Source: Pseudomonas sp. WS 5079 (GTDB taxonomy: Bacteria; Pseudomonadota; Gammaproteobacteria; Pseudomonadales; Pseudomonadaceae). Taken from it: a stretch of 64,000 bases of DNA. The notes beneath the pieces are model-generated. The model was not told the DNA's origin. It did no database searches and worked only from the letters and a program-made list of their open reading frames with translations. The position numbers were made by a program, and so were the translations under genes. This document shows positions 1 to 64,000 of the stretch, piece by piece. Position 1 is the first letter of the stretch. Each line of letters opens with the position of its first letter. The DNA lies in assembly GCF_012985465.1 (NCBI RefSeq), contig NZ_JAAQWN010000008.1, positions 248,001-312,000 of the forward strand, in the 5' to 3' direction.

Positions 1-197
1 CTGATCACCCCGGAACACTCCAGGCCCAGCACTTCGCTGGCCCCGGGCGGTGGAGGATAGAGCCCTGCACGCTGTAATAAATCCGCTCGATTGAGGCCGG
101 CTGCTGCCACCCGAATGCGAACTTGCCCTACATCGCACGTAGGACTTGGGGTCTCAACCCACTCCACATGACCTTCAACGCCTTGCAATGCTTTCAC
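1..197 (-). CDS. NAD(P)H:quinone oxidoreductase, N-terminal part (runs off window)
   Basis: The reverse strand gives an open frame from a GTG at 197 with a GGAGG ribosome binding site 5 bases upstream. The frame reads [20 protein letters not shown] and continues with a segment containing [13 protein letters not shown] and [17 protein letters not shown]. This is the GroES-like N-terminal domain of zinc-independent medium-chain quinone oxidoreductases (PIG3/QOR type), including the NRADLLQR and PPPPGAS blocks. Such enzymes reduce quinones or enals in the cytoplasm with NAD(P)H. Only about 65 codons are inside the window. It is divergent from prc, a neighbour arrangement also known from other Pseudomonas genomes. 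Confidence 0.85.
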
Positions 198-223
198 AGT
201 GCCTCCATAGTGAGTCTGGACTG

Positions 224-252
224 AGCCCGTTGCTGTAGCGCCGGGCTTTTTG
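224..252 (+). terminator. Terminator-like hairpin in the leader of prc
   Basis: AGCCCG (224-229) pairs with CGGGCT (242-247), followed by TTTTTG. It lies between two divergent genes, so there is no obvious upstream transcript to end. It may be an attenuator in a long prc leader or a fortuitous hairpin. Confidence 0.3.
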
Positions 253-335
253 CATTATGCGACCGGCCCAAATGGAACCGGCGACTTCAAAGACGGCCTA
301 ATATGCGTTATCAATTGCCCCCGCGTCGAATCAGC

Positions 336-2417
336 ATGAAGCATTTGTTCCCCAGCACCGCCCTCGCTCTTTTCATTGGTCTCGGCCTGTTGCCGCTGTC
401 GACCAATACGTTCGCAGCCAACAGCTGGGACAAACTTCAGCCTGATCGCGATGAGGTGATTGCCAGCCTTAACGTCGTCGAGTTGCTCAAGCGCCACCAT
501 TACAGCAAGCCGCCGCTGGACGATGCGCGCTCGGTGATCATCTATGACAGCTATCTCAAGCTGCTGGATCCCTCGCGCAGCTACTTCCTGGCCAGCGATA
601 TCGCTGAGTTCGACAAATGGAAGACCCAGTTCGACGACTTTCTCAAGAGTGGCGACCTGCAACCTGGCTTCACCATCTACAAGCGTTACCTGGACCGTGT
701 CAAAGCGCGTCTGGACTTCGCCCTCGGTGAGTTGAACAAAGGCGTCGACAAGCTCGACTTCACCCAGAAGGAAACCCTGCTGGTGGATCGCAAGGAGGCC
801 CCGTGGCTGACCAGCACCGCCGCCCTGGATGACCTGTGGCGCAAACGCGTCAAGGATGAAGTCCTGCGCCTGAAGATCGCCGGCAAAGAGCCCAAGGCGA
901 TCCAGGAATTGCTGACCAAGCGCTACAAGAACCAATTGAGCCGCCTGGAACAGACCCGCGCCGAAGATATCTTCCAGGCCTACATCAACACCTTCGCGAT
1001 GTCCTACGATCCGCACACCAATTATCTGTCGCCAGATAACGCGGAAAATTTTGATATCAACATGAGTCTGTCCCTCGAAGGGATCGGTGCCGTGCTGCAG
1101 AGCGACAACGACCAGGTCAAGATCGTACGCCTGGTGCCAGCGGGTCCTGCGGACAAGACCAAGCAGGTCGCTCCGGCCGACAAGATCATTGGCGTGGCCC
1201 AGGCCGACAAAGAGATGGTCGACGTGGTCGGCTGGCGCCTGGACGAAGTGGTCAAGCTGATCCGTGGGCCCAAGGGCAGCGTGGTGCGCCTGGAAGTGAT
1301 TCCGCACACCAACGCGCCGAACGACCAGACCAGCAAGATCGTGTCGATCACCCGCGAAGCGGTGAAGCTCGAAGACCAGGCCGTGCAGAAGAAAGTCCTC
1401 AACCTCAAGCAGGATGGCAAGGACTACAAGCTGGGCGTCATTGAGATCCCGGCGTTCTACCTGGACTTCAAGGCCTTCCGTGCTGGCGATCCGGACTACA
1501 AGAGCACCACCCGCGACGTGAAGAAAATCCTCACCGAGCTGACCAAAGAGAAAGTCGACGGCGTGGTCATCGACCTGCGCAACAACGGTGGCGGCTCGTT
1601 GCAGGAGGCCACCGAGCTGACCAGCCTGTTTATCGACAAGGGCCCGACCGTGTTGGTGCGCAACGCTGACGGCCGCGTGGATGTGCTGGAAGACGAAAAC
1701 CCGGGCGCCTTCTACAAAGGCCCGATGGCATTGCTGGTCAACCGTCTCTCGGCTTCGGCCTCGGAGATTTTTGCCGGTGCGATGCAGGACTACCACCGCG
1801 CGTTGATCATCGGTGGCCAGACCTTCGGCAAAGGCACGGTGCAGACGATCCAGCCACTCAACCATGGCGAGCTGAAGCTGACCCTGGCCAAGTTCTACCG
1901 GGTTTCCGGGCAGAGCACCCAGCACCAGGGCGTACTCCCGGACATCGATTTCCCGTCGCTCATCGACACCAAGGAAATCGGCGAAAGCGCCCTGCCAGAA
2001 GCCATGCCGTGGGACACCATCCGCCCGGCCATCAAGCCTGCATCGGACCCGTTCAAGCCCTACCTGGCCCAGCTCAAGACCGAACATGACCTGCGCTCCG
2101 CCAAGGACGCCGAGTTCGTGTTTATCCGCGACAAGCTGGCCCTGGCCAAGAAGCTGATGGCCGAGAAGACCGTGAGCCTCAATGAAGTGGACCGCCGCGC
2201 GCAGCACACCGATATCGAGAACCAGCAACTTGCCCTGGAAAACATCCGCCGCAAGGCCAAGGGTGAAGACCCGCTCAAGGAGCTGAAGAAAGAAGACGAA
2301 GACGCACTGCCGACCGAACCTGAAAAGACCAAGCCGGAAGATGATGCCTACCTGAGCGAAACCGGGCGGATTCTGCTGGACTACCTGAAAATCAGTAAGA
2401 CGGTGGCCAAGCAGTAA
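336..2417 (+). CDS. prc: Tail-specific protease Prc (AlgO), S41 family
   Basis: This periplasmic C-terminal-processing protease degrades misfolded or tagged proteins; in P. aeruginosa the orthologue AlgO acts in the MucA/AlgU envelope-stress cascade. An upstream ATG at 303 would add MRYQLPPRRIS; I prefer 336 because it starts a clean signal peptide (MKHLFPSTALALFIGLGLLP...FAA). The S41 core holds a PDZ domain around EGIGAVLQSDNDQVKI (about residues 240-330), the catalytic serine in RLSASASE and the lysine in GQTFGKGTVQ, which form the Ser/Lys dyad. The C-terminal 180 residues are the charged DUF3340-type tail. Its 693 residues match the family length. A strong terminator follows. Confidence 0.95.
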   Translation: MKHLFPSTALALFIGLGLLPLSTNTFAANSWDKLQPDRDEVIASLNVVELLKRHHYSKPPLDDARSVIIYDSYLKLLDPSRSYFLASDIAEFDKWKTQFDDFLKSGDLQPGFTIYKRYLDRVKARLDFALGELNKGVDKLDFTQKETLLVDRKEAPWLTSTAALDDLWRKRVKDEVLRLKIAGKEPKAIQELLTKRYKNQLSRLEQTRAEDIFQAYINTFAMSYDPHTNYLSPDNAENFDINMSLSLEGIGAVLQSDNDQVKIVRLVPAGPADKTKQVAPADKIIGVAQADKEMVDVVGWRLDEVVKLIRGPKGSVVRLEVIPHTNAPNDQTSKIVSITREAVKLEDQAVQKKVLNLKQDGKDYKLGVIEIPAFYLDFKAFRAGDPDYKSTTRDVKKILTELTKEKVDGVVIDLRNNGGGSLQEATELTSLFIDKGPTVLVRNADGRVDVLEDENPGAFYKGPMALLVNRLSASASEIFAGAMQDYHRALIIGGQTFGKGTVQTIQPLNHGELKLTLAKFYRVSGQSTQHQGVLPDIDFPSLIDTKEIGESALPEAMPWDTIRPAIKPASDPFKPYLAQLKTEHDLRSAKDAEFVFIRDKLALAKKLMAEKTVSLNEVDRRAQHTDIENQQLALENIRRKAKGEDPLKELKKEDEDALPTEPEKTKPEDDAYLSETGRILLDYLKISKTVAKQ

Positions 2418-2486
2418 ATGATGGCGATTTAATGTTGCCGCTCCACTGAGCGTCATCAAACAGACATCATTCTGTCGTGAAATGAA

Positions 2487-2520
2487 GGACCGGGCGCCCC
2501 AGGCACCCGGTCCTTTTTTT
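2487..2520 (+). terminator. Rho-independent terminator of prc
   Basis: GGACCGGG (2487-2494) pairs with CCCGGTCC (2506-2513) and is followed by seven or more T residues. It separates prc from the c-di-GMP gene. Confidence 0.9.
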
Positions 2521-2534
2521 CGACCGAGATCATC

Positions 2535-4292
2535 ATGACCATGACCGAACAGCTGAATGCCCTGGCCTCCATCCTGGCCCAGGGCAGTTTGCACAGCCTG
2601 TTCCAACCCATCGTCAGCCTCTGCGAACGTCGCATCCTCGGCTATGAAGCCCTGAGCCGCGGCCCCTCCAACAGCCCGCTGCACTCGCCCCTCGCCTTGT
2701 TTGGCGTGGCGCGCCAGGCCGGGCGCCTGAATGAGCTGGAGATGGCCTGCCGGCAAAGTGCCTGTAGGCGCTTCAGCGAGCAGAAGCTGCCGGGCAAGCT
2801 GTTTCTCAACGTCTCGCCCGAGTCCCTGCTGGAAACCACCCACCAACCGGGCCGCACCCTGCATATGCTGCGCGAGTATGGAATCGCGCCCAGCCAGATC
2901 GTGATCGAACTCACGGAGCAAGCGCCGACCGACGACTTCCAGCTGTTGCAAACCGCCCTGCACCATTACCGTGACATGGGTTTTTCGATTGCCCTGGATG
3001 ACTTGGGCGCCGGTTATTCCAGCTTGCGCCTGTGGTCAGAATTGCGCCCGGACTACGTGAAGATCGACCGGCATTTTATCGATGGCATTCACCAGGATGC
3101 GCTCAAGCGCGAGTTTGTCGGTTCGATCCTGCAGATCGCCAGGGCTTCGCGCGCGCAGGTGATTGCCGAAGGCATCGAGCTGCCGGAAGAGTTGGCGGTG
3201 CTCACGGAAATGGGCGTGGACCTGATCCAGGGCTACCTGCTGTGCCGTCCCCAGGAGCATCCACCGACCGAAGCCCGGTTGATGCTGGCCAAGCCCGACA
3301 GCACCAGCGTTTCGCTCAACGAGGACGCCAGTGACCTCAGCGCCCTGCTCAACGAACAACCGGCCGTGGCCCAGGACACCGCCACGACCAAAGTGCTGGA
3401 AGCGTTTCGCAGCCAGGCCAATCTCAACTCCCTGGCGGTCCTGGATGGGCGCGGCCAGCCGATTGGTATCGTGCATCGGCACTCGTTGTCCGACGTCCTG
3501 CTCAAGCCGTTTGCCACCGATCTGTTTGCGCGCAAGCCTATCAGCCGCCTGATGAGCGATGACTTCCTGGCCGTGGAACTGAGCCAGTCGTTGCAACAGG
3601 TCAGCCGCCTGCTGACCAGCCGCGCGCGGCAGCGTATCGAAGAAGATTTCATCATCACCCAGAATGGCAACTACCTGGGATTGGGCCGGGTAATCGACGT
3701 GCTCAAGCTGATTACCGAACTGAAAATCCAACAGGCGCGCTACGCCAACCCGCTGACCCTGCTGCCGGGCAATGTGCCGATCCAGCAGTGCCTGACACGG
3801 CTGTTGCAGCAGCAGCGCGAATCGGTGATTTGCTATGTGGATATCGACAGCTTCAAGCCATTCAACGATATCTACGGCTATGGCCGTGGCGATGAAGTAT
3901 TGCTGTGCCTGGCGCAATGCTTGAACGACCGGGTAGACCCCAGCCGTGATTTTGTCGGGCATATTGGCGGCGATGATTTTTTACTGGTGCTGGGCGCCCA
4001 GGACTGGCGCAAGCGTCTCAACCAACTGGTGGATGATTTCCAGACCCAGTGCCGGCGCTTCTACCGCAGTGAACACTTGGATGCGGGCTGTTTTATCGCC
4101 CTGAATCGCCAGGGGGTGCGCCAGGAGTTTGCCTTGCTGTCGCTGTCCATCGGTGTGGTGCATCTGCATCCATTGAGCTGTGGGCACCTGGATGCCAGCC
4201 AGTTGGCGGAACTGGCCTCCCAGGCCAAGCATCACGCCAAGGACGTGGCCGGCTACAGCATCCACCTCATCGATAGCCGCGAAATCCTGTAA
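2535..4292 (+). CDS. EAL-CBS-GGDEF c-di-GMP signalling protein
   Basis: Domain order is EAL (about residues 15-245), a CBS pair (about 265-390) and GGDEF (about 405-570), with no membrane segment, so it is cytoplasmic. The EAL half keeps the phosphodiesterase residues: ExLxR as EALSR, LNVSPESL, IELTEQ, ALDDLGAG, KIDRHFI, AEGIEL and IQGYLL. The GGDEF half has the motif as GGDDF, with Asp where the consensus has Glu, so cyclase activity is uncertain. The CBS pair probably senses an adenine nucleotide (inference). The same fusion lies beside prc in P. aeruginosa (PA3258). A second in-frame ATG lies two codons on. Confidence 0.92.
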   Translation: MTMTEQLNALASILAQGSLHSLFQPIVSLCERRILGYEALSRGPSNSPLHSPLALFGVARQAGRLNELEMACRQSACRRFSEQKLPGKLFLNVSPESLLETTHQPGRTLHMLREYGIAPSQIVIELTEQAPTDDFQLLQTALHHYRDMGFSIALDDLGAGYSSLRLWSELRPDYVKIDRHFIDGIHQDALKREFVGSILQIARASRAQVIAEGIELPEELAVLTEMGVDLIQGYLLCRPQEHPPTEARLMLAKPDSTSVSLNEDASDLSALLNEQPAVAQDTATTKVLEAFRSQANLNSLAVLDGRGQPIGIVHRHSLSDVLLKPFATDLFARKPISRLMSDDFLAVELSQSLQQVSRLLTSRARQRIEEDFIITQNGNYLGLGRVIDVLKLITELKIQQARYANPLTLLPGNVPIQQCLTRLLQQQRESVICYVDIDSFKPFNDIYGYGRGDEVLLCLAQCLNDRVDPSRDFVGHIGGDDFLLVLGAQDWRKRLNQLVDDFQTQCRRFYRSEHLDAGCFIALNRQGVRQEFALLSLSIGVVHLHPLSCGHLDASQLAELASQAKHHAKDVAGYSIHLIDSREIL

Positions 4293-4309
4293 GGCCGACA
4301 AGTCGGTCC

Positions 4310-4696
4310 TTACAACTGCTCCAGGCGTATCTGCGCCAGCGGATGCCCGGCCTTGGCGGCGATAGTCCACCAGCGTGCCGCTTCTACAGGGTCCGGAGCC
4401 TTGCCCAGGCTGCCTGCCAGGCTCAGCACGCCCACTTGATAGGCCGCCTTGCCATCCCCCGCCTGACCCGCCAGGCGCAGCAAGCGCACGCCCTCCTCCC
4501 GCGCGCCAATGCCCAGGCCGCGAAAGGTCAGGATATGCCCATAGAAACTTTGGGCCTCGACATTGCCCAGGTTGGCCATGCGTGCAAACTGACCCTCCAG
4601 CCAGTGCCAGCCGCGGGGCTGACGCACAAACCATGACCAATGAAACAATCTGCGTGCCAGCCAATAACTGGCGTACACTTTGAGCTTCCAGAACAC
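4310..4696 (-). CDS. Sel1-repeat protein
   Basis: This 128-residue protein starts at a GTG that directly abuts the stop codon of the gene upstream, so it should be translationally coupled. Two Sel1/TPR-like helical repeats are visible (EAQSFYGHILTFRGLG and KAAYQVGVLSLAGSLG), each ending in the A..W/L-A..G-x-A spacing. The N-terminus (MFWKLKVYASYWLARRLFHW) is amphipathic and may touch the membrane. Sel1 repeats serve as protein-protein scaffolds; the partner is unknown. It is the last gene of a three-gene minus-strand operon and converges on the EAL/GGDEF gene. Confidence 0.85.
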   Translation of the reverse strand: MFWKLKVYASYWLARRLFHWSWFVRQPRGWHWLEGQFARMANLGNVEAQSFYGHILTFRGLGIGAREEGVRLLRLAGQAGDGKAAYQVGVLSLAGSLGKAPDPVEAARWWTIAAKAGHPLAQIRLEQL

Positions 4697-5068
4697 TCAG
4701 GCCTCCGCTGACTCAGGATATTCGTACTCGAACACACGGACCACTTCCGAGGCATGCCACGATGCTGCAGCAACGCCATCGGACGGTCCGCAAAAGCGCC
4801 CGAGGCGCTCGACACATTCAAAAAAACCGGTGCGCGGCAAGCGGCTTGCGCCCTGGCTGATTACCAGGGAGCTGCGCAGTGGCTGATCCGCCTTGGCATC
4901 CAGGGCCGCCAGGTGTTCCAACGCGGCGGTCAGGGTTTGCATCGCCGGCGTCGGGAACTGCAGACGCTCGAGCAACGCACGGTAGGTCAATAGATGTCGC
5001 TGGCGACGGGCCTGGTCGAGCTCATTGAGCAACCCATCCCAATGTTGACGGCTGATGCGCACACTCAC
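4697..5068 (-). CDS. Conserved protein of unknown function
   Basis: The 123 residues contain no domain I can name. A helical N-terminal half (HWDGLLNELDQARRQRHLLTYRALLERL) precedes a segment SSLVISQGASRLPRTGFFEC. No signal peptide or membrane helix is seen. Its ATG overlaps the stop of the XRE gene by four bases and its stop touches the start of the Sel1 gene, so the three are one transcript. The close coupling to an XRE regulator suggests the two proteins act together, but nothing in the sequence says how. Confidence 0.75.
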   Translation of the reverse strand: MSVRISRQHWDGLLNELDQARRQRHLLTYRALLERLQFPTPAMQTLTAALEHLAALDAKADQPLRSSLVISQGASRLPRTGFFECVERLGRFCGPSDGVAAASWHASEVVRVFEYEYPESAEA

Positions 5069-5403
5069 ATTTCATCCCTCCAACCGGCAATCCCCAATTC
5101 CCAGGCCAGGCTGCGACGGATCGCGGCATCCGGCTGGCGCTCGCCACTTTCGATCAACCCCAGGTAGGACGGGCTGATGCCGACGGTGCGGGCCAATGTC
5201 TCGATCGCCAGGCCCTTGGCTTCGCGCAGGCTGCGCAATTGCGCCAGGGGGCGTAGGTCCTGCTCGGTAGCGACGGGAGGGATCTGTGCAGCAGGAGTGA
5301 CTGGTTGCTGCAGGCCGGCGGCTGTTAACAGCGCCTGGTACTGAGCCCATGGCAGAACCGCGTACTCGGGTTCGCCATCCCGTGAAATGATTTGTATATC
5401 CAT
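5065..5403 (-). CDS. XRE-family HTH regulator with antitoxin-like N-terminus
   Basis: The protein has 112 residues. The first 35 (MDIQIISRDGEPEYAVLPW and on) resemble the short beta/helix lead of Phd/prevent-host-death-like antitoxins. The C-terminal half is a classical HTH_3 domain (LRSLREAKGLAIETLARTVG, then ISPSYLGLIESGERQP). It heads the operon with the 123-residue protein and the Sel1 protein. Two perfect palindromes in the short promoter region just upstream (5426-5465) look like its own operator, so negative autoregulation is likely. Fusions of this kind are common in Pseudomonas; whether it is an antitoxin or an ordinary repressor cannot be decided here. Confidence 0.85.
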   Translation of the reverse strand: MDIQIISRDGEPEYAVLPWAQYQALLTAAGLQQPVTPAAQIPPVATEQDLRPLAQLRSLREAKGLAIETLARTVGISPSYLGLIESGERQPDAAIRRSLAWELGIAGWRDEM

Positions 5404-5425
5404 GACTGCCCCGTAGGATCACAAC

Positions 5426-5465
5426 ACTTACGAAGTAAGTACTTTCCTTAGGAGTGTAATCCTAA
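5426..5465. promoter_or_regulatory. Two palindromic operator candidates before the XRE operon
   Basis: Site 1 is ACTTAC-GAA-GTAAGT (5426-5440). Site 2 is TTAGGA-GTGTAA-TCCTAA (5448-5465). Both are perfect inverted repeats within 65 bases upstream of the XRE start. They differ in sequence, so one may bind the XRE protein and the other may be a promoter element or a second regulator's site. Confidence 0.5.
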
Positions 5466-5500
5466 CAGCCACAAAGAGCGCAGGGGGATAATCCGCGTGT

Positions 5501-5962
5501 TCAGTTTTTTTTCGGGTTTTCCTGCTCCAGTAGTTGCGGCGTGGCGGGCAGGCGTTCAACCACCACCAACTTCTCCGGGCGCTGGCGGTCACGCCAGGCG
5601 CGGAAGGCACTCAACTCACCGTCCAGGCTCTTCATGACCCAGGCCAGTACCGCGATGTCATCGAGCATGCCGAACATCGGCAGGAAGTCCGGGATCGCGT
5701 CAATCGGGCTGAGGAAGTACATCAGCCCCGCCACCACCGAGATCAGCGCCTTGGGGCTGATAGCCCGGTACTCGCCGCGCCAGTAGGCCAGGCACAGCGC
5801 CTGGAGCAGCTTGAGGTCGTCCTTGAGCTTGCCCAGGCGATTGCCCTGGCTGGAGCCTTTGGCAGCGACCGCGAACAACAGCGTCGGCAGGCGTCCACGC
5901 CCGATCAGCCGTGCGGCCAACGGCAGGAAGCGGGTGAAATTCCAGGGTGCTTTCATCGTCAC
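5501..5962 (-). CDS. DUF1232 (YkvA-family) membrane protein
   Basis: This 153-residue protein has the DUF1232 signature in LISVVAGLMYFLSPIDAIPD with the following FLPMFGMLDDIAVL, which forms a short hydrophobic hairpin expected to sit in the inner membrane. The N-terminal part is basic (FTRFLPLAARLIGRGR). Function of the family is unknown. GGAGT lies 4 bases before the ATG at 5962. The promoter region carries an inverted pair of DnaA boxes 21-51 bases upstream of the start, so DnaA level may influence expression (inference). Confidence 0.85.
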   Translation of the reverse strand: MTMKAPWNFTRFLPLAARLIGRGRLPTLLFAVAAKGSSQGNRLGKLKDDLKLLQALCLAYWRGEYRAISPKALISVVAGLMYFLSPIDAIPDFLPMFGMLDDIAVLAWVMKSLDGELSAFRAWRDRQRPEKLVVVERLPATPQLLEQENPKKN

Positions 5963-5982
5963 TCCAGTTCCAGGCGAGATAA

Positions 5983-6013
5983 AAGGTTATCCACACAACT
6001 TGTGGATAACCTT
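5983..6013. promoter_or_regulatory. Inverted pair of consensus DnaA boxes
   Basis: AAGGTTATCCACA (5983-5995) and TGTGGATAACCTT (6001-6013) are perfect inverted repeats around a 5-base spacer. Each arm contains the consensus DnaA box TTATCCACA. They lie immediately upstream of the DUF1232 gene. Confidence 0.6.
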
Positions 6014-6091
6014 GTGAACAGAGCCCATTTTTGCGGCTGAAAGCCACGTAATACAAGGCCTACAGTCAGATCGGGCGTTTTTTGCGCACAT

Positions 6092-6122
6092 AAAAAAATC
6101 CCAAGATTTCATTGACTTGGGG
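6092..6122 (-). terminator. Rho-independent terminator on the minus strand
   Basis: On the minus strand CCCAAG and CTTGGG pair across a 10-base loop and are followed by seven T residues (A run at 6092-6098). It lies downstream of the FKBP gene's own terminator, so it probably ends a separate transcript. Confidence 0.6.
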
Positions 6123-6140
6123 GGCATCTGCGGCTACCCG
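6092..6140 (-). ncRNA. Candidate short minus-strand sRNA
   Basis: A GCTATACCT extended -10-like element (hexamer at 6147-6152, minus strand) would place a start near 6140 and a transcript of about 50 bases ending at the terminator at 6092. No good -35 is seen, which could fit an RpoS-type promoter. No reading frame is apparent. It does not match any sRNA I can name. Confidence 0.25.
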
Positions 6141-6240
6141 TGCCGAGGTATAGCATCAGACTGCTCTAAGTCGCAGGTGTTCGTTCTGATTTTCCCACAC
6201 CCCTCCACGACCTCGGTCAACAGCTGCCACACCAGAAACA

Positions 6241-6268
6241 ACAACGCCCCGTATAAACGGGGCGTTGT
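6241..6268 (-). terminator. Terminator of the FKBP gene
   Basis: ACAACGCCCCGT (6241-6252) and ACGGGGCGTTGT (6257-6268) form a perfect 12-bp stem with a 4-base loop, followed on the minus strand by TTGTTTC. It lies 16 bases past the FKBP stop codon. Confidence 0.8.
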
Positions 6269-6283
6269 GTGTTCAGCAGCGGC

Positions 6284-7012
6284 TTACTTGGCAGCCGGTG
6301 CCTCAGGAGCGTCGGCCTTGGCCGGGTCCTTGATTGCCAGCAGCTCCAGGTCGAAGACCAGTACGGAGTTGGCTGGAATCGCCGGGCTCGGGCTCTGGGC
6401 GCCGTAGGCAAGGTCGGACGGGATGTACAACTCGACCTTCTCGCCCACGTGCATCAGTTGCAGGCCTTCGACCCAACCTGGGATCACGCCGCTGACCGGC
6501 AGGTCAATCGGGCTGCCGCGATCCACGGAGCTGTCAAAGGTGGTGCCGTTGGTCAACTTGCCGGTGTAGTGCACAGTCACTACGTCGGTAGGCTTGGGCT
6601 GGGCGCCTTCGGCTTTCTTCACGATCTTGTACTGCAGGCCGGAAGCGGTGGTGACTACGCCGTCTTTCTTGGCGTTGTCTTCAAGGTATTTCTTGCCGGC
6701 GGCTGCCGACTCTTCACTCATCTTGGTCATGCGCTCTTCAGCACGCTTTTGCAGTGCGGAAAACGCTTCGACCAGTTCTTCGTCCTTCAGCTTCTGTTCT
6801 TTCTTGCCGACGGCATCTTCGATGCCTTGGGCAACTGCCTTGGAGTCCAGGTCATCCATACCTTCCTGAGCCAGGCTTTTGCCCATGTTCAGGCCGATAC
6901 CGTAGGAAGCTTTCTGCGCCGGGGTTTTCAGCTCTACGCTGGTTTGCGAATCACAACCCGCAAGTACCAGGCTAACCAGGGCCACCGCCGCCGCCAACCG
7001 ATGCTGTTTCAT
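6284..7012 (-). CDS. FKBP-type peptidyl-prolyl isomerase, Mip/FkpA-like lipoprotein
   Basis: This periplasmic folding helper isomerises X-Pro bonds. I start at 7012 (AAGGAA 6 bases before); an upstream in-frame start would put 28 extra residues before the signal. The protein begins MKQHRLAAAVALVSLVLAGC, a lipoprotein signal with lipobox LAGC. FKBP_N dimerisation helices follow (about 25-125, KASYGIGLNMGKSL through the long charged helix). The FKBP_C domain is about 130-225, with the active-site blocks VTVHYTGKLTNGTTFDSS, GVIPGWVEGLQLM and IPANSVLVFDLELL. A Pro/Ala-rich tail ends it. Length 242 is normal. It is monocistronic with a strong terminator. Confidence 0.92.
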   Translation of the reverse strand: MKQHRLAAAVALVSLVLAGCDSQTSVELKTPAQKASYGIGLNMGKSLAQEGMDDLDSKAVAQGIEDAVGKKEQKLKDEELVEAFSALQKRAEERMTKMSEESAAAGKKYLEDNAKKDGVVTTASGLQYKIVKKAEGAQPKPTDVVTVHYTGKLTNGTTFDSSVDRGSPIDLPVSGVIPGWVEGLQLMHVGEKVELYIPSDLAYGAQSPSPAIPANSVLVFDLELLAIKDPAKADAPEAPAAK

Positions 7013-7270
7013 GCTATTTCCTTGTTCATGCGCCAAAAGGGCATTCGAATAAAGTCGCGAGCTTATCAGGCGGCCACGACCAATGGCTACCGGCATGTGA
7101 GCAGGAAACTTCTGATAAGTTCACGTGTTTAAAAGCATTTTCATCTGCCCCAAAGCCCGGCGAAGGACAGCCGGCGTAGCGAAAACCGCCTGCGTAGACG
7201 GATCATGGCTACTTGCCGCCTACCGCGCTCAGTGGCATAAGGGCACAACAACTCGACAAGGATAGTTATC

Positions 7271-9079
7271 TTGCGCATTTTTTCCCGTGTTTTACTCCTG
7301 ATCCTGTCATTTATGGGACTGCTGCTGGCGGTGGTCCTTTATTACGTGATCAACCCCAGGCTCCCGGATTACGTGGCGGTGCAGCAGGTGCACTACCAGG
7401 ACCAATGGAGCGCCGCCGACCGCCAGGCCTACTACTTCACGCCCCAGGGCACCCAGGTAAAAGGCCTGCACTATAACTGGTTCACCGCGCTGGAGCTGCC
7501 GTTTTCCGAGCAGCGTTTTGCCGAGCCGGCCAACCTGGCACGCTTCGGTTTCCTGGTGGACCCGCGACAACAGGCCACACCCCAGAACCCCGGCAACCTG
7601 CCCGTAGGCTTCGCCCGGCACAAGAATGCCGGCAGCAACGACGAATTTCTCGATATCACCTGCGCCGCCTGCCATACCGGCGAGTTGCATTTCAATGGCC
7701 AGGCCCTGCGCATCGATGGCGGCTCTGCACAACATGTGCTGCCCTCCAGCGTGCCAACCTTGCGCGGCGGCAGCTTTGGCCAGGCCCTGGTGGCCAGCCT
7801 CGCCTCTACCTATTACAACCCGTTGAAGTTCAGGCGCTTTGCCCACAGCGTGCTGGGGGATCAATACGACGCCCAGTACGATCAGTTGCGCCAGGACTTC
7901 AAAAAGTCCCTGGACAACTTCCTCAAGGTGGCCTGGAACGATACCCACCGCGGCCTCTACCCCACCGAAGAAGGCCCGGGGCGCACCGACGCCTTCGGCC
8001 GCATCGCCAATGCCAGCTTTGGCGACGCCATTTCCCCGGACAACTACCGTATCGCCAACGCGCCAGTGGACTACCCGCAGCTGTGGGACATGTGGACCTT
8101 CGACTGGGTGCAATGGAACGGCTCGGCCCAGCAACCCATGGCGCGCAACATCGGCGAGGCGTTGGGCGTGGGCGCGACCCTGGCGTTCTTCGACAGCGCT
8201 GGCCAGCCCCTCAAGGGCGATGCGCGCTACCCGTCCAGCGTGCGCGTGCGTGACCTGAACCTGATCGAAGAAACCCTGCAACGGCTCAAGCCACCGGTTT
8301 GGCCTGAAGCGCTGTTCGGCGCCATCGACAAACCCCTGGCCGCCCGAGGACGTGCGCTGTTCGCGGAAAACTGCGCGGCCTGCCATGTGCCCAGCGTGAG
8401 CGAAGTCAACGGGCGCCCGGTGCAGCAGTTGAAGATGCTGCCAGTGGACTACATCGGCACCGACCCGGGCACCGCCAGCAACATTGCCGACCAGCGCTAC
8501 GACCTCAGCGCCCTGCAATGGGACCCGGCCGAATTGGCGCAGTTGAATGTCGAACTGCACCCCACGCCGACCGAACCGCTGGACCTGCGCAGCCTGTCCG
8601 TGGCCAAGGGCCTGGCCTATGTCACCGCGTTTGTCGAAGAGCACGCCTACCGCGCCGCCGGCATCACAGCGGCCGAACGCCCGCGCCTGGACGGCTACGG
8701 CCTGCCCATCGGCGTGCGCGAACTGCGCGCCTACAAGGCCCGCCCACTGGCGGGTGTGTGGGCCACGCCGCCGTTCCTGCACAACGGTTCGGTGCCGACG
8801 ATCTACCAGTTGCTTTCGCCCCAGTACGAGCGCAGCCGCACCTTCTATAAAGGCACCTTCGACTACAACCCGCGTCACTTGGGTTATCGCACCGAGGCGT
8901 TTAAAAATGCATTCCTGTTCGACACCAACATCACTGGCAACCACAACAGTGGCCACGAGTTTCGCGCGGGCAAGCGTGGCAATGGGGTGATCGGCCGCGG
9001 CCTTGAGCCTGAGGAGCGCTGGGCGCTGCTGGAATACCTGAAAGTACTGGGCGGCCCCCTGGAGCAACAACTGCCATGA
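7271..9079 (+). CDS. Di-heme c-type cytochrome, MauG/RoxA-like peroxidase superfamily
   Basis: The start is a TTG with AAGGA 8 bases upstream. A single N-terminal membrane helix (LLLILSFMGLLLAVVLYYVI) anchors or exports the protein. Two CxxCH heme sites are present, CAACHTGEL (about residue 136) and CAACHVPSV (about 375). The C-terminal half (ATPPFLHNGSVPTIYQLL) is typical of the di-heme cytochrome c peroxidase family. At 602 residues it is far larger than the usual 330-residue peroxidases and nearer to rubber-oxygenase-like RoxA relatives. It is directly followed by a catalase-family gene, so the pair probably handles peroxide or lipid peroxide in the periplasm (inference). Confidence 0.85.
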   Translation: MRIFSRVLLLILSFMGLLLAVVLYYVINPRLPDYVAVQQVHYQDQWSAADRQAYYFTPQGTQVKGLHYNWFTALELPFSEQRFAEPANLARFGFLVDPRQQATPQNPGNLPVGFARHKNAGSNDEFLDITCAACHTGELHFNGQALRIDGGSAQHVLPSSVPTLRGGSFGQALVASLASTYYNPLKFRRFAHSVLGDQYDAQYDQLRQDFKKSLDNFLKVAWNDTHRGLYPTEEGPGRTDAFGRIANASFGDAISPDNYRIANAPVDYPQLWDMWTFDWVQWNGSAQQPMARNIGEALGVGATLAFFDSAGQPLKGDARYPSSVRVRDLNLIEETLQRLKPPVWPEALFGAIDKPLAARGRALFAENCAACHVPSVSEVNGRPVQQLKMLPVDYIGTDPGTASNIADQRYDLSALQWDPAELAQLNVELHPTPTEPLDLRSLSVAKGLAYVTAFVEEHAYRAAGITAAERPRLDGYGLPIGVRELRAYKARPLAGVWATPPFLHNGSVPTIYQLLSPQYERSRTFYKGTFDYNPRHLGYRTEAFKNAFLFDTNITGNHNSGHEFRAGKRGNGVIGRGLEPEERWALLEYLKVLGGPLEQQLP

Positions 9080-9108
9080 CTTCCCCATTTCGATACAAGG
9101 ACCGTTCC

Positions 9109-10242
9109 ATGCTCGCTCGACTGTGGCTGCGCCTCGGCGCGTTTCTCGGCAAGACGCTGTTATGGCTGGTAGGCCTGGGCCTGCTCGGCTGGTTGTTGTC
9201 GACCCTGTGGTTCGCCTGGCACCACAGCGGCCCGGTGTCGGCCGAGGAACAGATTCCGCCCGGCGAAGCGGCCATGACCCAAGGCATCATTCAGACGGCG
9301 GTGCGCATTGTCGACCAGCATCGCGAAGGCACCCGTTACCTGCGCGATGCCCATGCCAAGGCCCACGGCTGCGTAAAAGCCGAAGTCAGCGTGCTGCCAA
9401 ACCTTGACCCGGCGCTGCGCCAGGGCGTGTTCGCCGAGCCGGGCAAGACCTGGCAGGCGATGATGCGCCTGTCCAACGGCAACGCTTATCCACAGTTCGA
9501 CAGCATCCGCGACGCCCGCGGCATGGCGATCAAGCTGCTGGACGTGCCGGGCAAGCAACTGCTGGCCGACCAGCAGGCACGCGGCGAGCAGGACTTCGTG
9601 ATGTTCAGCCACCCCAACTTCTTTGTCAGCGATGTGGCGGAATATGCGCAGAACGTCGGGGCCCAGGCCGATGGCAAGAAAGTCATGGCATTTTTCCCCA
9701 GCCTCGACCCGCGCAGTTGGCAGGTGCGCCATCTGTTTATTGCCCTGGCGACATTGGCGCCGGCACCGGCCAGCCCGACCGAGACCACGTACTTTTCGGT
9801 ATCGCCCTACAAGTTCGGCAGCGCCAACGCCAAGTTTCGCGTCGCCCCAGACCCGCAAAGCTGCCCGCAATACCATCTGCCCAAGCAGAACCAGGACTTG
9901 CCGAACTTCCTGCGCAGCGCCTTGAGCCAGCAGTTGTCCACCGACCGCATCGACGCTTGTTTTGTGTTGCAGATCCAGCGCCAGAACCCGCAGAAATACA
10001 TGCCCATCGAAGACACCAGCATCGAATGGAAGGAAAGCGACGCGCCCTACGAGAGCGTGGCGAAAATTCGCATTCCGGCGCAGGACTTCGATACACAGGC
10101 CTTGAACCTGGCCTGTGACAACCAGTCGTTCAACCCATGGTTTGGCGTGGAGGAACACCGGCCGATTGGGGGGATCAATCGGCTGCGCAAGGCGGTGTAT
10201 GAGGCGGTGAGTGATTATCGGCATAGCCGCAACGCCCCCTGA
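9109..10242 (+). CDS. Catalase-family heme protein with membrane anchor
   Basis: An upstream ATG at 9076 overlaps the cytochrome stop, but the ATG at 9109 has AAGGA 7 bases before it and is preferred (377 residues). A membrane helix (LLWLVGLGLLGWLLSTLWF) leads into a minimal catalase-like fold of the SrpA type: KAHGCVKAEVSVLP, MMRLSNGNAYP, RDARGMAIKLLDVPG, DFVMFSHPNFFV and a C-terminal FNPWFGVEEHRPIGGINRLR that resembles the heme-side motif. It probably removes peroxides at the membrane and is co-transcribed with the di-heme cytochrome. The exact substrate is not evident. Confidence 0.85.
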   Translation: MLARLWLRLGAFLGKTLLWLVGLGLLGWLLSTLWFAWHHSGPVSAEEQIPPGEAAMTQGIIQTAVRIVDQHREGTRYLRDAHAKAHGCVKAEVSVLPNLDPALRQGVFAEPGKTWQAMMRLSNGNAYPQFDSIRDARGMAIKLLDVPGKQLLADQQARGEQDFVMFSHPNFFVSDVAEYAQNVGAQADGKKVMAFFPSLDPRSWQVRHLFIALATLAPAPASPTETTYFSVSPYKFGSANAKFRVAPDPQSCPQYHLPKQNQDLPNFLRSALSQQLSTDRIDACFVLQIQRQNPQKYMPIEDTSIEWKESDAPYESVAKIRIPAQDFDTQALNLACDNQSFNPWFGVEEHRPIGGINRLRKAVYEAVSDYRHSRNAP

Positions 10243-10250
10243 ATAATGCC

Positions 10251-10339
10251 TGTGGGAGCGGGCTTGCTCGCGCTGACGTCAGCAAGAACGCCTCACCGCG
10301 TCATCGTTAACGATCATCGCGGGCAAGCCCGCTCCCACA
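10251..10339. repeat. Inverted REP pair
   Basis: TGTGGGAGCGGGCTTGCTCG (from 10251) and its inverted partner ending at GCTCCCACA (10339) flank a 40-base spacer, the usual doublet form of Pseudomonas REP elements. The right-hand copy lies inside the 3' end of the LysR gene. Confidence 0.9.
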
Positions 10340-11275
10340 GAAAAGCCCCTGCGGCATTATATCGGACGCCGTCAGCAACCATTGCTGAAAACTGCGCGCC
10401 GCCGAGGGTGGGTTGCGATGCTGCGGTTGCATCAGTTGCAGGCGGCCACGACTGTGCATGTGATGGGGCAAGGCCAATTGCAGGCGTCCGGCAGCCAGCT
10501 CGCCTTCAAGCAGGCACTTCCAGCCCAGGGCTACGCCATGCCCCATCACTGCCGACTGCATCAGCAACTGATAGCTGTTGGTGCGCAAGGCGTGACGAGG
10601 CGTGTGGTACTGCGCACCGATGTCGGCGAACCAGTCGGTCCAGGTCAACCAGTCGTGATAGTGGTCTTCTACGATCAACAGGGTATGGCTGCGCAGCAGG
10701 TGCTCGGCGTCGCGGATCGCGCCATGGCGCTCGATGTAGCCGGGGCTGCATACGGCGATGACCTGCTCACTGGCAAACACCGGGGTCAGTTCCAGGCCAA
10801 GGGGCGCTGGCAGTTCGTCGAGGTGATAGAACAGGCCCAGGTCATATTCGCTGACATCCAGGTGACTCGGGCTTTCACTGCACAGGATGCGGATATCCAG
10901 CTCCGGGTGCTCATCCTGGAAGGCCGGCAGCAGCGCGGCGAGCCAGATGGAACTGATGGTCGGCGTGCTGGCCAGGGTCAGCTGGCGATCGGCACCGCGT
11001 CGACGCAGCTCCGCCGATTCGCGATCAAGCTCGCGCAGCAGGCGCTGGATAGTGCGAAAGTAACGCACGCCAGCCGGGGTCAGACTCAGCCCCAACGCCA
11101 ACCGATAAAACAGCGGTCGCGCCAGGTCTTCCTCCAGGCGCTTGATCTGCCGGCTCACTGCGCTTTGGGTCAGGTTCAGTTCGTGGGCCGCCTGGGTAAA
11201 GCTCAAATGCCGGGCGGCGGCCTCAAACGTCTGCAAACAATTGAGCGGTGGAAGGTCGACGTTTCGGCGCGACAT
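10307..11275 (-). CDS. LysR-family regulator (GcvA-like)
   Basis: The N-terminal winged helix (LNCLQTFEAAARHLSFTQAA, LTQSAVSRQIKRLE) is followed by a LysR substrate domain (TLASTPTISSIWLAALLPAF onward). It is the last gene of a minus-strand cluster behind a BCCT transporter and a CocE-like hydrolase (50 bases from the hydrolase), so it may control uptake and cleavage of their substrate. The last 13 residues (GLFCGSGLARDDR) are encoded by a REP element: the normal stop appears to have been lost and the frame reads through the repeat. The tail lies outside the folded domain and is probably harmless. Confidence 0.9.
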   Translation of the reverse strand: MSRRNVDLPPLNCLQTFEAAARHLSFTQAAHELNLTQSAVSRQIKRLEEDLARPLFYRLALGLSLTPAGVRYFRTIQRLLRELDRESAELRRRGADRQLTLASTPTISSIWLAALLPAFQDEHPELDIRILCSESPSHLDVSEYDLGLFYHLDELPAPLGLELTPVFASEQVIAVCSPGYIERHGAIRDAEHLLRSHTLLIVEDHYHDWLTWTDWFADIGAQYHTPRHALRTNSYQLLMQSAVMGHGVALGWKCLLEGELAAGRLQLALPHHMHSRGRLQLMQPQHRNPPSAARSFQQWLLTASDIMPQGLFCGSGLARDDR

Positions 11276-11325
11276 GCAGGGATCCGTGGCTGGTCAGATG
11301 AGCAAGCATCCTGCCACTTGCCCGC

Positions 11326-13335
11326 TCACAACGCGACCCGCGCGACCCGTCTGCTCCAGCTTCGCTGATGCACCTGCACCCCGTTTTCCCGCGCCTGCTG
11401 GTGCGCCTCGATGTAGAACCACTGGGCGTCGGCGTGCACCTGCAAGTGGCTGTCGACCGCCACCGACCACTGCGCGCGCTCGACACGGTACTGCCAGTGG
11501 ATATCGGCCTGGGCCGACAACGGGTCCCAGGGCATGGTGCGATATTGCTCGGTGCACCGCTGGTCCACCGCCAGGCCATGCTCGGTGAAGCGCACGGCGC
11601 CCAGGTCGTCCTCGATGTTTACGCACACTTCGCCACTGCCTACGTCCTCGATCAAGGTACGTTTCGGCGCAGCCGCCCGCAGCACCTCCAGCGCCGCCGG
11701 GGTAGCCGCTTGCGGGGCCTCGAACGGGCATGGCACGGCCGCGCCGCTGAAAATCGGCAATTGCACACGTTGCACGGCGGGCAGCACGGTCAGGGTGGTC
11801 AGCTCGCGGCTGGGCCACAGCAGCGGGAAGCTCGCGGTGCTCAGGGCCAGCCGCAGGCGGTAGCCGGCCGGCACCCGCGTGCCGACATGATCCAGGCTCA
11901 GTTGCACATCCAGCGGTTCGCCTGGCACAGGTGGCGTCAGACGGGAGAAGTCTTCACGTAAGGCAAGGTTGAGCACGCCGTAGGTGATCTGCGTGACTTG
12001 CCCGTCGGGCGCCACCGCATTCAGGCGCGCCACCAGTTGCCCGCAAGAGGTATCGCTGGCCAGGCGCAGTTGCAAGCGCACATCCCCCAGCAGCGCCAGG
12101 GGTTCGGCCAGTGGCTGAGAGTCGAAGCACAAAGACTGCGCATCGTCGCGGCGCTGATCGGTCGGGCCGTCGGGGCCGAACCAGATGGCGCAGTACTCGC
12201 CCTGGTGCAGGCCGGTGGTCAGTGGCGAACAGATACTGCGCGGGCCGCCCAGCGCCTGCTGGCCCGGGCGCAGGCCATGGTCGGTCAGGCTGTAGTCGGT
12301 CCATTGCACCTGGGGATCGGGCCAGCCCGAGGTCTGCACCCAGATGCCTGGGCGTTCGGCATAACTGCCCTTGGGCGCCAACACATCCTGTAGGTAAAAG
12401 GTGCAGGCCGCGTCGTCCATCACCCAATTGTCGATACCTTTGAGCCAGTGGTCCCACCAGCGCTTGGCCTCCTGCAGGAAGCCAATGGCCGGGTTGGGCA
12501 CGGCGAAATGCGGGTACTTGTGAATCCACGGGCCGATCACGGCTTTTTTCGGCCCCGGCAGGTTTTCCATCAGGCGTGGCACCGCATTCTTGTAGGCATC
12601 GCCCCAACCGCCGACGGCGTACACCGCCGCCTTGATCGCCGAGTAGTCCTCGCAGACCGAGCCGTGACGCCAGTAGGCATCGCGGGTCTGGTGTTGCAGC
12701 CAGGTCTCGGCCAGCAGCGGCATGGCGTCGAGGCGTTGCTGCCACAGGGTTTTCCAGGCATCGCCAACCAGCAGCGGGTCGGGCACTGCCGCGCTGAAGT
12801 TGAGCATGGTCGCGGCCCAGCCGAAATTCTCCAGCAGCAGGTTGCCGCCCTTGTAATGGATGTCATCGGCAAAGCGGTCATCGGTGGAGCACAGGGTGAT
12901 GATCGCCTTCAATGCTTCGGGCTGGCGCGCGGCGACTTGCAGGCTGTTGAAGCCGCCCCAGGAGATGCCCATCATCCCCACATTGCCGTCGCACCAGGGC
13001 TGCTGGCACAGCCAGTCGATCACTTCGAGGGCGTCATCCTGCTCCTGCAACAGGTACTCATCGGCCATCAAGCCTTGGGATTCGCCATTGCCGCGCATAT
13101 CGACCCGCACGCAGGCATAGCCCTGCCCCGCCATCCATGCGTGGGTCAGGGCATCGCGCACCGCCGTGCCATCGCGCTTGCGATAGGGCAGGTATTCGAG
13201 GATCGCCGGGAAGGCCTGCGCGCCGGCGGTGTCAGGCAGCCAGATACGCGCTGCCAGTTGTGTGCCATCGCTCATGGGGATCAGGCAGTGCTCGATCTCG
13301 CGAACCTTGTAGGCAAATTCGGTGACGATTTCCAT
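11326..13335 (-). CDS. CocE/NonD-family hydrolase (peptidase S15-like)
   Basis: I start at 13335 (GGAG 6 bases before), six codons inside the longest frame, giving 669 residues. The alpha/beta hydrolase domain holds the nucleophile elbow MGISWGG and the earlier block CVRVDMRGNGESQG. A late IGPWIHKYPHF probably supplies the catalytic His. The C-terminal jelly-roll (X-Pro dipeptidyl-peptidase C-terminal type) contains RVPAGYRLRLALSTASFPLLWPS. The family cleaves esters or amides (cocaine, glutaryl-cephalosporins, N-acyl compounds). It lies 27 bases after the BCCT transporter gene, suggesting hydrolysis of an imported quaternary-ammonium ester or amide (inference). Confidence 0.88.
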   Translation of the reverse strand: MEIVTEFAYKVREIEHCLIPMSDGTQLAARIWLPDTAGAQAFPAILEYLPYRKRDGTAVRDALTHAWMAGQGYACVRVDMRGNGESQGLMADEYLLQEQDDALEVIDWLCQQPWCDGNVGMMGISWGGFNSLQVAARQPEALKAIITLCSTDDRFADDIHYKGGNLLLENFGWAATMLNFSAAVPDPLLVGDAWKTLWQQRLDAMPLLAETWLQHQTRDAYWRHGSVCEDYSAIKAAVYAVGGWGDAYKNAVPRLMENLPGPKKAVIGPWIHKYPHFAVPNPAIGFLQEAKRWWDHWLKGIDNWVMDDAACTFYLQDVLAPKGSYAERPGIWVQTSGWPDPQVQWTDYSLTDHGLRPGQQALGGPRSICSPLTTGLHQGEYCAIWFGPDGPTDQRRDDAQSLCFDSQPLAEPLALLGDVRLQLRLASDTSCGQLVARLNAVAPDGQVTQITYGVLNLALREDFSRLTPPVPGEPLDVQLSLDHVGTRVPAGYRLRLALSTASFPLLWPSRELTTLTVLPAVQRVQLPIFSGAAVPCPFEAPQAATPAALEVLRAAAPKRTLIEDVGSGEVCVNIEDDLGAVRFTEHGLAVDQRCTEQYRTMPWDPLSAQADIHWQYRVERAQWSVAVDSHLQVHADAQWFYIEAHQQARENGVQVHQRSWSRRVARVAL

Positions 13336-13362
13336 GGGTAACTCCAACAACAAAGAGGCAAG

Positions 13363-14946
13363 TCAGCGGGCAAAATCCGTCACCGGGCTGGCACCACGCA
13401 GGCCAGGTTCGACATGGACCGCGGGGATCTTGACGTCCAGCAGCGCGGGGTTTTTCAACCAGTAAAGCAACGACGTGCTGGCCAGCAGCACCAGAATCAT
13501 TCCCGGCAGGCCGCCGAGGTTGGAGAGCATCTTCACCCCGTCGATGCCGACAAAGGCCACCATGACCCAGGACACCGTGCCGATGATCACGCCCCAGACA
13601 ATCTTCAGCAGCGGGTTGCCATCCAGGTCCGAATCGGCGGTGACGCCCTTGCTGCACAGGTTGGCGATCACGTCGGTACTGGAGTCGGCGGCGGTGACGA
13701 ACGAGATAAACGCGACAAACAGCAAAAACGCGATCATCAGGCCGCTGGCCGGCAACTGCTGGAACATCTGGTACAGCACATGCTCCACGCCTTGCTCGTT
13801 GAGCACGCGGTTCAAGCTGCCATCGCCCAGGGCATCGAAATACAGGCTGCTGCCGGAGAAGATGCAAATCCACAACGCGGTAAACAGCGCCGGGTACAGC
13901 ATGTTGATCTGGATAAATTCGCGCACCCGGTAGCCCCGGCCGATCTTGCCGAGGAACAACGCACTCACCGGCGCCCAGGCGAACCATACCGACCAGTAGA
14001 ACACCGTCCAGCTCTGCGGCCAGCTGTCGCCACTGGCGGCGCCGGTGGACAGGCTGCGGCTGAAGAAGGTGTCGAGGTAGACCCCCAGGGACTCGACGCC
14101 CAGGCTGAAGATGTACAGGGTTGGCCCGCACAACCATACAAACGCGCCCAGGGCCAACATGATCCAGGTGTTGAACGACGACAGCATGACGATGCCACGC
14201 TGCAAGCCACTGGCGGCCGAGGCGACAAAGGTGAACACGATCACCGCGATGATCAGGGCCAGGCGCAAGGGCGTGGTCTCGCCGCCAATGTACTGGCTCA
14301 GGCCGCCGGACAGGGTCAGTGCGCCGGTGCCCAGGGACGACGCCATGCCCGCCACCAGGGCGAACATCGCCAGGGTGTCGATCAACCCGGCATACCGCTT
14401 GACCCGCCGGGCGCCGAGCAAGGGTTGCAACATGGCGCCAATCGAGAAGTTGCTGCGCAGGTTGTAGAACACCAGGGCAAAGACCAGGGAGGGCACCAGG
14501 TAAATCGCGTAGGGCGTGAGGGTCCAGTGCAGGAACATCGTCGACAGGGCAAAGCTCTTGGCCGCCGCGCTGCCCGCCTCGATCGGCAGGCTGGAGGGTG
14601 GCGAGTACAGGTGGTAGAGCGGCTCGGCCGTGGTCCAGAACAGCACGCCCACCGCCAGGGTGGTACACAGCGCGACCATGAACCAGCGCCATTTGCTCAA
14701 CAGCGGCGTAGCACCCTCCCCGCCGATACGCACGTTGCCCAGGGGCGAAAAATACACAATGGCCGTGAGCACCACCATGGCGAAAGAGCCGGCACTGAAC
14801 AGCCAGGAGAAGTTTTGCAGGATCACGGTGTTGAGCTGTTTGCTCACGGCAAGGAATGCGGTGAGGTCGACGTAGCTGGCGATTACCGCCGCCAACAGAA
14901 TCAGAAAGGTTGGCCAGAAGACCAAAGGACGCAATGGGTATTTCAT
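13363..14946 (-). CDS. BCCT-family transporter (betaine/choline/carnitine type)
   Basis: The start at 14946 gives 527 residues with about 12 membrane helices. The BCCT glycine stretch (GMASSLGTGALTLSGGL) and the signature region (FYWSVWFAWAPVSALFLG then KIGRGYRVREFI) are clear. These carriers import compounds with a quaternary ammonium or similar group by ion symport or exchange. The canonical signature has WWISWAPF, here VWFAWAPV, so the substrate may differ from betaine. It heads a minus-strand cluster with a CocE-type hydrolase and a LysR regulator. Confidence 0.9.
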   Translation of the reverse strand: MKYPLRPLVFWPTFLILLAAVIASYVDLTAFLAVSKQLNTVILQNFSWLFSAGSFAMVVLTAIVYFSPLGNVRIGGEGATPLLSKWRWFMVALCTTLAVGVLFWTTAEPLYHLYSPPSSLPIEAGSAAAKSFALSTMFLHWTLTPYAIYLVPSLVFALVFYNLRSNFSIGAMLQPLLGARRVKRYAGLIDTLAMFALVAGMASSLGTGALTLSGGLSQYIGGETTPLRLALIIAVIVFTFVASAASGLQRGIVMLSSFNTWIMLALGAFVWLCGPTLYIFSLGVESLGVYLDTFFSRSLSTGAASGDSWPQSWTVFYWSVWFAWAPVSALFLGKIGRGYRVREFIQINMLYPALFTALWICIFSGSSLYFDALGDGSLNRVLNEQGVEHVLYQMFQQLPASGLMIAFLLFVAFISFVTAADSSTDVIANLCSKGVTADSDLDGNPLLKIVWGVIIGTVSWVMVAFVGIDGVKMLSNLGGLPGMILVLLASTSLLYWLKNPALLDVKIPAVHVEPGLRGASPVTDFAR

Positions 14947-15264
14947 CTCGTGCGCTTCCCCAGACAGACTATTTTTATTGCCTTTGCAGGCCATTGTTAG
15001 AAGCGGGCACTGTGCCGCCTTGAAGTCTTCGCGTGGCTATAGATAAGCGTGAGTGCCGGTTGCGGTGCAATCGACCAATGGGTATGGGGGTATTCCGCCA
15101 GGTCATAGCCAATCCGGGGAACAACCGGGATCGTCGAGACCACCACCGCGTAAAGAGTTCATATAGTTCGCCCATTCGCCATAACGTTTACGTCGCCGCT
15201 ATTGAGTAACTAAGTGCAAACGCCCTACCGTCACTTCCTACCCAAACACCCGTAGGAAGTCATC
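14947..15264. other. Intergenic region between the BCCT cluster and kdp locus
   Basis: About 320 bases between divergent units. It must hold the BCCT promoter (minus strand) and one for the small gene at 15265. I see no RNA gene, strong palindrome or terminator in it. Confidence 0.5.
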
Positions 15265-15381
15265 GTGGAAAGTTCAACTTTAGGCATGCTCGTCCTGTCA
15301 ATGATTGCGCTCTTCGGCACTGCCGCGTTTTGCTTCGAACACCTCGCTACCCGCAGCGAGAAGAAAAACAAAACCAAATAA
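15265..15381 (+). CDS. 38-residue membrane microprotein upstream of kdp
   Basis: GTG start with TAGGAAG 7 bases upstream. The peptide VESSTLGMLVLSMIALFGTA continues AAFCFEHLATRSEKKNKTK: one membrane helix followed by a basic, presumably cytoplasmic, tail. A terminator 35 bases past the stop suggests its own short transcript. I do not recognise it. Its place before kdpF suggests a link with potassium stress, but this is inference. Confidence 0.5.
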   Translation: MESSTLGMLVLSMIALFGTAAFCFEHLATRSEKKNKTK

Positions 15382-15415
15382 GCGGGTCGTTAGCATCAGC
15401 AGAACCCCAGTGTTT

Positions 15416-15451
15416 AAAGGGATACCCGGGCGGCGGGCGATCCCTTTTTTT
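15416..15451 (+). terminator. Terminator between the microprotein gene and kdpF
   Basis: AAAGGGAT (15416-15423) pairs with ATCCCTT across a GC-rich loop and runs into seven or more T residues. It could terminate the 38-residue gene or act as an attenuator ahead of kdp. Confidence 0.7.
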
Positions 15452-15584
15452 CGTGCGCCCGGCCGAACTTTTTCTATATACCGTCTTAATACCGCTAACG
15501 CTAATCAGTGCCCGAACTTGATACCCCAAAGATTAACCTCCCCGCGTCCGCAGTTGCGGCTTATTCAATCAGGGGAGTTACACC

Positions 15585-15683
15585 GTGCTCACACTCACGT
15601 TCATTTATATCGCCAGCGGCTTATGTGCCGTGGGGCTGTTCGCTTACTTGGGCTACGCCCTTATTCGCGCAGAAAAATTCTAG
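15585..15683 (+). CDS. kdpF: KdpF, small subunit of the K+-transporting ATPase
   Basis: GTG start with GGGGAG 7 bases upstream; 32 residues. The peptide ends FAYLGYALIRAEKF, closely matching the E. coli KdpF ending (LGYLVYALINAEAF). KdpF is a single-helix peptide that stabilises the KdpABC complex in the inner membrane. It opens the kdp operon. Confidence 0.85.
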   Translation: MLTLTFIYIASGLCAVGLFAYLGYALIRAEKF

Positions 15684-15693
15684 GGAGCTGGCC

Positions 15694-15777
15694 ATGTACG
15701 ACCTGATGTTTATCAGCCTTTCCCTGGTGTTTTTTGTTGCGACTGCCATGGCCATTGTCGCCATGGGCAAGATTTGA
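15694..15777 (+). CDS. 27-residue membrane microprotein between kdpF and kdpA
   Basis: ATG start with GGGAGC 6 bases upstream. The peptide [20 protein letters not shown] continues IVAMGKI, a single membrane helix. It begins 10 bases after kdpF and ends 13 bases before kdpA, so it is co-translated with the pump. Small helices of the type MYD..F..LSL.FF have been seen next to kdpF in other bacteria, but I know of no assigned role. A second KdpF-like stabilising helix is a reasonable guess. Confidence 0.6.
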
Positions 15778-15790
15778 ACGGAGCCACGAC

Positions 15791-17497
15791 ATGTTAAGCA
15801 CGCTGCTGGAATTTACGCTGGTCCTGGGGGTAATGACGGGGCTCGCCGTACTGATGGGTAAATGGCTGACCCGGGTCTTCACCGGGACCCACCATGCCTT
15901 GCCGGAACGCTATACCTATCGCCTGCTGGGCATCGACCCACAAGAAACCATGGGCTGGGCCCGTTTCGGTACGGCGCTGTTGTTGTCGAACGCGGCAATG
16001 ATGCTGCTGGGCTACCTGGTCCTGCGCCTGCAGGCGGTCATGCCGATCAACCCGCTGGGGCTCGCCGCGCAATCGCCGGACCTGGCGTTCAACACCGCCG
16101 CGTCCTTTATTACCAATACCAACTGGCAGGCGTACTCGGGCGAGACCAGCCTGTCGAACTTCAGCCAGATGGCGGTCATCACCTTTCTGATGTGCGTCGG
16201 CGCCACCTCCGGCGTGGTCGCGGCGGCCGGTTTCATTCGCGGCTTGAGCCGTTCCAATTCGGGCGATCTCGGTAACTTCTGGGTCGACTTCACCCGCACG
16301 CTGTACCGCGTGATGCTGCCGCTGTGCGTGGGCATGGCGCTGGTGTACGTCTGGCAGGGCATGCCGCAGACCTTCGCCTCCCAGGCCCTGGTCACCACCC
16401 TGGAAGGGGCGCAGCAACAGTTGATTGTCGGTGCGGTGGCCAGCTTTGAATCGATCAAGCACATCGGCACCAACGGCGGCGGGTTCTTCAGCATGAACGC
16501 CGCGCACCCGTTCGAAAACCCGACGCCGCTGACCAACATCCTGCATATCCTCAGCATGTTGCTGATCCCCTCGGCACTGACCTACACCTTCGGCAGCATG
16601 CTGATGCAACGTCGCCAGGGCTGGGTGTTTTTCGGCACCTTCCTGGTGATGTTCATCGGCTTCCTCGCCCTGGTCTACGGCGCCGAGCAAAGCGGCAACC
16701 CGCTGCTGACCCAGGCCGGCGCCAACCAGACCCTGTCGCAGGAGCACAGCGGCGGCAACATGGAAGGCAAGGAGCTGCGCTTCGGCATCGCCGACAGCAG
16801 CCTGTTCATTGCCACCACCACGGCGGCGACCACCGGTTCAGTCAACACCATGCACGACTCGCTGACCCCCATGGGCGGCTTCGTGCCCCTGGCGCAGATG
16901 ATGCTCAACTGCGTGTTCGGCGGCGACGGCGTGGGCTTTATCAACCTGATCCAGTACGCCCTGCTGACGGTGTTCCTGGTGGGCATGATGATCGGCCGCA
17001 GCCCGGAGTTCCTCGGCAAGAAAATCGAGGCGCGGGAGATCAAGCTGGTGATGCTCTCGGTGCTCGCGCACCCCATCAGCATCCTGGGTTTTACCGCCCT
17101 CGCCGCCCTGTGGCCCGACACCATGGCCAGCCTCAACAACATCGGCCCCCATGGGTTCAGCGAGGTGTTGTACGCCTACACCTCAGGCACCGCCAACAAC
17201 GGCTCGGCCTTTGCGGGCTTGAACGCCAACACGCCGTTTTTCAACACCACCATTGGCCTGGCGATGTTGATCGGGCGCTTCTTCACCATGCTGCCGATGC
17301 TGGCCGTGGCCGGCTCCCTGGCGATGAAAAAAACCGTGCCGGCCGGTGCCGGGACCATTCCCACCGCGACCCCGCTGTTCATGCTGCTGGTGGTGTTCGT
17401 GGTGCTGGTGGTCGGCGGCCTGACCTTTTTGCCGGCGCTCGCGCTCGGCCCGCTGGTGGAGCAACTGCAGTTGCTGTCCGGCCAGACGTACAACTGA
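15791..17497 (+). CDS. kdpA: KdpA, potassium-binding and translocating subunit
   Basis: The real start is 15791 (GGAG 7 bases before); the longest frame adds 19 spurious codons. The 568-residue membrane protein has the four pore loops of the Trk/Ktr/Kdp superfamily: [47 protein letters not shown] and [17 protein letters not shown]. It forms the selectivity filter of the high-affinity K+ pump that is induced under potassium limitation. KdpC follows 10 bases later, not KdpB. Confidence 0.97.
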
Positions 17498-17507
17498 GGA
17501 CACGTAG

Positions 17508-18161
17508 ATGACAACCCAATCGATATTCAAGGGGCTGTTGCGCCCGGTGCTGGTTTCGGCGGTGTTTTTCATGCTGTTGACGGGGCTCGCCTACCCGGCG
17601 TTCACCACCGTGGCCGCACAGCTGATGTTCCCGTTCCAGGCCCGCGGCTCGCTGATTGAACGCGATGGCCTGGTCATGGGCTCGACCCTGATCGGCCAGC
17701 ACTTCACCCGGGCGCAATACTTCCATGGCCGCCCGAGCATGACCCTGGGCGCCGACCCGCAAGACCCAGGCAAAAGCGTATCGCAGCCTTATAACGCCGG
17801 TTCCAGCGGCGCCAGCAACCTGGGCCCAACCAGCCAGAAACTGGTGGACCAGGTGGCCGCCCGCGTGCAGGCCTATCGCCTGGCCAACGGCCTGGCCGCC
17901 GACGCCCAGGTGCCGGTGGACGCGGTCACCGCTTCCGCCTCGGGCCTCGACCCGCATATTTCGGTGGCCAATGCGCGCCTGCAACTGCCACGGGTCGCGC
18001 GCCTGCGGCAGATCCCCGAAGCCGAACTGCTGCAACTGGTCAGCCAGCACACCAGCGCACGCACCCTCGGCCTGCTCGGCGAGCCACGGGTCAATGTGCT
18101 GCAACTCAACCTTGCGCTGGATGCCCGCCAGCCATCGCCGCCTATTGCGACCAGTGAGTAA
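17508..18161 (+). CDS. kdpC: KdpC, accessory subunit of the K+-transporting ATPase
   Basis: One N-terminal membrane helix (VLVSAVFFMLLTGLAYPAF) precedes the periplasmic domain with QARGSLIERDGLVMGSTLIG, HFHGRPS-like YFHGRPSMTL, NLGPTSQKL and VTASASGLDPHIS, all KdpC hallmarks. KdpC bridges KdpA and KdpB. At 217 residues it is slightly longer than the 190-200 usual. It sits between kdpA and kdpB, whereas the common order is A-B-C; spacing to kdpB is 12 bases, so expression is still coupled. Confidence 0.95.
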   Translation: MTTQSIFKGLLRPVLVSAVFFMLLTGLAYPAFTTVAAQLMFPFQARGSLIERDGLVMGSTLIGQHFTRAQYFHGRPSMTLGADPQDPGKSVSQPYNAGSSGASNLGPTSQKLVDQVAARVQAYRLANGLAADAQVPVDAVTASASGLDPHISVANARLQLPRVARLRQIPEAELLQLVSQHTSARTLGLLGEPRVNVLQLNLALDARQPSPPIATSE

Positions 18162-18173
18162 GAGATTGCCCTC

Positions 18174-20243
18174 ATGAAAAATGCTCGTTTACCTCTGTTT
18201 GATCGCGCCATCGTGCTCACCGCGTGTGGGGATGCGCTGAAGAAACTGCTCCCCCAGGCGCAATGGAAAAACCCGGTGATGTTCGTGGTCTACCTGGGCA
18301 GCATCCTCACCACCCTGCTGTGGTTCCAGTCCCTGGGCGGCCAGGGTGAAGCGCCCAGCGGTTTTATCCTCAGCATCACCTTGTGGCTGTGGTTCACCGT
18401 ACTGTTCGCCAACTTCGCCGAAGCCCTGGCCGAGGGCCGCAGCCGCGCCCAGGCCGCCAGCCTGCGCGGGATGAAACGCCAGACATTGGCCAAGTTGCTG
18501 CAACAGCCCAAGCACGGCGCCGCGTGGCTGCCGACCGAAGCGTCGCTGCTGCGCAAGGACCAGGTGGTGCTGATCGAAGCCGGCGACCTGGTGCCGCTCG
18601 ATGGCATCGTGATCGAGGGCGTGGCGTCGGTGGATGAAAGCGCGATCACCGGCGAATCGGCGCCGGTAATTCGCGAGTCCGGTGGCGATTTTTCCTCGGT
18701 CACCGGCGGCACGCGCGTGCTGTCGGACTGGTTGGTAGTGCGCATCAGCGTCAACCCCGGCGAGTCGTTCCTGGACCGCATGATCTCGATGGTCGAATCG
18801 GCCAAGCGCCAGAAAACCCCGAACGAAGTGGCCCTGACCATCCTGCTGGTGGGCCTGACGCTGTTGTTCCTGCTGGTGATCGCCACGCTGAGCCCTTACT
18901 CGATCTTCGCCGTGGCCATGAGCGGCAGCGGCAGCGTGGTCAGCGCCACGGTGCTGGTGGCGTTGCTGGTGTGCCTGATCCCCACCACCATCGGCGGCCT
19001 GCTCTCGGCCATCGGCGTGGCGGGCATGAGCCGGATGATGTCGGCCAATGTCATCGCCACCTCCGGGCGGGCGGTCGAGGCGGCGGGTGACGTCGACGTG
19101 TTGCTGCTGGACAAGACCGGCACCATCACCCTGGGCAATCGCCAGGCCAGCAGCTTTTTGCCGGCGCCGGGCATCCAGGAAGCGGACTTGGCGGATGCCG
19201 CGCAATTGGCCTCCCTGGCCGACGAAACTCCGGAAGGCCGCAGTATCGTGGTGCTGGCCAAGCAGAAGTTCGACATCCGCGCGCGGGACATCAACCAACT
19301 GGGTGCAAGCTTTGTGCACTTCACCGCGCAAACCCGCATGAGCGGGGTCGACCTGCCCGCAGGCCGGGCGATTCGCAAGGGCGCAGCCGACGCGATCCGC
19401 AGCCATATCGAAGCCTTGGGCGGCAGTTTTCCGTCAGCCTTGCAGGCCAGGGTCGATGAAGTCTCGCGGCGCGGCAGCACCCCGCTGGTGGTCAGCGACG
19501 GCGCCACGGCGCTAGGTGTGGTGGAGCTCAAGGACGTGGTCAAGAGCGGCATCAAGGAGCGCTTTGCCGAACTGCGACGCATGGGCATCAAGACCGTGAT
19601 GATCACCGGCGACAACCGCCTGACCGCCGCCGCCATTGCGGTGGAGGCCGGGGTGGATGACTTCCTCGCCGAGGCCCGCCCGGAAGACAAGCTGCAATTG
19701 ATCCGCGACTACCAGGCCAAGGGCAAGCTCGTGGCCATGACCGGCGATGGCACCAACGACGCGCCGGCGCTAGCCCAGGCCGACGTGGCGGTGGCGATGA
19801 ACAGCGGCACCCAGGCTGCCAAGGAGGCCGGCAACATGGTCGACCTCGACAGCAACCCGACCAAGCTGATCGAAGTGGTCGAGGTGGGTAAACAGATGCT
19901 GATGACCCGCGGCGCCCTCACCACCTTCAGCGTGGCGAATGACGTGGCGAAGTACTTTGCAATCATCCCGGCGGCGTTTGTCGCGACCTATCCGCAGCTC
20001 GGCGCGTTGAACGTGATGCAACTGAGCAGCCCCAACTCGGCGATTCTCAGCGCGGTGATTTTCAACGCGCTGATCATCGTCGCGCTGATTCCCCTGGCCC
20101 TGCGCGGCGTGACTTACCGCGCAATCGGTGCGGCGGCGCTGCTCAACCGCAACCTGCTGGTCTATGGCCTGGGCGGGGTGTTGGTGCCGTTTGCCGGGAT
20201 CAAGCTGATCGACATGCTCTTGACCGCAGTGGGCTTGGTGTAA
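18174..20243 (+). CDS. kdpB: KdpB, P-type ATPase subunit
   Basis: This 689-residue P-type ATPase has the phosphorylation site DKTGTIT, the actuator loop TGES (its Ser is the inhibitory phosphorylation site known in E. coli KdpB), the nucleotide-domain lysine in RKGAADA, MITGDN and the hinge [20 protein letters not shown]. It hydrolyses ATP to drive K+ through KdpA. The protein is intact despite its unusual position after kdpC. A cluster of four REP elements separates it from kdpD. Confidence 0.97.
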
Positions 20244-20257
20244 CGACTCACCCCCAT

Positions 20258-20478
20258 GTGGGAGCGGGCTTGCCCTAATGCCAATCAGTTAAGCGAACGC
20301 AATGCTCAAAGCGGTGAAGATCAAATGTGGGAGCGGGCTTGTCGGATCGCCGCATCGCCGCGAAGACGTCGGCCCAGCAGACATTGATGTTGACTGACCC
20401 ACTGCTTTCGCGAGCAAGCCCGCTCCCACAGGGGATCTGCGCTTGACTGACTGCCATTAAGGCAAGCCCGCTCCCACA
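20258..20478. repeat. Cluster of four REP elements between kdpB and kdpD
   Basis: Two forward copies (GTGGGAGCGGGCTTG at 20258 and 20328) and two inverted copies (20408-20430 and 20461-20478) fill most of the 260-base gap. They can fold into stable stems that would protect or end the structural-gene transcript before kdpD. Confidence 0.9.
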
Positions 20479-20504
20479 CTTGAACCGCATTGACCAGGAA
20501 TGAC

Positions 20505-23156
20505 ATGCCCGCCTTAAACAACGCACGCCCCGACCCCGACGCCCTGCTCGCTCGGGTCCAACAAGAAGAACAGGCCGCCTTGCGCGGCAAATTGCGTATC
20601 TACTTTGGCTCCAACGCCGGGGTCGGCAAGACCTGTGCGATGCTCGAAGCGGCGCGCCGCGAAACTGGCCGTGGCCGTGACGTACTGGCCGGCGTGGTGG
20701 AAACCCACGGCCGCCAGGACACCGCCGAGCTGCTCCACGGCCTCGAACAACTGCCTCGCGCCCAGCACCTGCACCGTGAATTCGCCCTCAGCGAATTTGA
20801 CCTCGACGCCGCCCTCTTGCGCCATCCTGGCGTGTTACTGGTGGACGAACTGGCCCACAGCAACGTGCCCGGCTCACGCCACCCCAAACGCTGGCAAGAC
20901 GTGGAAGAACTGCTCAGCGCCGGCATCGACGTGTGGACCACCCTCAATGTGCAGCACCTGGAAAGCCTGAATGACCTGGTCAGCGGGATCATCGGCATAC
21001 GTGTGCGTGAAACGGTGCCCGACCATGTGTTCGATAACGCCCACGAAGTGGTGGTGATCGACCTGCCGCCCGACGATCTGCTGCAACGCCTCAAGGACGG
21101 CAAGGTGTACCTGGGCCCGGCGGCGGCACGCGCGTCTGAGCATTTTTTCCGCAAGGGCAACCTGTTGGCGCTGCGCGAGCTGGCCCTGCGGCGCACGGCC
21201 GACCGGGTCGACACGCAGATGCGCGTGTACCGCCGCGAACAGTCGATCAAGACCCTGTGGCCGGCCCGCGAACGGCTGTTGGTCGGCGTGGCCGGGGATG
21301 CCGGCGATGAACGCCTGGTGCGTGAAGCGGCGCGCCTGGCGCAAAAACTGGAGGCCGACTGGATTGTCGTGCACGTGGCCTCGGCCCAGGCGCGCGGCGC
21401 CAGGCGCTACTCGAGCGCGATGAAAACCCTGGCCCTGGCCGAAGAGTTCGGCGCCGATACCGCCACGCTGCCGGGCATGGACGTCGCCGAAGCGCTGGTG
21501 GCCTGTGCCCGTGAGCACAACGCCAGTCGCCTGGTACTCGGCCATCATCCGCGCCGCCGGTGGCAGTTCTGGCATCAGTCGGTCAGCGATCGGATCAGCC
21601 GCCACCACCCGCAAATCGACCAGATCGTGATGGCCCACGGCCTGCTGCCGGGCACGCCTGCCGTGCCCGAAAAAACAGCAACATTGCCCGGTACGCGATT
21701 GGCCTATCTCTGGGCCAGCCTGGCCTGTTTCGCGGCCAGCGCCGTGGCCGCACTGCTGTTGCAAGTGTTCGACCTGGCCAACGTGGTCATGCTGTTTTTG
21801 CTCACGGTGGTGCTGGTAGCGCTGCGCTTTGGACGCGGCCCCGGCGTGTGGGCAGCGATGCTCGCGGTGCTGTGTTTTGACTTCTTTTTCGTCCAGCCAC
21901 GCTACTCATTCACGGTCAACGACACCCAGTACTTCTTCACCTTTGCCTTGATGCTCGGCATCGCCCTGATCACCGGCCAACTCACCGCGCGCCTGCGCCA
22001 CGAAGCGCGCACCGCCGCCGCACGGGAACGCCGCGCGACCTCCCTGGCGCGCCTGGCCCGCGACCTGTCGGCGGCGCTGACGGTGGAGCAAATCAGTGAA
22101 GTCGCGCTGCGCACCTTCAGTGGCGTCTTCGAAGCACGGGTCGGCCTGGCCCTGCCCGACGCCGCCAATGGCGTCCACAGCGTGAGCGCCGCTGGGCTGC
22201 CGATCGACGACAGCATCGCGCAATGGGCATACGACCACGGCCACCCCGCTGGCCACGGCACCGACACTTTGTCGGCGGCCAAGGGCTGTTACTGGCCACT
22301 CAAGGCGCCGATGCGCGTGCGCGGCGTGCTGGTGCTGGAACTGGCCCAACGCGATCGCTTGAACGACCCGCAAGAACGTCGCCTGCTGGAAGCCTGCATG
22401 AGCCAACTGGCGATTGCCCTGGAGCGCGTGCATTTCGTTGAAGTGGCACAAAGCACCCTGGTGCAGATGGAAGGCGAGAAAATGCGCAACACCCTGCTCG
22501 CGGCAATCTCCCATGACCTGCGCACGCCGCTGACCACCCTGATCGGCGCCGCCGAGACCGCCCTGCCCCACGCCCCGGCGGGGCCACTGAACGAGCTGCT
22601 GCATGGCATCCACGAACAGGCCATATCCATGCAGCGCCTGATCGAAAACCTGTTGGACATGGCGCGCCTGCAAGAGCGCGGTGTGCGCCTGAACCGCCAA
22701 TGGCACTCCCTGGAAGAAATCGTCGGCAGCGCCCTGCGCCAATTGCGTGAACCACTGGCGCACCACCGCGTACACACCACGCTCGACGCACAGTTGCCGC
22801 TGGTGGAAGTCGATGGGCTGCTGATCGAGCGGGTGCTGGTCAACCTGCTGGACAACGCCGCCAAGTACACCCCGCCGGGCACCACCATCAGCGTGGCCGC
22901 CAGCCAGGCCGGCGAGCAGATTGTGCTTGAGGTCAGCGACACCGGCCCCGGTCGCGCGCCGACCAATCTGTTCGAGCCCTTCACGCGCGGCCAGCAGGAA
23001 TCGTCGGTGGCCGGCATCGGCCTGGGCCTGGCGCTGGTCAAGCGCATCGTCGAGGCCCACGGCGGGCGCATCCAGGCCAACCCCGGCCGCACGGGCGGCA
23101 TGCATTTCACCATCACGCTACCCGCAGGCACCCCGCCTGCCATGGAACCCTTATGA
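20505..23156 (+). CDS. kdpD: KdpD, osmosensitive K+ sensor histidine kinase
   Basis: The start is 20505 (AGGAA 4 bases before; a TTG 15 bases earlier is less likely), giving 883 residues. In order: the KdpD N-terminal domain with Walker A GSNAGVGKT and LVDELAHSNVPGSRHPKRW; a universal-stress-protein-like domain (about 245-370); four membrane helices (about 395-490); a GAF-like domain (about 520-640); HisKA with the phospho-acceptor in LAAISHDLRTPL; and HATPase with NLLDNAAKYTP, DTGPG and GIGLGLALVKRI. It senses low K+/high ionic strength and phosphorylates KdpE. The kdpE start overlaps its stop by four bases. Confidence 0.96.
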   Translation: MPALNNARPDPDALLARVQQEEQAALRGKLRIYFGSNAGVGKTCAMLEAARRETGRGRDVLAGVVETHGRQDTAELLHGLEQLPRAQHLHREFALSEFDLDAALLRHPGVLLVDELAHSNVPGSRHPKRWQDVEELLSAGIDVWTTLNVQHLESLNDLVSGIIGIRVRETVPDHVFDNAHEVVVIDLPPDDLLQRLKDGKVYLGPAAARASEHFFRKGNLLALRELALRRTADRVDTQMRVYRREQSIKTLWPARERLLVGVAGDAGDERLVREAARLAQKLEADWIVVHVASAQARGARRYSSAMKTLALAEEFGADTATLPGMDVAEALVACAREHNASRLVLGHHPRRRWQFWHQSVSDRISRHHPQIDQIVMAHGLLPGTPAVPEKTATLPGTRLAYLWASLACFAASAVAALLLQVFDLANVVMLFLLTVVLVALRFGRGPGVWAAMLAVLCFDFFFVQPRYSFTVNDTQYFFTFALMLGIALITGQLTARLRHEARTAAARERRATSLARLARDLSAALTVEQISEVALRTFSGVFEARVGLALPDAANGVHSVSAAGLPIDDSIAQWAYDHGHPAGHGTDTLSAAKGCYWPLKAPMRVRGVLVLELAQRDRLNDPQERRLLEACMSQLAIALERVHFVEVAQSTLVQMEGEKMRNTLLAAISHDLRTPLTTLIGAAETALPHAPAGPLNELLHGIHEQAISMQRLIENLLDMARLQERGVRLNRQWHSLEEIVGSALRQLREPLAHHRVHTTLDAQLPLVEVDGLLIERVLVNLLDNAAKYTPPGTTISVAASQAGEQIVLEVSDTGPGRAPTNLFEPFTRGQQESSVAGIGLGLALVKRIVEAHGGRIQANPGRTGGMHFTITLPAGTPPAMEPL

Positions 23157-23845
23157 GCACTGCACGCATCCTGATTGTTGAAGACGAGGCCAATATCCGC
23201 CGCTTTGTGCGCATTGCCCTGCAAGACGAAGGCTTTCAGGTGTTCGAGGCCGACAGCGTCAAACGTGGGCTGATTCATGCCGCCAGCCGTCAGCCGGACC
23301 TGGTGATTGTCGACCTTGGCTTGCCGGACAGCGATGGCAAGCAACTGATCAGCGAACTGCGCGGCTGGCTGGCGGTGCCGATCCTGGTGCTGTCGGCGCG
23401 TGACCGTGAAGAAGAAAAAGTCGCCGCCCTGGACGCGGGCGCCGATGACTACCTGACCAAGCCGTTTGGCGTGCCCGAGTTGCTCGCGCGTATCCGCGCC
23501 CAACTGCGCCGGCACGGGCACACCGGCACGGTGGTAGCCACCAGCAAGGTGGCGTTTGGCGAGATTGCAGTGGACCTGGCGACCCACCAAGTGTGGCGCT
23601 CAGGCCAACCGGTGCACTTGACGCCCATCGAGTACCGCCTGCTCTGCGCCATGGTTCGCGGCCAGAACCGCGTACTGACGCACCGGCAACTGCTGCTGGA
23701 AGTGTGGGGCCTGGATTACGTCGACCGCGCCCACTATCTGCGGGTGCATATGGCGCATCTGCGGCAAAAGCTGGAGGTGGATCCGGCACAGCCGCAGTAC
23801 TTCATTACCGAACTGCAGGTGGGCTACCGGTTGGTGGGGTTGTAG
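23153..23845 (+). CDS. kdpE: KdpE, OmpR-type response regulator
   Basis: The receiver domain (1-115) has the acidic pocket ILIVEDEA, the phospho-accepting Asp in VIVDLGLPDSDGK, LSARDREEEK and the Lys in DYLTKPFG. The winged-helix output domain (about 125-230) ends in VHMAHLRQKLE and ELQVGYRL. Phosphorylated KdpE activates the kdp structural genes. Translation is coupled to kdpD through an ATGA overlap. A terminator follows 24 bases after the stop. Confidence 0.96.
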   Translation: MSTARILIVEDEANIRRFVRIALQDEGFQVFEADSVKRGLIHAASRQPDLVIVDLGLPDSDGKQLISELRGWLAVPILVLSARDREEEKVAALDAGADDYLTKPFGVPELLARIRAQLRRHGHTGTVVATSKVAFGEIAVDLATHQVWRSGQPVHLTPIEYRLLCAMVRGQNRVLTHRQLLLEVWGLDYVDRAHYLRVHMAHLRQKLEVDPAQPQYFITELQVGYRLVGL

Positions 23846-23869
23846 AACCGCAAATCCCGGGCACAAAAA

Positions 23870-23892
23870 AGCCCGCTCATTGAGCGGGCTTT
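23870..23892 (+). terminator. Terminator of kdpDE
   Basis: AGCCCGCTCA and TGAGCGGGCT form a near-perfect stem preceded by an A run and followed by TT. It probably works in both directions. Confidence 0.75.
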
Positions 23893-23932
23893 GCGGGGTG
23901 ACCTGGCGTTCAGCATTCCAGGTAACCGAATA

Positions 23933-23950
23933 TGGCGCAGCGGACGGGAT
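23933..23950. other. Candidate attachment site: 3' end of a tRNA-Asp-like gene
   Basis: TGGCGCAGCGGACGGGA reads, on the minus strand, TCCCGTCCGCTGCGCCA, i.e. the T-arm end, acceptor strand and CCA of a tRNA. From memory it fits Pseudomonas tRNA-Asp. The rest of a tRNA is absent, as expected for the truncated copy left at one end of an integrated element. It marks the change from core genes to island-like sequence. Confidence 0.5.
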
Positions 23951-24687
23951 CATAACTCATCCTCTAAATCATTGAAAGCTTCAGCTTTCTGTCGCTCAGC
24001 ATACCGCTGATGGACTTGATTATGTACTCATTATTTTAAGTTGGGAATTACGATGCTCAGCGACTCTCTGAATGGCCCGAATAGATTACTTTGGACCAGC
24101 TTGACGTTCGCGAGCACCTGATACGTCTTGGTAACGTCAAAACCTCGGAGCCGGAACCCAGTCGCTATGTAGTGGTCGACTGATCCCAGCCAGATGTAGC
24201 ATTGCCCATTACCGTTGCTGCGGCTCTACGTAAAGCAGTTGACTAAAGCCAGAAATCGGCCAATTGCGGACATTCCGTGCTAATCACTGTAGGTCAATGA
24301 TCATGCGTTCGGTTTCAATCGAATGCCTCGCAATCGTAGCCTGCCGTCTCAGAGTTCAAACTTCCGGCTCTCGCCAACCCTGCAAAGCGTGCCAAGGCGT
24401 TCAAGCTGACCAAAGCTGCCATTAGTGACCGACTGCTTTCGAGCTCTGAATAGTTACTCGTTAGGACATATGTAAGCACTGCGTTTTTTCCCCCGCCCCA
24501 CGAACAAGCACCCGAGCAGCGTCGGCACATCCAAGCACTACAGACACCACCCACACACTGCGCACCACATCAATGCGTAACACCTGCTATCGCACGCAAT
24601 TAGCGCACCTCTCCCGACTTCCCATCCTCTCCTACGCCCCTATTCGCGCAAGCTACCTCCTGGCACGCTTCATGCTCTTGTATTAAT
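23951..24687. other. Gene-poor left end of the island
   Basis: About 740 bases with lower GC and no convincing gene. Short open stretches (for example one ending in ALANPAKRAKAFKLTKAA near 24350-24445, plus strand) look protein-like but have no start and several stops, so they may be remnants of decayed genes. No inverted-repeat ends of an IS were recognised. Confidence 0.4.
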
Positions 24688-24704
24688 ATTCAAGTTACTT
24701 GAAT
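24688..24704. promoter_or_regulatory. 17-bp palindromic operator (copy 1)
   Basis: ATTCAAGTTACTTGAAT is a perfect palindrome around a central T, 31 bases upstream of the first ABC gene. An identical palindrome with central A lies before the BMP operon at 30801. The XRE-cupin regulator encoded between them is the likely binder. Confidence 0.65.
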
Positions 24705-24734
24705 AACAATTTGAGGAATTCAAGGGGAATACCA

Positions 24735-25583
24735 ATGACGCGTTTCACTCTAAAAGCACTCTCGCTGTCGCTCGTCACGCTGTGCAGTATTTCTCTAGCG
24801 CACGCAGACGATTTGCTGCAGCGCATCAAGCAGAAAAACGAGATAGTCGTTGCCACCGAGGCGCGTTTCGCGCCGTTCGAGTCGGTAGAAAATGGCAAGA
24901 TTGTCGGCTATGGCGCAGACCTGATGCATTACGTACTGGATGCTGACTTGCCCGGCGTTAAGGTGCGCCAGCTCGATCTACCGTTCCAGGGGATTTTGCC
25001 AGGCTTGGATACCCGTAAATTCGACTTCGTCGTGACATCAGTGACAGTCAATAAAGCGCGTTTTGAGCAATTCGCCTTTACCGTCCCCATTGCCGAGTCC
25101 ACCGTTGCATTGCTCAAGCGCGCCGACGATAACAATATCAAGGCATTGACCGACTTGAACGGTCGGGTGATTGGCTCTCAGGCAGGTTCCGGCCAGCTGG
25201 CAGTGCTACAAGCACTGGACACCAAGCTCAAAGCTGAAGGCCAACCGGGCCTCAAGCGGATCAAAGAGTATGTGAGCTTCGATGAAGCTTATGCGGATCT
25301 GGCCAATGGTCGTCTCGATGGCGTGGCACAGTCGCTTTCCAACCTAGGCCCATTGATGAAAGCTCGTCCGGGGCTTTTCACAACGCTGCCGGAGATGGTG
25401 GGTCCAGTGACGTATTTCGGCTGGGTCGGTCGCAAGGATGCTGACAGCGCAAGCCTGGTGAAGCTATTTAGCGAGGGCATTGCCCGTGCAGGAAAAGATG
25501 GCACCTTAAAGACGCTGCAAGATAAGTGGTTTGGTTTCACCATGGACTTGCCTGCTGATGCCATGCCAGTACCGAGCATCTGA
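24735..25583 (+). CDS. ABC transporter periplasmic binding protein, family 3
   Basis: Start 24735 is chosen because AAGGGGAA lies just upstream and a signal peptide follows (MTRFTLKALSLSLVTLCSIS ending LAHA). The mature protein opens DDLLQRIKQKNEIVVATEAR, FAPFESVENGKIVGYGADL, the amino-acid-binding fold of GlnH/HisJ type, with the FDFVVTSVTVNKAR block. It delivers a small polar, amino-acid-like ligand to the two permeases and ATPase encoded next. A close paralogue lies at 44700-45551 beside the creatinase-like gene; the two share the PFQGILPGL and GRKDADSASLVK blocks, so the ligands are probably related. Confidence 0.92.
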   Translation: MTRFTLKALSLSLVTLCSISLAHADDLLQRIKQKNEIVVATEARFAPFESVENGKIVGYGADLMHYVLDADLPGVKVRQLDLPFQGILPGLDTRKFDFVVTSVTVNKARFEQFAFTVPIAESTVALLKRADDNNIKALTDLNGRVIGSQAGSGQLAVLQALDTKLKAEGQPGLKRIKEYVSFDEAYADLANGRLDGVAQSLSNLGPLMKARPGLFTTLPEMVGPVTYFGWVGRKDADSASLVKLFSEGIARAGKDGTLKTLQDKWFGFTMDLPADAMPVPSI

Positions 25584-25590
25584 GCCGCTG

Positions 25591-26250
25591 ATGATGAATG
25601 ATTTCAGCAGCCGTCTCGCGCTCTATTGGCCTGCCTTGATCGACGGTGCAACAACCACATTGTGGTTGTGCGCCATCGGCATGCTGCTGGGTTTCATTCT
25701 CGGCGTAGTAATTCATCTGATTGCCAATGGTCGCAGCCCTGCCGGCAGAGCATTCACCCGGGTGTATGTCAGTTTCTTTCGTGGCACGCCCATGCTGGCG
25801 CAGCTGCTGCTTCTGTTCTATCTCCCATCAGCCCTGGGCCTGGATGTGCCACCCATGGTGGCTGCTGCTGTAGCCCTAGCGCTGAACACGGCGGCTTATC
25901 AGTCGCAGATTCTGAGCAGCGGTTTCGCCGCAATCCCCAAGGGCCAGATGGAAGCGGCGGCCGTGTTTGCCATCGGCAAATACAACACGCTTTTTCATAT
26001 CCAACTGCCACAAGTGTTGCGCCTCACCTCACCCGCGCTGATCTCCGAGTTGATCGATGTGATCAAGGTTTCAGCCGTGGTTTCGGTCATTTCCATCACT
26101 GATTTGATGCGCGTCAGCCAGCAGCTGGTTTCGCAGACTTACCGCCCGCTTGAGGTGTATCTGGTGGCGGGCTTGTTTTATCTCGTGCTGACAAGCCTGT
26201 TGAGCGTGCTCGGCAGCCTGCTGGAACGTCGCTGGAAGGAGCTCAAGTGA
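25591..26250 (+). CDS. ABC permease, polar amino acid type (HisM/GlnP family)
   Basis: The gene begins at a double ATG (25591/25594) 7 bases after the binding-protein stop. The 219-residue membrane protein carries the ABC permease EAA loop as QMEAAAVFAIGKYNTLFHIQLPQ, and the typical N-terminal YVSFFRGTPMLAQLLLLFY. It should pair with the next gene product to form the channel. It ends one base into the next start. Confidence 0.9.
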   Translation: MMNDFSSRLALYWPALIDGATTTLWLCAIGMLLGFILGVVIHLIANGRSPAGRAFTRVYVSFFRGTPMLAQLLLLFYLPSALGLDVPPMVAAAVALALNTAAYQSQILSSGFAAIPKGQMEAAAVFAIGKYNTLFHIQLPQVLRLTSPALISELIDVIKVSAVVSVISITDLMRVSQQLVSQTYRPLEVYLVAGLFYLVLTSLLSVLGSLLERRWKELK

Positions 26251-26897
26251 TGCAAGAATTATTGAGTTATCTCCCGGATTTCGCCAATGCACTGCTTGTC
26301 ACGCTGGGTATTAGCCTGACTGCCGCTGCCATGGGCTTACTGCTGGGATTCGGGATCAACGCCTTGCGCATGGCGGCCCCAGGATTTGTAGCGATCTATC
26401 GCGTTTACGTGTGGCTTATTCGCGGAACACCTTTTCTCGCCCAACTCGCGATTATTTATTTCGGGCTGCCAGTCATCGGTCTACGGCTGGAAGCCGTCGA
26501 GGCAAGCATCCTCTCGCTGGCCTTATACAGCGCTGCTTATTTTGCTGAGCTGTTCCGCTCTGCCTGGGCCAGTGTGCCCAACGGTCAAGTAGAAGCAGCG
26601 CGGGTGCATGGCATTTCGCGCAGCCGGGTGTTCTGGCACATACAAGCGCCGCAAGCGCTGGCATTCGCCCTCCCGCTATTGGGCAATCAGGTGATCCTGA
26701 CCATCAAGGAAAGCGCCGTCACCTCGATTATTACCGTGCCAGAACTGACCATGACTGCCGGACGCATCGTATCCACCACCTTTTCCTACGTATTGCCGTA
26801 TGCCCTGCTGGTGTTGAGCTACTGGCTGCTGACCTCGTCGGTCGCAGCTGTAGCCAGCGCACTGGGGCGGCGCATGACACGCCATCTACGAGGCTGA
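26250..26897 (+). CDS. ABC permease, polar amino acid type, second subunit
   Basis: The ATG overlaps the preceding stop by one base. The 215-residue protein shows YVWLIRGTPFLAQLAIIYFG and the EAA loop QVEAARVHGISRSRVFWHI, plus the KESAVTSIITVPEL block common to these permeases. It forms the heteromeric membrane domain with the preceding permease. Confidence 0.9.
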   Translation: MQELLSYLPDFANALLVTLGISLTAAAMGLLLGFGINALRMAAPGFVAIYRVYVWLIRGTPFLAQLAIIYFGLPVIGLRLEAVEASILSLALYSAAYFAELFRSAWASVPNGQVEAARVHGISRSRVFWHIQAPQALAFALPLLGNQVILTIKESAVTSIITVPELTMTAGRIVSTTFSYVLPYALLVLSYWLLTSSVAAVASALGRRMTRHLRG

Positions 26898-26901
26898 ACA
26901 G

Positions 26902-27708
26902 ATGAATACCCTTCCGCTTCTCAACTTGCGTGGCGTTGGCAAATCCTATGGCTCGCACCGTGTGCTCAGTGAGTTTGACCTGAGCGTACAAGCCGGTGAA
27001 ATCGTGTCTTTGATCGGGCCTTCAGGATCAGGAAAAACCACCGCCCTGCGCTGTATGAATTTCCTTGAGCGCTATGACGAGGGAGAGATATGGATCGATG
27101 GTCAACTGCTGGGCTATAGCGGACCGGGCAGACGTGAAGCCGACCGCGACAGCGAAGCCAAGATCGATGAGGTGCGCAACCCGCTGTCCATGGTGTTCCA
27201 GCAATTCAATCTGTGGCCGCACATGACCGTGCGCGACAACGTCATGGCGCCTTTGGTACTCGGCAAGAAAATCGCCAAGGCCGAGGCGCGCAACCTGGCT
27301 GATCAGGCACTGGCACGGGTCGGCCTGAGCGCCAAGGCGGATGCGTACCCCGCTCGCCTCTCCGGCGGACAGCAGCAACGCGTCGGCATTGCCCGGGCAC
27401 TGGCAGTAAAACCGCGGTTGATGCTGCTCGACGAACCGACCTCGGCGCTGGACCCGGAATTGGTCGAGGAAGTACTGCAGGTCATTCGCAGCCTTGCGAA
27501 CGATGGCATGACCATGGTGATGGTGACCCATGAAATGAGCTTCGCTGCACAGATATCCAGTCAGGTAGTGTTTATGGAAGCAGGAAAAATTATTGAAACC
27601 GGTACTCCGCAGGCACTGTTTCAGGCACCAAAGACGGAACGCTTACAGCAGTTTCTCAGCCCCTGGTTTAACCGCAGCCTCACTCCACGCGTGCAGGTGA
27701 CCCCATGA
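26902..27708 (+). CDS. ABC transporter ATP-binding subunit, polar amino acid type
   Basis: 268 residues with Walker A GPSGSGKTT, Q-loop VFQQFNLWPHMTV, signature LSGGQQQRV, Walker B LMLLDEPTSALD and switch His in MVTHEMSFA. This is the energising subunit of the transporter encoded just upstream. A 15-residue insertion rich in charge (GPGRREADRDSEAKIDEVRN) lies between Walker A and the Q-loop, a feature shared in placement with the paralogue at 42544. Its stop overlaps the M20 hydrolase start by four bases. Confidence 0.93.
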   Translation: MNTLPLLNLRGVGKSYGSHRVLSEFDLSVQAGEIVSLIGPSGSGKTTALRCMNFLERYDEGEIWIDGQLLGYSGPGRREADRDSEAKIDEVRNPLSMVFQQFNLWPHMTVRDNVMAPLVLGKKIAKAEARNLADQALARVGLSAKADAYPARLSGGQQQRVGIARALAVKPRLMLLDEPTSALDPELVEEVLQVIRSLANDGMTMVMVTHEMSFAAQISSQVVFMEAGKIIETGTPQALFQAPKTERLQQFLSPWFNRSLTPRVQVTP

Positions 27709-28937
27709 TTGCCGATCAAGTGATGCAGGCCGTTTCATCGGAACGACTGCAGCGTTTGTTGGAGACCCTGGCAACCTTCGGGCCCGGCATCGATGGCGGA
27801 ATGAACCGTCAGGCGTTGTCCGAAGAAGACTTCCTGGCCCGCGCCTGGCTGATTGAAGAAGCCCGAAAACTGGACTGCAAAGTGTGGACCGACGCCAGCG
27901 CCAACCTGTTCATACGCCGCGAAGGCCGTGAGGACTTAACGCCAGTGATGACCGGGAGCCACGTCGACACCCAACCCACAGGCGGGAAGCTTGACGGCTG
28001 TTACGGGGTGATGGCCGGGCTTGAATGTCTGTATGCGTTGGCAGAACTCAACGTCAGCACCCGTCGCCCGATCGAAGTGGTGGTCTGGACTAACGAAGAA
28101 GGCAGCCGCTTCAGTCCAGGAGCGATGGGCTCCAGCGCCTACGTAGACCCGGCGCGACTGGAGACTTATCGAAACAACCTTGACGCTGCGGGTATCTCGG
28201 TAGGAGAGGCACTGGACGCTCACGCCCTGCGCTTTGCCGAACTGCCACAGCGCGAAAAAATCGCCACACACGCCTTTGTCGAGTTGCACATTGAGCAAGG
28301 CCCGATATTGGAGCAAGCCAATGTCCCGCTGGGAGTGGTTTCGGGTATTCAGGGCGTGCGCTGGTATCAAGTGCGCTGCAAGGGTGCTTCGGCACACGCA
28401 GGAACCACGCCGACGCACATGCGGCGCGATGCGTTGTTGCTCGCCATGGAATCCCTCGGCCGCATCGACGCGCTGGCCGAACAACTTGCCGGTGACGACA
28501 AGCGCCTGACATTCGGACGCTGGAACGTCTCGCCCAATGCAATCAACACGATTGCCGGTGAAGCAACCTTCAGCATCGACTTCCGCCACGCCGATCCGGC
28601 TGTACTCGAAGCCTTCGATAATGCCCTCAGTGCCTGCCTGCCTGCCGACGCCGAACTGACCAGCCTGTTCAGCCACAGCCCGACCGCGTTCGATCATCAG
28701 GTCATCAATGTGTTGGAGAACGCCTGCGACGCCACAGGACTGACTTGGCAATCGATACGTTCTGGCGCCTTCCACGACGCCATGTATCTGGCCGGGCACT
28801 GTCCGACAGCAATGCTTTTTGTACCCAGCCGGGACGGCATAAGCCACAACCCGAAGGAATTCACAGATCCCGCGCAATTGAAAGCAGGCGCCCAGGCATT
28901 GGCCTGGAGCCTGGTTGCACTTGCAGAACAACCCTGA
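27705..28937 (+). CDS. M20-family amidohydrolase (N-carbamoyl-amino acid hydrolase/allantoate type)
   Basis: 410 residues with the metal site of the hydantoinase/carbamoylase branch: GSHVDTQPTGGKLDG (His and bridging Asp), NEEGSRFSPGAMGSS (Glu pair), FVELHIEQGP and the late HDAMYLA. The central lid domain carries HAGTTPTHMRRDAL. Such enzymes hydrolyse N-carbamoyl or ureido groups to amino acid, CO2 and ammonia. It is translationally coupled to the ABC transporter, which would bring in its substrate, and is followed by a DUF1989 gene. Substrate cannot be told from sequence; allantoate, ureidoglycine, N-carbamoyl amino acids and N-carbamoylsarcosine are candidates. Confidence 0.88.
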   Translation: MIADQVMQAVSSERLQRLLETLATFGPGIDGGMNRQALSEEDFLARAWLIEEARKLDCKVWTDASANLFIRREGREDLTPVMTGSHVDTQPTGGKLDGCYGVMAGLECLYALAELNVSTRRPIEVVVWTNEEGSRFSPGAMGSSAYVDPARLETYRNNLDAAGISVGEALDAHALRFAELPQREKIATHAFVELHIEQGPILEQANVPLGVVSGIQGVRWYQVRCKGASAHAGTTPTHMRRDALLLAMESLGRIDALAEQLAGDDKRLTFGRWNVSPNAINTIAGEATFSIDFRHADPAVLEAFDNALSACLPADAELTSLFSHSPTAFDHQVINVLENACDATGLTWQSIRSGAFHDAMYLAGHCPTAMLFVPSRDGISHNPKEFTDPAQLKAGAQALAWSLVALAEQP

Positions 28938-28953
28938 ACCCATAGGAACTCAT

Positions 28954-29664
28954 ATGACCAATATTACCCATAGCCACGACTATCCGGCCTGCTGCCAGCC
29001 CGACAATGGCTCCTCGCTGGGCATCAACGCCACGTTGAAAGAACCGATCTCGGCCGATGGCACTCCAGTCCTGGGCGAAAGTTACACAGTGCCTGCCCGT
29101 TGTGGCCGCGCCGTCCGCCTGAAAGCTGGCCAGGTCATCAAAATCGTCAACACTCACGGCACCCAGGTATGTGACACCTGGTTGTTCAACAGCGAAGACA
29201 TGAGCGAATTCCTATCGATGGAACATGCTCGCGCGCATTGCAACAGCATCATTCCCAAGACTGGCGACGCGCTGTTCAGTAACCGCCGCCGCACGATCGG
29301 TACCTTGTTGACCGACACCTCACCCGGCATTCACGACACCTTGATGGCTGCGTGTGACCTGCACCGCTACACCAACCTGGGAGTCGAGGGTTATCACGAC
29401 AGCTGCGCGGATAACATGCGTCTGGCCTTGCAGGCTATTGGTCTGCGCTCCCATGAAGTTCCGCAGCCTTTCAATCTGTGGATGAACATTCCGGTCAAGC
29501 CTGATTACACTGTTGAATGGCTGCCGCCGGTATCCACAGCCGGGGACTACGTTGAAATCCGTGCAGACATGGACGTTATCGTGGTGATGTCAGCCTGCCC
29601 TCAGGACATTGTGCCTATCAATGACCTTAACCCGGTGGAAGTTACCTTCTCGGTTCACGGCTGA
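28954..29664 (+). CDS. DUF1989 protein (urea carboxylase-associated/CgdAB family)
   Basis: The start at 28954 has AGGAA 5 bases before it and gives 236 residues. The body (VPARCGRAVRLKAGQVIKIV, then GTQVCDTWLF, YHDSCADNMRLAL, DYVEIRADMDVIVVMSACPQ) is a DUF1989 domain. Two members of this family, CgdA and CgdB, form carboxyguanidine deiminase in the guanidine-degradation pathway, so a deiminase or amidohydrolase on a guanidino/ureido group is plausible here. The usual partner subunit and urea/guanidine carboxylase are absent from this window, so the reaction must differ or be completed elsewhere. Confidence 0.8.
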   Translation: MTNITHSHDYPACCQPDNGSSLGINATLKEPISADGTPVLGESYTVPARCGRAVRLKAGQVIKIVNTHGTQVCDTWLFNSEDMSEFLSMEHARAHCNSIIPKTGDALFSNRRRTIGTLLTDTSPGIHDTLMAACDLHRYTNLGVEGYHDSCADNMRLALQAIGLRSHEVPQPFNLWMNIPVKPDYTVEWLPPVSTAGDYVEIRADMDVIVVMSACPQDIVPINDLNPVEVTFSVHG

Positions 29665-29746
29665 TCTTCAGTACCCCAGTAGACGACAGGCTCCCGTAAC
29701 CCTAGGATGCCTGTCGCTCACTTCGTACAAACTTTTCGAGGGATGC

Positions 29747-30352
29747 ATGTCCACACCCAGCAAAACGCCAGTAGCCAAATCCCAGCATTCCGATGCCCTG
29801 CCGAGTTTGAGCGTTCGCCTTCGCCATGCGCGTAAGGTGGCAGGCTTAACTCTCAAGCAAGTTGCCCAGGCTGCCAACTGCTCCGAAAGCCTAATTTCCA
29901 AGCTGGAAAACGACGCCGCATCGCCTTCACTGGCCATGCTGCACCGCCTGGCACTCGCGCTAGGCAGCAACGTGTCCGAGCTGACATCCGAAGACTGGGA
30001 GTCTGAAGAGCCCGTGCTGCGCGCCGGCGGTCGACAAGTGAGTCGTTTCGCACAAGGCACCGCCAAGGGCTATATCGATCTGGAACGCATCACCCATCTG
30101 CAAAAAGGCGGGCTGCTGCAAGGCGATATTCATATCGTTTCCCCTGGCATGGTCAGCGACATGATCGAGCATGCTGGTGAAGAGATGGGTTACGTGATCG
30201 AGGGAAGCCTCGACCTGACTCTCGGCGAGACCACCTACACGCTGAATGCTGGCGACTCCTTTCACTTCCCCAGCAACGTACCCCATGGCTATCGCAACTC
30301 GACCAAGAGTGTCGTTCGCATACTTTGGATCAACACGCCCGCTACCTTCTAA
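29747..30352 (+). CDS. XRE-cupin transcriptional regulator
   Basis: The ATG at 29747 follows CGAGGG. The 201 residues comprise an XRE helix-turn-helix (LRHARKVAGLTLKQVAQAAN, CSESLISKLENDAASPS) and a C-terminal cupin barrel (HAGEEMGYVIEGSLDLTLGE, AGDSFHFPSNVPHGYRN). Regulators of this layout (PuuR type) bind palindromes and sense a small catabolic ligand through the cupin. It is the last gene of the transporter/M20/DUF1989 operon, and identical 17-bp palindromes precede that operon and the BMP operon, so it probably controls both. Confidence 0.9.
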   Translation: MSTPSKTPVAKSQHSDALPSLSVRLRHARKVAGLTLKQVAQAANCSESLISKLENDAASPSLAMLHRLALALGSNVSELTSEDWESEEPVLRAGGRQVSRFAQGTAKGYIDLERITHLQKGGLLQGDIHIVSPGMVSDMIEHAGEEMGYVIEGSLDLTLGETTYTLNAGDSFHFPSNVPHGYRNSTKSVVRILWINTPATF

Positions 30353-30800
30353 CAAACTGCTTTCGGTACTTGGCAACGTCCGCCTCGTCGACACCGCCGC
30401 TGACAGCAGCGCCCACCACCCCGCAACATGCGCCGCTCTGATTTGAAATGCATATCTGCAGAGAAAATCGGGAGCGCAGCCTTTTTGGCAAAGTAGTGTC
30501 AGCACGCCGCCTCGCAACGCCGTTGGCTCATACAGGTGTTGCATTTGCGGTGCTGTAGGCGATGTCAGGATCGGTGACAAATCATCCGGCCACAACGCCC
30601 TCAACGCGCCTTTAACGTCAGAACCAACAATATTCATCAAGCACCTTGAATAAATATCCTGCCACCGTCTTCTATTAGTGCAGCCTACGCCCAGACGCCT
30701 CAATCCGGCGCAATTCAGGTTGGCGAAAGACCTTGGTTTTGTGGTGCTACAGGGCAATAGATCGTGCCTCCGAATCAGGCATGAACATTGCTTTCACATT
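30353..30800. other. Intergenic region before the BMP operon
   Basis: About 450 bases without a convincing gene. It includes a degenerate copy of the palindromic operator, TCAAG-CAC-CTTGA (30637-30649), with the same half-sites and 3-base spacer as the core of the two perfect sites. No terminator with a T run is seen after the XRE-cupin gene. Confidence 0.5.
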
Positions 30801-30817
30801 ATTCAAGTAACTTGAAT
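30801..30817. promoter_or_regulatory. 17-bp palindromic operator (copy 2)
   Basis: ATTCAAGTAACTTGAAT is a perfect palindrome with central A. It lies 32 bases before the BMP start, nearly the same distance as copy 1 from its gene. A TATAAT at 30832-30837 lies just downstream, so a bound protein would cover the -35 region. Confidence 0.65.
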
Positions 30818-30848
30818 TAAATGTAAGCCACTATAATCAGGGGACCGT

Positions 30849-31856
30849 ATGACCCAATCCAGCGTCACGACTCGCTTCACTTTGCTCGCTCGCATTGCAG
30901 CGATAACCACCCTCTCCTTCTCGTGTGCCTACGCGGGGACAGTGGCTGCGGATCCGTTGAAAGTTGCCATTGTGCTAGCCGGCAACATCACCGACCGTTC
31001 CTTCAACCAGTCCGGTTATGAGGGTGTAATTCAGGCACGCGACGCACTGAAGATAGATGTGGCCTACAGCGAAAAGGTCCCGCAACCAGACCAGGCTCAA
31101 GCCTTGGCAGACTACGCCCGACGCGGCTATGACGTGGTGATTGGTTATGGGGGCGAGTTTCAGGATTCAGTGGACCGGGTTGCCAAACGCAACAGCAAGA
31201 CCCAGTTCCTGGTGGTAAACGGCACCAAAAGCGGCGGCAATGTCTCGACGCTGGCGTTCGATATGAAGGACATGGGTTATGTCATTGGCTACATCGGCGG
31301 CAAAACGTCGTTGAGCGGAGTGGGTGGTTTTGTCGGTGCGCAAAAAATCAAAGCGTACTCCGACCTCAACGACGGTTTCGTCGAAGGCTTCAAGGCCGCC
31401 CGACCACAGGGCCAGGTCCTGAGTGCATGGACCAACGACTGGGATGACCTGGCCAAAGGCAAAGAAGCGGCCTTGAATCTAATTGGGCAGAAAGCCGATG
31501 TGGTGTTCCCAACCATGGATAACGCTGTACTTGGCAGTCTGCAAGCAGTCCGTCAGGAGAACAAACAGGGGTTCGGAATTTACTACGATGCGTTGAGTGA
31601 CTGGCCGGATAACCTGCTGCAATCAGCCGTGCTAGATATGCGCGGTGCGCTGCTGACGGTGCTTACTCAGGCGCAAAGCTCGTCGCTGGGCGGCAAGTCT
31701 TATGTGTACGGCTTTGAAACGCCCAAAGCCTTCCGCCTCGGTAGCTACGGCAAAGCAGTATCCGAGCAGACCAGGACCGATGCCGCGGCATTGATCGAGA
31801 CCATCAAGCAGCGCAATGCCAGCCAGCCAGCAGTCGCGGCGGCGGTAAAACCCTGA
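30849..31856 (+). CDS. BMP-family ABC substrate-binding protein
   Basis: 335 residues with an export signal (about 1-35). The mature part shows BMP/Med hallmarks: KVAIVLAGNITDRSFNQSGY, VVIGYGGEFQDSV, DMKDMGYVIGYIGG and VVFPTMDNAVLGS. BMP proteins feed ABC importers for nucleosides, purines and, in some bacteria, related nitrogen heterocycles. It heads a five-gene operon with its ATPase, two permeases and a cyclic-imidase-like hydrolase, which suggests that the ligand is a small cyclic amide such as a hydantoin, imide or ureide rather than a nucleoside (inference). Confidence 0.9.
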   Translation: MTQSSVTTRFTLLARIAAITTLSFSCAYAGTVAADPLKVAIVLAGNITDRSFNQSGYEGVIQARDALKIDVAYSEKVPQPDQAQALADYARRGYDVVIGYGGEFQDSVDRVAKRNSKTQFLVVNGTKSGGNVSTLAFDMKDMGYVIGYIGGKTSLSGVGGFVGAQKIKAYSDLNDGFVEGFKAARPQGQVLSAWTNDWDDLAKGKEAALNLIGQKADVVFPTMDNAVLGSLQAVRQENKQGFGIYYDALSDWPDNLLQSAVLDMRGALLTVLTQAQSSSLGGKSYVYGFETPKAFRLGSYGKAVSEQTRTDAAALIETIKQRNASQPAVAAAVKP

Positions 31857-33373
31857 TGAGCTATTTACAACTGGAGGGAATCGGCAAGCGATTCGGCGAC
31901 TTCACGGCCCTGAAGGACGTCACTCTGGGAGTAAGCAAAGGCAGTATCCATGCGCTGTTGGGTGAGAATGGTGCGGGTAAAACCACACTGATGAACATCC
32001 TCTACGGCTTTTACCAACCGGACTCCGGTGTGGTTCGCCTTGATGGTAGGGAGCTGTCAATCGACTCGCCCCGTCAGGCCCTGTCCGATGGTATTGGCAT
32101 GATCCACCAGCATTTCATGCTGGTGGATAACCTGAGCGTTCTGGAGAACGTCGTCCTCGGCCTGCCGGGCGGCCTGCGGCTGAAACTCACTGATCACCGT
32201 CGCAAGCTGATAGAACTGAGCGCTCAGGTCGGCCTGAATGTCGATCCTGATCGCCTGATCTGGCAACTTCCGATAGGCATGCGTCAGCGGGTGGAAATCC
32301 TCAAGGCGCTGTATCGGGACGTGGAAGTGCTGATTCTGGATGAACCCACCAGCGTTCTGGCCCCTACCGAGATCGACGCATTTCTACAAATTCTGGATAA
32401 CCTGCGCTCGATGGGCAAAACCATGTTGTTCATCACGCACAAGCTCGATGAGGTGTTTCGGGTTTGTGATCGGGTGACGGTACTGCGCCGGGGCAATGTC
32501 GTCGGACACGCTCAGGTCAGTGAAAGCACGCCACAGGAAATTTCCCGGTTGATGGTCGGCCGTGAATTGGCCCAGCCCGTTGAGCTTCCCATGGTTGTAC
32601 AGGGCCCGGTTGTGCTCAAGGTACGAGCTTTGTCGGCCAATAATGATCGCGGCATTCAGGCGTTGAATTCTGTCAGCTTCGAGATTCGAGCGGGGGAAGT
32701 GCTGGGTATTGTCGGCGTTGACGGCAACGGCCAGGCGGAGCTTGCGGATACGATCGCCGGAATGCGCCATGCGCAATCCGGGGAAGTCTACATGCGCGGC
32801 CAGTCGATGCTTGGCCACGATGTCGCCAGCCGCCGTAAACGGTTCAGGGTCGGCTATGTTCCCGAAGATCGCCACAGCACCGGGCTGGTACTGGATTTCA
32901 CGCTGTGGGAAAACGCCATGCTGCGCGATCACCGACGCTCACCGTTTTCGCGTTTCGCCCTGCTCAAAACAAAACGCGCGCGGGAGATCACCAAAGACTG
33001 GTGCTCCCGATACGACGTGCGCATGCACTCGGTTGACCAGCAAGTACGGTTCCTCTCAGGAGGCAACCAGCAAAAGCTGATTTTTGCCCGGGAAGTCGAA
33101 TGCGACCCTGATCTGCTAATCGTCATGCAGCCGTGCAAAGGCTTGGATGTCGGTGCTATCGAAGCCGTGCAAGGGGTCGTGCGCGAACAGCGGCAAGCGG
33201 GCAAAGCGGTGCTTTACATATCGACGGAGCTGGAAGAAGTCATGGCGATTTCTGATCGTATTGGCGTGATGTGCGCAGGTCATCTGACGGGTGTACTGAA
33301 TCGCGCCGACGCCACAGCGGACCTGATTGGTTCACTGATGACCAGCACGGCTTCACAAGAGGTTTTGTCATGA
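31856..33373 (+). CDS. ABC transporter ATPase with two nucleotide-binding domains (nucleoside/BMP type)
   Basis: 505 residues. NBD1 has Walker A GENGAGKTT and Walker B LILDEPTSVLAP. NBD2 has the degenerate Walker A GVDGNGQAEL, signature LSGGNQQKL and IVMQPCKGLDVGA, with Gln for the catalytic Glu, as is usual in RbsA/NupA-type ATPases. The CK in QPCKGLD replaces the common TR. The start overlaps the BMP stop by one base and its stop overlaps the permease start by four. It energises import by the two permeases that follow. Confidence 0.92.
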   Translation: MSYLQLEGIGKRFGDFTALKDVTLGVSKGSIHALLGENGAGKTTLMNILYGFYQPDSGVVRLDGRELSIDSPRQALSDGIGMIHQHFMLVDNLSVLENVVLGLPGGLRLKLTDHRRKLIELSAQVGLNVDPDRLIWQLPIGMRQRVEILKALYRDVEVLILDEPTSVLAPTEIDAFLQILDNLRSMGKTMLFITHKLDEVFRVCDRVTVLRRGNVVGHAQVSESTPQEISRLMVGRELAQPVELPMVVQGPVVLKVRALSANNDRGIQALNSVSFEIRAGEVLGIVGVDGNGQAELADTIAGMRHAQSGEVYMRGQSMLGHDVASRRKRFRVGYVPEDRHSTGLVLDFTLWENAMLRDHRRSPFSRFALLKTKRAREITKDWCSRYDVRMHSVDQQVRFLSGGNQQKLIFAREVECDPDLLIVMQPCKGLDVGAIEAVQGVVREQRQAGKAVLYISTELEEVMAISDRIGVMCAGHLTGVLNRADATADLIGSLMTSTASQEVLS

Positions 33374-34470
33374 ATGAAGTCTGGCGCTGGCTGCATCGCC
33401 TGCGAATGGTCTGGGCGGTGCTTGCAGCCTTTGCCCTGGGTTCGCTGCTCATCGTAGCGGCTGGCAAAAATCCCATGGCTGCTTATCAAGCGTTGTTTAA
33501 AGGAGCCTTTTTCGACTATCACGGCCTGGCCGATACCCTGGTCAAAATGTGCCCGATGCTGCTCGCCGGGCTTGCGGTGATCATTCCCATGCGTTGCGGG
33601 CTGCTCAATGTCGGTGCCGAGGGGCAGATCTATATCGGTGGACTGGCAGCGGCAGCCGTCGCGCTGTATCTGCCGCAGATGCCTGCGATGCTGCATGTGC
33701 TGCTGTGCCTGCTGGCAGGCATGCTGGGCGGTGGCCTGTGGGGCTCGATTCCAGGGTATCTAAGGGCAAAACGCGGCATCAATGAAGTCATCGTGACGCT
33801 GCTGATGAACTACGTGGCGATCAATATCGTCAGCTATTTCGCAGGCGGTCCAATGATGCAGGAAGGCGCGCCCTACCCTTACTCAGCAGAAATCAGCGAA
33901 GACTTATGGCTGCCTCTGCTGCTGTCGGACACTGACACTCACATCGGTGTGCTGATTGCGGCGCTCTTGAGCTTGATGACCTTTGTCGTCTTCAAATACA
34001 CCACCATCGGCTTTTCAATGACGGCGGTAGGCAAAAGCCCGCAAGCCGCGCGCTACGCTGGTATGTCCGTGAACCGCAACCTGATCGGCAGCATGATCGC
34101 AGGTGGCGCCATCGCTGGCTTGGCGGGGGCGATAGAAGTACTCGGGGTCAAATACCGGTTGTATCACCTGTTCAGCCCCGGCTATGGCTACGACGGCATC
34201 GTGGTTGCCTTTATGGCCAGCCTGAATCCTTTGCTGGCGACATTTTCGGCGTTTTTCCTGGCAGGCCTGAGCACTGGCGCGCAGTACATGCAACGCGCCA
34301 TCGGCCTAGATGTGACAGCGATAGAAGCATTGCGCGGGCTGATCGTGATCTTTGTCGCCGCCGGGCTGATCTGGAAATTAAACCTGCAAAAGCGGAATAA
34401 CCCGTTGGCGAAAACGGCCAGCATCCCGAACCAGCAAAACACAGCGGAGGGTTTGACCGATGGACGCTAG
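33370..34470 (+). CDS. ABC permease, BMP/nucleoside type, subunit 1
   Basis: The ATG at 33370 overlaps the ATPase stop (ATGA), giving 366 residues; a longer upstream frame is out of place. Eight or more membrane helices are evident, with the family block GLAVIIPMRCGLLNVGAEGQ and KRGINEVIVTLLMNYVAI. This matches NupP/YufP-like permeases that work with BMP proteins. It overlaps the next permease by 11 bases. Confidence 0.9.
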   Translation: MNEVWRWLHRLRMVWAVLAAFALGSLLIVAAGKNPMAAYQALFKGAFFDYHGLADTLVKMCPMLLAGLAVIIPMRCGLLNVGAEGQIYIGGLAAAAVALYLPQMPAMLHVLLCLLAGMLGGGLWGSIPGYLRAKRGINEVIVTLLMNYVAINIVSYFAGGPMMQEGAPYPYSAEISEDLWLPLLLSDTDTHIGVLIAALLSLMTFVVFKYTTIGFSMTAVGKSPQAARYAGMSVNRNLIGSMIAGGAIAGLAGAIEVLGVKYRLYHLFSPGYGYDGIVVAFMASLNPLLATFSAFFLAGLSTGAQYMQRAIGLDVTAIEALRGLIVIFVAAGLIWKLNLQKRNNPLAKTASIPNQQNTAEGLTDGR

Positions 34471-35386
34471 TTATCTGGATATTCTTGCCACCGGACTGCG
34501 CCTCGCCGTCCCGCTAATTTTCGCGGCATTGGGCGGCATCTGGTGTGAACGTGCCGGGGTGTTCAACCTGGCGCTGGAGGGCAGCGTCCTGGGCGGCGCG
34601 TTCGGTGCGGCTCTAGGTGCGTTTTTCCTGCAAAGCGTGTGGGGAGGTTTGCTGGGTGGATTACTTGCGGCGGGACTGGTCGGACTGCTATTGGCAACCA
34701 TGACGGTGCGCCTGGCAATCAACCAAATGGTTGCGGGTATCGCCATCAACATGCTGGTCATTGGCATGACCTCTTTCTTCGCACGCATGGCGTTCAGCGA
34801 GCAAGCTGCTTCAGCATTGTTGCCGGGCTTCACGACATTGCCTGTTCCGGGGCTGGCGTCGATCCCGGTGATCGGCGATATTCTGTTCCAGCAGAATTTA
34901 CTTGTCTATCTGCTATACGGCCTGGTGCCACTTGCCTGGTGGCTTCTATTCCGCACTTCGTGGGGCCTGAACCTGCGCGCCACCGGTGAGTATCCAAGAG
35001 CCGCCGATAGCGCCGGATTGAACGTATTCCGGATTCGTTTTTTAAGCGTTGTGGGCTCTTGTGTGATCGCCGGACTGGGTGGCTGCTATTTGGTGCTGTC
35101 ACAAGTCTTCATGTTTACCGAGCACATGAGCGCGGGCAAAGGCTTCATTGCCCTGGCGGCATTGATTCTAGGTCGATGGAATCCAGTGGGCGCACTAGCT
35201 GCCTGTCTGTTGTTCGGCCTGGCCGATGCACTGCAACTGCGTTTGCAATTTGGTCATCCGGATGTGCCCTATCAGCTGTTCGTGGTGCTGCCTTATGTCG
35301 CATCCATTGCCGCACTGGTGATCTTCGCCGGAAAGATCAGGCCTCCGGCCGCCGCAGGTGAATACTTCAAGCGCGGTGGCAAATAG
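34460..35386 (+). CDS. ABC permease, BMP/nucleoside type, subunit 2
   Basis: 308 residues, nearly all hydrophobic. The N-terminal block GGIWCERAGVFNLALEGSVL is the YufQ/NupQ-type counterpart of the NVGAEGQ motif in the partner permease. GGAGGG lies 7 bases before the start, inside the preceding gene. It completes the membrane domain of the importer; the hydrolase gene follows 38 bases later. Confidence 0.9.
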   Translation: MDASYLDILATGLRLAVPLIFAALGGIWCERAGVFNLALEGSVLGGAFGAALGAFFLQSVWGGLLGGLLAAGLVGLLLATMTVRLAINQMVAGIAINMLVIGMTSFFARMAFSEQAASALLPGFTTLPVPGLASIPVIGDILFQQNLLVYLLYGLVPLAWWLLFRTSWGLNLRATGEYPRAADSAGLNVFRIRFLSVVGSCVIAGLGGCYLVLSQVFMFTEHMSAGKGFIALAALILGRWNPVGALAACLLFGLADALQLRLQFGHPDVPYQLFVVLPYVASIAALVIFAGKIRPPAAAGEYFKRGGK

Positions 35387-35424
35387 CATTTCGCCTCGAC
35401 TTTCAGTTTTTAACAGGTACCGAC

Positions 35425-36339
35425 ATGAGCAAACCTGCAAGCATGATCAACAACCCTATTCCGTGGCCTGGCGGCGCGCGATGCGCCGTGGCGATCACCT
35501 TCGACATGGACGCCGACAGCTTCCTGCACCTGCATCGCCCCGCAGACAGCCATAAGCGGGTCAGCACCATTTCAACCCTGCAATACGGACCGAAAGTCGG
35601 CGTACCGCGAATCCTGCAATCCTACCGGGACCTGGGTCTGAAACAGACATTCTTCGTTCCTGCCTGGTGCATTGAGCAATATCCGGCCGCGGTCGAAGCG
35701 ATGGTCAAGGACGGTCATGAAATCGGACACCATGGCTACATCCATGAGCACGTCAACGAAATCAGCGAAGAGGAAGAGCTGTTCTGGCTGCGTAAATCTA
35801 TCGATATCATCGAACGCCACACAGGCCAGAAACCCCGAGGTTTCCGCGCCCCGCTATACAACTTCTCGCCCGCTACCACAGACCTGTTGATTGCCGAAGG
35901 CTTCAAGTACGACGCCTCGTTGATGGGCGACGATATCCCGTACATCCTGCAAGGCAAAACCGGCCAACTGGTAGAGCTACCGACCCATTGGGCGATGGAT
36001 GACTGGCCGCCGTACGTGCACATGAGCGACATCGACTACAGCATGCCGATCCGTTCGCCTCAGGAAGCCATCTCCGTTTACAAGGCCGAGTTTGATGCGA
36101 TGTGGGAGCACGGAGGGCTTCTGGTTGCAGTCTGGCATCCGTTCGTAAGCGGCCGCCTCGCCCGCTGGCATGAGGCGGTGCGCTTCATTGAATACATGCA
36201 GGCCAAAGGTGGAGTGTGGTTCGCCACGCTGGAAGAAATCGCCGCGCATGTAAGTCAAGTACATGACCAAGGGTCGGCAAATCTGCGGGTGGAGCGTATG
36301 CCGCCGTACGACGGCCCCGTCAAGTTTGACAAATATTAG
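35425..36339 (+). CDS. Polysaccharide-deacetylase-fold hydrolase, cyclic imidase/PuuE-allantoinase-like
   Basis: 304 residues with the NodB-homology (CE4) fold but no signal peptide, so it acts in the cytoplasm. It shows GARCAVAITFDMDADSF (catalytic Asp region), HEIGHHGYIHEH (metal His), GFRAPLYNFS and VWHPFVSGR. Cytoplasmic members of this subfamily include the metal-independent allantoinase PuuE and the cyclic imide hydrolase of P. putida, not sugar deacetylases. The motif PWPGGARCAVAITFDMDADS closely resembles the imidase type as I recall it. It would open a five- or six-membered imide or ureide ring delivered by the BMP transporter. Confidence 0.82.
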   Translation: MSKPASMINNPIPWPGGARCAVAITFDMDADSFLHLHRPADSHKRVSTISTLQYGPKVGVPRILQSYRDLGLKQTFFVPAWCIEQYPAAVEAMVKDGHEIGHHGYIHEHVNEISEEEELFWLRKSIDIIERHTGQKPRGFRAPLYNFSPATTDLLIAEGFKYDASLMGDDIPYILQGKTGQLVELPTHWAMDDWPPYVHMSDIDYSMPIRSPQEAISVYKAEFDAMWEHGGLLVAVWHPFVSGRLARWHEAVRFIEYMQAKGGVWFATLEEIAAHVSQVHDQGSANLRVERMPPYDGPVKFDKY

Positions 36340-36825
36340 CCAAAACGCTGATTAGCGGTCGCCATCAGGCGACTGCCTGACCACCACAGGCAATTCCTTA
36401 AACCTATAAAAATACACAGTCAACTCACTTACCCACATGTCCATTTCGGCGACGAGTCGTTAACTACAACTGACAGAATTCGCAATTGACTAAAATGCCC
36501 GCGCGTCGAATTCACAGCAGCGCACTTCAACGTCGAGTATTAGAGGGTTACCTAGACAAAGCTGCTATTACGCCCAGCGATTTAACAAGTGGCCATTACG
36601 GAGCACCACCCCAATCACATTTTCTGGTACGGACGCCATGGCAGATGGGTAACAAAATGGACGCTCCATGCCCAAAATAAAAAAGCAAAAAGGCCGTTAC
36701 GCATAGGCCCGACATGCAGGGTAAGATCAAGAGCCAAAACCTGCTAACAATCCCAGAACCAGATGATGCCGAATGTCGGCAGATTGCTGCAGAACGCGTC
36801 ACTTATACCTTGAGGAGCGCTATCG
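36340..36825. other. Intergenic region before the cahR-like gene
   Basis: About 490 bases. A small hairpin TCAGGC-GACT-GCCTGA lies shortly after the imidase stop without a T run. A 64-codon frame from a TTG at 36486 has no ribosome binding site and I do not call it. The promoter of the regulator gene should be in the last 100 bases. Confidence 0.4.
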
Positions 36826-37845
36826 ATGGCGAAACTCCACGCGTCCCTCCACCCTGTCGCAGGGCGTTCGGTTGATGAACATCGGCCATTGAAAACCGTT
36901 GGTTTTTTGGTCATACCAAATTTCACCACTATCGGCTTCGCTTCCGCTGTGGAAACCTTGCGCATAGCCAATATGGCGGCGCGTCAAACGATGTTCCGCA
37001 CGGTTATCATCGCTGCCAACATGGAGCCGGTCATGGCCAGCAACGGCATGCGCCTGCTGCCCGACTACACCATCACCGATGCACCAAAGCTGGATATGCT
37101 GTTCGTTGTCGGATCAAACCCTATCGTCTCTAATCACAGCAGCCTACCGCTACTCAACTGGCTCCGTAAGCTGGCGCATGATCAAGTGCCCCTAGGCGGG
37201 ATTTGCACTGGAAGCCACTTATTGGCGCGCGCAAACTTACTTAAGGGTTATCGCTGCACTATTCACTGGGAAGACATCGAAGCTTTGAAGGAGCGTTTCC
37301 CGGGCATCATTATTTCCAATCAGTTGTTTGAGCTTGATCGCGATCGCTACACGTGCTCAGGCGGCGTGGCCTCTATGGACATGACACTGCAGTTGATAGC
37401 GCGCGAACCCGGTGGTCGCGAAATTGCAGCCCATGCAGCCGAGTTGCTACTGTGTGATCGGGTCCGGGGCGCGCAGGAACAGCAGCGTGTGCCATTACGA
37501 CAGAAACTGGGCACCTCTCAACCTAAGCTCAGCCAGATGGTGGCAATCATGGAGGCCAATCTTGAGGAGCCGTTGGGCCTTGAGGAGCTCGCGCGATTGA
37601 ACGAAGTGTCGGTACGGCACCTAGAGCGGTTGTTTCACAAGCACCTACAACGCACGCCGAGTCAGTATTACCTGGAACTGCGCCTGTCGCGAGCGAGACA
37701 ATTGCTACTGCGCAGCGAGTCGCAAGTTCGTGATATCGCCCTCGCTTGCGGCTTTATCTCCCCTGCGCACTTCTCCAAATGCTACAGCCGTTTCTTCGGG
37801 ATATCACCCCTCGGCGAACGCAAGCAAGTGGCTGCGATGCATTAA
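36826..37845 (+). CDS. cahR: GlxA-type AraC regulator, CahR-like (creatine responsive)
   Basis: The ATG follows GAGGAG. The 339 residues consist of a DJ-1/PfpI-like ligand domain (TVGFLVIPNFTTIGFASAVE, GGICTGSHLLARANLL) and a C-terminal AraC helix-turn-helix pair (LEELARLNEVSVRHLERLFH, VRDIALACGFISPAHFSKCY). In P. putida KT2440 the regulator of creatine use, CahR, is of this type and lies with an MHS transporter and the creatinase gene; the same three genes stand together here. It probably activates the creatinase gene in response to creatine. The family also includes GbdR, CdhR and ArgR, so the assignment rests on context. Confidence 0.8.
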   Translation: MAKLHASLHPVAGRSVDEHRPLKTVGFLVIPNFTTIGFASAVETLRIANMAARQTMFRTVIIAANMEPVMASNGMRLLPDYTITDAPKLDMLFVVGSNPIVSNHSSLPLLNWLRKLAHDQVPLGGICTGSHLLARANLLKGYRCTIHWEDIEALKERFPGIIISNQLFELDRDRYTCSGGVASMDMTLQLIAREPGGREIAAHAAELLLCDRVRGAQEQQRVPLRQKLGTSQPKLSQMVAIMEANLEEPLGLEELARLNEVSVRHLERLFHKHLQRTPSQYYLELRLSRARQLLLRSESQVRDIALACGFISPAHFSKCYSRFFGISPLGERKQVAAMH

Positions 37846-37934
37846 TTTATAGGGCGTATCCTCATCGCAATGGCGACCGCGAGGACTCCACTGAACAGGC
37901 TATGCCCCCTATATATTGGGTTGTGACGTTCGGG

Positions 37935-39275
37935 TCAGTCTTGCAAAGCTTTATGCGCAGTCTCGCGGCTCGCCAGCATGGCAATTAACGCTACAGCGGC
38001 GGCCGCCAGCAGATACCAGGCTGGTGCCATTTTATTACCGGTCAGCTGAATCAGCCAAGTCGCAATAAATGGCGCCGTACCGCCGAACACCGCATTGGCG
38101 ATATTGAAGCTGAAGGCAAAACCACTGAAGCGCACGCGGGTCGGGAATATCTCGGCGAGGAAGCACGGCAAGGTGCCGTCGTTCATCGCCAGGATCGCGC
38201 CGAAGGCTATCTGGATCATCAGGATGACGATCAGCGGCTGGTTGTTCAACATGCCGAACAGCGGCCATGTAAGCGCCAGAAACAGCACCGATGCGGTCAG
38301 CAACATGGCCTTGCGTCCGAACAGATCCGACAGCTTGCCCATCAGGAAAATCAGCCCGATGTAGGTCGCCAACGACACAGTCGACGCCATGAACGAATCG
38401 CTCTCGCTCATGCCCATCTCGGTAGACAGGTAGGTCGGCATATAACTGAGCAACAGGTAGAACGCTACCGCATTCAAGCATGTCACACCGATGCCGATAA
38501 TCACGCTACGCCGGTGTAAGGTCAAAAGTTCGCGAACCGGAGCGTGGGTCGCGCATTCCTTGGCCTCGAGGCGTTTTTCCATCTCTAGAAATTTGGGTGT
38601 GTCTTGCAAACTCATACGGATGTAACGCCCGACTAGACCGAACGGCGCCGCCAGCAGGAAGGGCAAACGCCAGCCCCAACTGTGCAGATCCTCAACGCTC
38701 ATCCACGAATGCAAACCGGCCACGAACACTGCGCCGAACAACAAGCCGGCAGCAGTACTCGCCGGCACGATGCTGGTATACAAACCGCGTTTACCCTCAG
38801 GGGCATACTCGGCCAGAAAGGCTGATGCCCCAGCGTACTCTCCGGAAGCGGAAAAGCCCTGAAACAAGCGGATTAGTAACAACAGAGCGGGTGCCCACAG
38901 ACCAATATGGTTGTAAGTCGGCAGGATACCGATGCAGAAGGTCGAGATTGACATGATCAGAATCGACCAGGACAACGCGCTGCGCCGCCCGTACTTGTCT
39001 CCGAAGTGACCCCAGACTAGCCCTCCCAGCGGGCGAACGAAAAACGACAGCGCAAACACCGCGAAGGTTGCCAGCAGCCCGGTCGCCTTGTCGGTCTGCG
39101 GAAAAAACGTCAGTGCAATCACGGTTGCCAAATAGCCGTAGGCCGCGTAGTCGAACCATTCGACGAAGTTGCCCATGAAGCTGGCACTGGCCGCGCGCCG
39201 CAGTGCCTTGCGCTCGGAAATCCGTTCAAGCTGCTGTTCCAGGATCGGCGTCAGACTTGCGTTTTGGGTGCTCAT
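37935..39275 (-). CDS. MHS-family MFS transporter, probable creatine permease
   Basis: 446 residues and 12 membrane helices, with the MHS family marks ASFMGNFVEWFDYAAYGYLA, GGLVWGHFGDKYGRRSAL and RLFQGFSASGEYAGASAFLA. It is a proton symporter for a small charged solute. Its position between the CahR-like regulator and the creatinase gene suggests creatine. The start codon overlaps the stop of a 41-codon upstream gene (ATGA), and GGAGG lies 6 bases before it, so translation is coupled. Confidence 0.88.
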   Translation of the reverse strand: MSTQNASLTPILEQQLERISERKALRRAASASFMGNFVEWFDYAAYGYLATVIALTFFPQTDKATGLLATFAVFALSFFVRPLGGLVWGHFGDKYGRRSALSWSILIMSISTFCIGILPTYNHIGLWAPALLLLIRLFQGFSASGEYAGASAFLAEYAPEGKRGLYTSIVPASTAAGLLFGAVFVAGLHSWMSVEDLHSWGWRLPFLLAAPFGLVGRYIRMSLQDTPKFLEMEKRLEAKECATHAPVRELLTLHRRSVIIGIGVTCLNAVAFYLLLSYMPTYLSTEMGMSESDSFMASTVSLATYIGLIFLMGKLSDLFGRKAMLLTASVLFLALTWPLFGMLNNQPLIVILMIQIAFGAILAMNDGTLPCFLAEIFPTRVRFSGFAFSFNIANAVFGGTAPFIATWLIQLTGNKMAPAWYLLAAAAVALIAMLASRETAHKALQD

Positions 39276-39397
39276 TGCGCACCTCCGGGGGTAGAGGTGC
39301 TGTTATCGGAATGAAGAGGCAACGCTGTATCGCTACCAGAAGCGGTATGGAAATTGAACTGCTTCGAGCCCGTGGCCGGAATCGTGACGTAGTACAT
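39272..39397 (-). CDS. 41-residue leader protein coupled to the MHS transporter
   Basis: ATG at 39397 with GAGGG 8 bases before. The peptide MYYVTIPATGSKQFNFHTAS continues GSDTALPLHSDNSTSTPGGAQ. It is soluble, Ser/Thr-rich and has no membrane helix. Its stop overlaps the transporter start by ATGA, the usual sign of coupling. It could be a real small protein of the creatine module or a leader peptide that sets transporter translation. I do not recognise a family. Confidence 0.5.
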   Translation of the reverse strand: MYYVTIPATGSKQFNFHTASGSDTALPLHSDNSTSTPGGAQ

Positions 39398-39530
39398 GAC
39401 AAATACCCTCTATTGTTTTACTTGGCAGGGTTAAGGGTCAGTAAATGATGCGCGATATTATCGTGCACGCGTTGGTTTTTCCGGTTTAACTCAGCCGCCG
39501 GGACGGTATTTCCTATACTTTTACTATTAA

Positions 39531-39565
39531 CAAAAGAAAACGCCGCACAGGTTCACTGTGCGGCG
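39531..39565 (-). terminator. Terminator of the creatinase gene
   Basis: CGCCGCACAG and CTGTGCGGCG form a perfect 10-bp stem (39541-39565) followed on the minus strand by a TTTTCTTTT tract. It lies 8 bases past the creatinase stop. Confidence 0.85.
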
Positions 39566-39572
39566 CCTAATC

Positions 39573-40784
39573 TCACTTCTTGATGATGTTATGTTCCGGG
39601 CCATACGGGAATTTGGTGATGTTTTCCCCGCCCTGCTCGTTGACGATCAATATGTCATGTTCGCGGTAACCGCCCGCGCCCGGAAGGCCTTCAGGCAGCA
39701 TGATCATCGGTTCAATGGAAACCACCATCCCCGGCTCCAGTACCGTGTCAATGTCTTCGCGCAGTTCCAACCCAGCTTCGCGGCCGTAGTAATGGCTCAG
39801 TGTACCGAAGGAGTGGCCGTAGCCGAAGGTGCGGTATTGCAGCAGATCGTGCTCAAGGAAAATCTCGTTGAGTTGCAGAGCGATATCGCAGCAGCGCATG
39901 CCCGGCTTGATTAGTTTCAGGCCGGCCTCGTGCACTTTAACGTTCACTTCCCACAAACGGAGATGCTCGTCGGAGCAATGGTCCAGGAACATTGTGCGTT
40001 CCAGCGCAGTGTAATAACCAGCGATCATCGGGAAGCAATTGAGGCTCAGGATGTCGCCCTTGTTAACCTTGCGCGAGGTCACCGGGTTATGAGCACCGTC
40101 GGTGTTGATGCCAGACTGGAACCAGGTCCAAGTGTCCATCAGTTCGGAGTCCGGGAAGGTGCGGGCAATTTCGCGCACCATCGCCTGGGTAGCGTGCAAG
40201 GCGACTTCATACTCCGGCACCTGATCACGCAAGGCTTCCACGACTGCTGCGCCACCGATGTCTGCCACGCGGGCACCATGACGGATGATTTCATGCTCTT
40301 CGGCGGATTTGATCATGCGCATACGCATGCAAGGTGCACCGATATCCACCAGTTCGGCCTGCGGGTAACGACTGGCAAGTTTGTCGCGATTGAGCAGGTT
40401 CAGATGGTCAAATTCGATGCCAATGCGTCCAGCTTTCGGCAAAGCTTGCTGAATCGCGACGAAATAATTATCGCGCTGCCAGTCTGTGTAAATGATGTTC
40501 TCAGTGCCCACGGTGCGGCGCCAAGGCTGACCGCCATCGATGTTGGCGCTGATGGTAACGGCACTGTCTTGGGTAACGACCAGCGCGTACGGGCGACCGA
40601 AAGAGCAAAACAGGAAATCGCTGTAGTAGTTGATGTTGTGATAGGACGTGAATACTGCCGCATCAATATTGTTTTGCGCTAGATACGCTCGCAATTTGGC
40701 CTGTCGATTGGCGTACTCCTGAACCGAAAACGTCGATTTTACTTTTTCGCCGTTCTTGATCTGGATCGTTTTAGGCATTTGCAT
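39573..40784 (-). CDS. creA: Creatinase (creatine amidinohydrolase)
   Basis: Hydrolyses creatine to sarcosine and urea (EC 3.5.3.3). The start at 40784 (AAGGAT upstream) gives MQMPKTIQIKNGEKVKSTFS and 403 residues, exactly the length of the P. putida enzyme; longer frames are spurious. Counting from this start, the known active-site residues all fall in register: Arg64 (SFGRPY), His232 (DGAHNP), Glu262 (ALERT), Arg335 (YYGREAG) and Glu358 (SIEPM). The pita-bread fold of the M24 family needs no metal in creatinase. It lies with a CahR-like regulator and an MHS transporter. Nothing suggests loss of function. Confidence 0.97.
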   Translation of the reverse strand: MQMPKTIQIKNGEKVKSTFSVQEYANRQAKLRAYLAQNNIDAAVFTSYHNINYYSDFLFCSFGRPYALVVTQDSAVTISANIDGGQPWRRTVGTENIIYTDWQRDNYFVAIQQALPKAGRIGIEFDHLNLLNRDKLASRYPQAELVDIGAPCMRMRMIKSAEEHEIIRHGARVADIGGAAVVEALRDQVPEYEVALHATQAMVREIARTFPDSELMDTWTWFQSGINTDGAHNPVTSRKVNKGDILSLNCFPMIAGYYTALERTMFLDHCSDEHLRLWEVNVKVHEAGLKLIKPGMRCCDIALQLNEIFLEHDLLQYRTFGYGHSFGTLSHYYGREAGLELREDIDTVLEPGMVVSIEPMIMLPEGLPGAGGYREHDILIVNEQGGENITKFPYGPEHNIIKK

Positions 40785-41783
40785 GTCATTTATCCTTGTC
40801 GTTGATTGAGCGACATAAGACGCCACTCTGGCTGGCCGCTGAACATCATTCGAACAGATGCGAACTAGGATTTTTTGTGCGAATCCGACCTGTAATTGGC
40901 CAGACCCGCTATTTTCGAAGGCGAACTCAGGCCTAATCAAAAAAAGTGCTCCACAGCGCGACGTTTTGGATGGCATACGTCCATCAACACTCAGCACGTC
41001 GCGCGTGAGGCTGCGACGGACAGGTTGTGCGGGCTATTCGACGCCAGGGGACGCCAGTCAAATCTCAGGCAACTACGTCATCATCTCGATACGTCGAGCT
41101 AGCTTGGAAAAGGCAAAATGTCTGGAGGTCGGTAATTGAACGTCGCCGATTTGTGACGTCAGCTTGGCTGATTTCGCGTGCGCCTTGATTAGTGAATTGC
41201 AACATCATCAGCCGCACTGACGCCAGATATAGATAGCACTACTTCCAGCAGACAGGCCTATCGGAGTTATGCGCGCCCAGCTGCCCACCATCATGACTTT
41301 GCCTTGTGGAGTAACATCAGACTACAGATTATTACGTAGGCGCCTGGAGCGGACAGGATCAAACATTAGCAGGCCGCCTGACCGCTAGCCTGTAGGGGTC
41401 TGCCAAGTGCAGCGTATTTGCGCTGTTATCGGTGATCAGAGCGAAAAAGCGCTTGAGTTCCGAGTAGCCCAACACATCTCAGATGTGCAGACCGGCTTCC
41501 AGAATGGGCGATGGATGCGATTCATTAGCGGATATCATGATATTAACGATAACATCCTTGCCGAGGCAGATCTTCATGCTAGCCCGATCAATCTCAGGAT
41601 AAGGGTATGGCCACGGTGGTAGAGAGATTACCGAAACAAGCTTGGCGATGGATAATTTCGGTCTAGAAGTAAATAACATTGATATGCGAACGGTTGAGCA
41701 CTTTCGAATCGGCCACACAAAACACCCAGGGCTCTGTCTCTTAAATCTACATCGATAAGCCACTTCATAACGGTTATCTGGAA
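40785..41783. other. Gene-poor region upstream of creatinase
   Basis: About 1 kb of AT-richer sequence. The creatinase promoter should lie in its first 150 bases, where TGCGAAC (40859) and TGCGAAT (40878) form a direct repeat with 19-base spacing, a possible regulator site. Short frames at 40858-41139 and 41407-41622 lack ribosome binding sites and family resemblance. The C-terminal HTH that the neighbouring DJ-1 protein lacks was looked for on the minus strand here and not found. Confidence 0.4.
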
Positions 41784-42383
41784 TTAAGTTCGGACCTGAG
41801 GGATCGTACCACTTGCGCCTAGTTTAACTGCCAGATTCTTTTCAACTTCTAACATCATGTATCCCCCATACTCTTGTGCTAGAAATTCGCACATGAGCCC
41901 TTGAACAGCTTGGCGGCCAATACATGTTAGGCGTCCACGGTCGACACAGAATGGCGCGGTGACAAACTTGATGTCTTTGTAAATACCGAGGTGCTGGGAG
42001 TATCCTATTTCAGGAAGGCTGCAACGAAAACCATTTAGCGCGCCACTCATTGCCAACAACCAGCCCGCACCGCCGAAGGCCCCCAGATCAACAGGCTCGG
42101 TGCTCCAATGGTCCAGCCGCTGCCTGATATCATCGTAATCCGTATCGGAATGTATATTCTCGGCGGTACACAGGATCAACACATTAAATAACTGCGCATG
42201 GTCCAGCCGAGTAGTTTCAGTAGCTATGCCGCTGCTTGCGTTAAGCGTGCCCCCTTCTAAACTGAGAATTTGCCATTCACAAAGCTGAAAGCCTGCTACA
42301 TGATTAGCGGATCGTAGTGGCTGTATAGCATTCGCTAATGAATATAGGTCAAACCCCTCAGTGAGCAAGAACCCAACTTTCAC
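41784..42383 (-). CDS. Lone DJ-1/PfpI-like domain protein (GlxA regulator without HTH)
   Basis: I start at the GTG at 42383 because GGAGGTGA lies 10 bases before it; longer frames exist. The 199 residues (VKVGFLLTEGFDLYSLANAI, then LGAFGGAGWLLAMSGALNGF) match the ligand domain of GlxA/CdhR-type regulators. The protein stops after LAVKLGASGTIPQVRT, just where the linker to the AraC helix-turn-helix would begin. It may be a truncated regulator, a free-standing sensor or an enzyme of the DJ-1 family. It is downstream of the second ABC operon on the same strand but 160 bases away. Confidence 0.7.
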   Translation of the reverse strand: MKVGFLLTEGFDLYSLANAIQPLRSANHVAGFQLCEWQILSLEGGTLNASSGIATETTRLDHAQLFNVLILCTAENIHSDTDYDDIRQRLDHWSTEPVDLGAFGGAGWLLAMSGALNGFRCSLPEIGYSQHLGIYKDIKFVTAPFCVDRGRLTCIGRQAVQGLMCEFLAQEYGGYMMLEVEKNLAVKLGASGTIPQVRT

Positions 42384-42543
42384 AATATCCAAGTCACCTC
42401 CAGGAAATCTAGGCACTTTTCTGCATCCTCGGAACCATGCTCAAACGCGACACCGCACAATATAACATTTAGCAACTAATATTTCTGGAAAGAGATCAGA
42501 CGATAGCTTGATCACAAAGTAAGACCATTGATGTAAATGCAAT

Positions 42544-43341
42544 TCAATTTACACTGCCACCATTCTGCCGCTCATTCCATGACGTAAGGAACTGAAGTAA
42601 GCGAGGGCTGGTAGGAGCCCCAAATATCTGGCTAGGAGGTCCCTGTTCCTCTACGCGACCATCAGCGAGAAAGACGACTTTATCCGATACCTTTGCCGCG
42701 AATCCCATCTCATGCGTCACGATGACTAATGTCATACCTTCACTCGCCACGTCCTTAATGACATTGAGCACCTCTCCTACTAATTCGGGGTCTAAAGCTG
42801 AGGTAGGCTCGTCAAAGAGCATAATGCTGGGTTCCATCGCCAACGCTCTGGCTATTGCCACCCGTTGCTGTTGACCTCCGGAGAGTTGACTCGGGTAGCT
42901 TGAAGCCTTATGAGCGAGACCGACCTTTTCAAGCTGGGCCTCCGCCATCGCATATGCCGCAAGTTTCGGCATTTTTTTTACAAGCCTCAAGGGGGTGGCA
43001 ATATTATCAAGAACACGCATATGTGGCCATAGATTGAACTGTTGAAAAACCATGCACACCTTGCGAAGCGAACTCTGGATTATGTTTTCGGGCAATTGGT
43101 ACAAACCTCCAGTAACAGAGCTTCCGTAACCAATAAGGCGGTTATTTACCAGTACCTCACCACCGTCATATTCTTCAAGAAAATTTATACATCTCAGCAA
43201 CGTTGATTTACCAGATCCAGAACCTCCGATGATGCTAACCACCTCGCCTTTCGCGACGGTGAGTGAAATGCCTTTGAGCACTTCATGTTGACCATAGCTT
43301 TTTTGCAAATCACGAATTTCTATAGCGTATGAATTGGACAT
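42544..43341 (-). CDS. ABC transporter ATP-binding subunit, polar amino acid type (second system)
   Basis: 265 residues with Walker A GGSGSGKST, Q-loop VFQQFNLWPHMRV, signature LSGGQQQRV, Walker B IMLFDEPTSALD and the switch His in VTHEMGFA. It is the last gene of a four-gene minus-strand operon (binding protein, two permeases, ATPase) next to a creatinase-like gene. Like the first system it carries an insertion between Walker A and the Q-loop (GYGSSVTGGLYQLPENIIQS). Confidence 0.92.
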   Translation of the reverse strand: MSNSYAIEIRDLQKSYGQHEVLKGISLTVAKGEVVSIIGGSGSGKSTLLRCINFLEEYDGGEVLVNNRLIGYGSSVTGGLYQLPENIIQSSLRKVCMVFQQFNLWPHMRVLDNIATPLRLVKKMPKLAAYAMAEAQLEKVGLAHKASSYPSQLSGGQQQRVAIARALAMEPSIMLFDEPTSALDPELVGEVLNVIKDVASEGMTLVIVTHEMGFAAKVSDKVVFLADGRVEEQGPPSQIFGAPTSPRLLQFLTSWNERQNGGSVN

Positions 43342-43349
43342 GCATAACC

Positions 43350-44015
43350 TCAGCGCTGCAGATAATTTTTAAAATACCGCTCAGCTCTGGAACCAATGCC
43401 AGCTAGTACAATGGCAATAGCCCAATACGTCAACGCCAATATCGTATATGGCTCCAGCATGGAGTAGCTCTGAACAGCAATTGTCATCGCCACGTTAGTT
43501 AACTCAGCGACTGTTATAATCGACAAAACAGACGACTCCTTTAGTAGAATTATCGTCTGCCCGACGACTGCTGGTACGCACCGAGCCATCATCTGCGGCC
43601 ACAGCACAACGCGAAATACCTGGGTACCTGTCAGTCCCAGATCTCTTGCAGCTTCGAGTTGACCTTGTGGAATTGACTCACGTCCGGCACGAAATATCTC
43701 TGCAAAATAGGCTGCACCATACAACCCTAGACCTATCAATCCTACGGTTTCTGCAGTCCATTCAATACCTATGTATGGTCCCCCATAGAAAACCAAAAAT
43801 AATTGTAGAAGAAGCGGCGTACCCCGAAAAACATTTAAATACAGCTGGTATAAAAAGGCAAATGGCTTGTTATCAGGCTTGTATAAACTCTGTAACACCA
43901 AGCCCAAAACCATCCCCAGCGCAATTCCCCCGATACTCATTTTCAGCGTAACGCAAATCCCAGCTAGGATTGAGCCACCGTACTCGTCAAACAGACCAAT
44001 GCCGATCAAAGGCAC
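43350..44015 (-). CDS. ABC permease, polar amino acid type (second system)
   Basis: 221 residues with YLNVFRGTPLLLQLFLVFYG, the EAA loop QLEAARDLGLTGTQVFRV and KESSVLSIITVAELTNVA. Three bases separate it from the preceding permease and eight from the ATPase gene, so the operon is compact. AT-rich codon use sets this operon apart from the first transporter. Confidence 0.9.
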   Translation of the reverse strand: MPLIGIGLFDEYGGSILAGICVTLKMSIGGIALGMVLGLVLQSLYKPDNKPFAFLYQLYLNVFRGTPLLLQLFLVFYGGPYIGIEWTAETVGLIGLGLYGAAYFAEIFRAGRESIPQGQLEAARDLGLTGTQVFRVVLWPQMMARCVPAVVGQTIILLKESSVLSIITVAELTNVAMTIAVQSYSMLEPYTILALTYWAIAIVLAGIGSRAERYFKNYLQR

Positions 44016-44018
44016 CTC

Positions 44019-44669
44019 CTACGCAATTTTTAGCCTAGCTTCCAGCCAGTTACCCACCCGTCCAGTCGCCATTGTTAGAGCCAAGTAAAGCAGCCCGGTC
44101 ACGATAAAGAATTCGATGGGGCGGTAGGTAGTTGAGGCAAGGGTTTGAGCTGTCCTCATAAGCTCATGTACAGCGACAGCAGAAATCAATGAGGAATTTT
44201 TAATGATATCGATAGTTTCGTTTACAAGAGCAGGCAACATGGCCTTCAACACTTGAGGTGTTTTAATATAAATCAATGCTTGCCAGCGCGACAGACCAAG
44301 ATCTCTGGCCGCCTCAGTTTGACCGTATGGCAGAAGCTGGAAACCGGAGCGCAATATTTCACCTTGGAAGGCTCCACTGTTCAAAGTTAATGCGACAATC
44401 GCGGCCGCCAGTGGAGGTAAACTTATTCCGATAGAAGGTAGTGCATAAAACACTAGAACAAGCTGTACCAACAAAGGCGTGCCTCGAAAGAAGCTTACAT
44501 AAACAGCGCAAAACATCCGGAGCCACCTACGCTCACTCATCAGACCAAGACAAACAGCCCAGCCCATCACCAGCCCTAACGCAATAGCGGTCAAAGATAC
44601 CCATAGTGTGGTAAATAGGCCTGCCAAAAGCTGTGGCAAATAGTGGGCTGTAGCTGTTAAATCAAACAT
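44019..44669 (-). CDS. ABC permease, polar amino acid type (second system)
   Basis: 216 residues with YVSFFRGTPLLVQLVLVFYA and the EAA loop QTEAARDLGLSRWQALIYI. It pairs with the next permease to make the channel. The C-terminus (VTGLLYLALTMATGRVGNWL) is typical of the family. Confidence 0.9.
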   Translation of the reverse strand: MFDLTATAHYLPQLLAGLFTTLWVSLTAIALGLVMGWAVCLGLMSERRWLRMFCAVYVSFFRGTPLLVQLVLVFYALPSIGISLPPLAAAIVALTLNSGAFQGEILRSGFQLLPYGQTEAARDLGLSRWQALIYIKTPQVLKAMLPALVNETIDIIKNSSLISAVAVHELMRTAQTLASTTYRPIEFFIVTGLLYLALTMATGRVGNWLEARLKIA

Positions 44670-44699
44670 ACCTAATTTTCCCGATTAGCATTACTGCAT

Positions 44700-45551
44700 T
44701 CAGTTTATCGGTGCTGGAACAGCATCAGTAGGTAGAGGCATTTCGAAGCCGAACCATTTGCGCTGAAGTTTGGCTAACTCACCGCTTGCGTTCAGCTTTG
44801 CAATACCGTCACTAAAGAATTTAACAAGAGAGGCGCTGTCAGCATCTTTACGACCGGCCCACGCATAGTATGTCGGCGGTCCGAAGGGAGGCTGTACAAT
44901 TTCAAATACATCTCCACGCTCCTTGATTAAAGGCGCGAGATTGGGTAGGGATTGAACGACTGCATCGACACGACGGGAGGCCAAAGCCGCATAAGCCTCA
45001 TTATAGTCCATAAATGCCTTGATTTCTTTCACGCCCGAGTTCTTCGTCGGCTGTAGTACAGTCCGCTCATACTCCTTGAGCACGTCGATTTGTGGTGCCC
45101 CGGCTTGACTTCCTACTACCATGCCAATCAAATCTTCGGCACTATTGATCCGGGCGTCTCCTTTACGCTTCAATACTGCCACACTAGCAGTGGAGAAAGG
45201 CAAGGTAAAAGCAAAACTTTCTGCGCGCGCCTTAGTTATAGTAAGTGACGTGGCTACGAAGTCGAATCTTTTGCTGGATAATCCAGGAAGTATGCCCTGA
45301 AATGGAACATCTAATTGTTTAAGTTTAACCCCGGGCAAATCAAGCATAATCGCGTCGAGTAAGTCTTTCCCGTACCCGACAATTTTACCGTCCTCGATCA
45401 TCTCAAAAGGCGCATAACGTGCTTCGGTTGCGACGACAATCTCGCCACGCCCCTTGATGTCAGAAAGTAAATCAGCCTTAGCCTCAACAGCTGCAAAGGA
45501 CACTAAAGTGCCAACTAACAATGGGGTCAGCAGCGAGTACAGTGGTCTCAT
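44700..45551 (-). CDS. ABC transporter periplasmic binding protein, family 3 (second system)
   Basis: The start at 45551 has AAAGGAT 8 bases before it and begins a signal peptide (MRPLYSLLTPLLVGTLVSFA ending VEAKA); 29 extra codons of a longer frame are rejected. The mature protein (DLLSDIKGRGEIVVATEARY, APFEMIEDGKIVGYGKDLLD) is closely related to the binding protein at 24735-25583. It probably binds a creatine-like or guanidino compound, judging by the M24 creatinase paralogue encoded across the divergent LysR gene (inference). Confidence 0.9.
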   Translation of the reverse strand: MRPLYSLLTPLLVGTLVSFAAVEAKADLLSDIKGRGEIVVATEARYAPFEMIEDGKIVGYGKDLLDAIMLDLPGVKLKQLDVPFQGILPGLSSKRFDFVATSLTITKARAESFAFTLPFSTASVAVLKRKGDARINSAEDLIGMVVGSQAGAPQIDVLKEYERTVLQPTKNSGVKEIKAFMDYNEAYAALASRRVDAVVQSLPNLAPLIKERGDVFEIVQPPFGPPTYYAWAGRKDADSASLVKFFSDGIAKLNASGELAKLQRKWFGFEMPLPTDAVPAPIN

Positions 45552-45660
45552 GACGCGATCCTTTCGATGAGTTACGAGTAGAAGTGGGCGAACCGGTTGG
45601 CGTTCACACAGCATGTCCACAACCGAAATCATGAACAAACGGCTATTTTTAACGTCGACT

Positions 45661-45677
45661 CATTAGGTTTACTAATG
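45661..45677. promoter_or_regulatory. LysR-type operator in the divergent promoter region
   Basis: CATTAG-GTTTA-CTAATG is a perfect inverted repeat with a 5-base spacer, midway between the divergent LysR gene and the ABC operon. Spacing and position fit a LysR recognition site that controls both. Confidence 0.55.
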
Positions 45678-45729
45678 TCGGCATGACTCATGCTTGTACC
45701 GGTAAAATCCCAACAGCTGGAGCCTCGTC

Positions 45730-46656
45730 ATGTCTCGTGCCCTACCTTCTCTTGAGGGATTGCGCTACTTCGATGCTGCTGCACGGCACTTGAGCTTCAC
45801 TCGCGCATCAAAAGACCTGTTCCTTACACAAAGCGCTGTAAGCCAGAAGATTCAAGCGCTTGAGCAGGAACTGGGCTATGAGCTTTTTTATCGCCTGCCT
45901 CGGGGTTTGAGGCTTACGCAACGCGGTGAACGCTTGCACGTCGGAGTCGACCAAGCGTTGAGGCTTTTAGGAATGACTTTGCACCAAATTGGAGATGAAG
46001 AGCTAAGTGGCACGCTAAAAGTGCGCGTTATGCCCTCCTTCGCTAGCAAGTGGTTGCTGCCGCGGATGCCATCCTTCAATCAAGCCTACCCTGGCATACA
46101 GTTGGAGGTAGAAGCGGATCTGAGTACCCCTAATTTCAATAGCGACGGCGTCGACTTGGCAATCAGCTGCGCTTGGACTGACAATGCCAAACTCTCTCAG
46201 CTACACCTATTCGATGACCTCGTTTATCCAGTAGCCAGCGCGGATTTGTTGGCACGAGTAGAAATCAAAGATTATGGTGATTTGTGCCAGACAATCTTGT
46301 TACATGACTCTATGCCTCACGCTGCCTACAGCACCAACTGGGACGCTTTTTTCTCCCGGCACAGCCGCTACGATATCAATACCCGTGGAGGCTGCTCATT
46401 TTCACGGGCAGACCTTGTGTTGCAGGCGGCTTGTGATGGTCAGGGGGTCGCGTTAATGCGGCATTCGCTGTGTGCAAAAGAGATAGCAAACGGTACCTTG
46501 GTCAGGCCGTTCCCTGAGGTAATGCAAGATGGCCAAGTATGGCTAGTGCACCCCAGCATTCATGAAGACCGCCCTCGGGTTCAGGCGCTAAAGAAGTGGA
46601 TCAAGAGCGAGGTGGAGCAGCATCTGTCGCAGCGGCGCTTGAACCTGGGCAGCTAG
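45730..46656 (+). CDS. LysR-family regulator (GcvA-like)
   Basis: The ATG has GGAG 9 bases upstream. N-terminal HTH LRYFDAAARHLSFTRASKDL, FLTQSAVSQKIQALEQELGY, then the substrate-binding domain (LKVRVMPSFASKWLLPRMPS onward). It is divergent from the second ABC operon and 114 bases before the creatinase-like gene, with a palindrome in the shared promoter region. It probably regulates both according to the imported compound. Confidence 0.9.
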   Translation: MSRALPSLEGLRYFDAAARHLSFTRASKDLFLTQSAVSQKIQALEQELGYELFYRLPRGLRLTQRGERLHVGVDQALRLLGMTLHQIGDEELSGTLKVRVMPSFASKWLLPRMPSFNQAYPGIQLEVEADLSTPNFNSDGVDLAISCAWTDNAKLSQLHLFDDLVYPVASADLLARVEIKDYGDLCQTILLHDSMPHAAYSTNWDAFFSRHSRYDINTRGGCSFSRADLVLQAACDGQGVALMRHSLCAKEIANGTLVRPFPEVMQDGQVWLVHPSIHEDRPRVQALKKWIKSEVEQHLSQRRLNLGS

Positions 46657-46770
46657 ATATCTGTCTCAGCCATAAGCTCTGCTAATAGTACGGAATTAAA
46701 AATCGTCATTTGTTCCTATTGGGCGTGAAGGAGATGCTACGCGCTGCCTTCACTAGACAGGAACCTCGGC

Positions 46771-47985
46771 ATGAGCATGCCTAATTACATTACACTTCAA
46801 AATGGACCTAAAACACGGTCTACTTTCAGTGTGAAGGAAATGTCCCGACGCCTTCAGCTGTTACGTCAGCATATGACCAGCACCAGTTTGGACGCCATTG
46901 TATTGAGTTCAATACACAACATAAACTATTTTGGCGACTTCCTCTTCTGCGAGTTTGGGCGTAGCTACGCATTAGTAGTAACGCACGATAGCTCCATTCT
47001 TATCACAACCAATATTGATGGAGGCCAAGGTTATCGCCGCAGCTGGGGAGATAATCTTGTCTATACAGACTGGGAGCGTGATAACTATTTCGTTGCTCTA
47101 CGTAAAGCAATCCCATTAAAATCTCGCCGTATAGGCGTAGAGTTCGATCATCTATCCCTCGATAAATTTCGCAAGATCGAAGCCGCTCTTGATAATGCGG
47201 AACTGGTTGACATCGCGCCTGGCACCAACCGTATTCGTATGTTCAAGTCAATCGAAGAAATCCAGCTGATTCGTATTGGTGCAGCGGTAGCGGACGTAGG
47301 AGGTGCGGCTTGTTTAGACGCGATATCTGAAGGTGTGCCTGAGTACGAGGTAGCCATTGCGGGGACGTCTGCAATGACTAGGGAAATTGCTAGGCGTATG
47401 CCTTACTGCGAGTTACGCGACACGTGGACGTGGTTTCAATCCGGTCTGAACACCGATGGTGCACATAATCCCGTTACCAGTCGTCGAGTTAAATCCGGGG
47501 ATATACTTTCAGTTAACTGTTTTCCGATGATCGCAGGCTATTTTTCTTCATTAGAACGAACGGCTTTTTTGGGTGAGCCAAATGCCCAGCAGCGTCGCAT
47601 ATGGGAAATCAACTGCAAAGTACACCAACGCGGGCAGGAGATAATCAGACCAGGGGTTCGTTGCTGCGATATTGCGGCAGAGCTAAATGAAATCTATCTA
47701 CAAGCGGATCTGCTCAAATATCGCACATTTGGTTACGGTCACTCAAATGGAGTCCTTTGCCACTATTACGGACGGGAGGCTGGGCTCGAATTGCGCGAAG
47801 ATATCGAGACGGTGCTAGAACCGGGCATGGTGGTATCGATGACACCAATGGTAATGCTACCGGAAGGTACGCCAGGTGCTGGGGGATATCGAGAGGGCAG
47901 CGTGCTCATTGTAAATGACAGGGGTGCGGAAAATATTACGAAATTAGGCTCTGGGCCTGAGCACAATATAATCAATCTTCCCTAG
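46771..47985 (+). CDS. Creatinase-like M24 hydrolase with altered active site
   Basis: 404 residues, alignable over the full length with the creatinase at 39573-40784. Arg64 (EFGRSY), His232 (DGAHNP), Glu262 (SLERT) and Arg335 (YYGREAG) are kept. Position 358 is Thr (SMTPM) where creatinase has the substrate-binding Glu, so the guanidinium pocket is changed. It probably hydrolyses a different guanidino or amidino compound, or is a weaker creatinase. AGGAAC lies 7 bases before the start. Codon use is much more AT-rich than in the true creatinase, pointing to separate acquisition, not recent duplication. Confidence 0.88.
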   Translation: MSMPNYITLQNGPKTRSTFSVKEMSRRLQLLRQHMTSTSLDAIVLSSIHNINYFGDFLFCEFGRSYALVVTHDSSILITTNIDGGQGYRRSWGDNLVYTDWERDNYFVALRKAIPLKSRRIGVEFDHLSLDKFRKIEAALDNAELVDIAPGTNRIRMFKSIEEIQLIRIGAAVADVGGAACLDAISEGVPEYEVAIAGTSAMTREIARRMPYCELRDTWTWFQSGLNTDGAHNPVTSRRVKSGDILSVNCFPMIAGYFSSLERTAFLGEPNAQQRRIWEINCKVHQRGQEIIRPGVRCCDIAAELNEIYLQADLLKYRTFGYGHSNGVLCHYYGREAGLELREDIETVLEPGMVVSMTPMVMLPEGTPGAGGYREGSVLIVNDRGAENITKLGSGPEHNIINLP

Positions 47986-48305
47986 CAATTAACGTCCAGA
48001 GCGGTTCAATTGATCAAGAAGTTCCAAACATCAAGAATCTGCATCATTGATTAATGATATCTGCACCTCTGGGTCATGTGGAGGATACCTAATCAGAACC
48101 CGAATTTTTGGTTAAGAGACCGAGATTGTGGCTCTGGATTGCGTAAAAACATCGATTGCTACTCGGGTATTGCTTTCTGGTAGCACTCGAAATTAAATGA
48201 CCTCACCGATTTGGTCGATGGAGGAAACAGCTAGCATGAATCGCTAGTTTGAATATTGATAGTCGGTGAGAGGCCTATCCATTAGGAATGGAGGTCCGTC
48301 ACGCT
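47986..48305. other. Junction between cargo and ICE backbone
   Basis: About 320 bases with no gene. I looked for a tRNA 3' end or a copy of the att core and found none, so the cargo appears to lie inside the same element as the backbone. No clear terminator follows the M24 gene. Confidence 0.4.
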
Positions 48306-49055
48306 ATGGCTATTAATGTTTTTAATTCGCATAGCAAAAGCTTCTATCGCCCTATAGATGCCGCATTGCGCTGGTGCAATCTCACTCGCTACGAAGCCCA
48401 AATTATGCAGGCGGATTGGTCTCGTCCTGAGAACCTTGCAACCCTCTTTCCCCAATGGCCCAATCTTCACATCGCTGTCGAAAGGATTTTAGACGCCATA
48501 CGCAATGGAGAACTGCCGTACGGCTGCCTCGGCGTTTCTGTTCCTTTGGGAAGCTACGTAGAGCCCTATCAGCTGACCATACGCCATTCAGACTTACGCC
48601 GCTGGATGGAAATTCATTATCCCGACCATAAGCCCAGCTTTTTATTCGAGTCCGGTGAGGATACATCTGCAAAGGTCAGTCTCGGAACGTTTCTTTCAGT
48701 GAAAGCAGATCGAGACGAGTTATCGAGAGCGTTGAAAGCGCAACAGCAACACATTCAAGAAATCTTGGGAGAACTCCAGTCGATTGGACTTGAAAGAGAT
48801 GATCTCAAAGCCTTGGCCAAAACGAATGGTCAACTCAGCGAGCGTAGTGAACTGACCTATCACAATATGATCGGGGCATTGGTCAGCCTTCTTTTGGACC
48901 ATTCGCCCGCCGGAAAACCTCTTTCGGTATTCACGAATCAAGCAGCCATCGTCGACGCCATTGTCGCCCGTCACAAAGATGTGCCCGGCCTCAGCAAGCG
49001 GACGCTGGATGAAAAGTTTGCCGTGGCCAATCGTAGCCTCAAGAAAAACAACTGA
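48306..49055 (+). CDS. ICE-associated protein of unknown function
   Basis: I start at 48306 (GGAGG 11 bases before); an ATG 18 bases earlier has its Shine-Dalgarno too close. The 249 residues show no named domain. The N-terminal part (FYRPIDAALRWCNLTRYEAQ) and a coiled-coil stretch (about 130-170, LSRALKAQQQHIQEILGELQ) are followed by a helical C-terminal module ending LDEKFAVANRSLKKN. Proteins with this opening are frequent beside the alpA-parA end of Pseudomonas ICEs. It precedes the tandem operator sites of alpA. Confidence 0.7.
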   Translation: MAINVFNSHSKSFYRPIDAALRWCNLTRYEAQIMQADWSRPENLATLFPQWPNLHIAVERILDAIRNGELPYGCLGVSVPLGSYVEPYQLTIRHSDLRRWMEIHYPDHKPSFLFESGEDTSAKVSLGTFLSVKADRDELSRALKAQQQHIQEILGELQSIGLERDDLKALAKTNGQLSERSELTYHNMIGALVSLLLDHSPAGKPLSVFTNQAAIVDAIVARHKDVPGLSKRTLDEKFAVANRSLKKNN

Positions 49056-49063
49056 TCCAGTCA

Positions 49064-49096
49064 ATTGCGTTGCAATGGGCTTGATTGCAGTGCAAT
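49064..49096. promoter_or_regulatory. Tandem ATTGC-N3-GCAAT operator sites before alpA
   Basis: ATTGCGTTGCAAT (49064-49076) and ATTGCAGTGCAAT (49084-49096) are two palindromes exactly 20 bases apart, i.e. on the same face of the helix. They lie 75 bases before the AlpA-like gene and suggest cooperative binding by a regulator of the ICE start genes. Confidence 0.55.
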
Positions 49097-49170
49097 GACT
49101 CAGCCGCGCTAGTGCGATTCAATCCAAGTCACTTCCCACCACGCGCCAACAGGCGCCAGGAGTGACTAGC

Positions 49171-49395
49171 ATGTCCAACCCATCGGTACCCGCACTCGAA
49201 GCACCTCAACCCCAACGCCACATCATGCGACGTGACGAGGTTGAACTAAAAACCGGCTTCAAACGTGCGCATATTTACAACCTGATGAAGGAAGGCAAGT
49301 TCCCGCGGGCGAAGCGTATCGGGCTGCGCGCAGTCGGCTGGGACTCTCTGGAAATCGAACACTGGATTGCAGAACGCCTTTCACAACAGGAGTGA
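49171..49395 (+). CDS. AlpA-family DNA-binding regulator
   Basis: The ATG at 49171 has AGGAG 8 bases before it; 74 residues. The winged HTH of the AlpA/MerR-like type is clear: MRRDEVELKTGFKRAHIYNL, MKEGKFPRAKRIGLRAVGWD, EIEHWIAERL. AlpA proteins switch on excision or early genes of integrated elements. It overlaps the upstream region of parA and the two should be co-transcribed. Confidence 0.9.
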   Translation: MSNPSVPALEAPQPQRHIMRRDEVELKTGFKRAHIYNLMKEGKFPRAKRIGLRAVGWDSLEIEHWIAERLSQQE

Positions 49396-49400
49396 GGGTG

Positions 49401-50246
49401 ATGCACGTGGTCTCGGTGGTTTCCACCAAGGGTGGTGTAGGCAAAACTACAGTAGCGGCGAACCTCGGCGGCCTGTTGGCCGATGCTGGTCTCCGTGTTC
49501 TGCTCTTGGATCTGGATAGCCAACCCACCCTCTCCAGTTATTATTCATTGAGCCAGAAAGCGCAGGCAGGTGCGTACGAGCTCATTGCACTCAATCTAAC
49601 AATACCTGAACGAATAATTTCTAGGACTGCAGTCGTCGGTCTCGACCTGATTTTCTCTAATGACGATCAAGGTCGACTGAGCACTTTGTTGCTACATGCC
49701 CCTGACGGACGACTACGCCTACACAATTTGCTCAACGATTTGCATCTCAATTATGACCTGCTTTTGATTGATACTCAGGGAGCCCGCGGTGTGCTGTTGG
49801 AAATGGCCATCTTGGCCTCCGATCTCGCCCTCTCTCCCATCACGCCGGAAATGCTCGCTGCCCGCGAAATGCGTCGGGGCACCTTAAAACTACTGAGTGA
49901 GCTCGAACCGTTTCGTCATCTAGGCATCGACCCGCCGCCGTTGCGGCTCTTACTGAACCAAGTGAACGTCAATCGAGTGGACACCCGGATGATCATCCGA
50001 AGCCTGCGCGAGAATTTCGCAGAGGCTACCAATATCTCGGTTCTAGACACCGTAATCCCGGACCGGGTGGCGTACCTCAATGCCGCCTCCCTCGGCTTAC
50101 CGGCCCACCGAATAGATGCTCGCCCGTCGAGTAAACGCCGACGCTCGCAGTCTGCGCTAGAAGTAATGCAAGCGCTGGCAATCGAATTATTCCCGGAATG
50201 GCGCGAAGCGGTCTCATCGGTAATGAGGTGTGCGGAGTCTCGATAA
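49401..50246 (+). CDS. parA: ParA/Soj-family ATPase of the ICE
   Basis: I start at the ATG at 49401 (AGGAG 8 bases before); a GTG nine bases earlier is possible. 281 residues with the deviant Walker A STKGGVGKTTVAANLGGLLA, LLLDLDSQPTLSSYY and LLLIDTQGARG. In pKLC102/PFGI-1-type elements the Soj homologue keeps the excised circle from being lost. It lies near one end of the backbone, as in those elements. Confidence 0.92.
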   Translation: MHVVSVVSTKGGVGKTTVAANLGGLLADAGLRVLLLDLDSQPTLSSYYSLSQKAQAGAYELIALNLTIPERIISRTAVVGLDLIFSNDDQGRLSTLLLHAPDGRLRLHNLLNDLHLNYDLLLIDTQGARGVLLEMAILASDLALSPITPEMLAAREMRRGTLKLLSELEPFRHLGIDPPPLRLLLNQVNVNRVDTRMIIRSLRENFAEATNISVLDTVIPDRVAYLNAASLGLPAHRIDARPSSKRRRSQSALEVMQALAIELFPEWREAVSSVMRCAESR

Positions 50247-50331
50247 ACCAAATCGCCCAATTAGCTTTTTCACCGAATTATTTTTGTTTGATCGACCTTG
50301 AAGCCATCAGGGCTTGGTAAGGAGTTTTCTA

Positions 50332-50541
50332 ATGTTGGATCAGTTTCCTATCGTTGTTCAGCCTTCCATTCGACCACACGACGCGGCTTGCGGGGAGTGC
50401 TGCACTTTAGTTTTTCGTTTGCAAGGGGGGCGCTCGGCCATGTTGTGGTTCCTCGCAGAACTCTCCCAACATTTCGAAGGTTCAGGGACTGCCGAAATCG
50501 TGAAATTCGAGGTCGGTGACCATTTGCGTAGCCGGCGTTAA
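50332..50541 (+). CDS. Small ICE protein of unknown function
   Basis: The ATG at 50332 has GGAG 7 bases before it, which decides among several starts. The 69-residue peptide (MLDQFPIVVQPSIRPHDAAC, GECCTLVFRLQGGRSAMLWF) has a CxxCC pair and no membrane helix. It lies between parA and parB, 14 bases before the latter, and is probably co-translated. No family recognised. Confidence 0.6.
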   Translation: MLDQFPIVVQPSIRPHDAACGECCTLVFRLQGGRSAMLWFLAELSQHFEGSGTAEIVKFEVGDHLRSRR

Positions 50542-50555
50542 CCGAGGCGGTTCAG

Positions 50556-52145
50556 ATGAAGAAGCTCAGTCAGGAGGAAATTACCGACAAGCTGCACCAG
50601 GACCACTTCACTCAAGGTCCTGGACTGGAGCGACTGTCCGATCCCGTCATCGACACTCCCATGCTGGTCACTCTGGAACAGTTACGTCCCTACGAACACA
50701 ACCCACGCTTCATTCGTAACCCGCTTTATGACGATATCAAGGCGTCGATCCGTGAACGCGGGCTGGATCAACCGCCACCGATAACCCGCCGCCCGGGTGA
50801 AACCTCTTTCATCATCCGCAACGGCGGTAATACGCGCTTAGCCATTCTCGGCGAACTGTGGCAGGAAACTCGCGACGAGCGTTTCTTTCGGATCCACTGC
50901 CTGTTCCGACCTTGGGGCAATGAAATCACCGCCCTACTCGGCCATTTGGCGGAAAGCGACCTGCACGGTCAACTCACGTTCATCGAACGGGCGCTGGCAG
51001 TAGCCAAACTCAAAACCATGCTTGAGTCCGATGGCGCAGATCTATCACAACGGGAGCTGGCTCGACGTCTTGCCGCTGGAGGCTATCCGATTTCGCAGTC
51101 GCATATCAGCCGTATGCTGGACACCCTCGAACACTTATTGCCCGCCATTCCACAAACTCTGTATGCCGGATTGGGTAAGCCTCAGATAGAGCGCCTGATC
51201 GGTCTACGTAGTCAGGCTGAGCGAACCTGGAATCGTTATCCAACCGCTGCCGTTTCATTTGCAGAGTTCTGGCTAGAAACCATGGGCTACTTCGATGGCG
51301 ATCCTGAATCTTTTGATCTTGAGCAGATCCAGGACGAATTGCTCGAACGCATGAGCCACCTGCTTGGACAGTCCTACCGTATGCTGGCCCTGGAGCTGAG
51401 CGATACCCAACGGGTCGTCGCCACGCCTGGGGCTGTCACCACCACGCCTCCAGAAAACAGCCATCGGCCAAGCGTGCATGAAACTGCGGCAGAGTCGCCC
51501 TCCTCCGACGCTAATCCCGAATCAACTGATGCCCAGAGCAAGATAGAACCAATTTCAGAAGAACGGCTCACAGCCCCCGAAAAAAATACTTCACCTGCGG
51601 TCAGTCATCTATCACGCGTTCAACAGATTCGTGAGCAAATCGATCGCGAGATCTCCACCGAGCCGACGTCTCCAGTCGAAACCTGCCCAATCGACGACCT
51701 TTGGATCATCACACCACAGCTGGATACACCTGAACAACTGCGTTTAGCCATTGCTGGACTGGCTCGAGAAATGGCGGCCTATGCCGGAGATGCCGAGAGC
51801 ATCATTGATCAAAAGCGTGGCTTGGGCTTCGCCCTGAACATTGAGCGACTCGATCTTTCAGCGCCTCGCTCGACGGGCGTTCACCTAATGCTCCTGGCCC
51901 TGTTACGGGCTCAAGACGAGGTGAACTGGGAGGATCGCAAGCAAATCCCCTCCGCACTGTTCGGGCAGTTGTTGCTGGGGGTCTATCAACTCCCTCTACC
52001 AGATAGACCAGTCACGGACGTGGGCCTGGAGCGACTGCCTGACAGTATGCTAATCAAACTGTTTCGCCTGATCCGCTTGGCCCGGCGCCTAATCGACTTA
52101 ACACTCATCTTTGAAGACAAAAACTCACCGGAGGAGCTGAGATGA
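50556..52145 (+). CDS. parB: ParB-family protein of the ICE
   Basis: 529 residues. The ParB/Srx-like nuclease fold is at about 35-130 (MLVTLEQLRPYEHNPRFIRN, IRERGLDQPPPITRRPGETS, IIRNGGNTRLAIL), followed by a helix-turn-helix (LSQRELARRLAAGGYPISQS, HISRMLDTLEHLL). A long Ser/Pro/Thr-rich linker (about 290-370) leads to a C-terminal domain. This is the large ParB found with Soj in PFGI-1-type ICEs. It overlaps the DUF2857 gene start by four bases. Confidence 0.9.
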   Translation: MKKLSQEEITDKLHQDHFTQGPGLERLSDPVIDTPMLVTLEQLRPYEHNPRFIRNPLYDDIKASIRERGLDQPPPITRRPGETSFIIRNGGNTRLAILGELWQETRDERFFRIHCLFRPWGNEITALLGHLAESDLHGQLTFIERALAVAKLKTMLESDGADLSQRELARRLAAGGYPISQSHISRMLDTLEHLLPAIPQTLYAGLGKPQIERLIGLRSQAERTWNRYPTAAVSFAEFWLETMGYFDGDPESFDLEQIQDELLERMSHLLGQSYRMLALELSDTQRVVATPGAVTTTPPENSHRPSVHETAAESPSSDANPESTDAQSKIEPISEERLTAPEKNTSPAVSHLSRVQQIREQIDREISTEPTSPVETCPIDDLWIITPQLDTPEQLRLAIAGLAREMAAYAGDAESIIDQKRGLGFALNIERLDLSAPRSTGVHLMLLALLRAQDEVNWEDRKQIPSALFGQLLLGVYQLPLPDRPVTDVGLERLPDSMLIKLFRLIRLARRLIDLTLIFEDKNSPEELR

Positions 52146-52690
52146 ATTTGTCCTTCAATATGCTCAATCAAGCCATGCTAACCCAGGTACTGCACGAACT
52201 ACGCCTGGGCAACCTGCAACGCTGCAAGGCACTTGGACTGAGTGAGGATGACATCTTCATGCTGCAATCCTTACCACCGACCACGTTATCGCGCCTGGCC
52301 CATGCCACTGTCCCTTGGCTTGAGGTCAAGATTGACTCGCCGGTGCTGCATCGTTTGATCGAACAAGCTGAACGTGATGAACAGAACGAACGGTTGATCA
52401 ACCGAGCGCTCAAACTCGGCGCCAGCAGCACCATTATGTACCAGTGTTTTGGCTTGGCGCATTCGGAAACAGCCATGCGTCGGCGTCTACTCAAGATAGA
52501 AACTCGTAAAGGCCGCCCCCAACATTTAAGCGAAGCGCAGGAGCATGCGTTGTGGCAACGTTGGTGCCAAATACGAACAGAGGACGGCACCGAGGATAAA
52601 CTCGACGCTATGATGATGCTTGCCGAAGAACAGCAGATCAGCTTGACCATCGTTTGGCAGCAAATCGACCAGTACAGCAACAAAACATGA
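52142..52690 (+). CDS. DUF2857 ICE protein
   Basis: 182 residues with the DUF2857 pattern: LHELRLGNLQRCKALGLSED, LIEQAERDEQNERLINRALK, LGASSTIMYQCFGL and RQRRLLKI-like TAMRRRLLKIETRKGRP. The second half resembles a FlhD-like helical DNA-binding protein. It is coupled by ATGA overlaps to parB before and the STY4528-type gene after. Function unknown; it always travels with this set of ICE genes. Confidence 0.85.
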   Translation: MNLSFNMLNQAMLTQVLHELRLGNLQRCKALGLSEDDIFMLQSLPPTTLSRLAHATVPWLEVKIDSPVLHRLIEQAERDEQNERLINRALKLGASSTIMYQCFGLAHSETAMRRRLLKIETRKGRPQHLSEAQEHALWQRWCQIRTEDGTEDKLDAMMMLAEEQQISLTIVWQQIDQYSNKT

Positions 52691-53877
52691 ATGCTGTTCC
52701 TGCCAGTCGCTGGCAACGTGTCCTGCAGCAATGCACACAGCAGCTGCATGAGCGCTGGCCAGCCCGCCCTGCCACTGAACAGCCCTCCAATCAGGCTCTA
52801 CAGGCTGGCTTTCTGTTCAGTGGCCAATCACACGAAGTCGTGCCGCGTCGCCTGCTGTTGGATAGTCGGCTGACGCCACTGGAACGTAATGCCTGGCAAG
52901 TGTTTCGACTCATGCTGCAAGGCCAGGGCGTGGTCACGCCGCGCTATGAGGATCTGCAGCCTTACTTATCGAGTGTGCCCTACGGCGCCTTAGCCTCCCG
53001 TGAAACCATTGCTCGGGTGTTGACGATGCTCAGGTTGACGCGCTGGCTCAGTTTGGTGAGTCGCGGACGCGATCAGCTCAGCGGACGTCTCCAAGGTTCT
53101 CTGTATGTCCTGCACGATGAGCCGTTAACCCCCGCCGAAGCCTTGGAACTGGATCAGGATTACCTGGCGCTGGTCGGACATGCCCTCGGTCATGCCACCA
53201 AGGCGGTGCGTATTGTCGCCCAGCACGTTGTGGAGGAAGTCCGCCAAGACACGAATATCGATCAGGATCGGTTACCGACGCGGCTCGACAGTTGGGGCGA
53301 ACTTTGGGCGCAGCAAGGATTGGATCCGGCAACCGATGCCACTCTGCACGATTCCGAACGGAGGGAAGATGCCCTCGTTCGGAATCGTGCAGGCCCTCGT
53401 TCGGATTCCGAACCGAGTCTGAACGCCAGTGTTTCCCGCACCGTTCGGAATCCGAACGCCGCCTGTACTGTATTAAAAGAAAGTATTTGTACAGTACCGC
53501 GCGCGACCCCAGCGGTGGTTAACCTGCACTGGCCTGCTGCGCTGCACCTGAGCCCAAACGAGCGTCAGGCCATCGCCGTGGCGCTGAACAAGCTCAAGCC
53601 CGCGGATCGGCAGGCGGTGCTCAACGAAGCGGGAGCACGCTGTACGGCCGGCGGTATCCGCAAGCCAGCGGCGTATCTGATGGGTCTGATCCAGCGTGCG
53701 CTGAAAGGTGACTTTCGTCCTTGGGCAGGTCAGGCCGAACCGTCACCCATTGCAGAACCGCCCCCACCCGCCCCCTCGCGGCCATCTCGACAACAGGGCG
53801 AACCCGCGTCTGCCCTTGCCCAAGCGTGCCTGAATGAGCTGCGCCAACTGCGTGGCAAACGCGGTGGACGTCAGTAG
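52687..53877 (+). CDS. STY4528-family ICE protein, possible replication factor
   Basis: The start at 52687 overlaps the DUF2857 stop (ATGA); 396 residues. Blocks include VVPRRLLLDSRLTPLERNAW, QVFRLMLQGQG, then a winged-helix-like region (ASRETIARVLTMLRLTRWLS, LVSRGRDQLSGRLQGSLYVL). The C-terminal third (LSPNERQAIAVALNKLKPAD) ends in a basic tail. Members are annotated as pathogenicity-island or conjugative-element proteins linked to replication. Codons 220-258 are encoded by a cluster of palindromes (53346-53457), so this stretch may serve as DNA signal as well as protein. Confidence 0.85.
   Translation: MNAVPASRWQRVLQQCTQQLHERWPARPATEQPSNQALQAGFLFSGQSHEVVPRRLLLDSRLTPLERNAWQVFRLMLQGQGVVTPRYEDLQPYLSSVPYGALASRETIARVLTMLRLTRWLSLVSRGRDQLSGRLQGSLYVLHDEPLTPAEALELDQDYLALVGHALGHATKAVRIVAQHVVEEVRQDTNIDQDRLPTRLDSWGELWAQQGLDPATDATLHDSERREDALVRNRAGPRSDSEPSLNASVSRTVRNPNAACTVLKESICTVPRATPAVVNLHWPAALHLSPNERQAIAVALNKLKPADRQAVLNEAGARCTAGGIRKPAAYLMGLIQRALKGDFRPWAGQAEPSPIAEPPPPAPSRPSRQQGEPASALAQACLNELRQLRGKRGGRQ
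53346..53457. repeat. Cluster of GTTCGGAATC palindromes inside the STY4528-type gene
   Basis: Four related sites lie in 112 bases. CACGATTCCGAACG (53347-53360) and CGTTCGGAATCGTG (53376-53389) are perfect inverted repeats making a 15-bp hairpin stem. GTTCGGA-T-TCCGAAC (53399-53413) and GTTCGGA-A-TCCGAAC (53443-53457) are perfect 15-bp palindromes. GCCCTCGTTCGGA also recurs as a direct repeat 22 bases apart. The arrangement resembles iterons or an initiator/repressor array. Confidence 0.7.
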
Positions 53878-53901
53878 ATTTGATGCCAGTGGCATCAAAT
53901 C
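53877..53901. repeat. Long palindrome copy 1, at the stop codon of the STY4528-type gene
   Basis: GATTTGATGCCA and TGGCATCAAATC flank a single G: a perfect 25-bp palindrome that begins on the last base of the stop codon. GACGTCA lies 4 bases further left (53867-53873). No T run follows, so it is not a simple terminator. Confidence 0.7.
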
Positions 53902-53984
53902 CAGGGAGTTCCACTCTACGAACACATCGGACCATACCATGAAATTTTTAGGAAAAAGCCGGGGCATCTCCTCCCATGAACGTA

Positions 53985-54029
53985 GACGTCAATGGATTTG
54001 ATGCCACTGGCATCAAATCCACTGACGTC
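53985..54029. repeat. Long palindrome copy 2, before the PFL_4669-type gene
   Basis: The same core (TGGATTTGATGCCA, C, TGGCATCAAATCCA) is extended on both sides by GACGTCA and TGACGTC, giving a 45-base palindrome with a single mismatched pair. It lies 108 bases right of copy 1. Confidence 0.75.
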
Positions 54030-54141
54030 TCCATAGTTAACCCTCTTAAACCAAACCGAACAGACCGCATTCAGCTTTTTGGCTGTCCTTCACCTTCATC
54101 TGTCGCAACGTTCCTGTCCAAGCGAATGCGAGGACACCACC

Positions 54142-54897
54142 GTGGCCGATCACTATCAACTCAATCTGGGTTCATTGCGCAGCAGCATCACCCTGACCCT
54201 GCACACCCACCATGCCGCCCGTATCTGGCAAGGTCGAGCCGCACGCGAAGGCGTCCACTCGATCATGGGTATGGCCGGCTACATCAGTGTCACCAACCTG
54301 ATCAAACAAACCGCGGCCCAGGACGATCCCTATGCCGATTGGGCCATCGTGCAACTCGAAGAAAAACTGATGCAGGCCAAGGCTGGGATGCGGGAACTGA
54401 CCCAACAGCTGGATCGGATCAGACAGGACCTGCCGACACAGATCGACATGGGGGACAACCTCAACATCCACCCCGTCACCTTGCCGTTGTACATCGGCAG
54501 CCAGCTGGGTTTTCTCGCGGTCTACCTGCTGACCGACTACGACACCCTGGTGCGTCGTACCCTGTTGGCCCATCACACCGCCCTGATCGGCCGTATCGAC
54601 ATGGAAGCCTGGATCGACGACGGCGCCCATCTGCTGCGTAGCCTGTTCAGTCAGGCACAGCGCTATCGGCATGCCGGCGTCACGCGTGATGACATGGCGG
54701 CGAACAACGCCCGGGCCATTGCGGCCATTGAGAAACTGGGTTTGCCCCCGATGGACATTCTTGAGGGTCATCGCCGCTCCCAGTTTGCACCGCCAATCAC
54801 TCGCCGTGGTGCGGTGGCAGTGGATGATGCCGACGCGTTGGCAGAGGACGCGGGAGAGCCCTCTGCGACAGTGGATGAGCCGGAGGACGAAGCATGA
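54142..54897 (+). CDS. PFL_4669-family ICE protein (TIGR03761 type)
   Basis: A GTG at 54142 preceded by GAGGAC is the likely start; a TTG 63 bases upstream opens a longer frame without ribosome binding site. The 251 residues read VADHYQLNLGSLRSSITLTL, HTHHAARIWQGRAAREGVHS, IMGMAGYISVTNLIKQTAAQ, then QIDMGDNLNIHPVTLPLYIG, which I associate with the PFL_4669 family of integrating conjugative elements. The C-terminus is acidic. It overlaps the DUF3158 gene by four bases. Role unknown. Confidence 0.85.
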   Translation: MADHYQLNLGSLRSSITLTLHTHHAARIWQGRAAREGVHSIMGMAGYISVTNLIKQTAAQDDPYADWAIVQLEEKLMQAKAGMRELTQQLDRIRQDLPTQIDMGDNLNIHPVTLPLYIGSQLGFLAVYLLTDYDTLVRRTLLAHHTALIGRIDMEAWIDDGAHLLRSLFSQAQRYRHAGVTRDDMAANNARAIAAIEKLGLPPMDILEGHRRSQFAPPITRRGAVAVDDADALAEDAGEPSATVDEPEDEA

Positions 54898-55412
54898 ATC
54901 CGATGATCCCGGCTCAACCAATGCCCTTCGAAGCGTTAACACCGGATGCCTATCGACAGCTCGAACACGCAGCCTCCCTAAAAGGCCTTTTAAAACCTTT
55001 TAAGGGTAAGGGGGAGTTGGAGCACCTGGCGCAGGTGGCGAGGGAAATCGAGGCGCAGTTATGTCACCTGATGGAGGCTGTGGTGCAGCAAGCCGGACAG
55101 CCCCCTTACTCGCTGCTGGACATTCGTTTAGTGCTGCAGAACACCAGCGCAGGCAGCACCTTTTTGCGTTGGCGCACCCGTGACTTCGCCCGTATGGGGG
55201 TTGCGGTCTGGGAACGCCAGATCTGCAACAACGCCCTGCCGCAGGCCGTACGCGAGAGATTGCACCGCTTCGAATGCGATCGCATTGCACTGAACCTGCA
55301 GATGAGCGTGGTGCATTCGCTCTACCGCCAGGCCACGACCTGCGCGATCAACATGGCCAGTGCCGAACGGCTGCTGCGCCAGTTCACACCCGCAGTGGAG
55401 GTATCACGATGA
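54894..55412 (+). CDS. DUF3158 ICE protein
   Basis: 172 residues, mainly helical: LEHAASLKGLLKPFKGKGEL, LEHLAQVAREIEAQLCHLME and a basic FLRWRTRDFARMGVAVWERQ. The pattern and its fixed place between PFL_4669 and SSB fit DUF3158. Both ends overlap neighbours by ATGA. No activity is known. Confidence 0.82.
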   Translation: MNPMIPAQPMPFEALTPDAYRQLEHAASLKGLLKPFKGKGELEHLAQVAREIEAQLCHLMEAVVQQAGQPPYSLLDIRLVLQNTSAGSTFLRWRTRDFARMGVAVWERQICNNALPQAVRERLHRFECDRIALNLQMSVVHSLYRQATTCAINMASAERLLRQFTPAVEVSR

Positions 55413-55864
55413 GTACTTTTTTCGTTGGCGAAGGCAATATCGGCAGTGCGCCAGAATTCCAGGAGTTCGCCTCTGGCAATGACGAGCCGCGGCGTTTGCT
55501 ACGGCTGAATGTGTACTTTGACAACCCCATCCCACGCGAGGGCAGCTATGAAGATCGGGGCGGCTATTGGGCGCCGGTTGAGCTCTGGCACCGTGAGGCT
55601 GAACACTGGAGCACCCTGTACCAGAAAGGCATGCGCGTACTGGTCGAAGGTCGTACGGTGCGCGATGAGTGGGAGGACAGCGAAGACAATGCGCGGGTGA
55701 CCTTCAAGATCGAGGCCCGTCGAGTCGGCATCCTGCCTCACCGGGTGCACAGCGTGGTCATGCGGGAACGCTCCAGTGAACCGACGACCGCTCAAAATAC
55801 TGAGCAGGCCAGCTCGCCGACCTCGAAACCCAGGAAACACAGAGGGCAATCACCTAAGGCCTGA
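55409..55864 (+). CDS. ssb: ICE-type single-stranded DNA-binding protein
   Basis: The ATG at 55409 overlaps the DUF3158 stop. The 151 residues form an OB fold: FVGEGNIGSAPEFQEFASGN, LRLNVYFDNPIPREGSYEDR, YQKGMRVLVEGRTVRDEWED, VTFKIEARRVGILPHRVHSV. A disordered Ser/Pro/Lys tail follows but lacks the acidic DxDIPF tip of chromosomal SSB, so host-protein recruitment is probably lost. It would coat single-stranded DNA during transfer or replication of the element. Confidence 0.88.
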   Translation: MSTFFVGEGNIGSAPEFQEFASGNDEPRRLLRLNVYFDNPIPREGSYEDRGGYWAPVELWHREAEHWSTLYQKGMRVLVEGRTVRDEWEDSEDNARVTFKIEARRVGILPHRVHSVVMRERSSEPTTAQNTEQASSPTSKPRKHRGQSPKA

Positions 55865-56092
55865 ACGACTTCAGGCATAAAAATTGCGCCTTTGCGCGAA
55901 GTTCCTGGCCTGTCATTGCTCGCGGCTCATGAAGCCCCCCACCCAGTTACAAACGCTCCAATAAGGTAGCAGCTTCAGCCCATTCAAAGCCGCCCTCACC
56001 GACTAATATGAGGAACCTGCCATTCGGGTTTCTCATATCTCGCACCTGCTACTTCGAACAACGCTGCTCCGAACTCAATCCGGAGTAGTTAT

Positions 56093-58060
56093 ATGCGCCT
56101 CTTCCTCTGCGAAAAACCTTCCCAGGGTCGTGACATCGCCAAGGTTCTCGGAGCCACTCGGCGTGGTGATGGTTGCCTAATCGGCCCCGAGACAACTGTC
56201 ACCTGGTGTATCGGCCACCTACTGGAGACGGCCCCGCCTGAAACCTACGGCATTCAGTACAAAAACTGGTCGTTGGATCATCTACCTATCATTCCCGTGC
56301 AGTGGCAGGTCGAGGTCAAACCCAAGACTGCCGCGCAGTTCAAAATCATCAAACGCCTGCTCAGCGAAACCACCACCGTTGTCATCGCAACCGACGCCGA
56401 CCGAGAAGGTGAGATGATTGCCCGCGAGTTGCTGGAGCTCTGCAAGTATCCAGGCTCCGTTCAGCGCCTCTGGTTGTCCGCCCTCAACGAGGCGTCGATT
56501 CGCAAAGCCCTCTCCTCGCTGAAGTCTGGTCAGGAGACCTTCCCGCTCTATCACTCGGCCCTCGCCCGCAGCCGTGCCGACTGGCTGATCGGCATGAACC
56601 TCAGTCGTTTGTTTACCCTTCTTGGTCGGCGGGCAGGCTACGACGGCGTTTTGTCAGTGGGGCGCGTCCAGACACCCACCTTACGTCTGGTGGTCGATCG
56701 GGATCGTGCGATTGCCGGCTTCGTCCCGGTACCTTACTGGAACATTGAGGTACACCTATCGTCGATGGGCCAGCGATTCATCGCGGCGTGGTTACCGCCA
56801 TGCTCAGGACGGGACGAGTCGGGGCGTTGCCTACAACAAGTGCTTGCCCATCACGCGGTCCAAACAATCACCGACGAGAAGTCCGCCACGGTAATCTCGT
56901 TACATACTGAGCACTTCCGAGAACCGCCGCCCCTGCCCTTCGACCTAAGCACGTTGCAGGAAGTCTGCTCGCGTAAGCTGGGGCTCGGCGTCCAGGAAAC
57001 CCTGAACATCGCCCAAGCCCTGTATGAAACCCACAAAGCCACCACCTACCCGCGCAGCGATTGCCGCTATTTGCCAGAGAATATGTTCAACGAGGCTCCC
57101 GCGGTACTAGACGCCCTGCTCAAAACGGATCCTGCACTCAGACCTGCATTCGAGGACCTCGATCAATCATTGCGCTCCCGCGCATGGAACAATGCCAAGG
57201 TCACTGCGCACCACGGCATCATCCCCACCATCGAACCGGCAAACCTGGTGCGGATGTCCGAACAAGAACGCCATGTCTACGAACTGATCCGTAGCCACTA
57301 CCTAGTGCAGTTTCTTCCGCATCATGAGTTTGATCGGACCCAGGTCGAACTGGCGTGTGGCGAAGAACGATTGACCGCTGTGGGCAAACTGATCTTGGTC
57401 CAGGGCTGGAAAAGCTTACTCTCCGAAAACACCGAGGAGGATGAGCCCAGTCACAAATCCCAAGTCTTACCCATCTTGCAAAAGGGAGCGCAGTGCGCAG
57501 TGGACAATGCCGAACTCAAATCCATGCAAACGGCCGCTCCTAAACCTCTCACCGAGGGTGATCTGATCAAGGCGATGAAAAACGTCGCCAAGCTTGTCAA
57601 CGACCCACGCCTGAAACAGAAACTTCGGGACACCACCGGTATCGGAACCGAAGCCACACGAGCCGGCATTATCAAAGGGTTAATTGATCGCGGTTATTTG
57701 CTGAAGAAAAAACGCGCCTTGATGGCCACCGCCGCGGCCCATACCCTGATCGAGGCGGTACCAGCAGCAGTCGCAGATCCGGGTATGACCGCAATCTGGG
57801 AACAGGCGTTGGACGAAATCGAAGCGGGACGCCTGACCCTAGATGCGTTCGTTGCCAAGCAGGCGAACTGGATTGCGCAGTTGATCGCACACTGCCGCTC
57901 GCTCACGTTGGCAATAGCGCTCGAAACGAACCCAGGCTGTCCCATGTGCAACGCCTCAATGCTCAAACGAAAGGGCAAATCAGGACCGTTCTGGTCATGC
58001 TCCCGATATCCGGATTGCAAAGGCACTGTGTCAATCAGTAAAGATACGCGTCGCTCATAA
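56093..58060 (+). CDS. topB: Topoisomerase III (type IA) of the ICE
   Basis: 655 residues. Toprim domain with LFLCEKPSQGRDIAKVLGA and the acidic triad in ATDADREGEMIA. The catalytic Tyr lies in ATTYPRSDCRYLPE. The gate domain has GYDGVLSVGRVQTPTLRLVV and TTGIGTEATRAGIIKGLI. A single C-terminal zinc ribbon is seen (NPGCPMCNASMLKRKGKSGP, FWSCSRYPDCKG). Such enzymes travel with SSB in this ICE family and are thought to decatenate DNA during replication or transfer. Confidence 0.95.
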   Translation: MRLFLCEKPSQGRDIAKVLGATRRGDGCLIGPETTVTWCIGHLLETAPPETYGIQYKNWSLDHLPIIPVQWQVEVKPKTAAQFKIIKRLLSETTTVVIATDADREGEMIARELLELCKYPGSVQRLWLSALNEASIRKALSSLKSGQETFPLYHSALARSRADWLIGMNLSRLFTLLGRRAGYDGVLSVGRVQTPTLRLVVDRDRAIAGFVPVPYWNIEVHLSSMGQRFIAAWLPPCSGRDESGRCLQQVLAHHAVQTITDEKSATVISLHTEHFREPPPLPFDLSTLQEVCSRKLGLGVQETLNIAQALYETHKATTYPRSDCRYLPENMFNEAPAVLDALLKTDPALRPAFEDLDQSLRSRAWNNAKVTAHHGIIPTIEPANLVRMSEQERHVYELIRSHYLVQFLPHHEFDRTQVELACGEERLTAVGKLILVQGWKSLLSENTEEDEPSHKSQVLPILQKGAQCAVDNAELKSMQTAAPKPLTEGDLIKAMKNVAKLVNDPRLKQKLRDTTGIGTEATRAGIIKGLIDRGYLLKKKRALMATAAAHTLIEAVPAAVADPGMTAIWEQALDEIEAGRLTLDAFVAKQANWIAQLIAHCRSLTLAIALETNPGCPMCNASMLKRKGKSGPFWSCSRYPDCKGTVSISKDTRRS

Positions 58061-58957
58061 TGTTCCATGGGGCGATAACCATGAAAATGGTGCGTTCTCC
58101 GCCTTGACCTAGTCCCATCCTCTCTGCTGTAGTGGCTCAGGGTAATCGCCAACGGCAACCCAAGGCCGATTAGCTCCGGGCAGTTCGGTCAAACTCTTCG
58201 AGTTCGGAGTCTCCTCTTCTGCGGGATCTCGTTCCCGTTTTGTGCTCGACCTGATTGTGGTGGCGGATGACCACTGTTGCCTCTACCCGGCAATAGCGGT
58301 CATCCGCTTCGGCGATCGTATTCAGTCCCGGAGCCCACCGGGGAAACAAGGGGCACCCTTTGTGCGCGGATGCGTGCCAGCATGTTCCGACCCAGGCCAC
58401 GACAAGGATCGGTTGACGAATCATTGCGCAGTTCAACCAAGTTTTGCGAGGAGCTTGTCGACTGCGTAAGACCGTCAAAGGTGGCTTTTCTGTTCCTTGC
58501 CTGACACTCCGTCAGGCCCACTCTTCATTTTGTTCATGCCAGTGAATACCACTCTAATCCAGGCGTAAAAAATCGGGTTGCAGCGTCTTGACGCTCCCCT
58601 TTGACAGGCTTATACAAAGGGCGTGGTTCGCTGTCGTTGACAGCCCAGCCCAGGTGGCCAGAACCTTCAAGGCTACGCCACGTTCGTGGTGGTTTACCCA
58701 AGTGCGATTAGCGTTCGGAAGCTCGCGCGGTTGCCGCTTCAGCGGTGATGAATGCCGACTAGTCCATGCCTGTGGATTACCACCGCAAACGCTCCTCTAC
58801 TGCACAGCTATTCCTTCAGAAGCATCATTCTGATGGTCATCGGTTTGCCGGTGACGAGTCGTTCATCGCTCGACTTCATCTTACCCACCCTGACGGGGGC
58901 TCACTTTCCCGTCAGGGGCTGTGCGTCGCCGTTTTCCCTTGAAACAGGAGAACCACC
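58061..58957. other. 900-base region with hairpins between topB and the DUF3577 gene
   Basis: No convincing gene on either strand; the short frames have no ribosome binding sites. Two structures stand out: GCCTGAC-ACTCC-GTCAGGC (58499-58517), and CCCTGACGGG paired with CCCGTCAGGG (58888-58917) about 40 bases before the DUF3577 start. They share the CCTGACG/CGTCAGG core. The region may hold an origin of transfer, a regulatory RNA or a long leader. Confidence 0.5.
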
Positions 58958-59539
58958 ATGGCCTACGCCAACCAATCCCAAGAAGCGACCTCTTACTTCA
59001 ACCTGCACACCGTCGGTATCGGCTACCTCAACCGTGTTCGTGAAGTACAGGTCCGCCGCGGTCAGCCATTCATGGCCTGCGATATCGCAGCCTTGCATGG
59101 TGCCACTGATGCAGTGGAGTACACCCGCTTTGATTGCAAAGTCGCTGGTGGCGAAGCTGACCGTTTGATTCGTCTCTATATGGACGCCGTCAAGGCCGAG
59201 AAAAAGGTCTTGCTGTCGTTCCGTATTGGTGACCTGTGGATCGACCCATTTCTCTATGAGAAAGGCGATAAACAAGGCCAACCTGGCGCCAGCCTGAAAG
59301 GTCGTTTGCTGTTCATCGACTGGATCAAGGTCAATGGCAAGTTCGAATACAAAGCGCCCGCCAGGCAGGAAGCAACAGCACCTGCTGAGCAAGCGCCAAA
59401 CCGTGAGCCGTCCCCAACTTCGGCTGATGCCGAAGTTGAGGATACCGACAACCCTACAGACTCCAGGATTGAACCGGAATCTCCAACCACTCCCCGCACG
59501 GCCCGCCGTGTCGCCACACGTGCTGTTCAGTCCGTCTGA
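58958..59539 (+). CDS. DUF3577 (STY4534-family) ICE replication-associated protein
   Basis: AGGAG lies 7 bases before the ATG. The first 130 residues (YFNLHTVGIGYLNRVREVQV, RRGQPFMACDIAALHGATDA, then RFDCKVAGGEADRLIRLYMD and LSFRIGDLWIDPFLYEKGDK) match DUF3577, an OB-like fold. The last 60 residues are disordered and rich in Pro, Glu and Thr. It is a leading marker gene of this ICE family and probably binds single-stranded DNA. It is framed by a leader hairpin and a terminator. Confidence 0.88.
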   Translation: MAYANQSQEATSYFNLHTVGIGYLNRVREVQVRRGQPFMACDIAALHGATDAVEYTRFDCKVAGGEADRLIRLYMDAVKAEKKVLLSFRIGDLWIDPFLYEKGDKQGQPGASLKGRLLFIDWIKVNGKFEYKAPARQEATAPAEQAPNREPSPTSADAEVEDTDNPTDSRIEPESPTTPRTARRVATRAVQSV

Positions 59540-59561
59540 ACAATCCATGATGTTTTACATC

Positions 59562-59588
59562 AAGGCGCTCAATCGAGCGCCTTTTCTT
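59562..59588 (+). terminator. Terminator after the DUF3577 gene
   Basis: AAGGCGCTC-AATC-GAGCGCCTT, a perfect 9-bp stem followed by TTCTT. Confidence 0.8.
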
Positions 59589-59610
59589 CAACCAGCACAG
59601 GAGAACCAAT

Positions 59611-59868
59611 ATGGAATCCTTCTGGCTTTGCGACGACTGCCTGTTCGGTGCGGCTTACGAGGACTACAGCACGTTATCGCTGTATTACTCGCCAGATGAG
59701 ACCGAACAACGTATCGCCGCGATACACCGGGGGCTGGTTCGCTTATTGCCCATCAGTGCCGACTTCGATCCCGAAACCGGCTGGGGAATAAGATCCTTTT
59801 CTCCATTGCCTTGCGACGGTTGTGGTTCACCTCTGCACGGTCAACGCCACCGATACACTCGGCTGTAA
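59611..59868 (+). CDS. Small ICE protein with zinc-ribbon-like cysteines
   Basis: AGGAG lies 8 bases before the ATG. The 85 residues begin [20 protein letters not shown], with a CxxC pair, and end with a second pair in [20 protein letters not shown]. Together these could bind one zinc ion. Proteins of this look are common between DUF3577 and radC in Pseudomonas ICEs. No function is known. Confidence 0.75.
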
Positions 59869-59968
59869 ACCCTACATCACCTGCAAACGCCTGCAACTCC
59901 ACACCCACCCTGGGGAAACCACTCCCCTCGGGCGTGTACCCCTGATTATTCCCTTCGGAGGTAGCGCC

Positions 59969-60463
59969 ATGAACACCCCACTCACACTGATTGAGACCTC
60001 GGATTTCGAGGCTGATCGCATTATCCAAGAAAACCAGCTGATCGACGAAGCGCTGCATATTCTGGATCGTCGACTGTTCAACCGCGGTCCTAAACTGACG
60101 TCACCTGAAACCGTGACCTCTTACCTAAAACTGCAGCTTACACAACAAGAACATGAAGTCTTTGGTGTGATTTTTTTTGACGCCCAGCACCGGGTGCTGG
60201 CGTTTGAAATCCTCTTTCACGGCAGCATTGATAGCGCCAGCGTTTACCCCCGCCAAGTCGTTAAGCGTTCCCTCGCGCATAACGCTGCAGCCGTCATTTT
60301 TGTTCACAACCACCCCTCAGGGTGTACAGAGCCCAGCCAGGCGGACCGTGTTTTGACCGTACGGCTGAAAGAGGCCTTGGCCTTGATCGACGTGTGCGTA
60401 CTGGATCACTTTATCGTGGGTGAAGGTCGCCCGCTCTCCCTTGCCGAATACGGATGGCTTTAA
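59969..60463 (+). CDS. radC: RadC-family JAB-domain protein
   Basis: The ATG at 59969 follows GGAGG, so the longer upstream frame is not used. 164 residues: only the JAB/MPN metalloprotease-like domain, with [14 protein letters not shown] and [20 protein letters not shown], without the N-terminal HhH region of chromosomal RadC. Such short RadC proteins are typical of plasmids and ICEs; their job is unknown, and a role in DNA repair is doubtful. A terminator follows. Confidence 0.9.
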
Positions 60464-60470
60464 ACCTCAC

Positions 60471-60498
60471 AGGCGCCTACGGGCGCCTCGTTTATTTT
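60471..60498 (+). terminator. Terminator after radC
   Basis: AGGCGCC-TACG-GGCGCCT stem followed by CGTTTATTTT. Confidence 0.65.
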
Positions 60499-60515
60499 CA
60501 TTCTGGAGCACGCTC

Positions 60516-60818
60516 ATGAACCCCACACACCAAGCCCCCACCCTGCTGATCGCCTCAAATCCATTTACTCGGGGCTACGACAAACTTTATATCGAACGGT
60601 TGTTACTGATCTTCTACGAGGATGGCTGTCCTCCCTGCTTTCGGCCTATGCACGACTCCCAGGAGCATCTGTCCGACGATACGTTGCAACTGGTCCCCTG
60701 CATCTTCAATGATGATTTCGCCTTGATCAGCGAAGGCCAATCCATTCTGAATGAATTGGATGGTTGCTGCCCGTCCAACGGACTGGTGCACCAGGTGGTC
60801 TATGCCGTAATAGGCTAA
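60516..60818 (+). CDS. Small ICE protein of unknown function
   Basis: The ATG at 60516 has CTGGAG 6 bases before it. The 100 residues (APTLLIASNPFTRGYDKLYI, ERLLLIFYEDGCPPCFRPMH, then SDDTLQLVPCIFNDDFALIS) show no known domain. The next gene starts at a GTG directly after its stop codon. Confidence 0.65.
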   Translation: MNPTHQAPTLLIASNPFTRGYDKLYIERLLLIFYEDGCPPCFRPMHDSQEHLSDDTLQLVPCIFNDDFALISEGQSILNELDGCCPSNGLVHQVVYAVIG

Positions 60819-61058
60819 GTGTTCAACGAGCAGTGCCACGTCGCGGACTTTGACTCCTTGGAAGAAGCCAAGTCCGTGGTCCATCGTTTGAGTTTCGAGA
60901 CTGGACGCTACAGCCGAGCTTGGGAGATCAGTACCGCACACCTCACTGAAGAAGCATTGCGCTACTTGGAACGCGGGGCGGACTATTTCGACTCTAGCCC
61001 AACCGGGCTGCTGTTCGAACCCTTTGTCCTGAAGGACTGCAATGGCAGTCGGGTGTAA
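60819..61058 (+). CDS. ICE protein, possible N-terminal half of a split gene
   Basis: GTG start immediately after the TAA of the preceding gene; 79 residues. The segment RAWEISTAHLTEEALRYLER resembles the STAHL block of DUF5983-type ICE proteins. It ends KDCNGSRV, and the next frame starts inside this overlap with AVGCKLIGTPWTDDNL. A one-base change near 61040 would join the two into a single protein of about 150 residues, so this may be the front half of a frameshifted gene. Confidence 0.5.
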   Translation: MFNEQCHVADFDSLEEAKSVVHRLSFETGRYSRAWEISTAHLTEEALRYLERGADYFDSSPTGLLFEPFVLKDCNGSRV

Positions 61059-61275
61059 GCTGATCGGCACGCCCTGGACAGACGATAACCTGATAAAAAT
61101 CGAGGGCTGTTCTTACTCATCGCTGAGGCAAGAGCAACTCGATGCTAGTACGCCGGCAGCCTTGGTCAACGTACTGTATATGGCGGCATTGGCGGATGTG
61201 CGATTGTTGATCTTCGACCCCGACGCTGATGTCTTGGATGGACTAGCTATCTATGATGCAGAGCAAAGTATTTAG
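61042..61275 (+). CDS. ICE protein, possible C-terminal half of a split gene
   Basis: 77 residues in the +1 frame relative to the preceding gene, overlapping it by 17 bases. The ATG has no clear ribosome binding site. The end (ALADVRLLIFDPDADVLDGL, AIYD) resembles the C-terminal end of DUF5983-like ICE proteins. It is either coupled to the preceding gene or its displaced 3' part. Confidence 0.5.
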   Translation: MAVGCKLIGTPWTDDNLIKIEGCSYSSLRQEQLDASTPAALVNVLYMAALADVRLLIFDPDADVLDGLAIYDAEQSI

Positions 61276-61325
61276 CGTTAACACGACCTGCCATAAATCG
61301 GATTTCTCACTGAATCGATCCTTCA

Positions 61326-61367
61326 CCTCATGTCAGGTTCTGTACTGAATCTGACATGAGGTTTTTT
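61326..61367 (+). terminator. Terminator hairpin that contains the pilL ribosome binding site
   Basis: CCTCATGTCAG (61326-61336) and CTGACATGAGG (61351-61361) form a perfect 11-bp stem followed by TTTTTT. The GAGG at 61358-61361 is the only ribosome binding site for the ATG at 61369 and is buried in the stem. It acts as terminator of the upstream genes, attenuator or translational lock for pilL. Confidence 0.75.
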
Positions 61368-61368
61368 C

Positions 61369-61911
61369 ATGGAGCGTTTTTTTACGCCTGTCTGCCTGCT
61401 GTTTTTTTTGAGTGCCTGCAGCGCGCAAATTTCCACCCCATTGCCGACTAATCCAAAGATCGACAGTGGCTCCAATCGGACCCAATTATCAAGGAGCCCG
61501 GCCGAAGCAAACCATCCGGCGGAGATCCGTTATGGTCGCTATACCCTGGTGAGCACAGAGCCCACTACGGAGCAACGTGATCTTCTCGCTCAAATAATTG
61601 ATGTGAGCATACCGTCCAACCTTAATCCCTCGGTAGAGGAGGCGATGCATTACGTGCTGCAGCGCTCGGGTTATTCGCTCTGCCCTACCACCGAACCAGT
61701 AAAGACACTTTTCACTCGGCCTCTGCCTGCAGCCCATTACCGACTCGGCCCGATTGCGTTACGCAGCGCACTACAGGTACTGGCTGGCTCCGCCTGGCAA
61801 CTCACGACCGATGAGGTCAGCCGTTCGGTCTGCTTCGAACAGCAGAAAGCTGATGTCGGCATCGTGCGGGCTACACCAGACTCGTCCCATCAGGCGGAGG
61901 CACGTCCATGA
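61369..61911 (+). CDS. pilL: PilL-like lipoprotein of the ICE (PFGI-1 type)
   Basis: 180 residues. Lipoprotein signal with lipobox LSAC at about residue 17 (FFTPVCLLFFLSACSAQ). The domain YGRYTLVSTEPTTEQRDLLA, then AMHYVLQRSGYSLCP and LGPIALRSALQVLAGSAWQL, matches PilL of PFGI-1/pKLC102 elements, an outer-membrane secretin-associated lipoprotein of the conjugative type IV pilus. It opens the pil/tra region. Its translation start is covered by a hairpin. It overlaps the next gene by four bases. Confidence 0.82.
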   Translation: MERFFTPVCLLFFLSACSAQISTPLPTNPKIDSGSNRTQLSRSPAEANHPAEIRYGRYTLVSTEPTTEQRDLLAQIIDVSIPSNLNPSVEEAMHYVLQRSGYSLCPTTEPVKTLFTRPLPAAHYRLGPIALRSALQVLAGSAWQLTTDEVSRSVCFEQQKADVGIVRATPDSSHQAEARP

Positions 61912-62579
61912 AAGCCTCGACGTTTCAAACCATAATTGTTGGCTTACTTTGCCTGGCAGTCGCCGGGCTGAGCGGCGGTTTGTTTAACCAGTATCAGCGC
62001 ATGGCCGAGCTACAGAGTACGAACACCCAGCGCTTCCAAACTTTGGACACCTTGCAACGTGATTTAAGCGCGCTCAGGGACGCACAGGAGAAACTGCAGT
62101 ACTCGCTGAAAGACCTGAAGCAGATGGTCGATACAGGTGAGCAACAGGCCAATACCCTCGATCCGATGCTGGATCAGTGGGCGCAAGAGATACAGGAGAT
62201 GCGCGACGGTCTGGCAGAGCGCGCCACCGTGAAAGATCTGACAGCTCTAAGCGGACGCTTTGAGCACGTCGAACAGCAGCTACTGGAGCTCAAGACTCAG
62301 CCTTCCCTACCACCGCCAACCTCTTCCGCGAACAAGCCGAAAAAGACGGCTCCCCCAAAACCCGTCCCGCTATCGCCACCGTTCTCGGTGTTGGGTGTCG
62401 AGTCCCGCGGAGGTGAGCGCTTTTTGGCAGTCGCACCTCATGACAGTAGCTCTCTCATAGATGTTCGGCTGCTGCATGCCGGCGAGCAGTTCGGAGCCTG
62501 GCACCTGAAAGTGCTGGAGCCGCACTCAGCCATCTTCTCGGTGGTCGCTCAGCCAGACCAGACCGTGCAACTCCCTTGA
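61908..62579 (+). CDS. Membrane-anchored coiled-coil ICE protein
   Basis: 223 residues. An N-terminal signal anchor (TIIVGLLCLAVAGLSGGLF) is followed by a coiled coil (about 30-130: LQRDLSALRDAQEKLQYSLK and LAERATVKDLTALSGRFEHV). A Pro/Lys linker comes next, then a small periplasmic C-terminal domain (FSVLGVESRGGERFLAVAPH) reminiscent of the C-terminal parts of PilP/TraP-like proteins. It probably belongs to the envelope part of the transfer machine. Confidence 0.75.
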   Translation: MKASTFQTIIVGLLCLAVAGLSGGLFNQYQRMAELQSTNTQRFQTLDTLQRDLSALRDAQEKLQYSLKDLKQMVDTGEQQANTLDPMLDQWAQEIQEMRDGLAERATVKDLTALSGRFEHVEQQLLELKTQPSLPPPTSSANKPKKTAPPKPVPLSPPFSVLGVESRGGERFLAVAPHDSSSLIDVRLLHAGEQFGAWHLKVLEPHSAIFSVVAQPDQTVQLP

Positions 62580-62831
62580 GAAGCGATCATGAACAGAGCG
62601 CCACTACTCCCCGTCGTCTGTCTCGCGTCGCTGCTGGCCATAGGCGCTGCGATGGGCACGCCTGTCACGACACCGTCGCGGATCCAGGACACACAATCCA
62701 TTCCGCTGGGACGCTTGCACGCTGAACAGGCTGCAAGCTGGGGTCTGACGGAGCAGGAGTGGACGCGCTTCGAGCAGATCCAAACCGGCCCACGTGGTTT
62801 CTGGAGCCCGAAGCTCGATCCCTTGACCGCC

Positions 62832-63398
62832 CTAGGCTCTGTACGTAAAGTATTGTCGCAAGCACCGCATAGCGCAGGCCAATGAGACCATCGCCGCAAA
62901 ACTTGTTGCGAGCTTGTCGAAGCGCGTCACGATGCGACGGTTCTCCTTCAGCCAGCCAAACATGCGTTCGATGATGTTGCGCTGCCGATATTTGGGGCGA
63001 TCAAAAAGTCGAGGCAATCCTGGCTTGGTTTTGCGCTTCATGCTTCGCAACGGAATGACTGGCTGCATGCGATAACGATCACAATACTGGCGCAGCGCTT
63101 CAGCGTCGTAACCCTTGTCAGCCAGCAACCAGCGGCAACGCTTGCGTGGGCGACCGCGCAGGCTGGGTATGCAAGCCTGATCGAGTAGCGGTTGGGCATA
63201 GGCTATATCGCTGGCTTGTCCGCCTGACAACAGGAAACGCAGAGGCACACCATTGGCGTCGCACAGCATGTGAATCTTGGTCGTCAGGCCACCCCGGCTG
63301 CGCCCGAGCGCGTGGTCTTGCGGTTCTTCAAATCCCCTTTTTTCCCGGCACCTGATGAGGCCCGGGTTGCTCGTACGGCAGTGGAGTCGATCATCCAT
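62832..63398 (-). CDS. IS5-family transposase, second frame (OrfB)
   Basis: Read by -1 frameshift from OrfA; its own ATG is probably not used. It contains HALGRSRGGLTTKIHMLCDA, the second Asp in WLLADKGYDAEAL and the Glu in NIIERMFGWLKENRRI, completing the DDE triad. Its stop codon TAG is supplied by the CTAG target duplication, outside the element proper. Confidence 0.9.
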   Translation of the reverse strand: MDDRLHCRTSNPGLIRCREKRGFEEPQDHALGRSRGGLTTKIHMLCDANGVPLRFLLSGGQASDIAYAQPLLDQACIPSLRGRPRKRCRWLLADKGYDAEALRQYCDRYRMQPVIPLRSMKRKTKPGLPRLFDRPKYRQRNIIERMFGWLKENRRIVTRFDKLATSFAAMVSLACAMRCLRQYFTYRA

Positions 63399-63754
63399 GT
63401 TTCCAAGTCAATCAAACCCTGCTCATTCAATCGGATATGAAGACGCTTGAGCATCTGATCAAAAGCTCCGCAATCACGCCATCCCCGGAACCGTTGATAG
63501 ATCGTTGACCAAGGGCCGAATCGTTCGGGCATGTCTCGCCAGGCTGCGCCAGAGCAAAGCACCCAGAGAATACCGTTTAGCATCAGGCGATCATCGGCCC
63601 GAGGGCGCCCGGTGCGCTGATTTTTGGTGAAGATATCTGCAACCAGATCCCAGGCTGCGTCGGGGAGTTCATACCGCTTTGCCATCTTGGCCTCCTGGCT
63701 TTAATGGCGGTGTATTTTACAGAAAATCGTATTTCTTGGGTTTACGTACAGAGC
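62836..63754 (-). mobile_element. IS5-family insertion sequence (919 bp)
   Basis: Ends are GCTCTGTACGTAAA inverted repeats (left 62836, right 63754), flanked by CTAG target duplications (62832-62835 and 63755-63758). Two overlapping minus-strand frames code for a DDE transposase. The YTAR target, length and layout fit the IS5 family (IS427-like group). The intact ends and perfect duplication point to a recent insertion. Confidence 0.9.
63284..63685 (-). CDS. IS5-family transposase, first frame (OrfA)
   Basis: The ATG at 63685 has AGGAGG upstream. 133 residues with the DUF4096-type N-terminal domain (AKRYELPDAAWDLVADIFTK, LMLNGILWVLCSGAAWRDMP) and the first catalytic Asp in TWMIDSTAVRA. At the A6 run (63338-63343) near GAGKKGDLKN a -1 shift would carry ribosomes into the second frame to make the full transposase. 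Confidence 0.9.
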   Translation of the reverse strand: MAKRYELPDAAWDLVADIFTKNQRTGRPRADDRLMLNGILWVLCSGAAWRDMPERFGPWSTIYQRFRGWRDCGAFDQMLKRLHIRLNEQGLIDLETWMIDSTAVRATRASSGAGKKGDLKNRKTTRSGAAGVA

Positions 63755-64000
63755 CTAGGGGTTGAGGCCCAGACCGACCAAGAGCGCCAGCGCTATGCTG
63801 AATTACAGGTAGCACTGGAAGCCAAACGCGCCGAGCGTGAATTGGCCTACCAAAACGCTTACACCGCGGCCTGGACCAAGCTGTTTCCTGGTCAGCTACC
63901 GATCCAGGGCATGGCATCTTCTTCCCCTACCAGCTCATCAGTCGCCCCGCGCCCAGCCCTTTTTGTAGAGGACCACTGCCCTGCATGCACCGCTGAAGCA

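Follow-up and report, generated by a model that had tools for sequence, protein, structure and literature searches.

A creatinase paralogue of Pseudomonas altered at seven otherwise invariant sites

The gene at 46771 to 47985 encodes a creatinase paralogue that, judged by its residues, is no longer an ordinary creatinase. It lies in the window, the 64,000-nucleotide stretch of Pseudomonas sp. WS 5079 that was analyzed, and all positions are those of this stretch. Seven substitutions at sites that do not vary elsewhere, mostly next to active-site residues, give good sequence support for the loss of ordinary creatinase specificity. Several otherwise unvarying residues of the presumed guanidinium pocket are gone, so the protein has probably stopped being a creatinase. 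Our first choice, held tentatively, is that it may be a metal-free M24 hydrolase of creatinase descent with a rebuilt substrate site. We favor this reading, with a noncatalytic paralogue close behind; decay and continued creatinase activity are less likely. The features are listed in Table 1.

Table 1. Features of the window that bear on the paralogue
Feature	Coordinates	Strand	Basis or remark
Mobile island carrying all listed genes	23858-64000, extends beyond the window	.	Identity contrast with P. paracarnis
GbdR-family regulator	36826-37845	+	NCBIfam GbdR, 379 bits (below the cut-off of 480)
MFS transporter beside creatinase	37935-39275	-	Pfam
Normal creatinase, 403 aa, same island	39573-40784	-	Homology, residue survey
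GbdR-like N-terminal sensor domain, 210 aa, without DNA-binding domain	41784-42416	-	NCBIfam GbdR and alignment
ABC importer ATPase	42544-43341	-	Pfam ABC_tran
ABC importer permease 2	43350-44015	-	Synteny and homology
ABC importer permease 1	44019-44669	-	Synteny and homology
Family 3 solute-binding protein of the importer	44700-45638	-	Pfam SBP_bac_3
Inverted repeat CATTAG-N5-CTAATG, putative LysR operator O1	45661-45677	.	Perfect match, in the gap between importer operon and LysR
LysR-type regulator	45730-46656	+	Pfam HTH_1, LysR_substrate; codirectional with the paralogue
Second, imperfect repeat, putative operator O2	46671-46687	.	Before the paralogue; two mismatches
Creatinase paralogue, T358 type, 404 aa	46771-47985, stop included	+	ATG start; ORF list, homology, residue survey

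Identity and retained residues

The open reading frame was exactly as first read, on the + strand with an ATG start and its stop codon included. The P. putida creatinase (1chm) aligned to paralogue residues 3-401 with an E value of 1.3e-167. Two other structures matched over nearly the whole length, 7yto (E 3.8e-157) and 1kp0 (E 3.8e-148). Pfam found PF00557 and PF01321, the M24 domain and the creatinase N-terminal domain, as in a two-domain pita-bread fold. Creatinase is an M24 member that works without a metal, hydrolyzes creatine to sarcosine and urea, and is a clinical reagent. The source genome contained two creatinase-type matches, the paralogue and the normal creatinase, which were 63% identical across residues 1-402.

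The paralogue retains Phe62, Arg64, His232, Glu262, His324, Arg335, and Glu375. Residue numbers are its own and agree with those of the creatinase residues named in the sequence-only reading. That reading had Arg64, His232, Glu262, and Arg335 kept and Glu358 replaced by Thr, and the full-length alignment with the window's normal creatinase confirmed this. The five residues expected of a creatinase at positions 62, 64, 232, 262, and 335 are all present in the paralogue. The same holds for 191 other relatives, except that Arg335 is found in 190 (one has His). Phe62 and Arg64 are reportedly contributed by the partner subunit, and Glu358 and His376 are said to stand at the guanidinium end. We take Arg335 and Arg64 of the paralogue to form the carboxylate end of the substrate site, and His232 and Glu262 to be the catalytic pair of creatinase.

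Changes at invariant sites

Relatives were collected from genome contigs, whole genomes, and plasmids. The 204 matching rows gave 194 distinct sequences after removal of two short matches and identical copies. Outside this set are G061, G353, G091, the normal creatinase of G105, G1139, and G1159. Three of the 194 sequences, from four Pseudomonas genomes, are of the T type: that of the window (identical in P. paracarnis V5/DAB/2/5), that of P. baetica 25P2F9, and that of genome G139. The other 191 span Pseudomonadota, Bacillota, and MAGs of other phyla.

Residue 358 was Thr in all three T-type sequences and Glu in all 191 others. A survey of this residue had been proposed from the sequence, and the result (Thr in 0 of 191 others) means that the Thr is not a chance variant. 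It is conserved in all T copies, but these comprise three distinct sequences that are 96.5-98.3% identical to one another. Positions 258, 326, 376, and 377 followed the same pattern, with Phe, Asn, Gly, and Ser in the three T-type sequences and Tyr, Phe, His, and Asp in the 191 others. The paralogue has none of Tyr258, Phe326, His376, and Asp377 of creatinase.

There were 86 sites invariant in the 191 others, and the paralogue is altered at seven of them: M153N, Y258F, A260S, F326N, E358T, H376G, and D377S. All but E358T are additional to the earlier note. Each of the seven altered states is common to every T copy. When the 191 sequences were scored by leaving each out in turn, the runner-up had three such deviations and the mean was 0.13, versus seven in the T type. 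Two base changes are required for 5 of the 7 changes, compared with 11 of all 36 changes on the stem, the seven being counted among them. The T type also has Glu61, adjoining Phe62, which is found in these 3 of the 194 sequences only and at a variable site. The G139 copy is altered at a further invariant site, Asp147. The entropy of sites varying among T copies did not differ clearly from that of the rest (P = 0.09).

One other sequence, L152 (genome G142), is creatinase-like with R335H. Apart from the T type, it alone among the 194 distinct sequences departs at any of the eleven core positions that were checked.

Location of the changes and structural models

Clustering was gauged by sequence distance and by positions equivalent to metal ligands. 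Seven core residues were used (62, 64, 232, 262, 324, 335, and 375). With position 358 excluded, 5 of the 6 changes lay within 4 residues of the core, versus 24 of 79 invariant sites (hypergeometric P = 0.009). Windows of 2, 3, and 5 residues gave P values of 0.01-0.04 on the strictly invariant sites; the proximity windows were picked after the changes had been seen. On a looser set of 97%-conserved sites the result was borderline only (P = 0.06-0.17).

In the alignment, D209, D220, H284, E313, and E327 of the P. furiosus prolidase pair with paralogue positions 249, 260, 324, 358, and 376. We take these five prolidase residues to be its metal ligands. The positions hold Asn, Ala, His, Glu, and His in the 191 others and Asn, Ser, His, Thr, and Gly in the T type. 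Three of the seven changes fall on them (P = 0.003; P = 0.024 without 358). The paralogue thus has N249, S260, H324, T358, and G376 in place of the Asp, Asp, His, Glu, and Glu of an M24 metalloenzyme. No acidic ligand was regained, so reversion to a metalloenzyme is unlikely.

AlphaFold2 models of the T type and the normal creatinase were built from the same 41 sequences. The predicted T-type structure keeps the creatinase fold (TM 0.96 to 1chm). Its mean pLDDT was 87.3, versus 90.7 for the normal creatinase. The blocks 321-330 and 331-340 scored 60 and 46 in the T type and 81 and 76 in the normal creatinase. The lower confidence of this active-site loop in the T model may be caused in part by mismatch between the query and its alignment.

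LysR/ABC-importer module

The sequence-only reading had given the gene its own divergent LysR regulator. A LysR gene is present; it is codirectional with the paralogue, and the divergent part is the ABC operon. In the proposed survey of neighboring ABC genes, the same module was found with a normal creatinase site in two Pseudomonas loci and three Klebsiella plasmids. These sister modules are from P. mendocina EF27 (L006), a Pseudomonas MAG (L005), and the plasmids L111-L113. In the loci read, the ABC operon is divergent from LysR, and the creatinase-type gene lies downstream of LysR. The window has this layout and the repeats, the second of them imperfect. All five sister-module enzymes keep the normal creatinase site.

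(a) LysR regulator and repeats. The LysR protein is 71-72% identical to those of the two Pseudomonas sister modules and 60% identical to that of Klebsiella. Both repeats are perfect or have one mismatch in L005, L006, and Klebsiella L111. O2 of the window aligns with CATTAG-N5-CTAATG in L005 and L006 and with a one-mismatch copy in L111; its two mismatches, taken alone, are within chance expectation. The exact form ATTAG-N5-CTAAT was found in 14 of 215 loci. Thirteen of these are all the loci that hold this module region, and one is another locus.

(b) Binding protein. The solute-binding protein is 80-81% identical to those of the two Pseudomonas sister modules and 71% identical to that of Klebsiella. 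Translation probably begins at an ATG within the open reading frame, near 45551. In the alignment, the T-module and sister binding proteins have the same motifs in the stretches that presumably face the ligand. The residue after the Gln of the QSL motif is Ser in all nine aligned binding proteins, one of which is the window's second. The paired position in five structure domains is Asp in four and Glu in one, and we take the Asp to bind the alpha-amino group. A Ser at this position would fit a ligand that, like creatine, lacks a free alpha-amino group. The pocket motifs are shared with modules of normal creatinase site, so the imported compound is probably unchanged. The kept motifs thus appear to argue against a simple switch of imported substrate.

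(c) GbdR-like sensor domain. The protein at 41784-42416 matched NCBIfam GbdR at model positions 16-192 of 365 with 89 bits, below the cut-off of 480. It occupies the place, after the ATPase, that an EamA-type transporter has in the sister modules. The EamA gene is annotated in the plasmids, has a weak TIGR00950 match in L006, and was recognized by eye from the translation in L005. The sensor domain has no helix-turn-helix. It is present in the T modules compared, with dN/dS values of 0.23-0.30.

The G+C content of the T module is 48%, versus 56-57% on both sides within the island. This offset suggests that the module entered the island from elsewhere.

Evolution and selection

The tree of 64 rows recovered the T type with 100/100 support and placed it as the sister group of the P. 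mendocina EF27 and Pseudomonas MAG enzymes (99/89). The Klebsiella plasmid enzyme joined these two clades (100/98), and the whole group was separate from the normal Pseudomonas creatinases. The T-type gene arose within a LysR/ABC-importer/creatinase module whose other members, among those read, keep the normal site.

The stem length was 0.55 for the T type and 0.13 for the sister clade. With Klebsiella as outgroup, the creatinase gene had 44 unique changes in the T type versus 17 in L005 (chi2 = 12.0), and 45 versus 21 with L006 as the sister (chi2 = 8.7). The counts for T versus sister were 18 and 12 for the solute-binding protein, 19 and 16 for LysR, 20 and 10 for permease 1, 17 and 9 for permease 2, and 22 and 13 for the ATPase. 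None of these five was individually significant, and all tilted toward an excess in T. Significant acceleration was confined to the creatinase gene among the six module genes.

Most comparisons of living T copies showed purifying selection. Between the window and P. baetica paralogues the dN/dS was 0.087, with 7 amino-acid and 27 third-position differences. It was 0.14 between the window and G139 and 0.45 between P. baetica and G139, the last from small numbers (8 amino-acid changes among 15 base differences). The normal creatinase gave 0.033 between the window and G139. Internal stops were absent in all four T copies.

Distribution

The T type was found in 4 of 398 Pseudomonas genomes and in 3 of 293 relatives. 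It was not found beyond its own genome among 369 genomes of the class and 398 of the phylum, and the viral contigs searched held none. The paralogue was matched by 420 of 72,556 plasmid records, of which three were read. None of the 420 matched at 80% identity or more. Among the matches listed, identity reached 68.6% at full length and 70.4% in a partial alignment. By genus, the plasmid matches included 264 Klebsiella and 11 Raoultella records, with 68-70% identity among the matches listed. All three Klebsiella plasmids read (L111-L113) carry the LysR/ABC/creatinase module and were typed as conjugative. A megablast search of E. coli genomes did not detect the Klebsiella module. No published account of a T-type creatinase variant was recognizable in the literature searched, from titles and the opening parts of abstracts.

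Mobile island and neighboring genes

The left end of the island lies near 23858, just after kdpE. Except for one insertion on each side, the island matched P. paracarnis at 99.4-100% identity in the stretches compared, whereas the chromosomal stretches compared were 75-87% identical, most of them 81-87%. The kdp stretch tested had no match above 73% in P. paracarnis. The contrast suggests that the island was recently moved between species with both creatinase-type genes. By its sequence it looks like a recently transferred ICE that has creatine genes as cargo. In three other genomes that also have the neighboring ICE-type genes, homology starts at 48185-48196.

Several insertions were observed. 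P. baetica has a 6.8-kb insert with a transposase-like open reading frame exactly at window position 41268/41269, and the homology with G139 is interrupted between 40984 and 41269. Window positions 62836-63754, a transposase-bearing stretch (DDE_Tnp_1), are missing in P. paracarnis, whose copy of the island carries a separate insert at the point corresponding to window position 58540.

(a) Normal creatinase and neighbors. A normal creatinase was present in all four genomes with the T type. P. mendocina EF27 has a normal creatinase (89% identical to that of the window) and the sister module. In the Pseudomonas MAG, the sister-module gene is the only creatinase-type gene found. The source genome encodes a sarcosine oxidase beta subunit, a urease alpha subunit, and a creatininase-family protein, all above curated cut-offs. 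In Corynebacterium glutamicum, PMC8864220 describes an MFS protein, CreT, that is required for growth on creatine and has homologues adjoining creatinase genes. By analogy, the MFS transporter of the window is possibly a creatine importer. The GbdR-family regulator is possibly a CahR-type creatine regulator.

(b) M20/DUF1989 cluster. The importer's binding protein had been described as related to that of a first importer. The relative is encoded at 24699-25583 (55% identical), away from the creatinase and within an M20/DUF1989 gene cluster. This cluster (24699-29664) encodes a family 3 ABC importer together with an M20 hydrolase of the carbamoylase/allantoate type and a UAAP2-related DUF1989 protein. 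The sister creatinase module of L005 adjoins a cluster whose binding protein and ATPase are 82-84% identical to those of the window cluster; the M20 and DUF1989 genes of the L005 cluster were recognized by eye. The window cluster could provide a pathway for a guanidino or ureido acid.

Proposed function and alternatives

If the paralogue is an active hydrolase, LysR would sense the imported compound. It would activate the importer and the paralogue through the CATTAG-N5-CTAATG repeats as putative operators. The paralogue would clamp the carboxylate of an N-substituted glycine or a similar acid, and the His232/Glu262 machinery would cleave a C-N bond of that acid. The distal group would no longer be a bare guanidinium and could be ureido, acyl, or a substituted guanidine. 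It could also be a guanidinium that is differently placed and held by Glu61 of the partner chain. Creatine would be handled by the normal creatinase of the same island. Stated in full, a metal-free M24 hydrolase with a substrate so far unassigned in the family, its guanidinium cage dismantled and its carboxylate clamp and His/Glu machinery kept, is conceivable and slightly more doubtful than the general form. In the boldest form, the paralogue may form a mixed dimer with the neighboring creatinase in which the chains complete each other's site.

An active hydrolase is consistent with the clustering of the seven invariant-site changes near the core and at metal-ligand-equivalent positions, and with 5 of the 7 requiring two base changes. 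The acceleration of the creatinase gene (chi2 = 12.0), the T stem of 0.55 versus 0.13, and the dN/dS values of the window copy against the other two distinct ones (0.087 and 0.14) point the same way. So do the kept creatinase fold and the putative operators at the same places as in the sister modules. However, loss of catalysis would leave similar traces. The binding protein has the pocket motifs of the normal-site modules, and the importer genes tilt the same way in the rate test. The P. baetica and G139 comparison gives 0.45, and loop 321-340 is predicted at much lower confidence. The proximity windows are post hoc, with borderline P values of 0.06-0.17 on the looser site set, and the two mismatches of O2 are attainable by chance. 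A new specificity had been held likely from the sequence. The loss of the ordinary specificity is well borne out by the sequence; a new substrate is possible, but the evidence fits loss of catalysis about equally well.

The paralogue might, with appreciable though lesser probability, have lost catalysis and taken on a ligand-binding, regulatory, or subunit role. It could, for instance, pair with the normal creatinase in a mixed dimer, Phe62 and Arg64 being supplied in trans. Glu358, His376, Tyr258, and Asp377 are all lost, the importer pocket motifs are unchanged, and each of the four T-type genomes has a normal creatinase. The active-site loop has low confidence compared with the normal creatinase control, and the neighboring GbdR-like protein likewise lacks an output domain. 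There is a precedent in the metformin hydrolase alpha/beta pair, in which conserved metal ligands are in alpha only, according to PMC11399263. However, His232, Glu262, Arg64, Arg335, Phe62, His324, and Glu375 are all kept, although by hand calculation a random draw of seven of the 86 sites would miss all six kept residues in that set about 59% of the time. The changes are also grouped near the active site. In P. mendocina EF27, a normal creatinase coexists with a sister module whose site is intact, so a second creatinase alone does not free the paralogue.

It is unlikely that the gene is decaying after arrival beside a functional creatinase. The fast T stem, the dN/dS of 0.45 between P. baetica and G139 (small numbers), and the altered invariant Asp147 in G139 would fit decay. 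Against it, the four copies have no internal stop, the window and P. baetica copies give 0.087, the seven changed states are common to all copies, and the putative operators are present. Simple decay was held unlikely on the dN/dS, the intact frames, and the putative operators.

It is improbable that the protein is still a creatinase with altered kinetics, in which Glu61 of the partner chain would replace Glu358. Glu61 is found in the T type only (3 of 194), and the rest of the module is conserved, binding protein included. However, Glu358, His376, Phe326, Tyr258, and Asp377 are invariant in the 191 others across phyla.

A return to an M24 metalloenzyme is very improbable and was rejected: three changes fall on metal-ligand-equivalent positions, but the five residues N249, S260, H324, T358, and G376 in the prolidase alignment include no regained acidic ligand.

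Comparison with known systems

None of the altered pocket positions varies across the other 191 distinct relatives examined. A naturally occurring variant with these positions rebuilt, together with sister genes that retain the former pocket and an importer and putative operator common to both, makes a compact test of substrate change or of pseudoenzyme origin. Should the paralogue be active, a mobile island would gain a pathway for degrading a guanidino, ureido, or N-acyl compound.

(a) Creatinase. The paralogue has the same fold as creatinase (creatine amidinohydrolase, EC 3.5.3.3; 1chm, 7yto, and 1kp0) and is 58-61% identical to it by fold alignment. It shares Arg64/Arg335 and the catalytic His232/Glu262. 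It differs by the seven substitutions M153N, Y258F, A260S, F326N, E358T, H376G, and D377S and by Glu61.

(b) Sister modules. The modules L006, L005, and L111-L113 have the gene order, binding-protein motifs, and putative operator of the T module. They differ in their normal creatinase site and in an EamA-type transporter instead of the GbdR-like sensor domain.

(c) Other M24 proteins. Ectoine hydrolase DoeA/EutD (6twj and 6twk) is an M24 member with a nonpeptide substrate, like creatinase, and is 18% identical to the paralogue by fold alignment. The paralogue scored 94 and 47 bits against the NCBIfam ectoine hydrolase models, below their cut-offs of 575 and 613. PA2G4/Ebp1 is a nonpeptidase M24 member termed a pseudoenzyme in PMC3888471. 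It is likened to the paralogue by description and is unlike it in being related to methionine aminopeptidase and eukaryotic.
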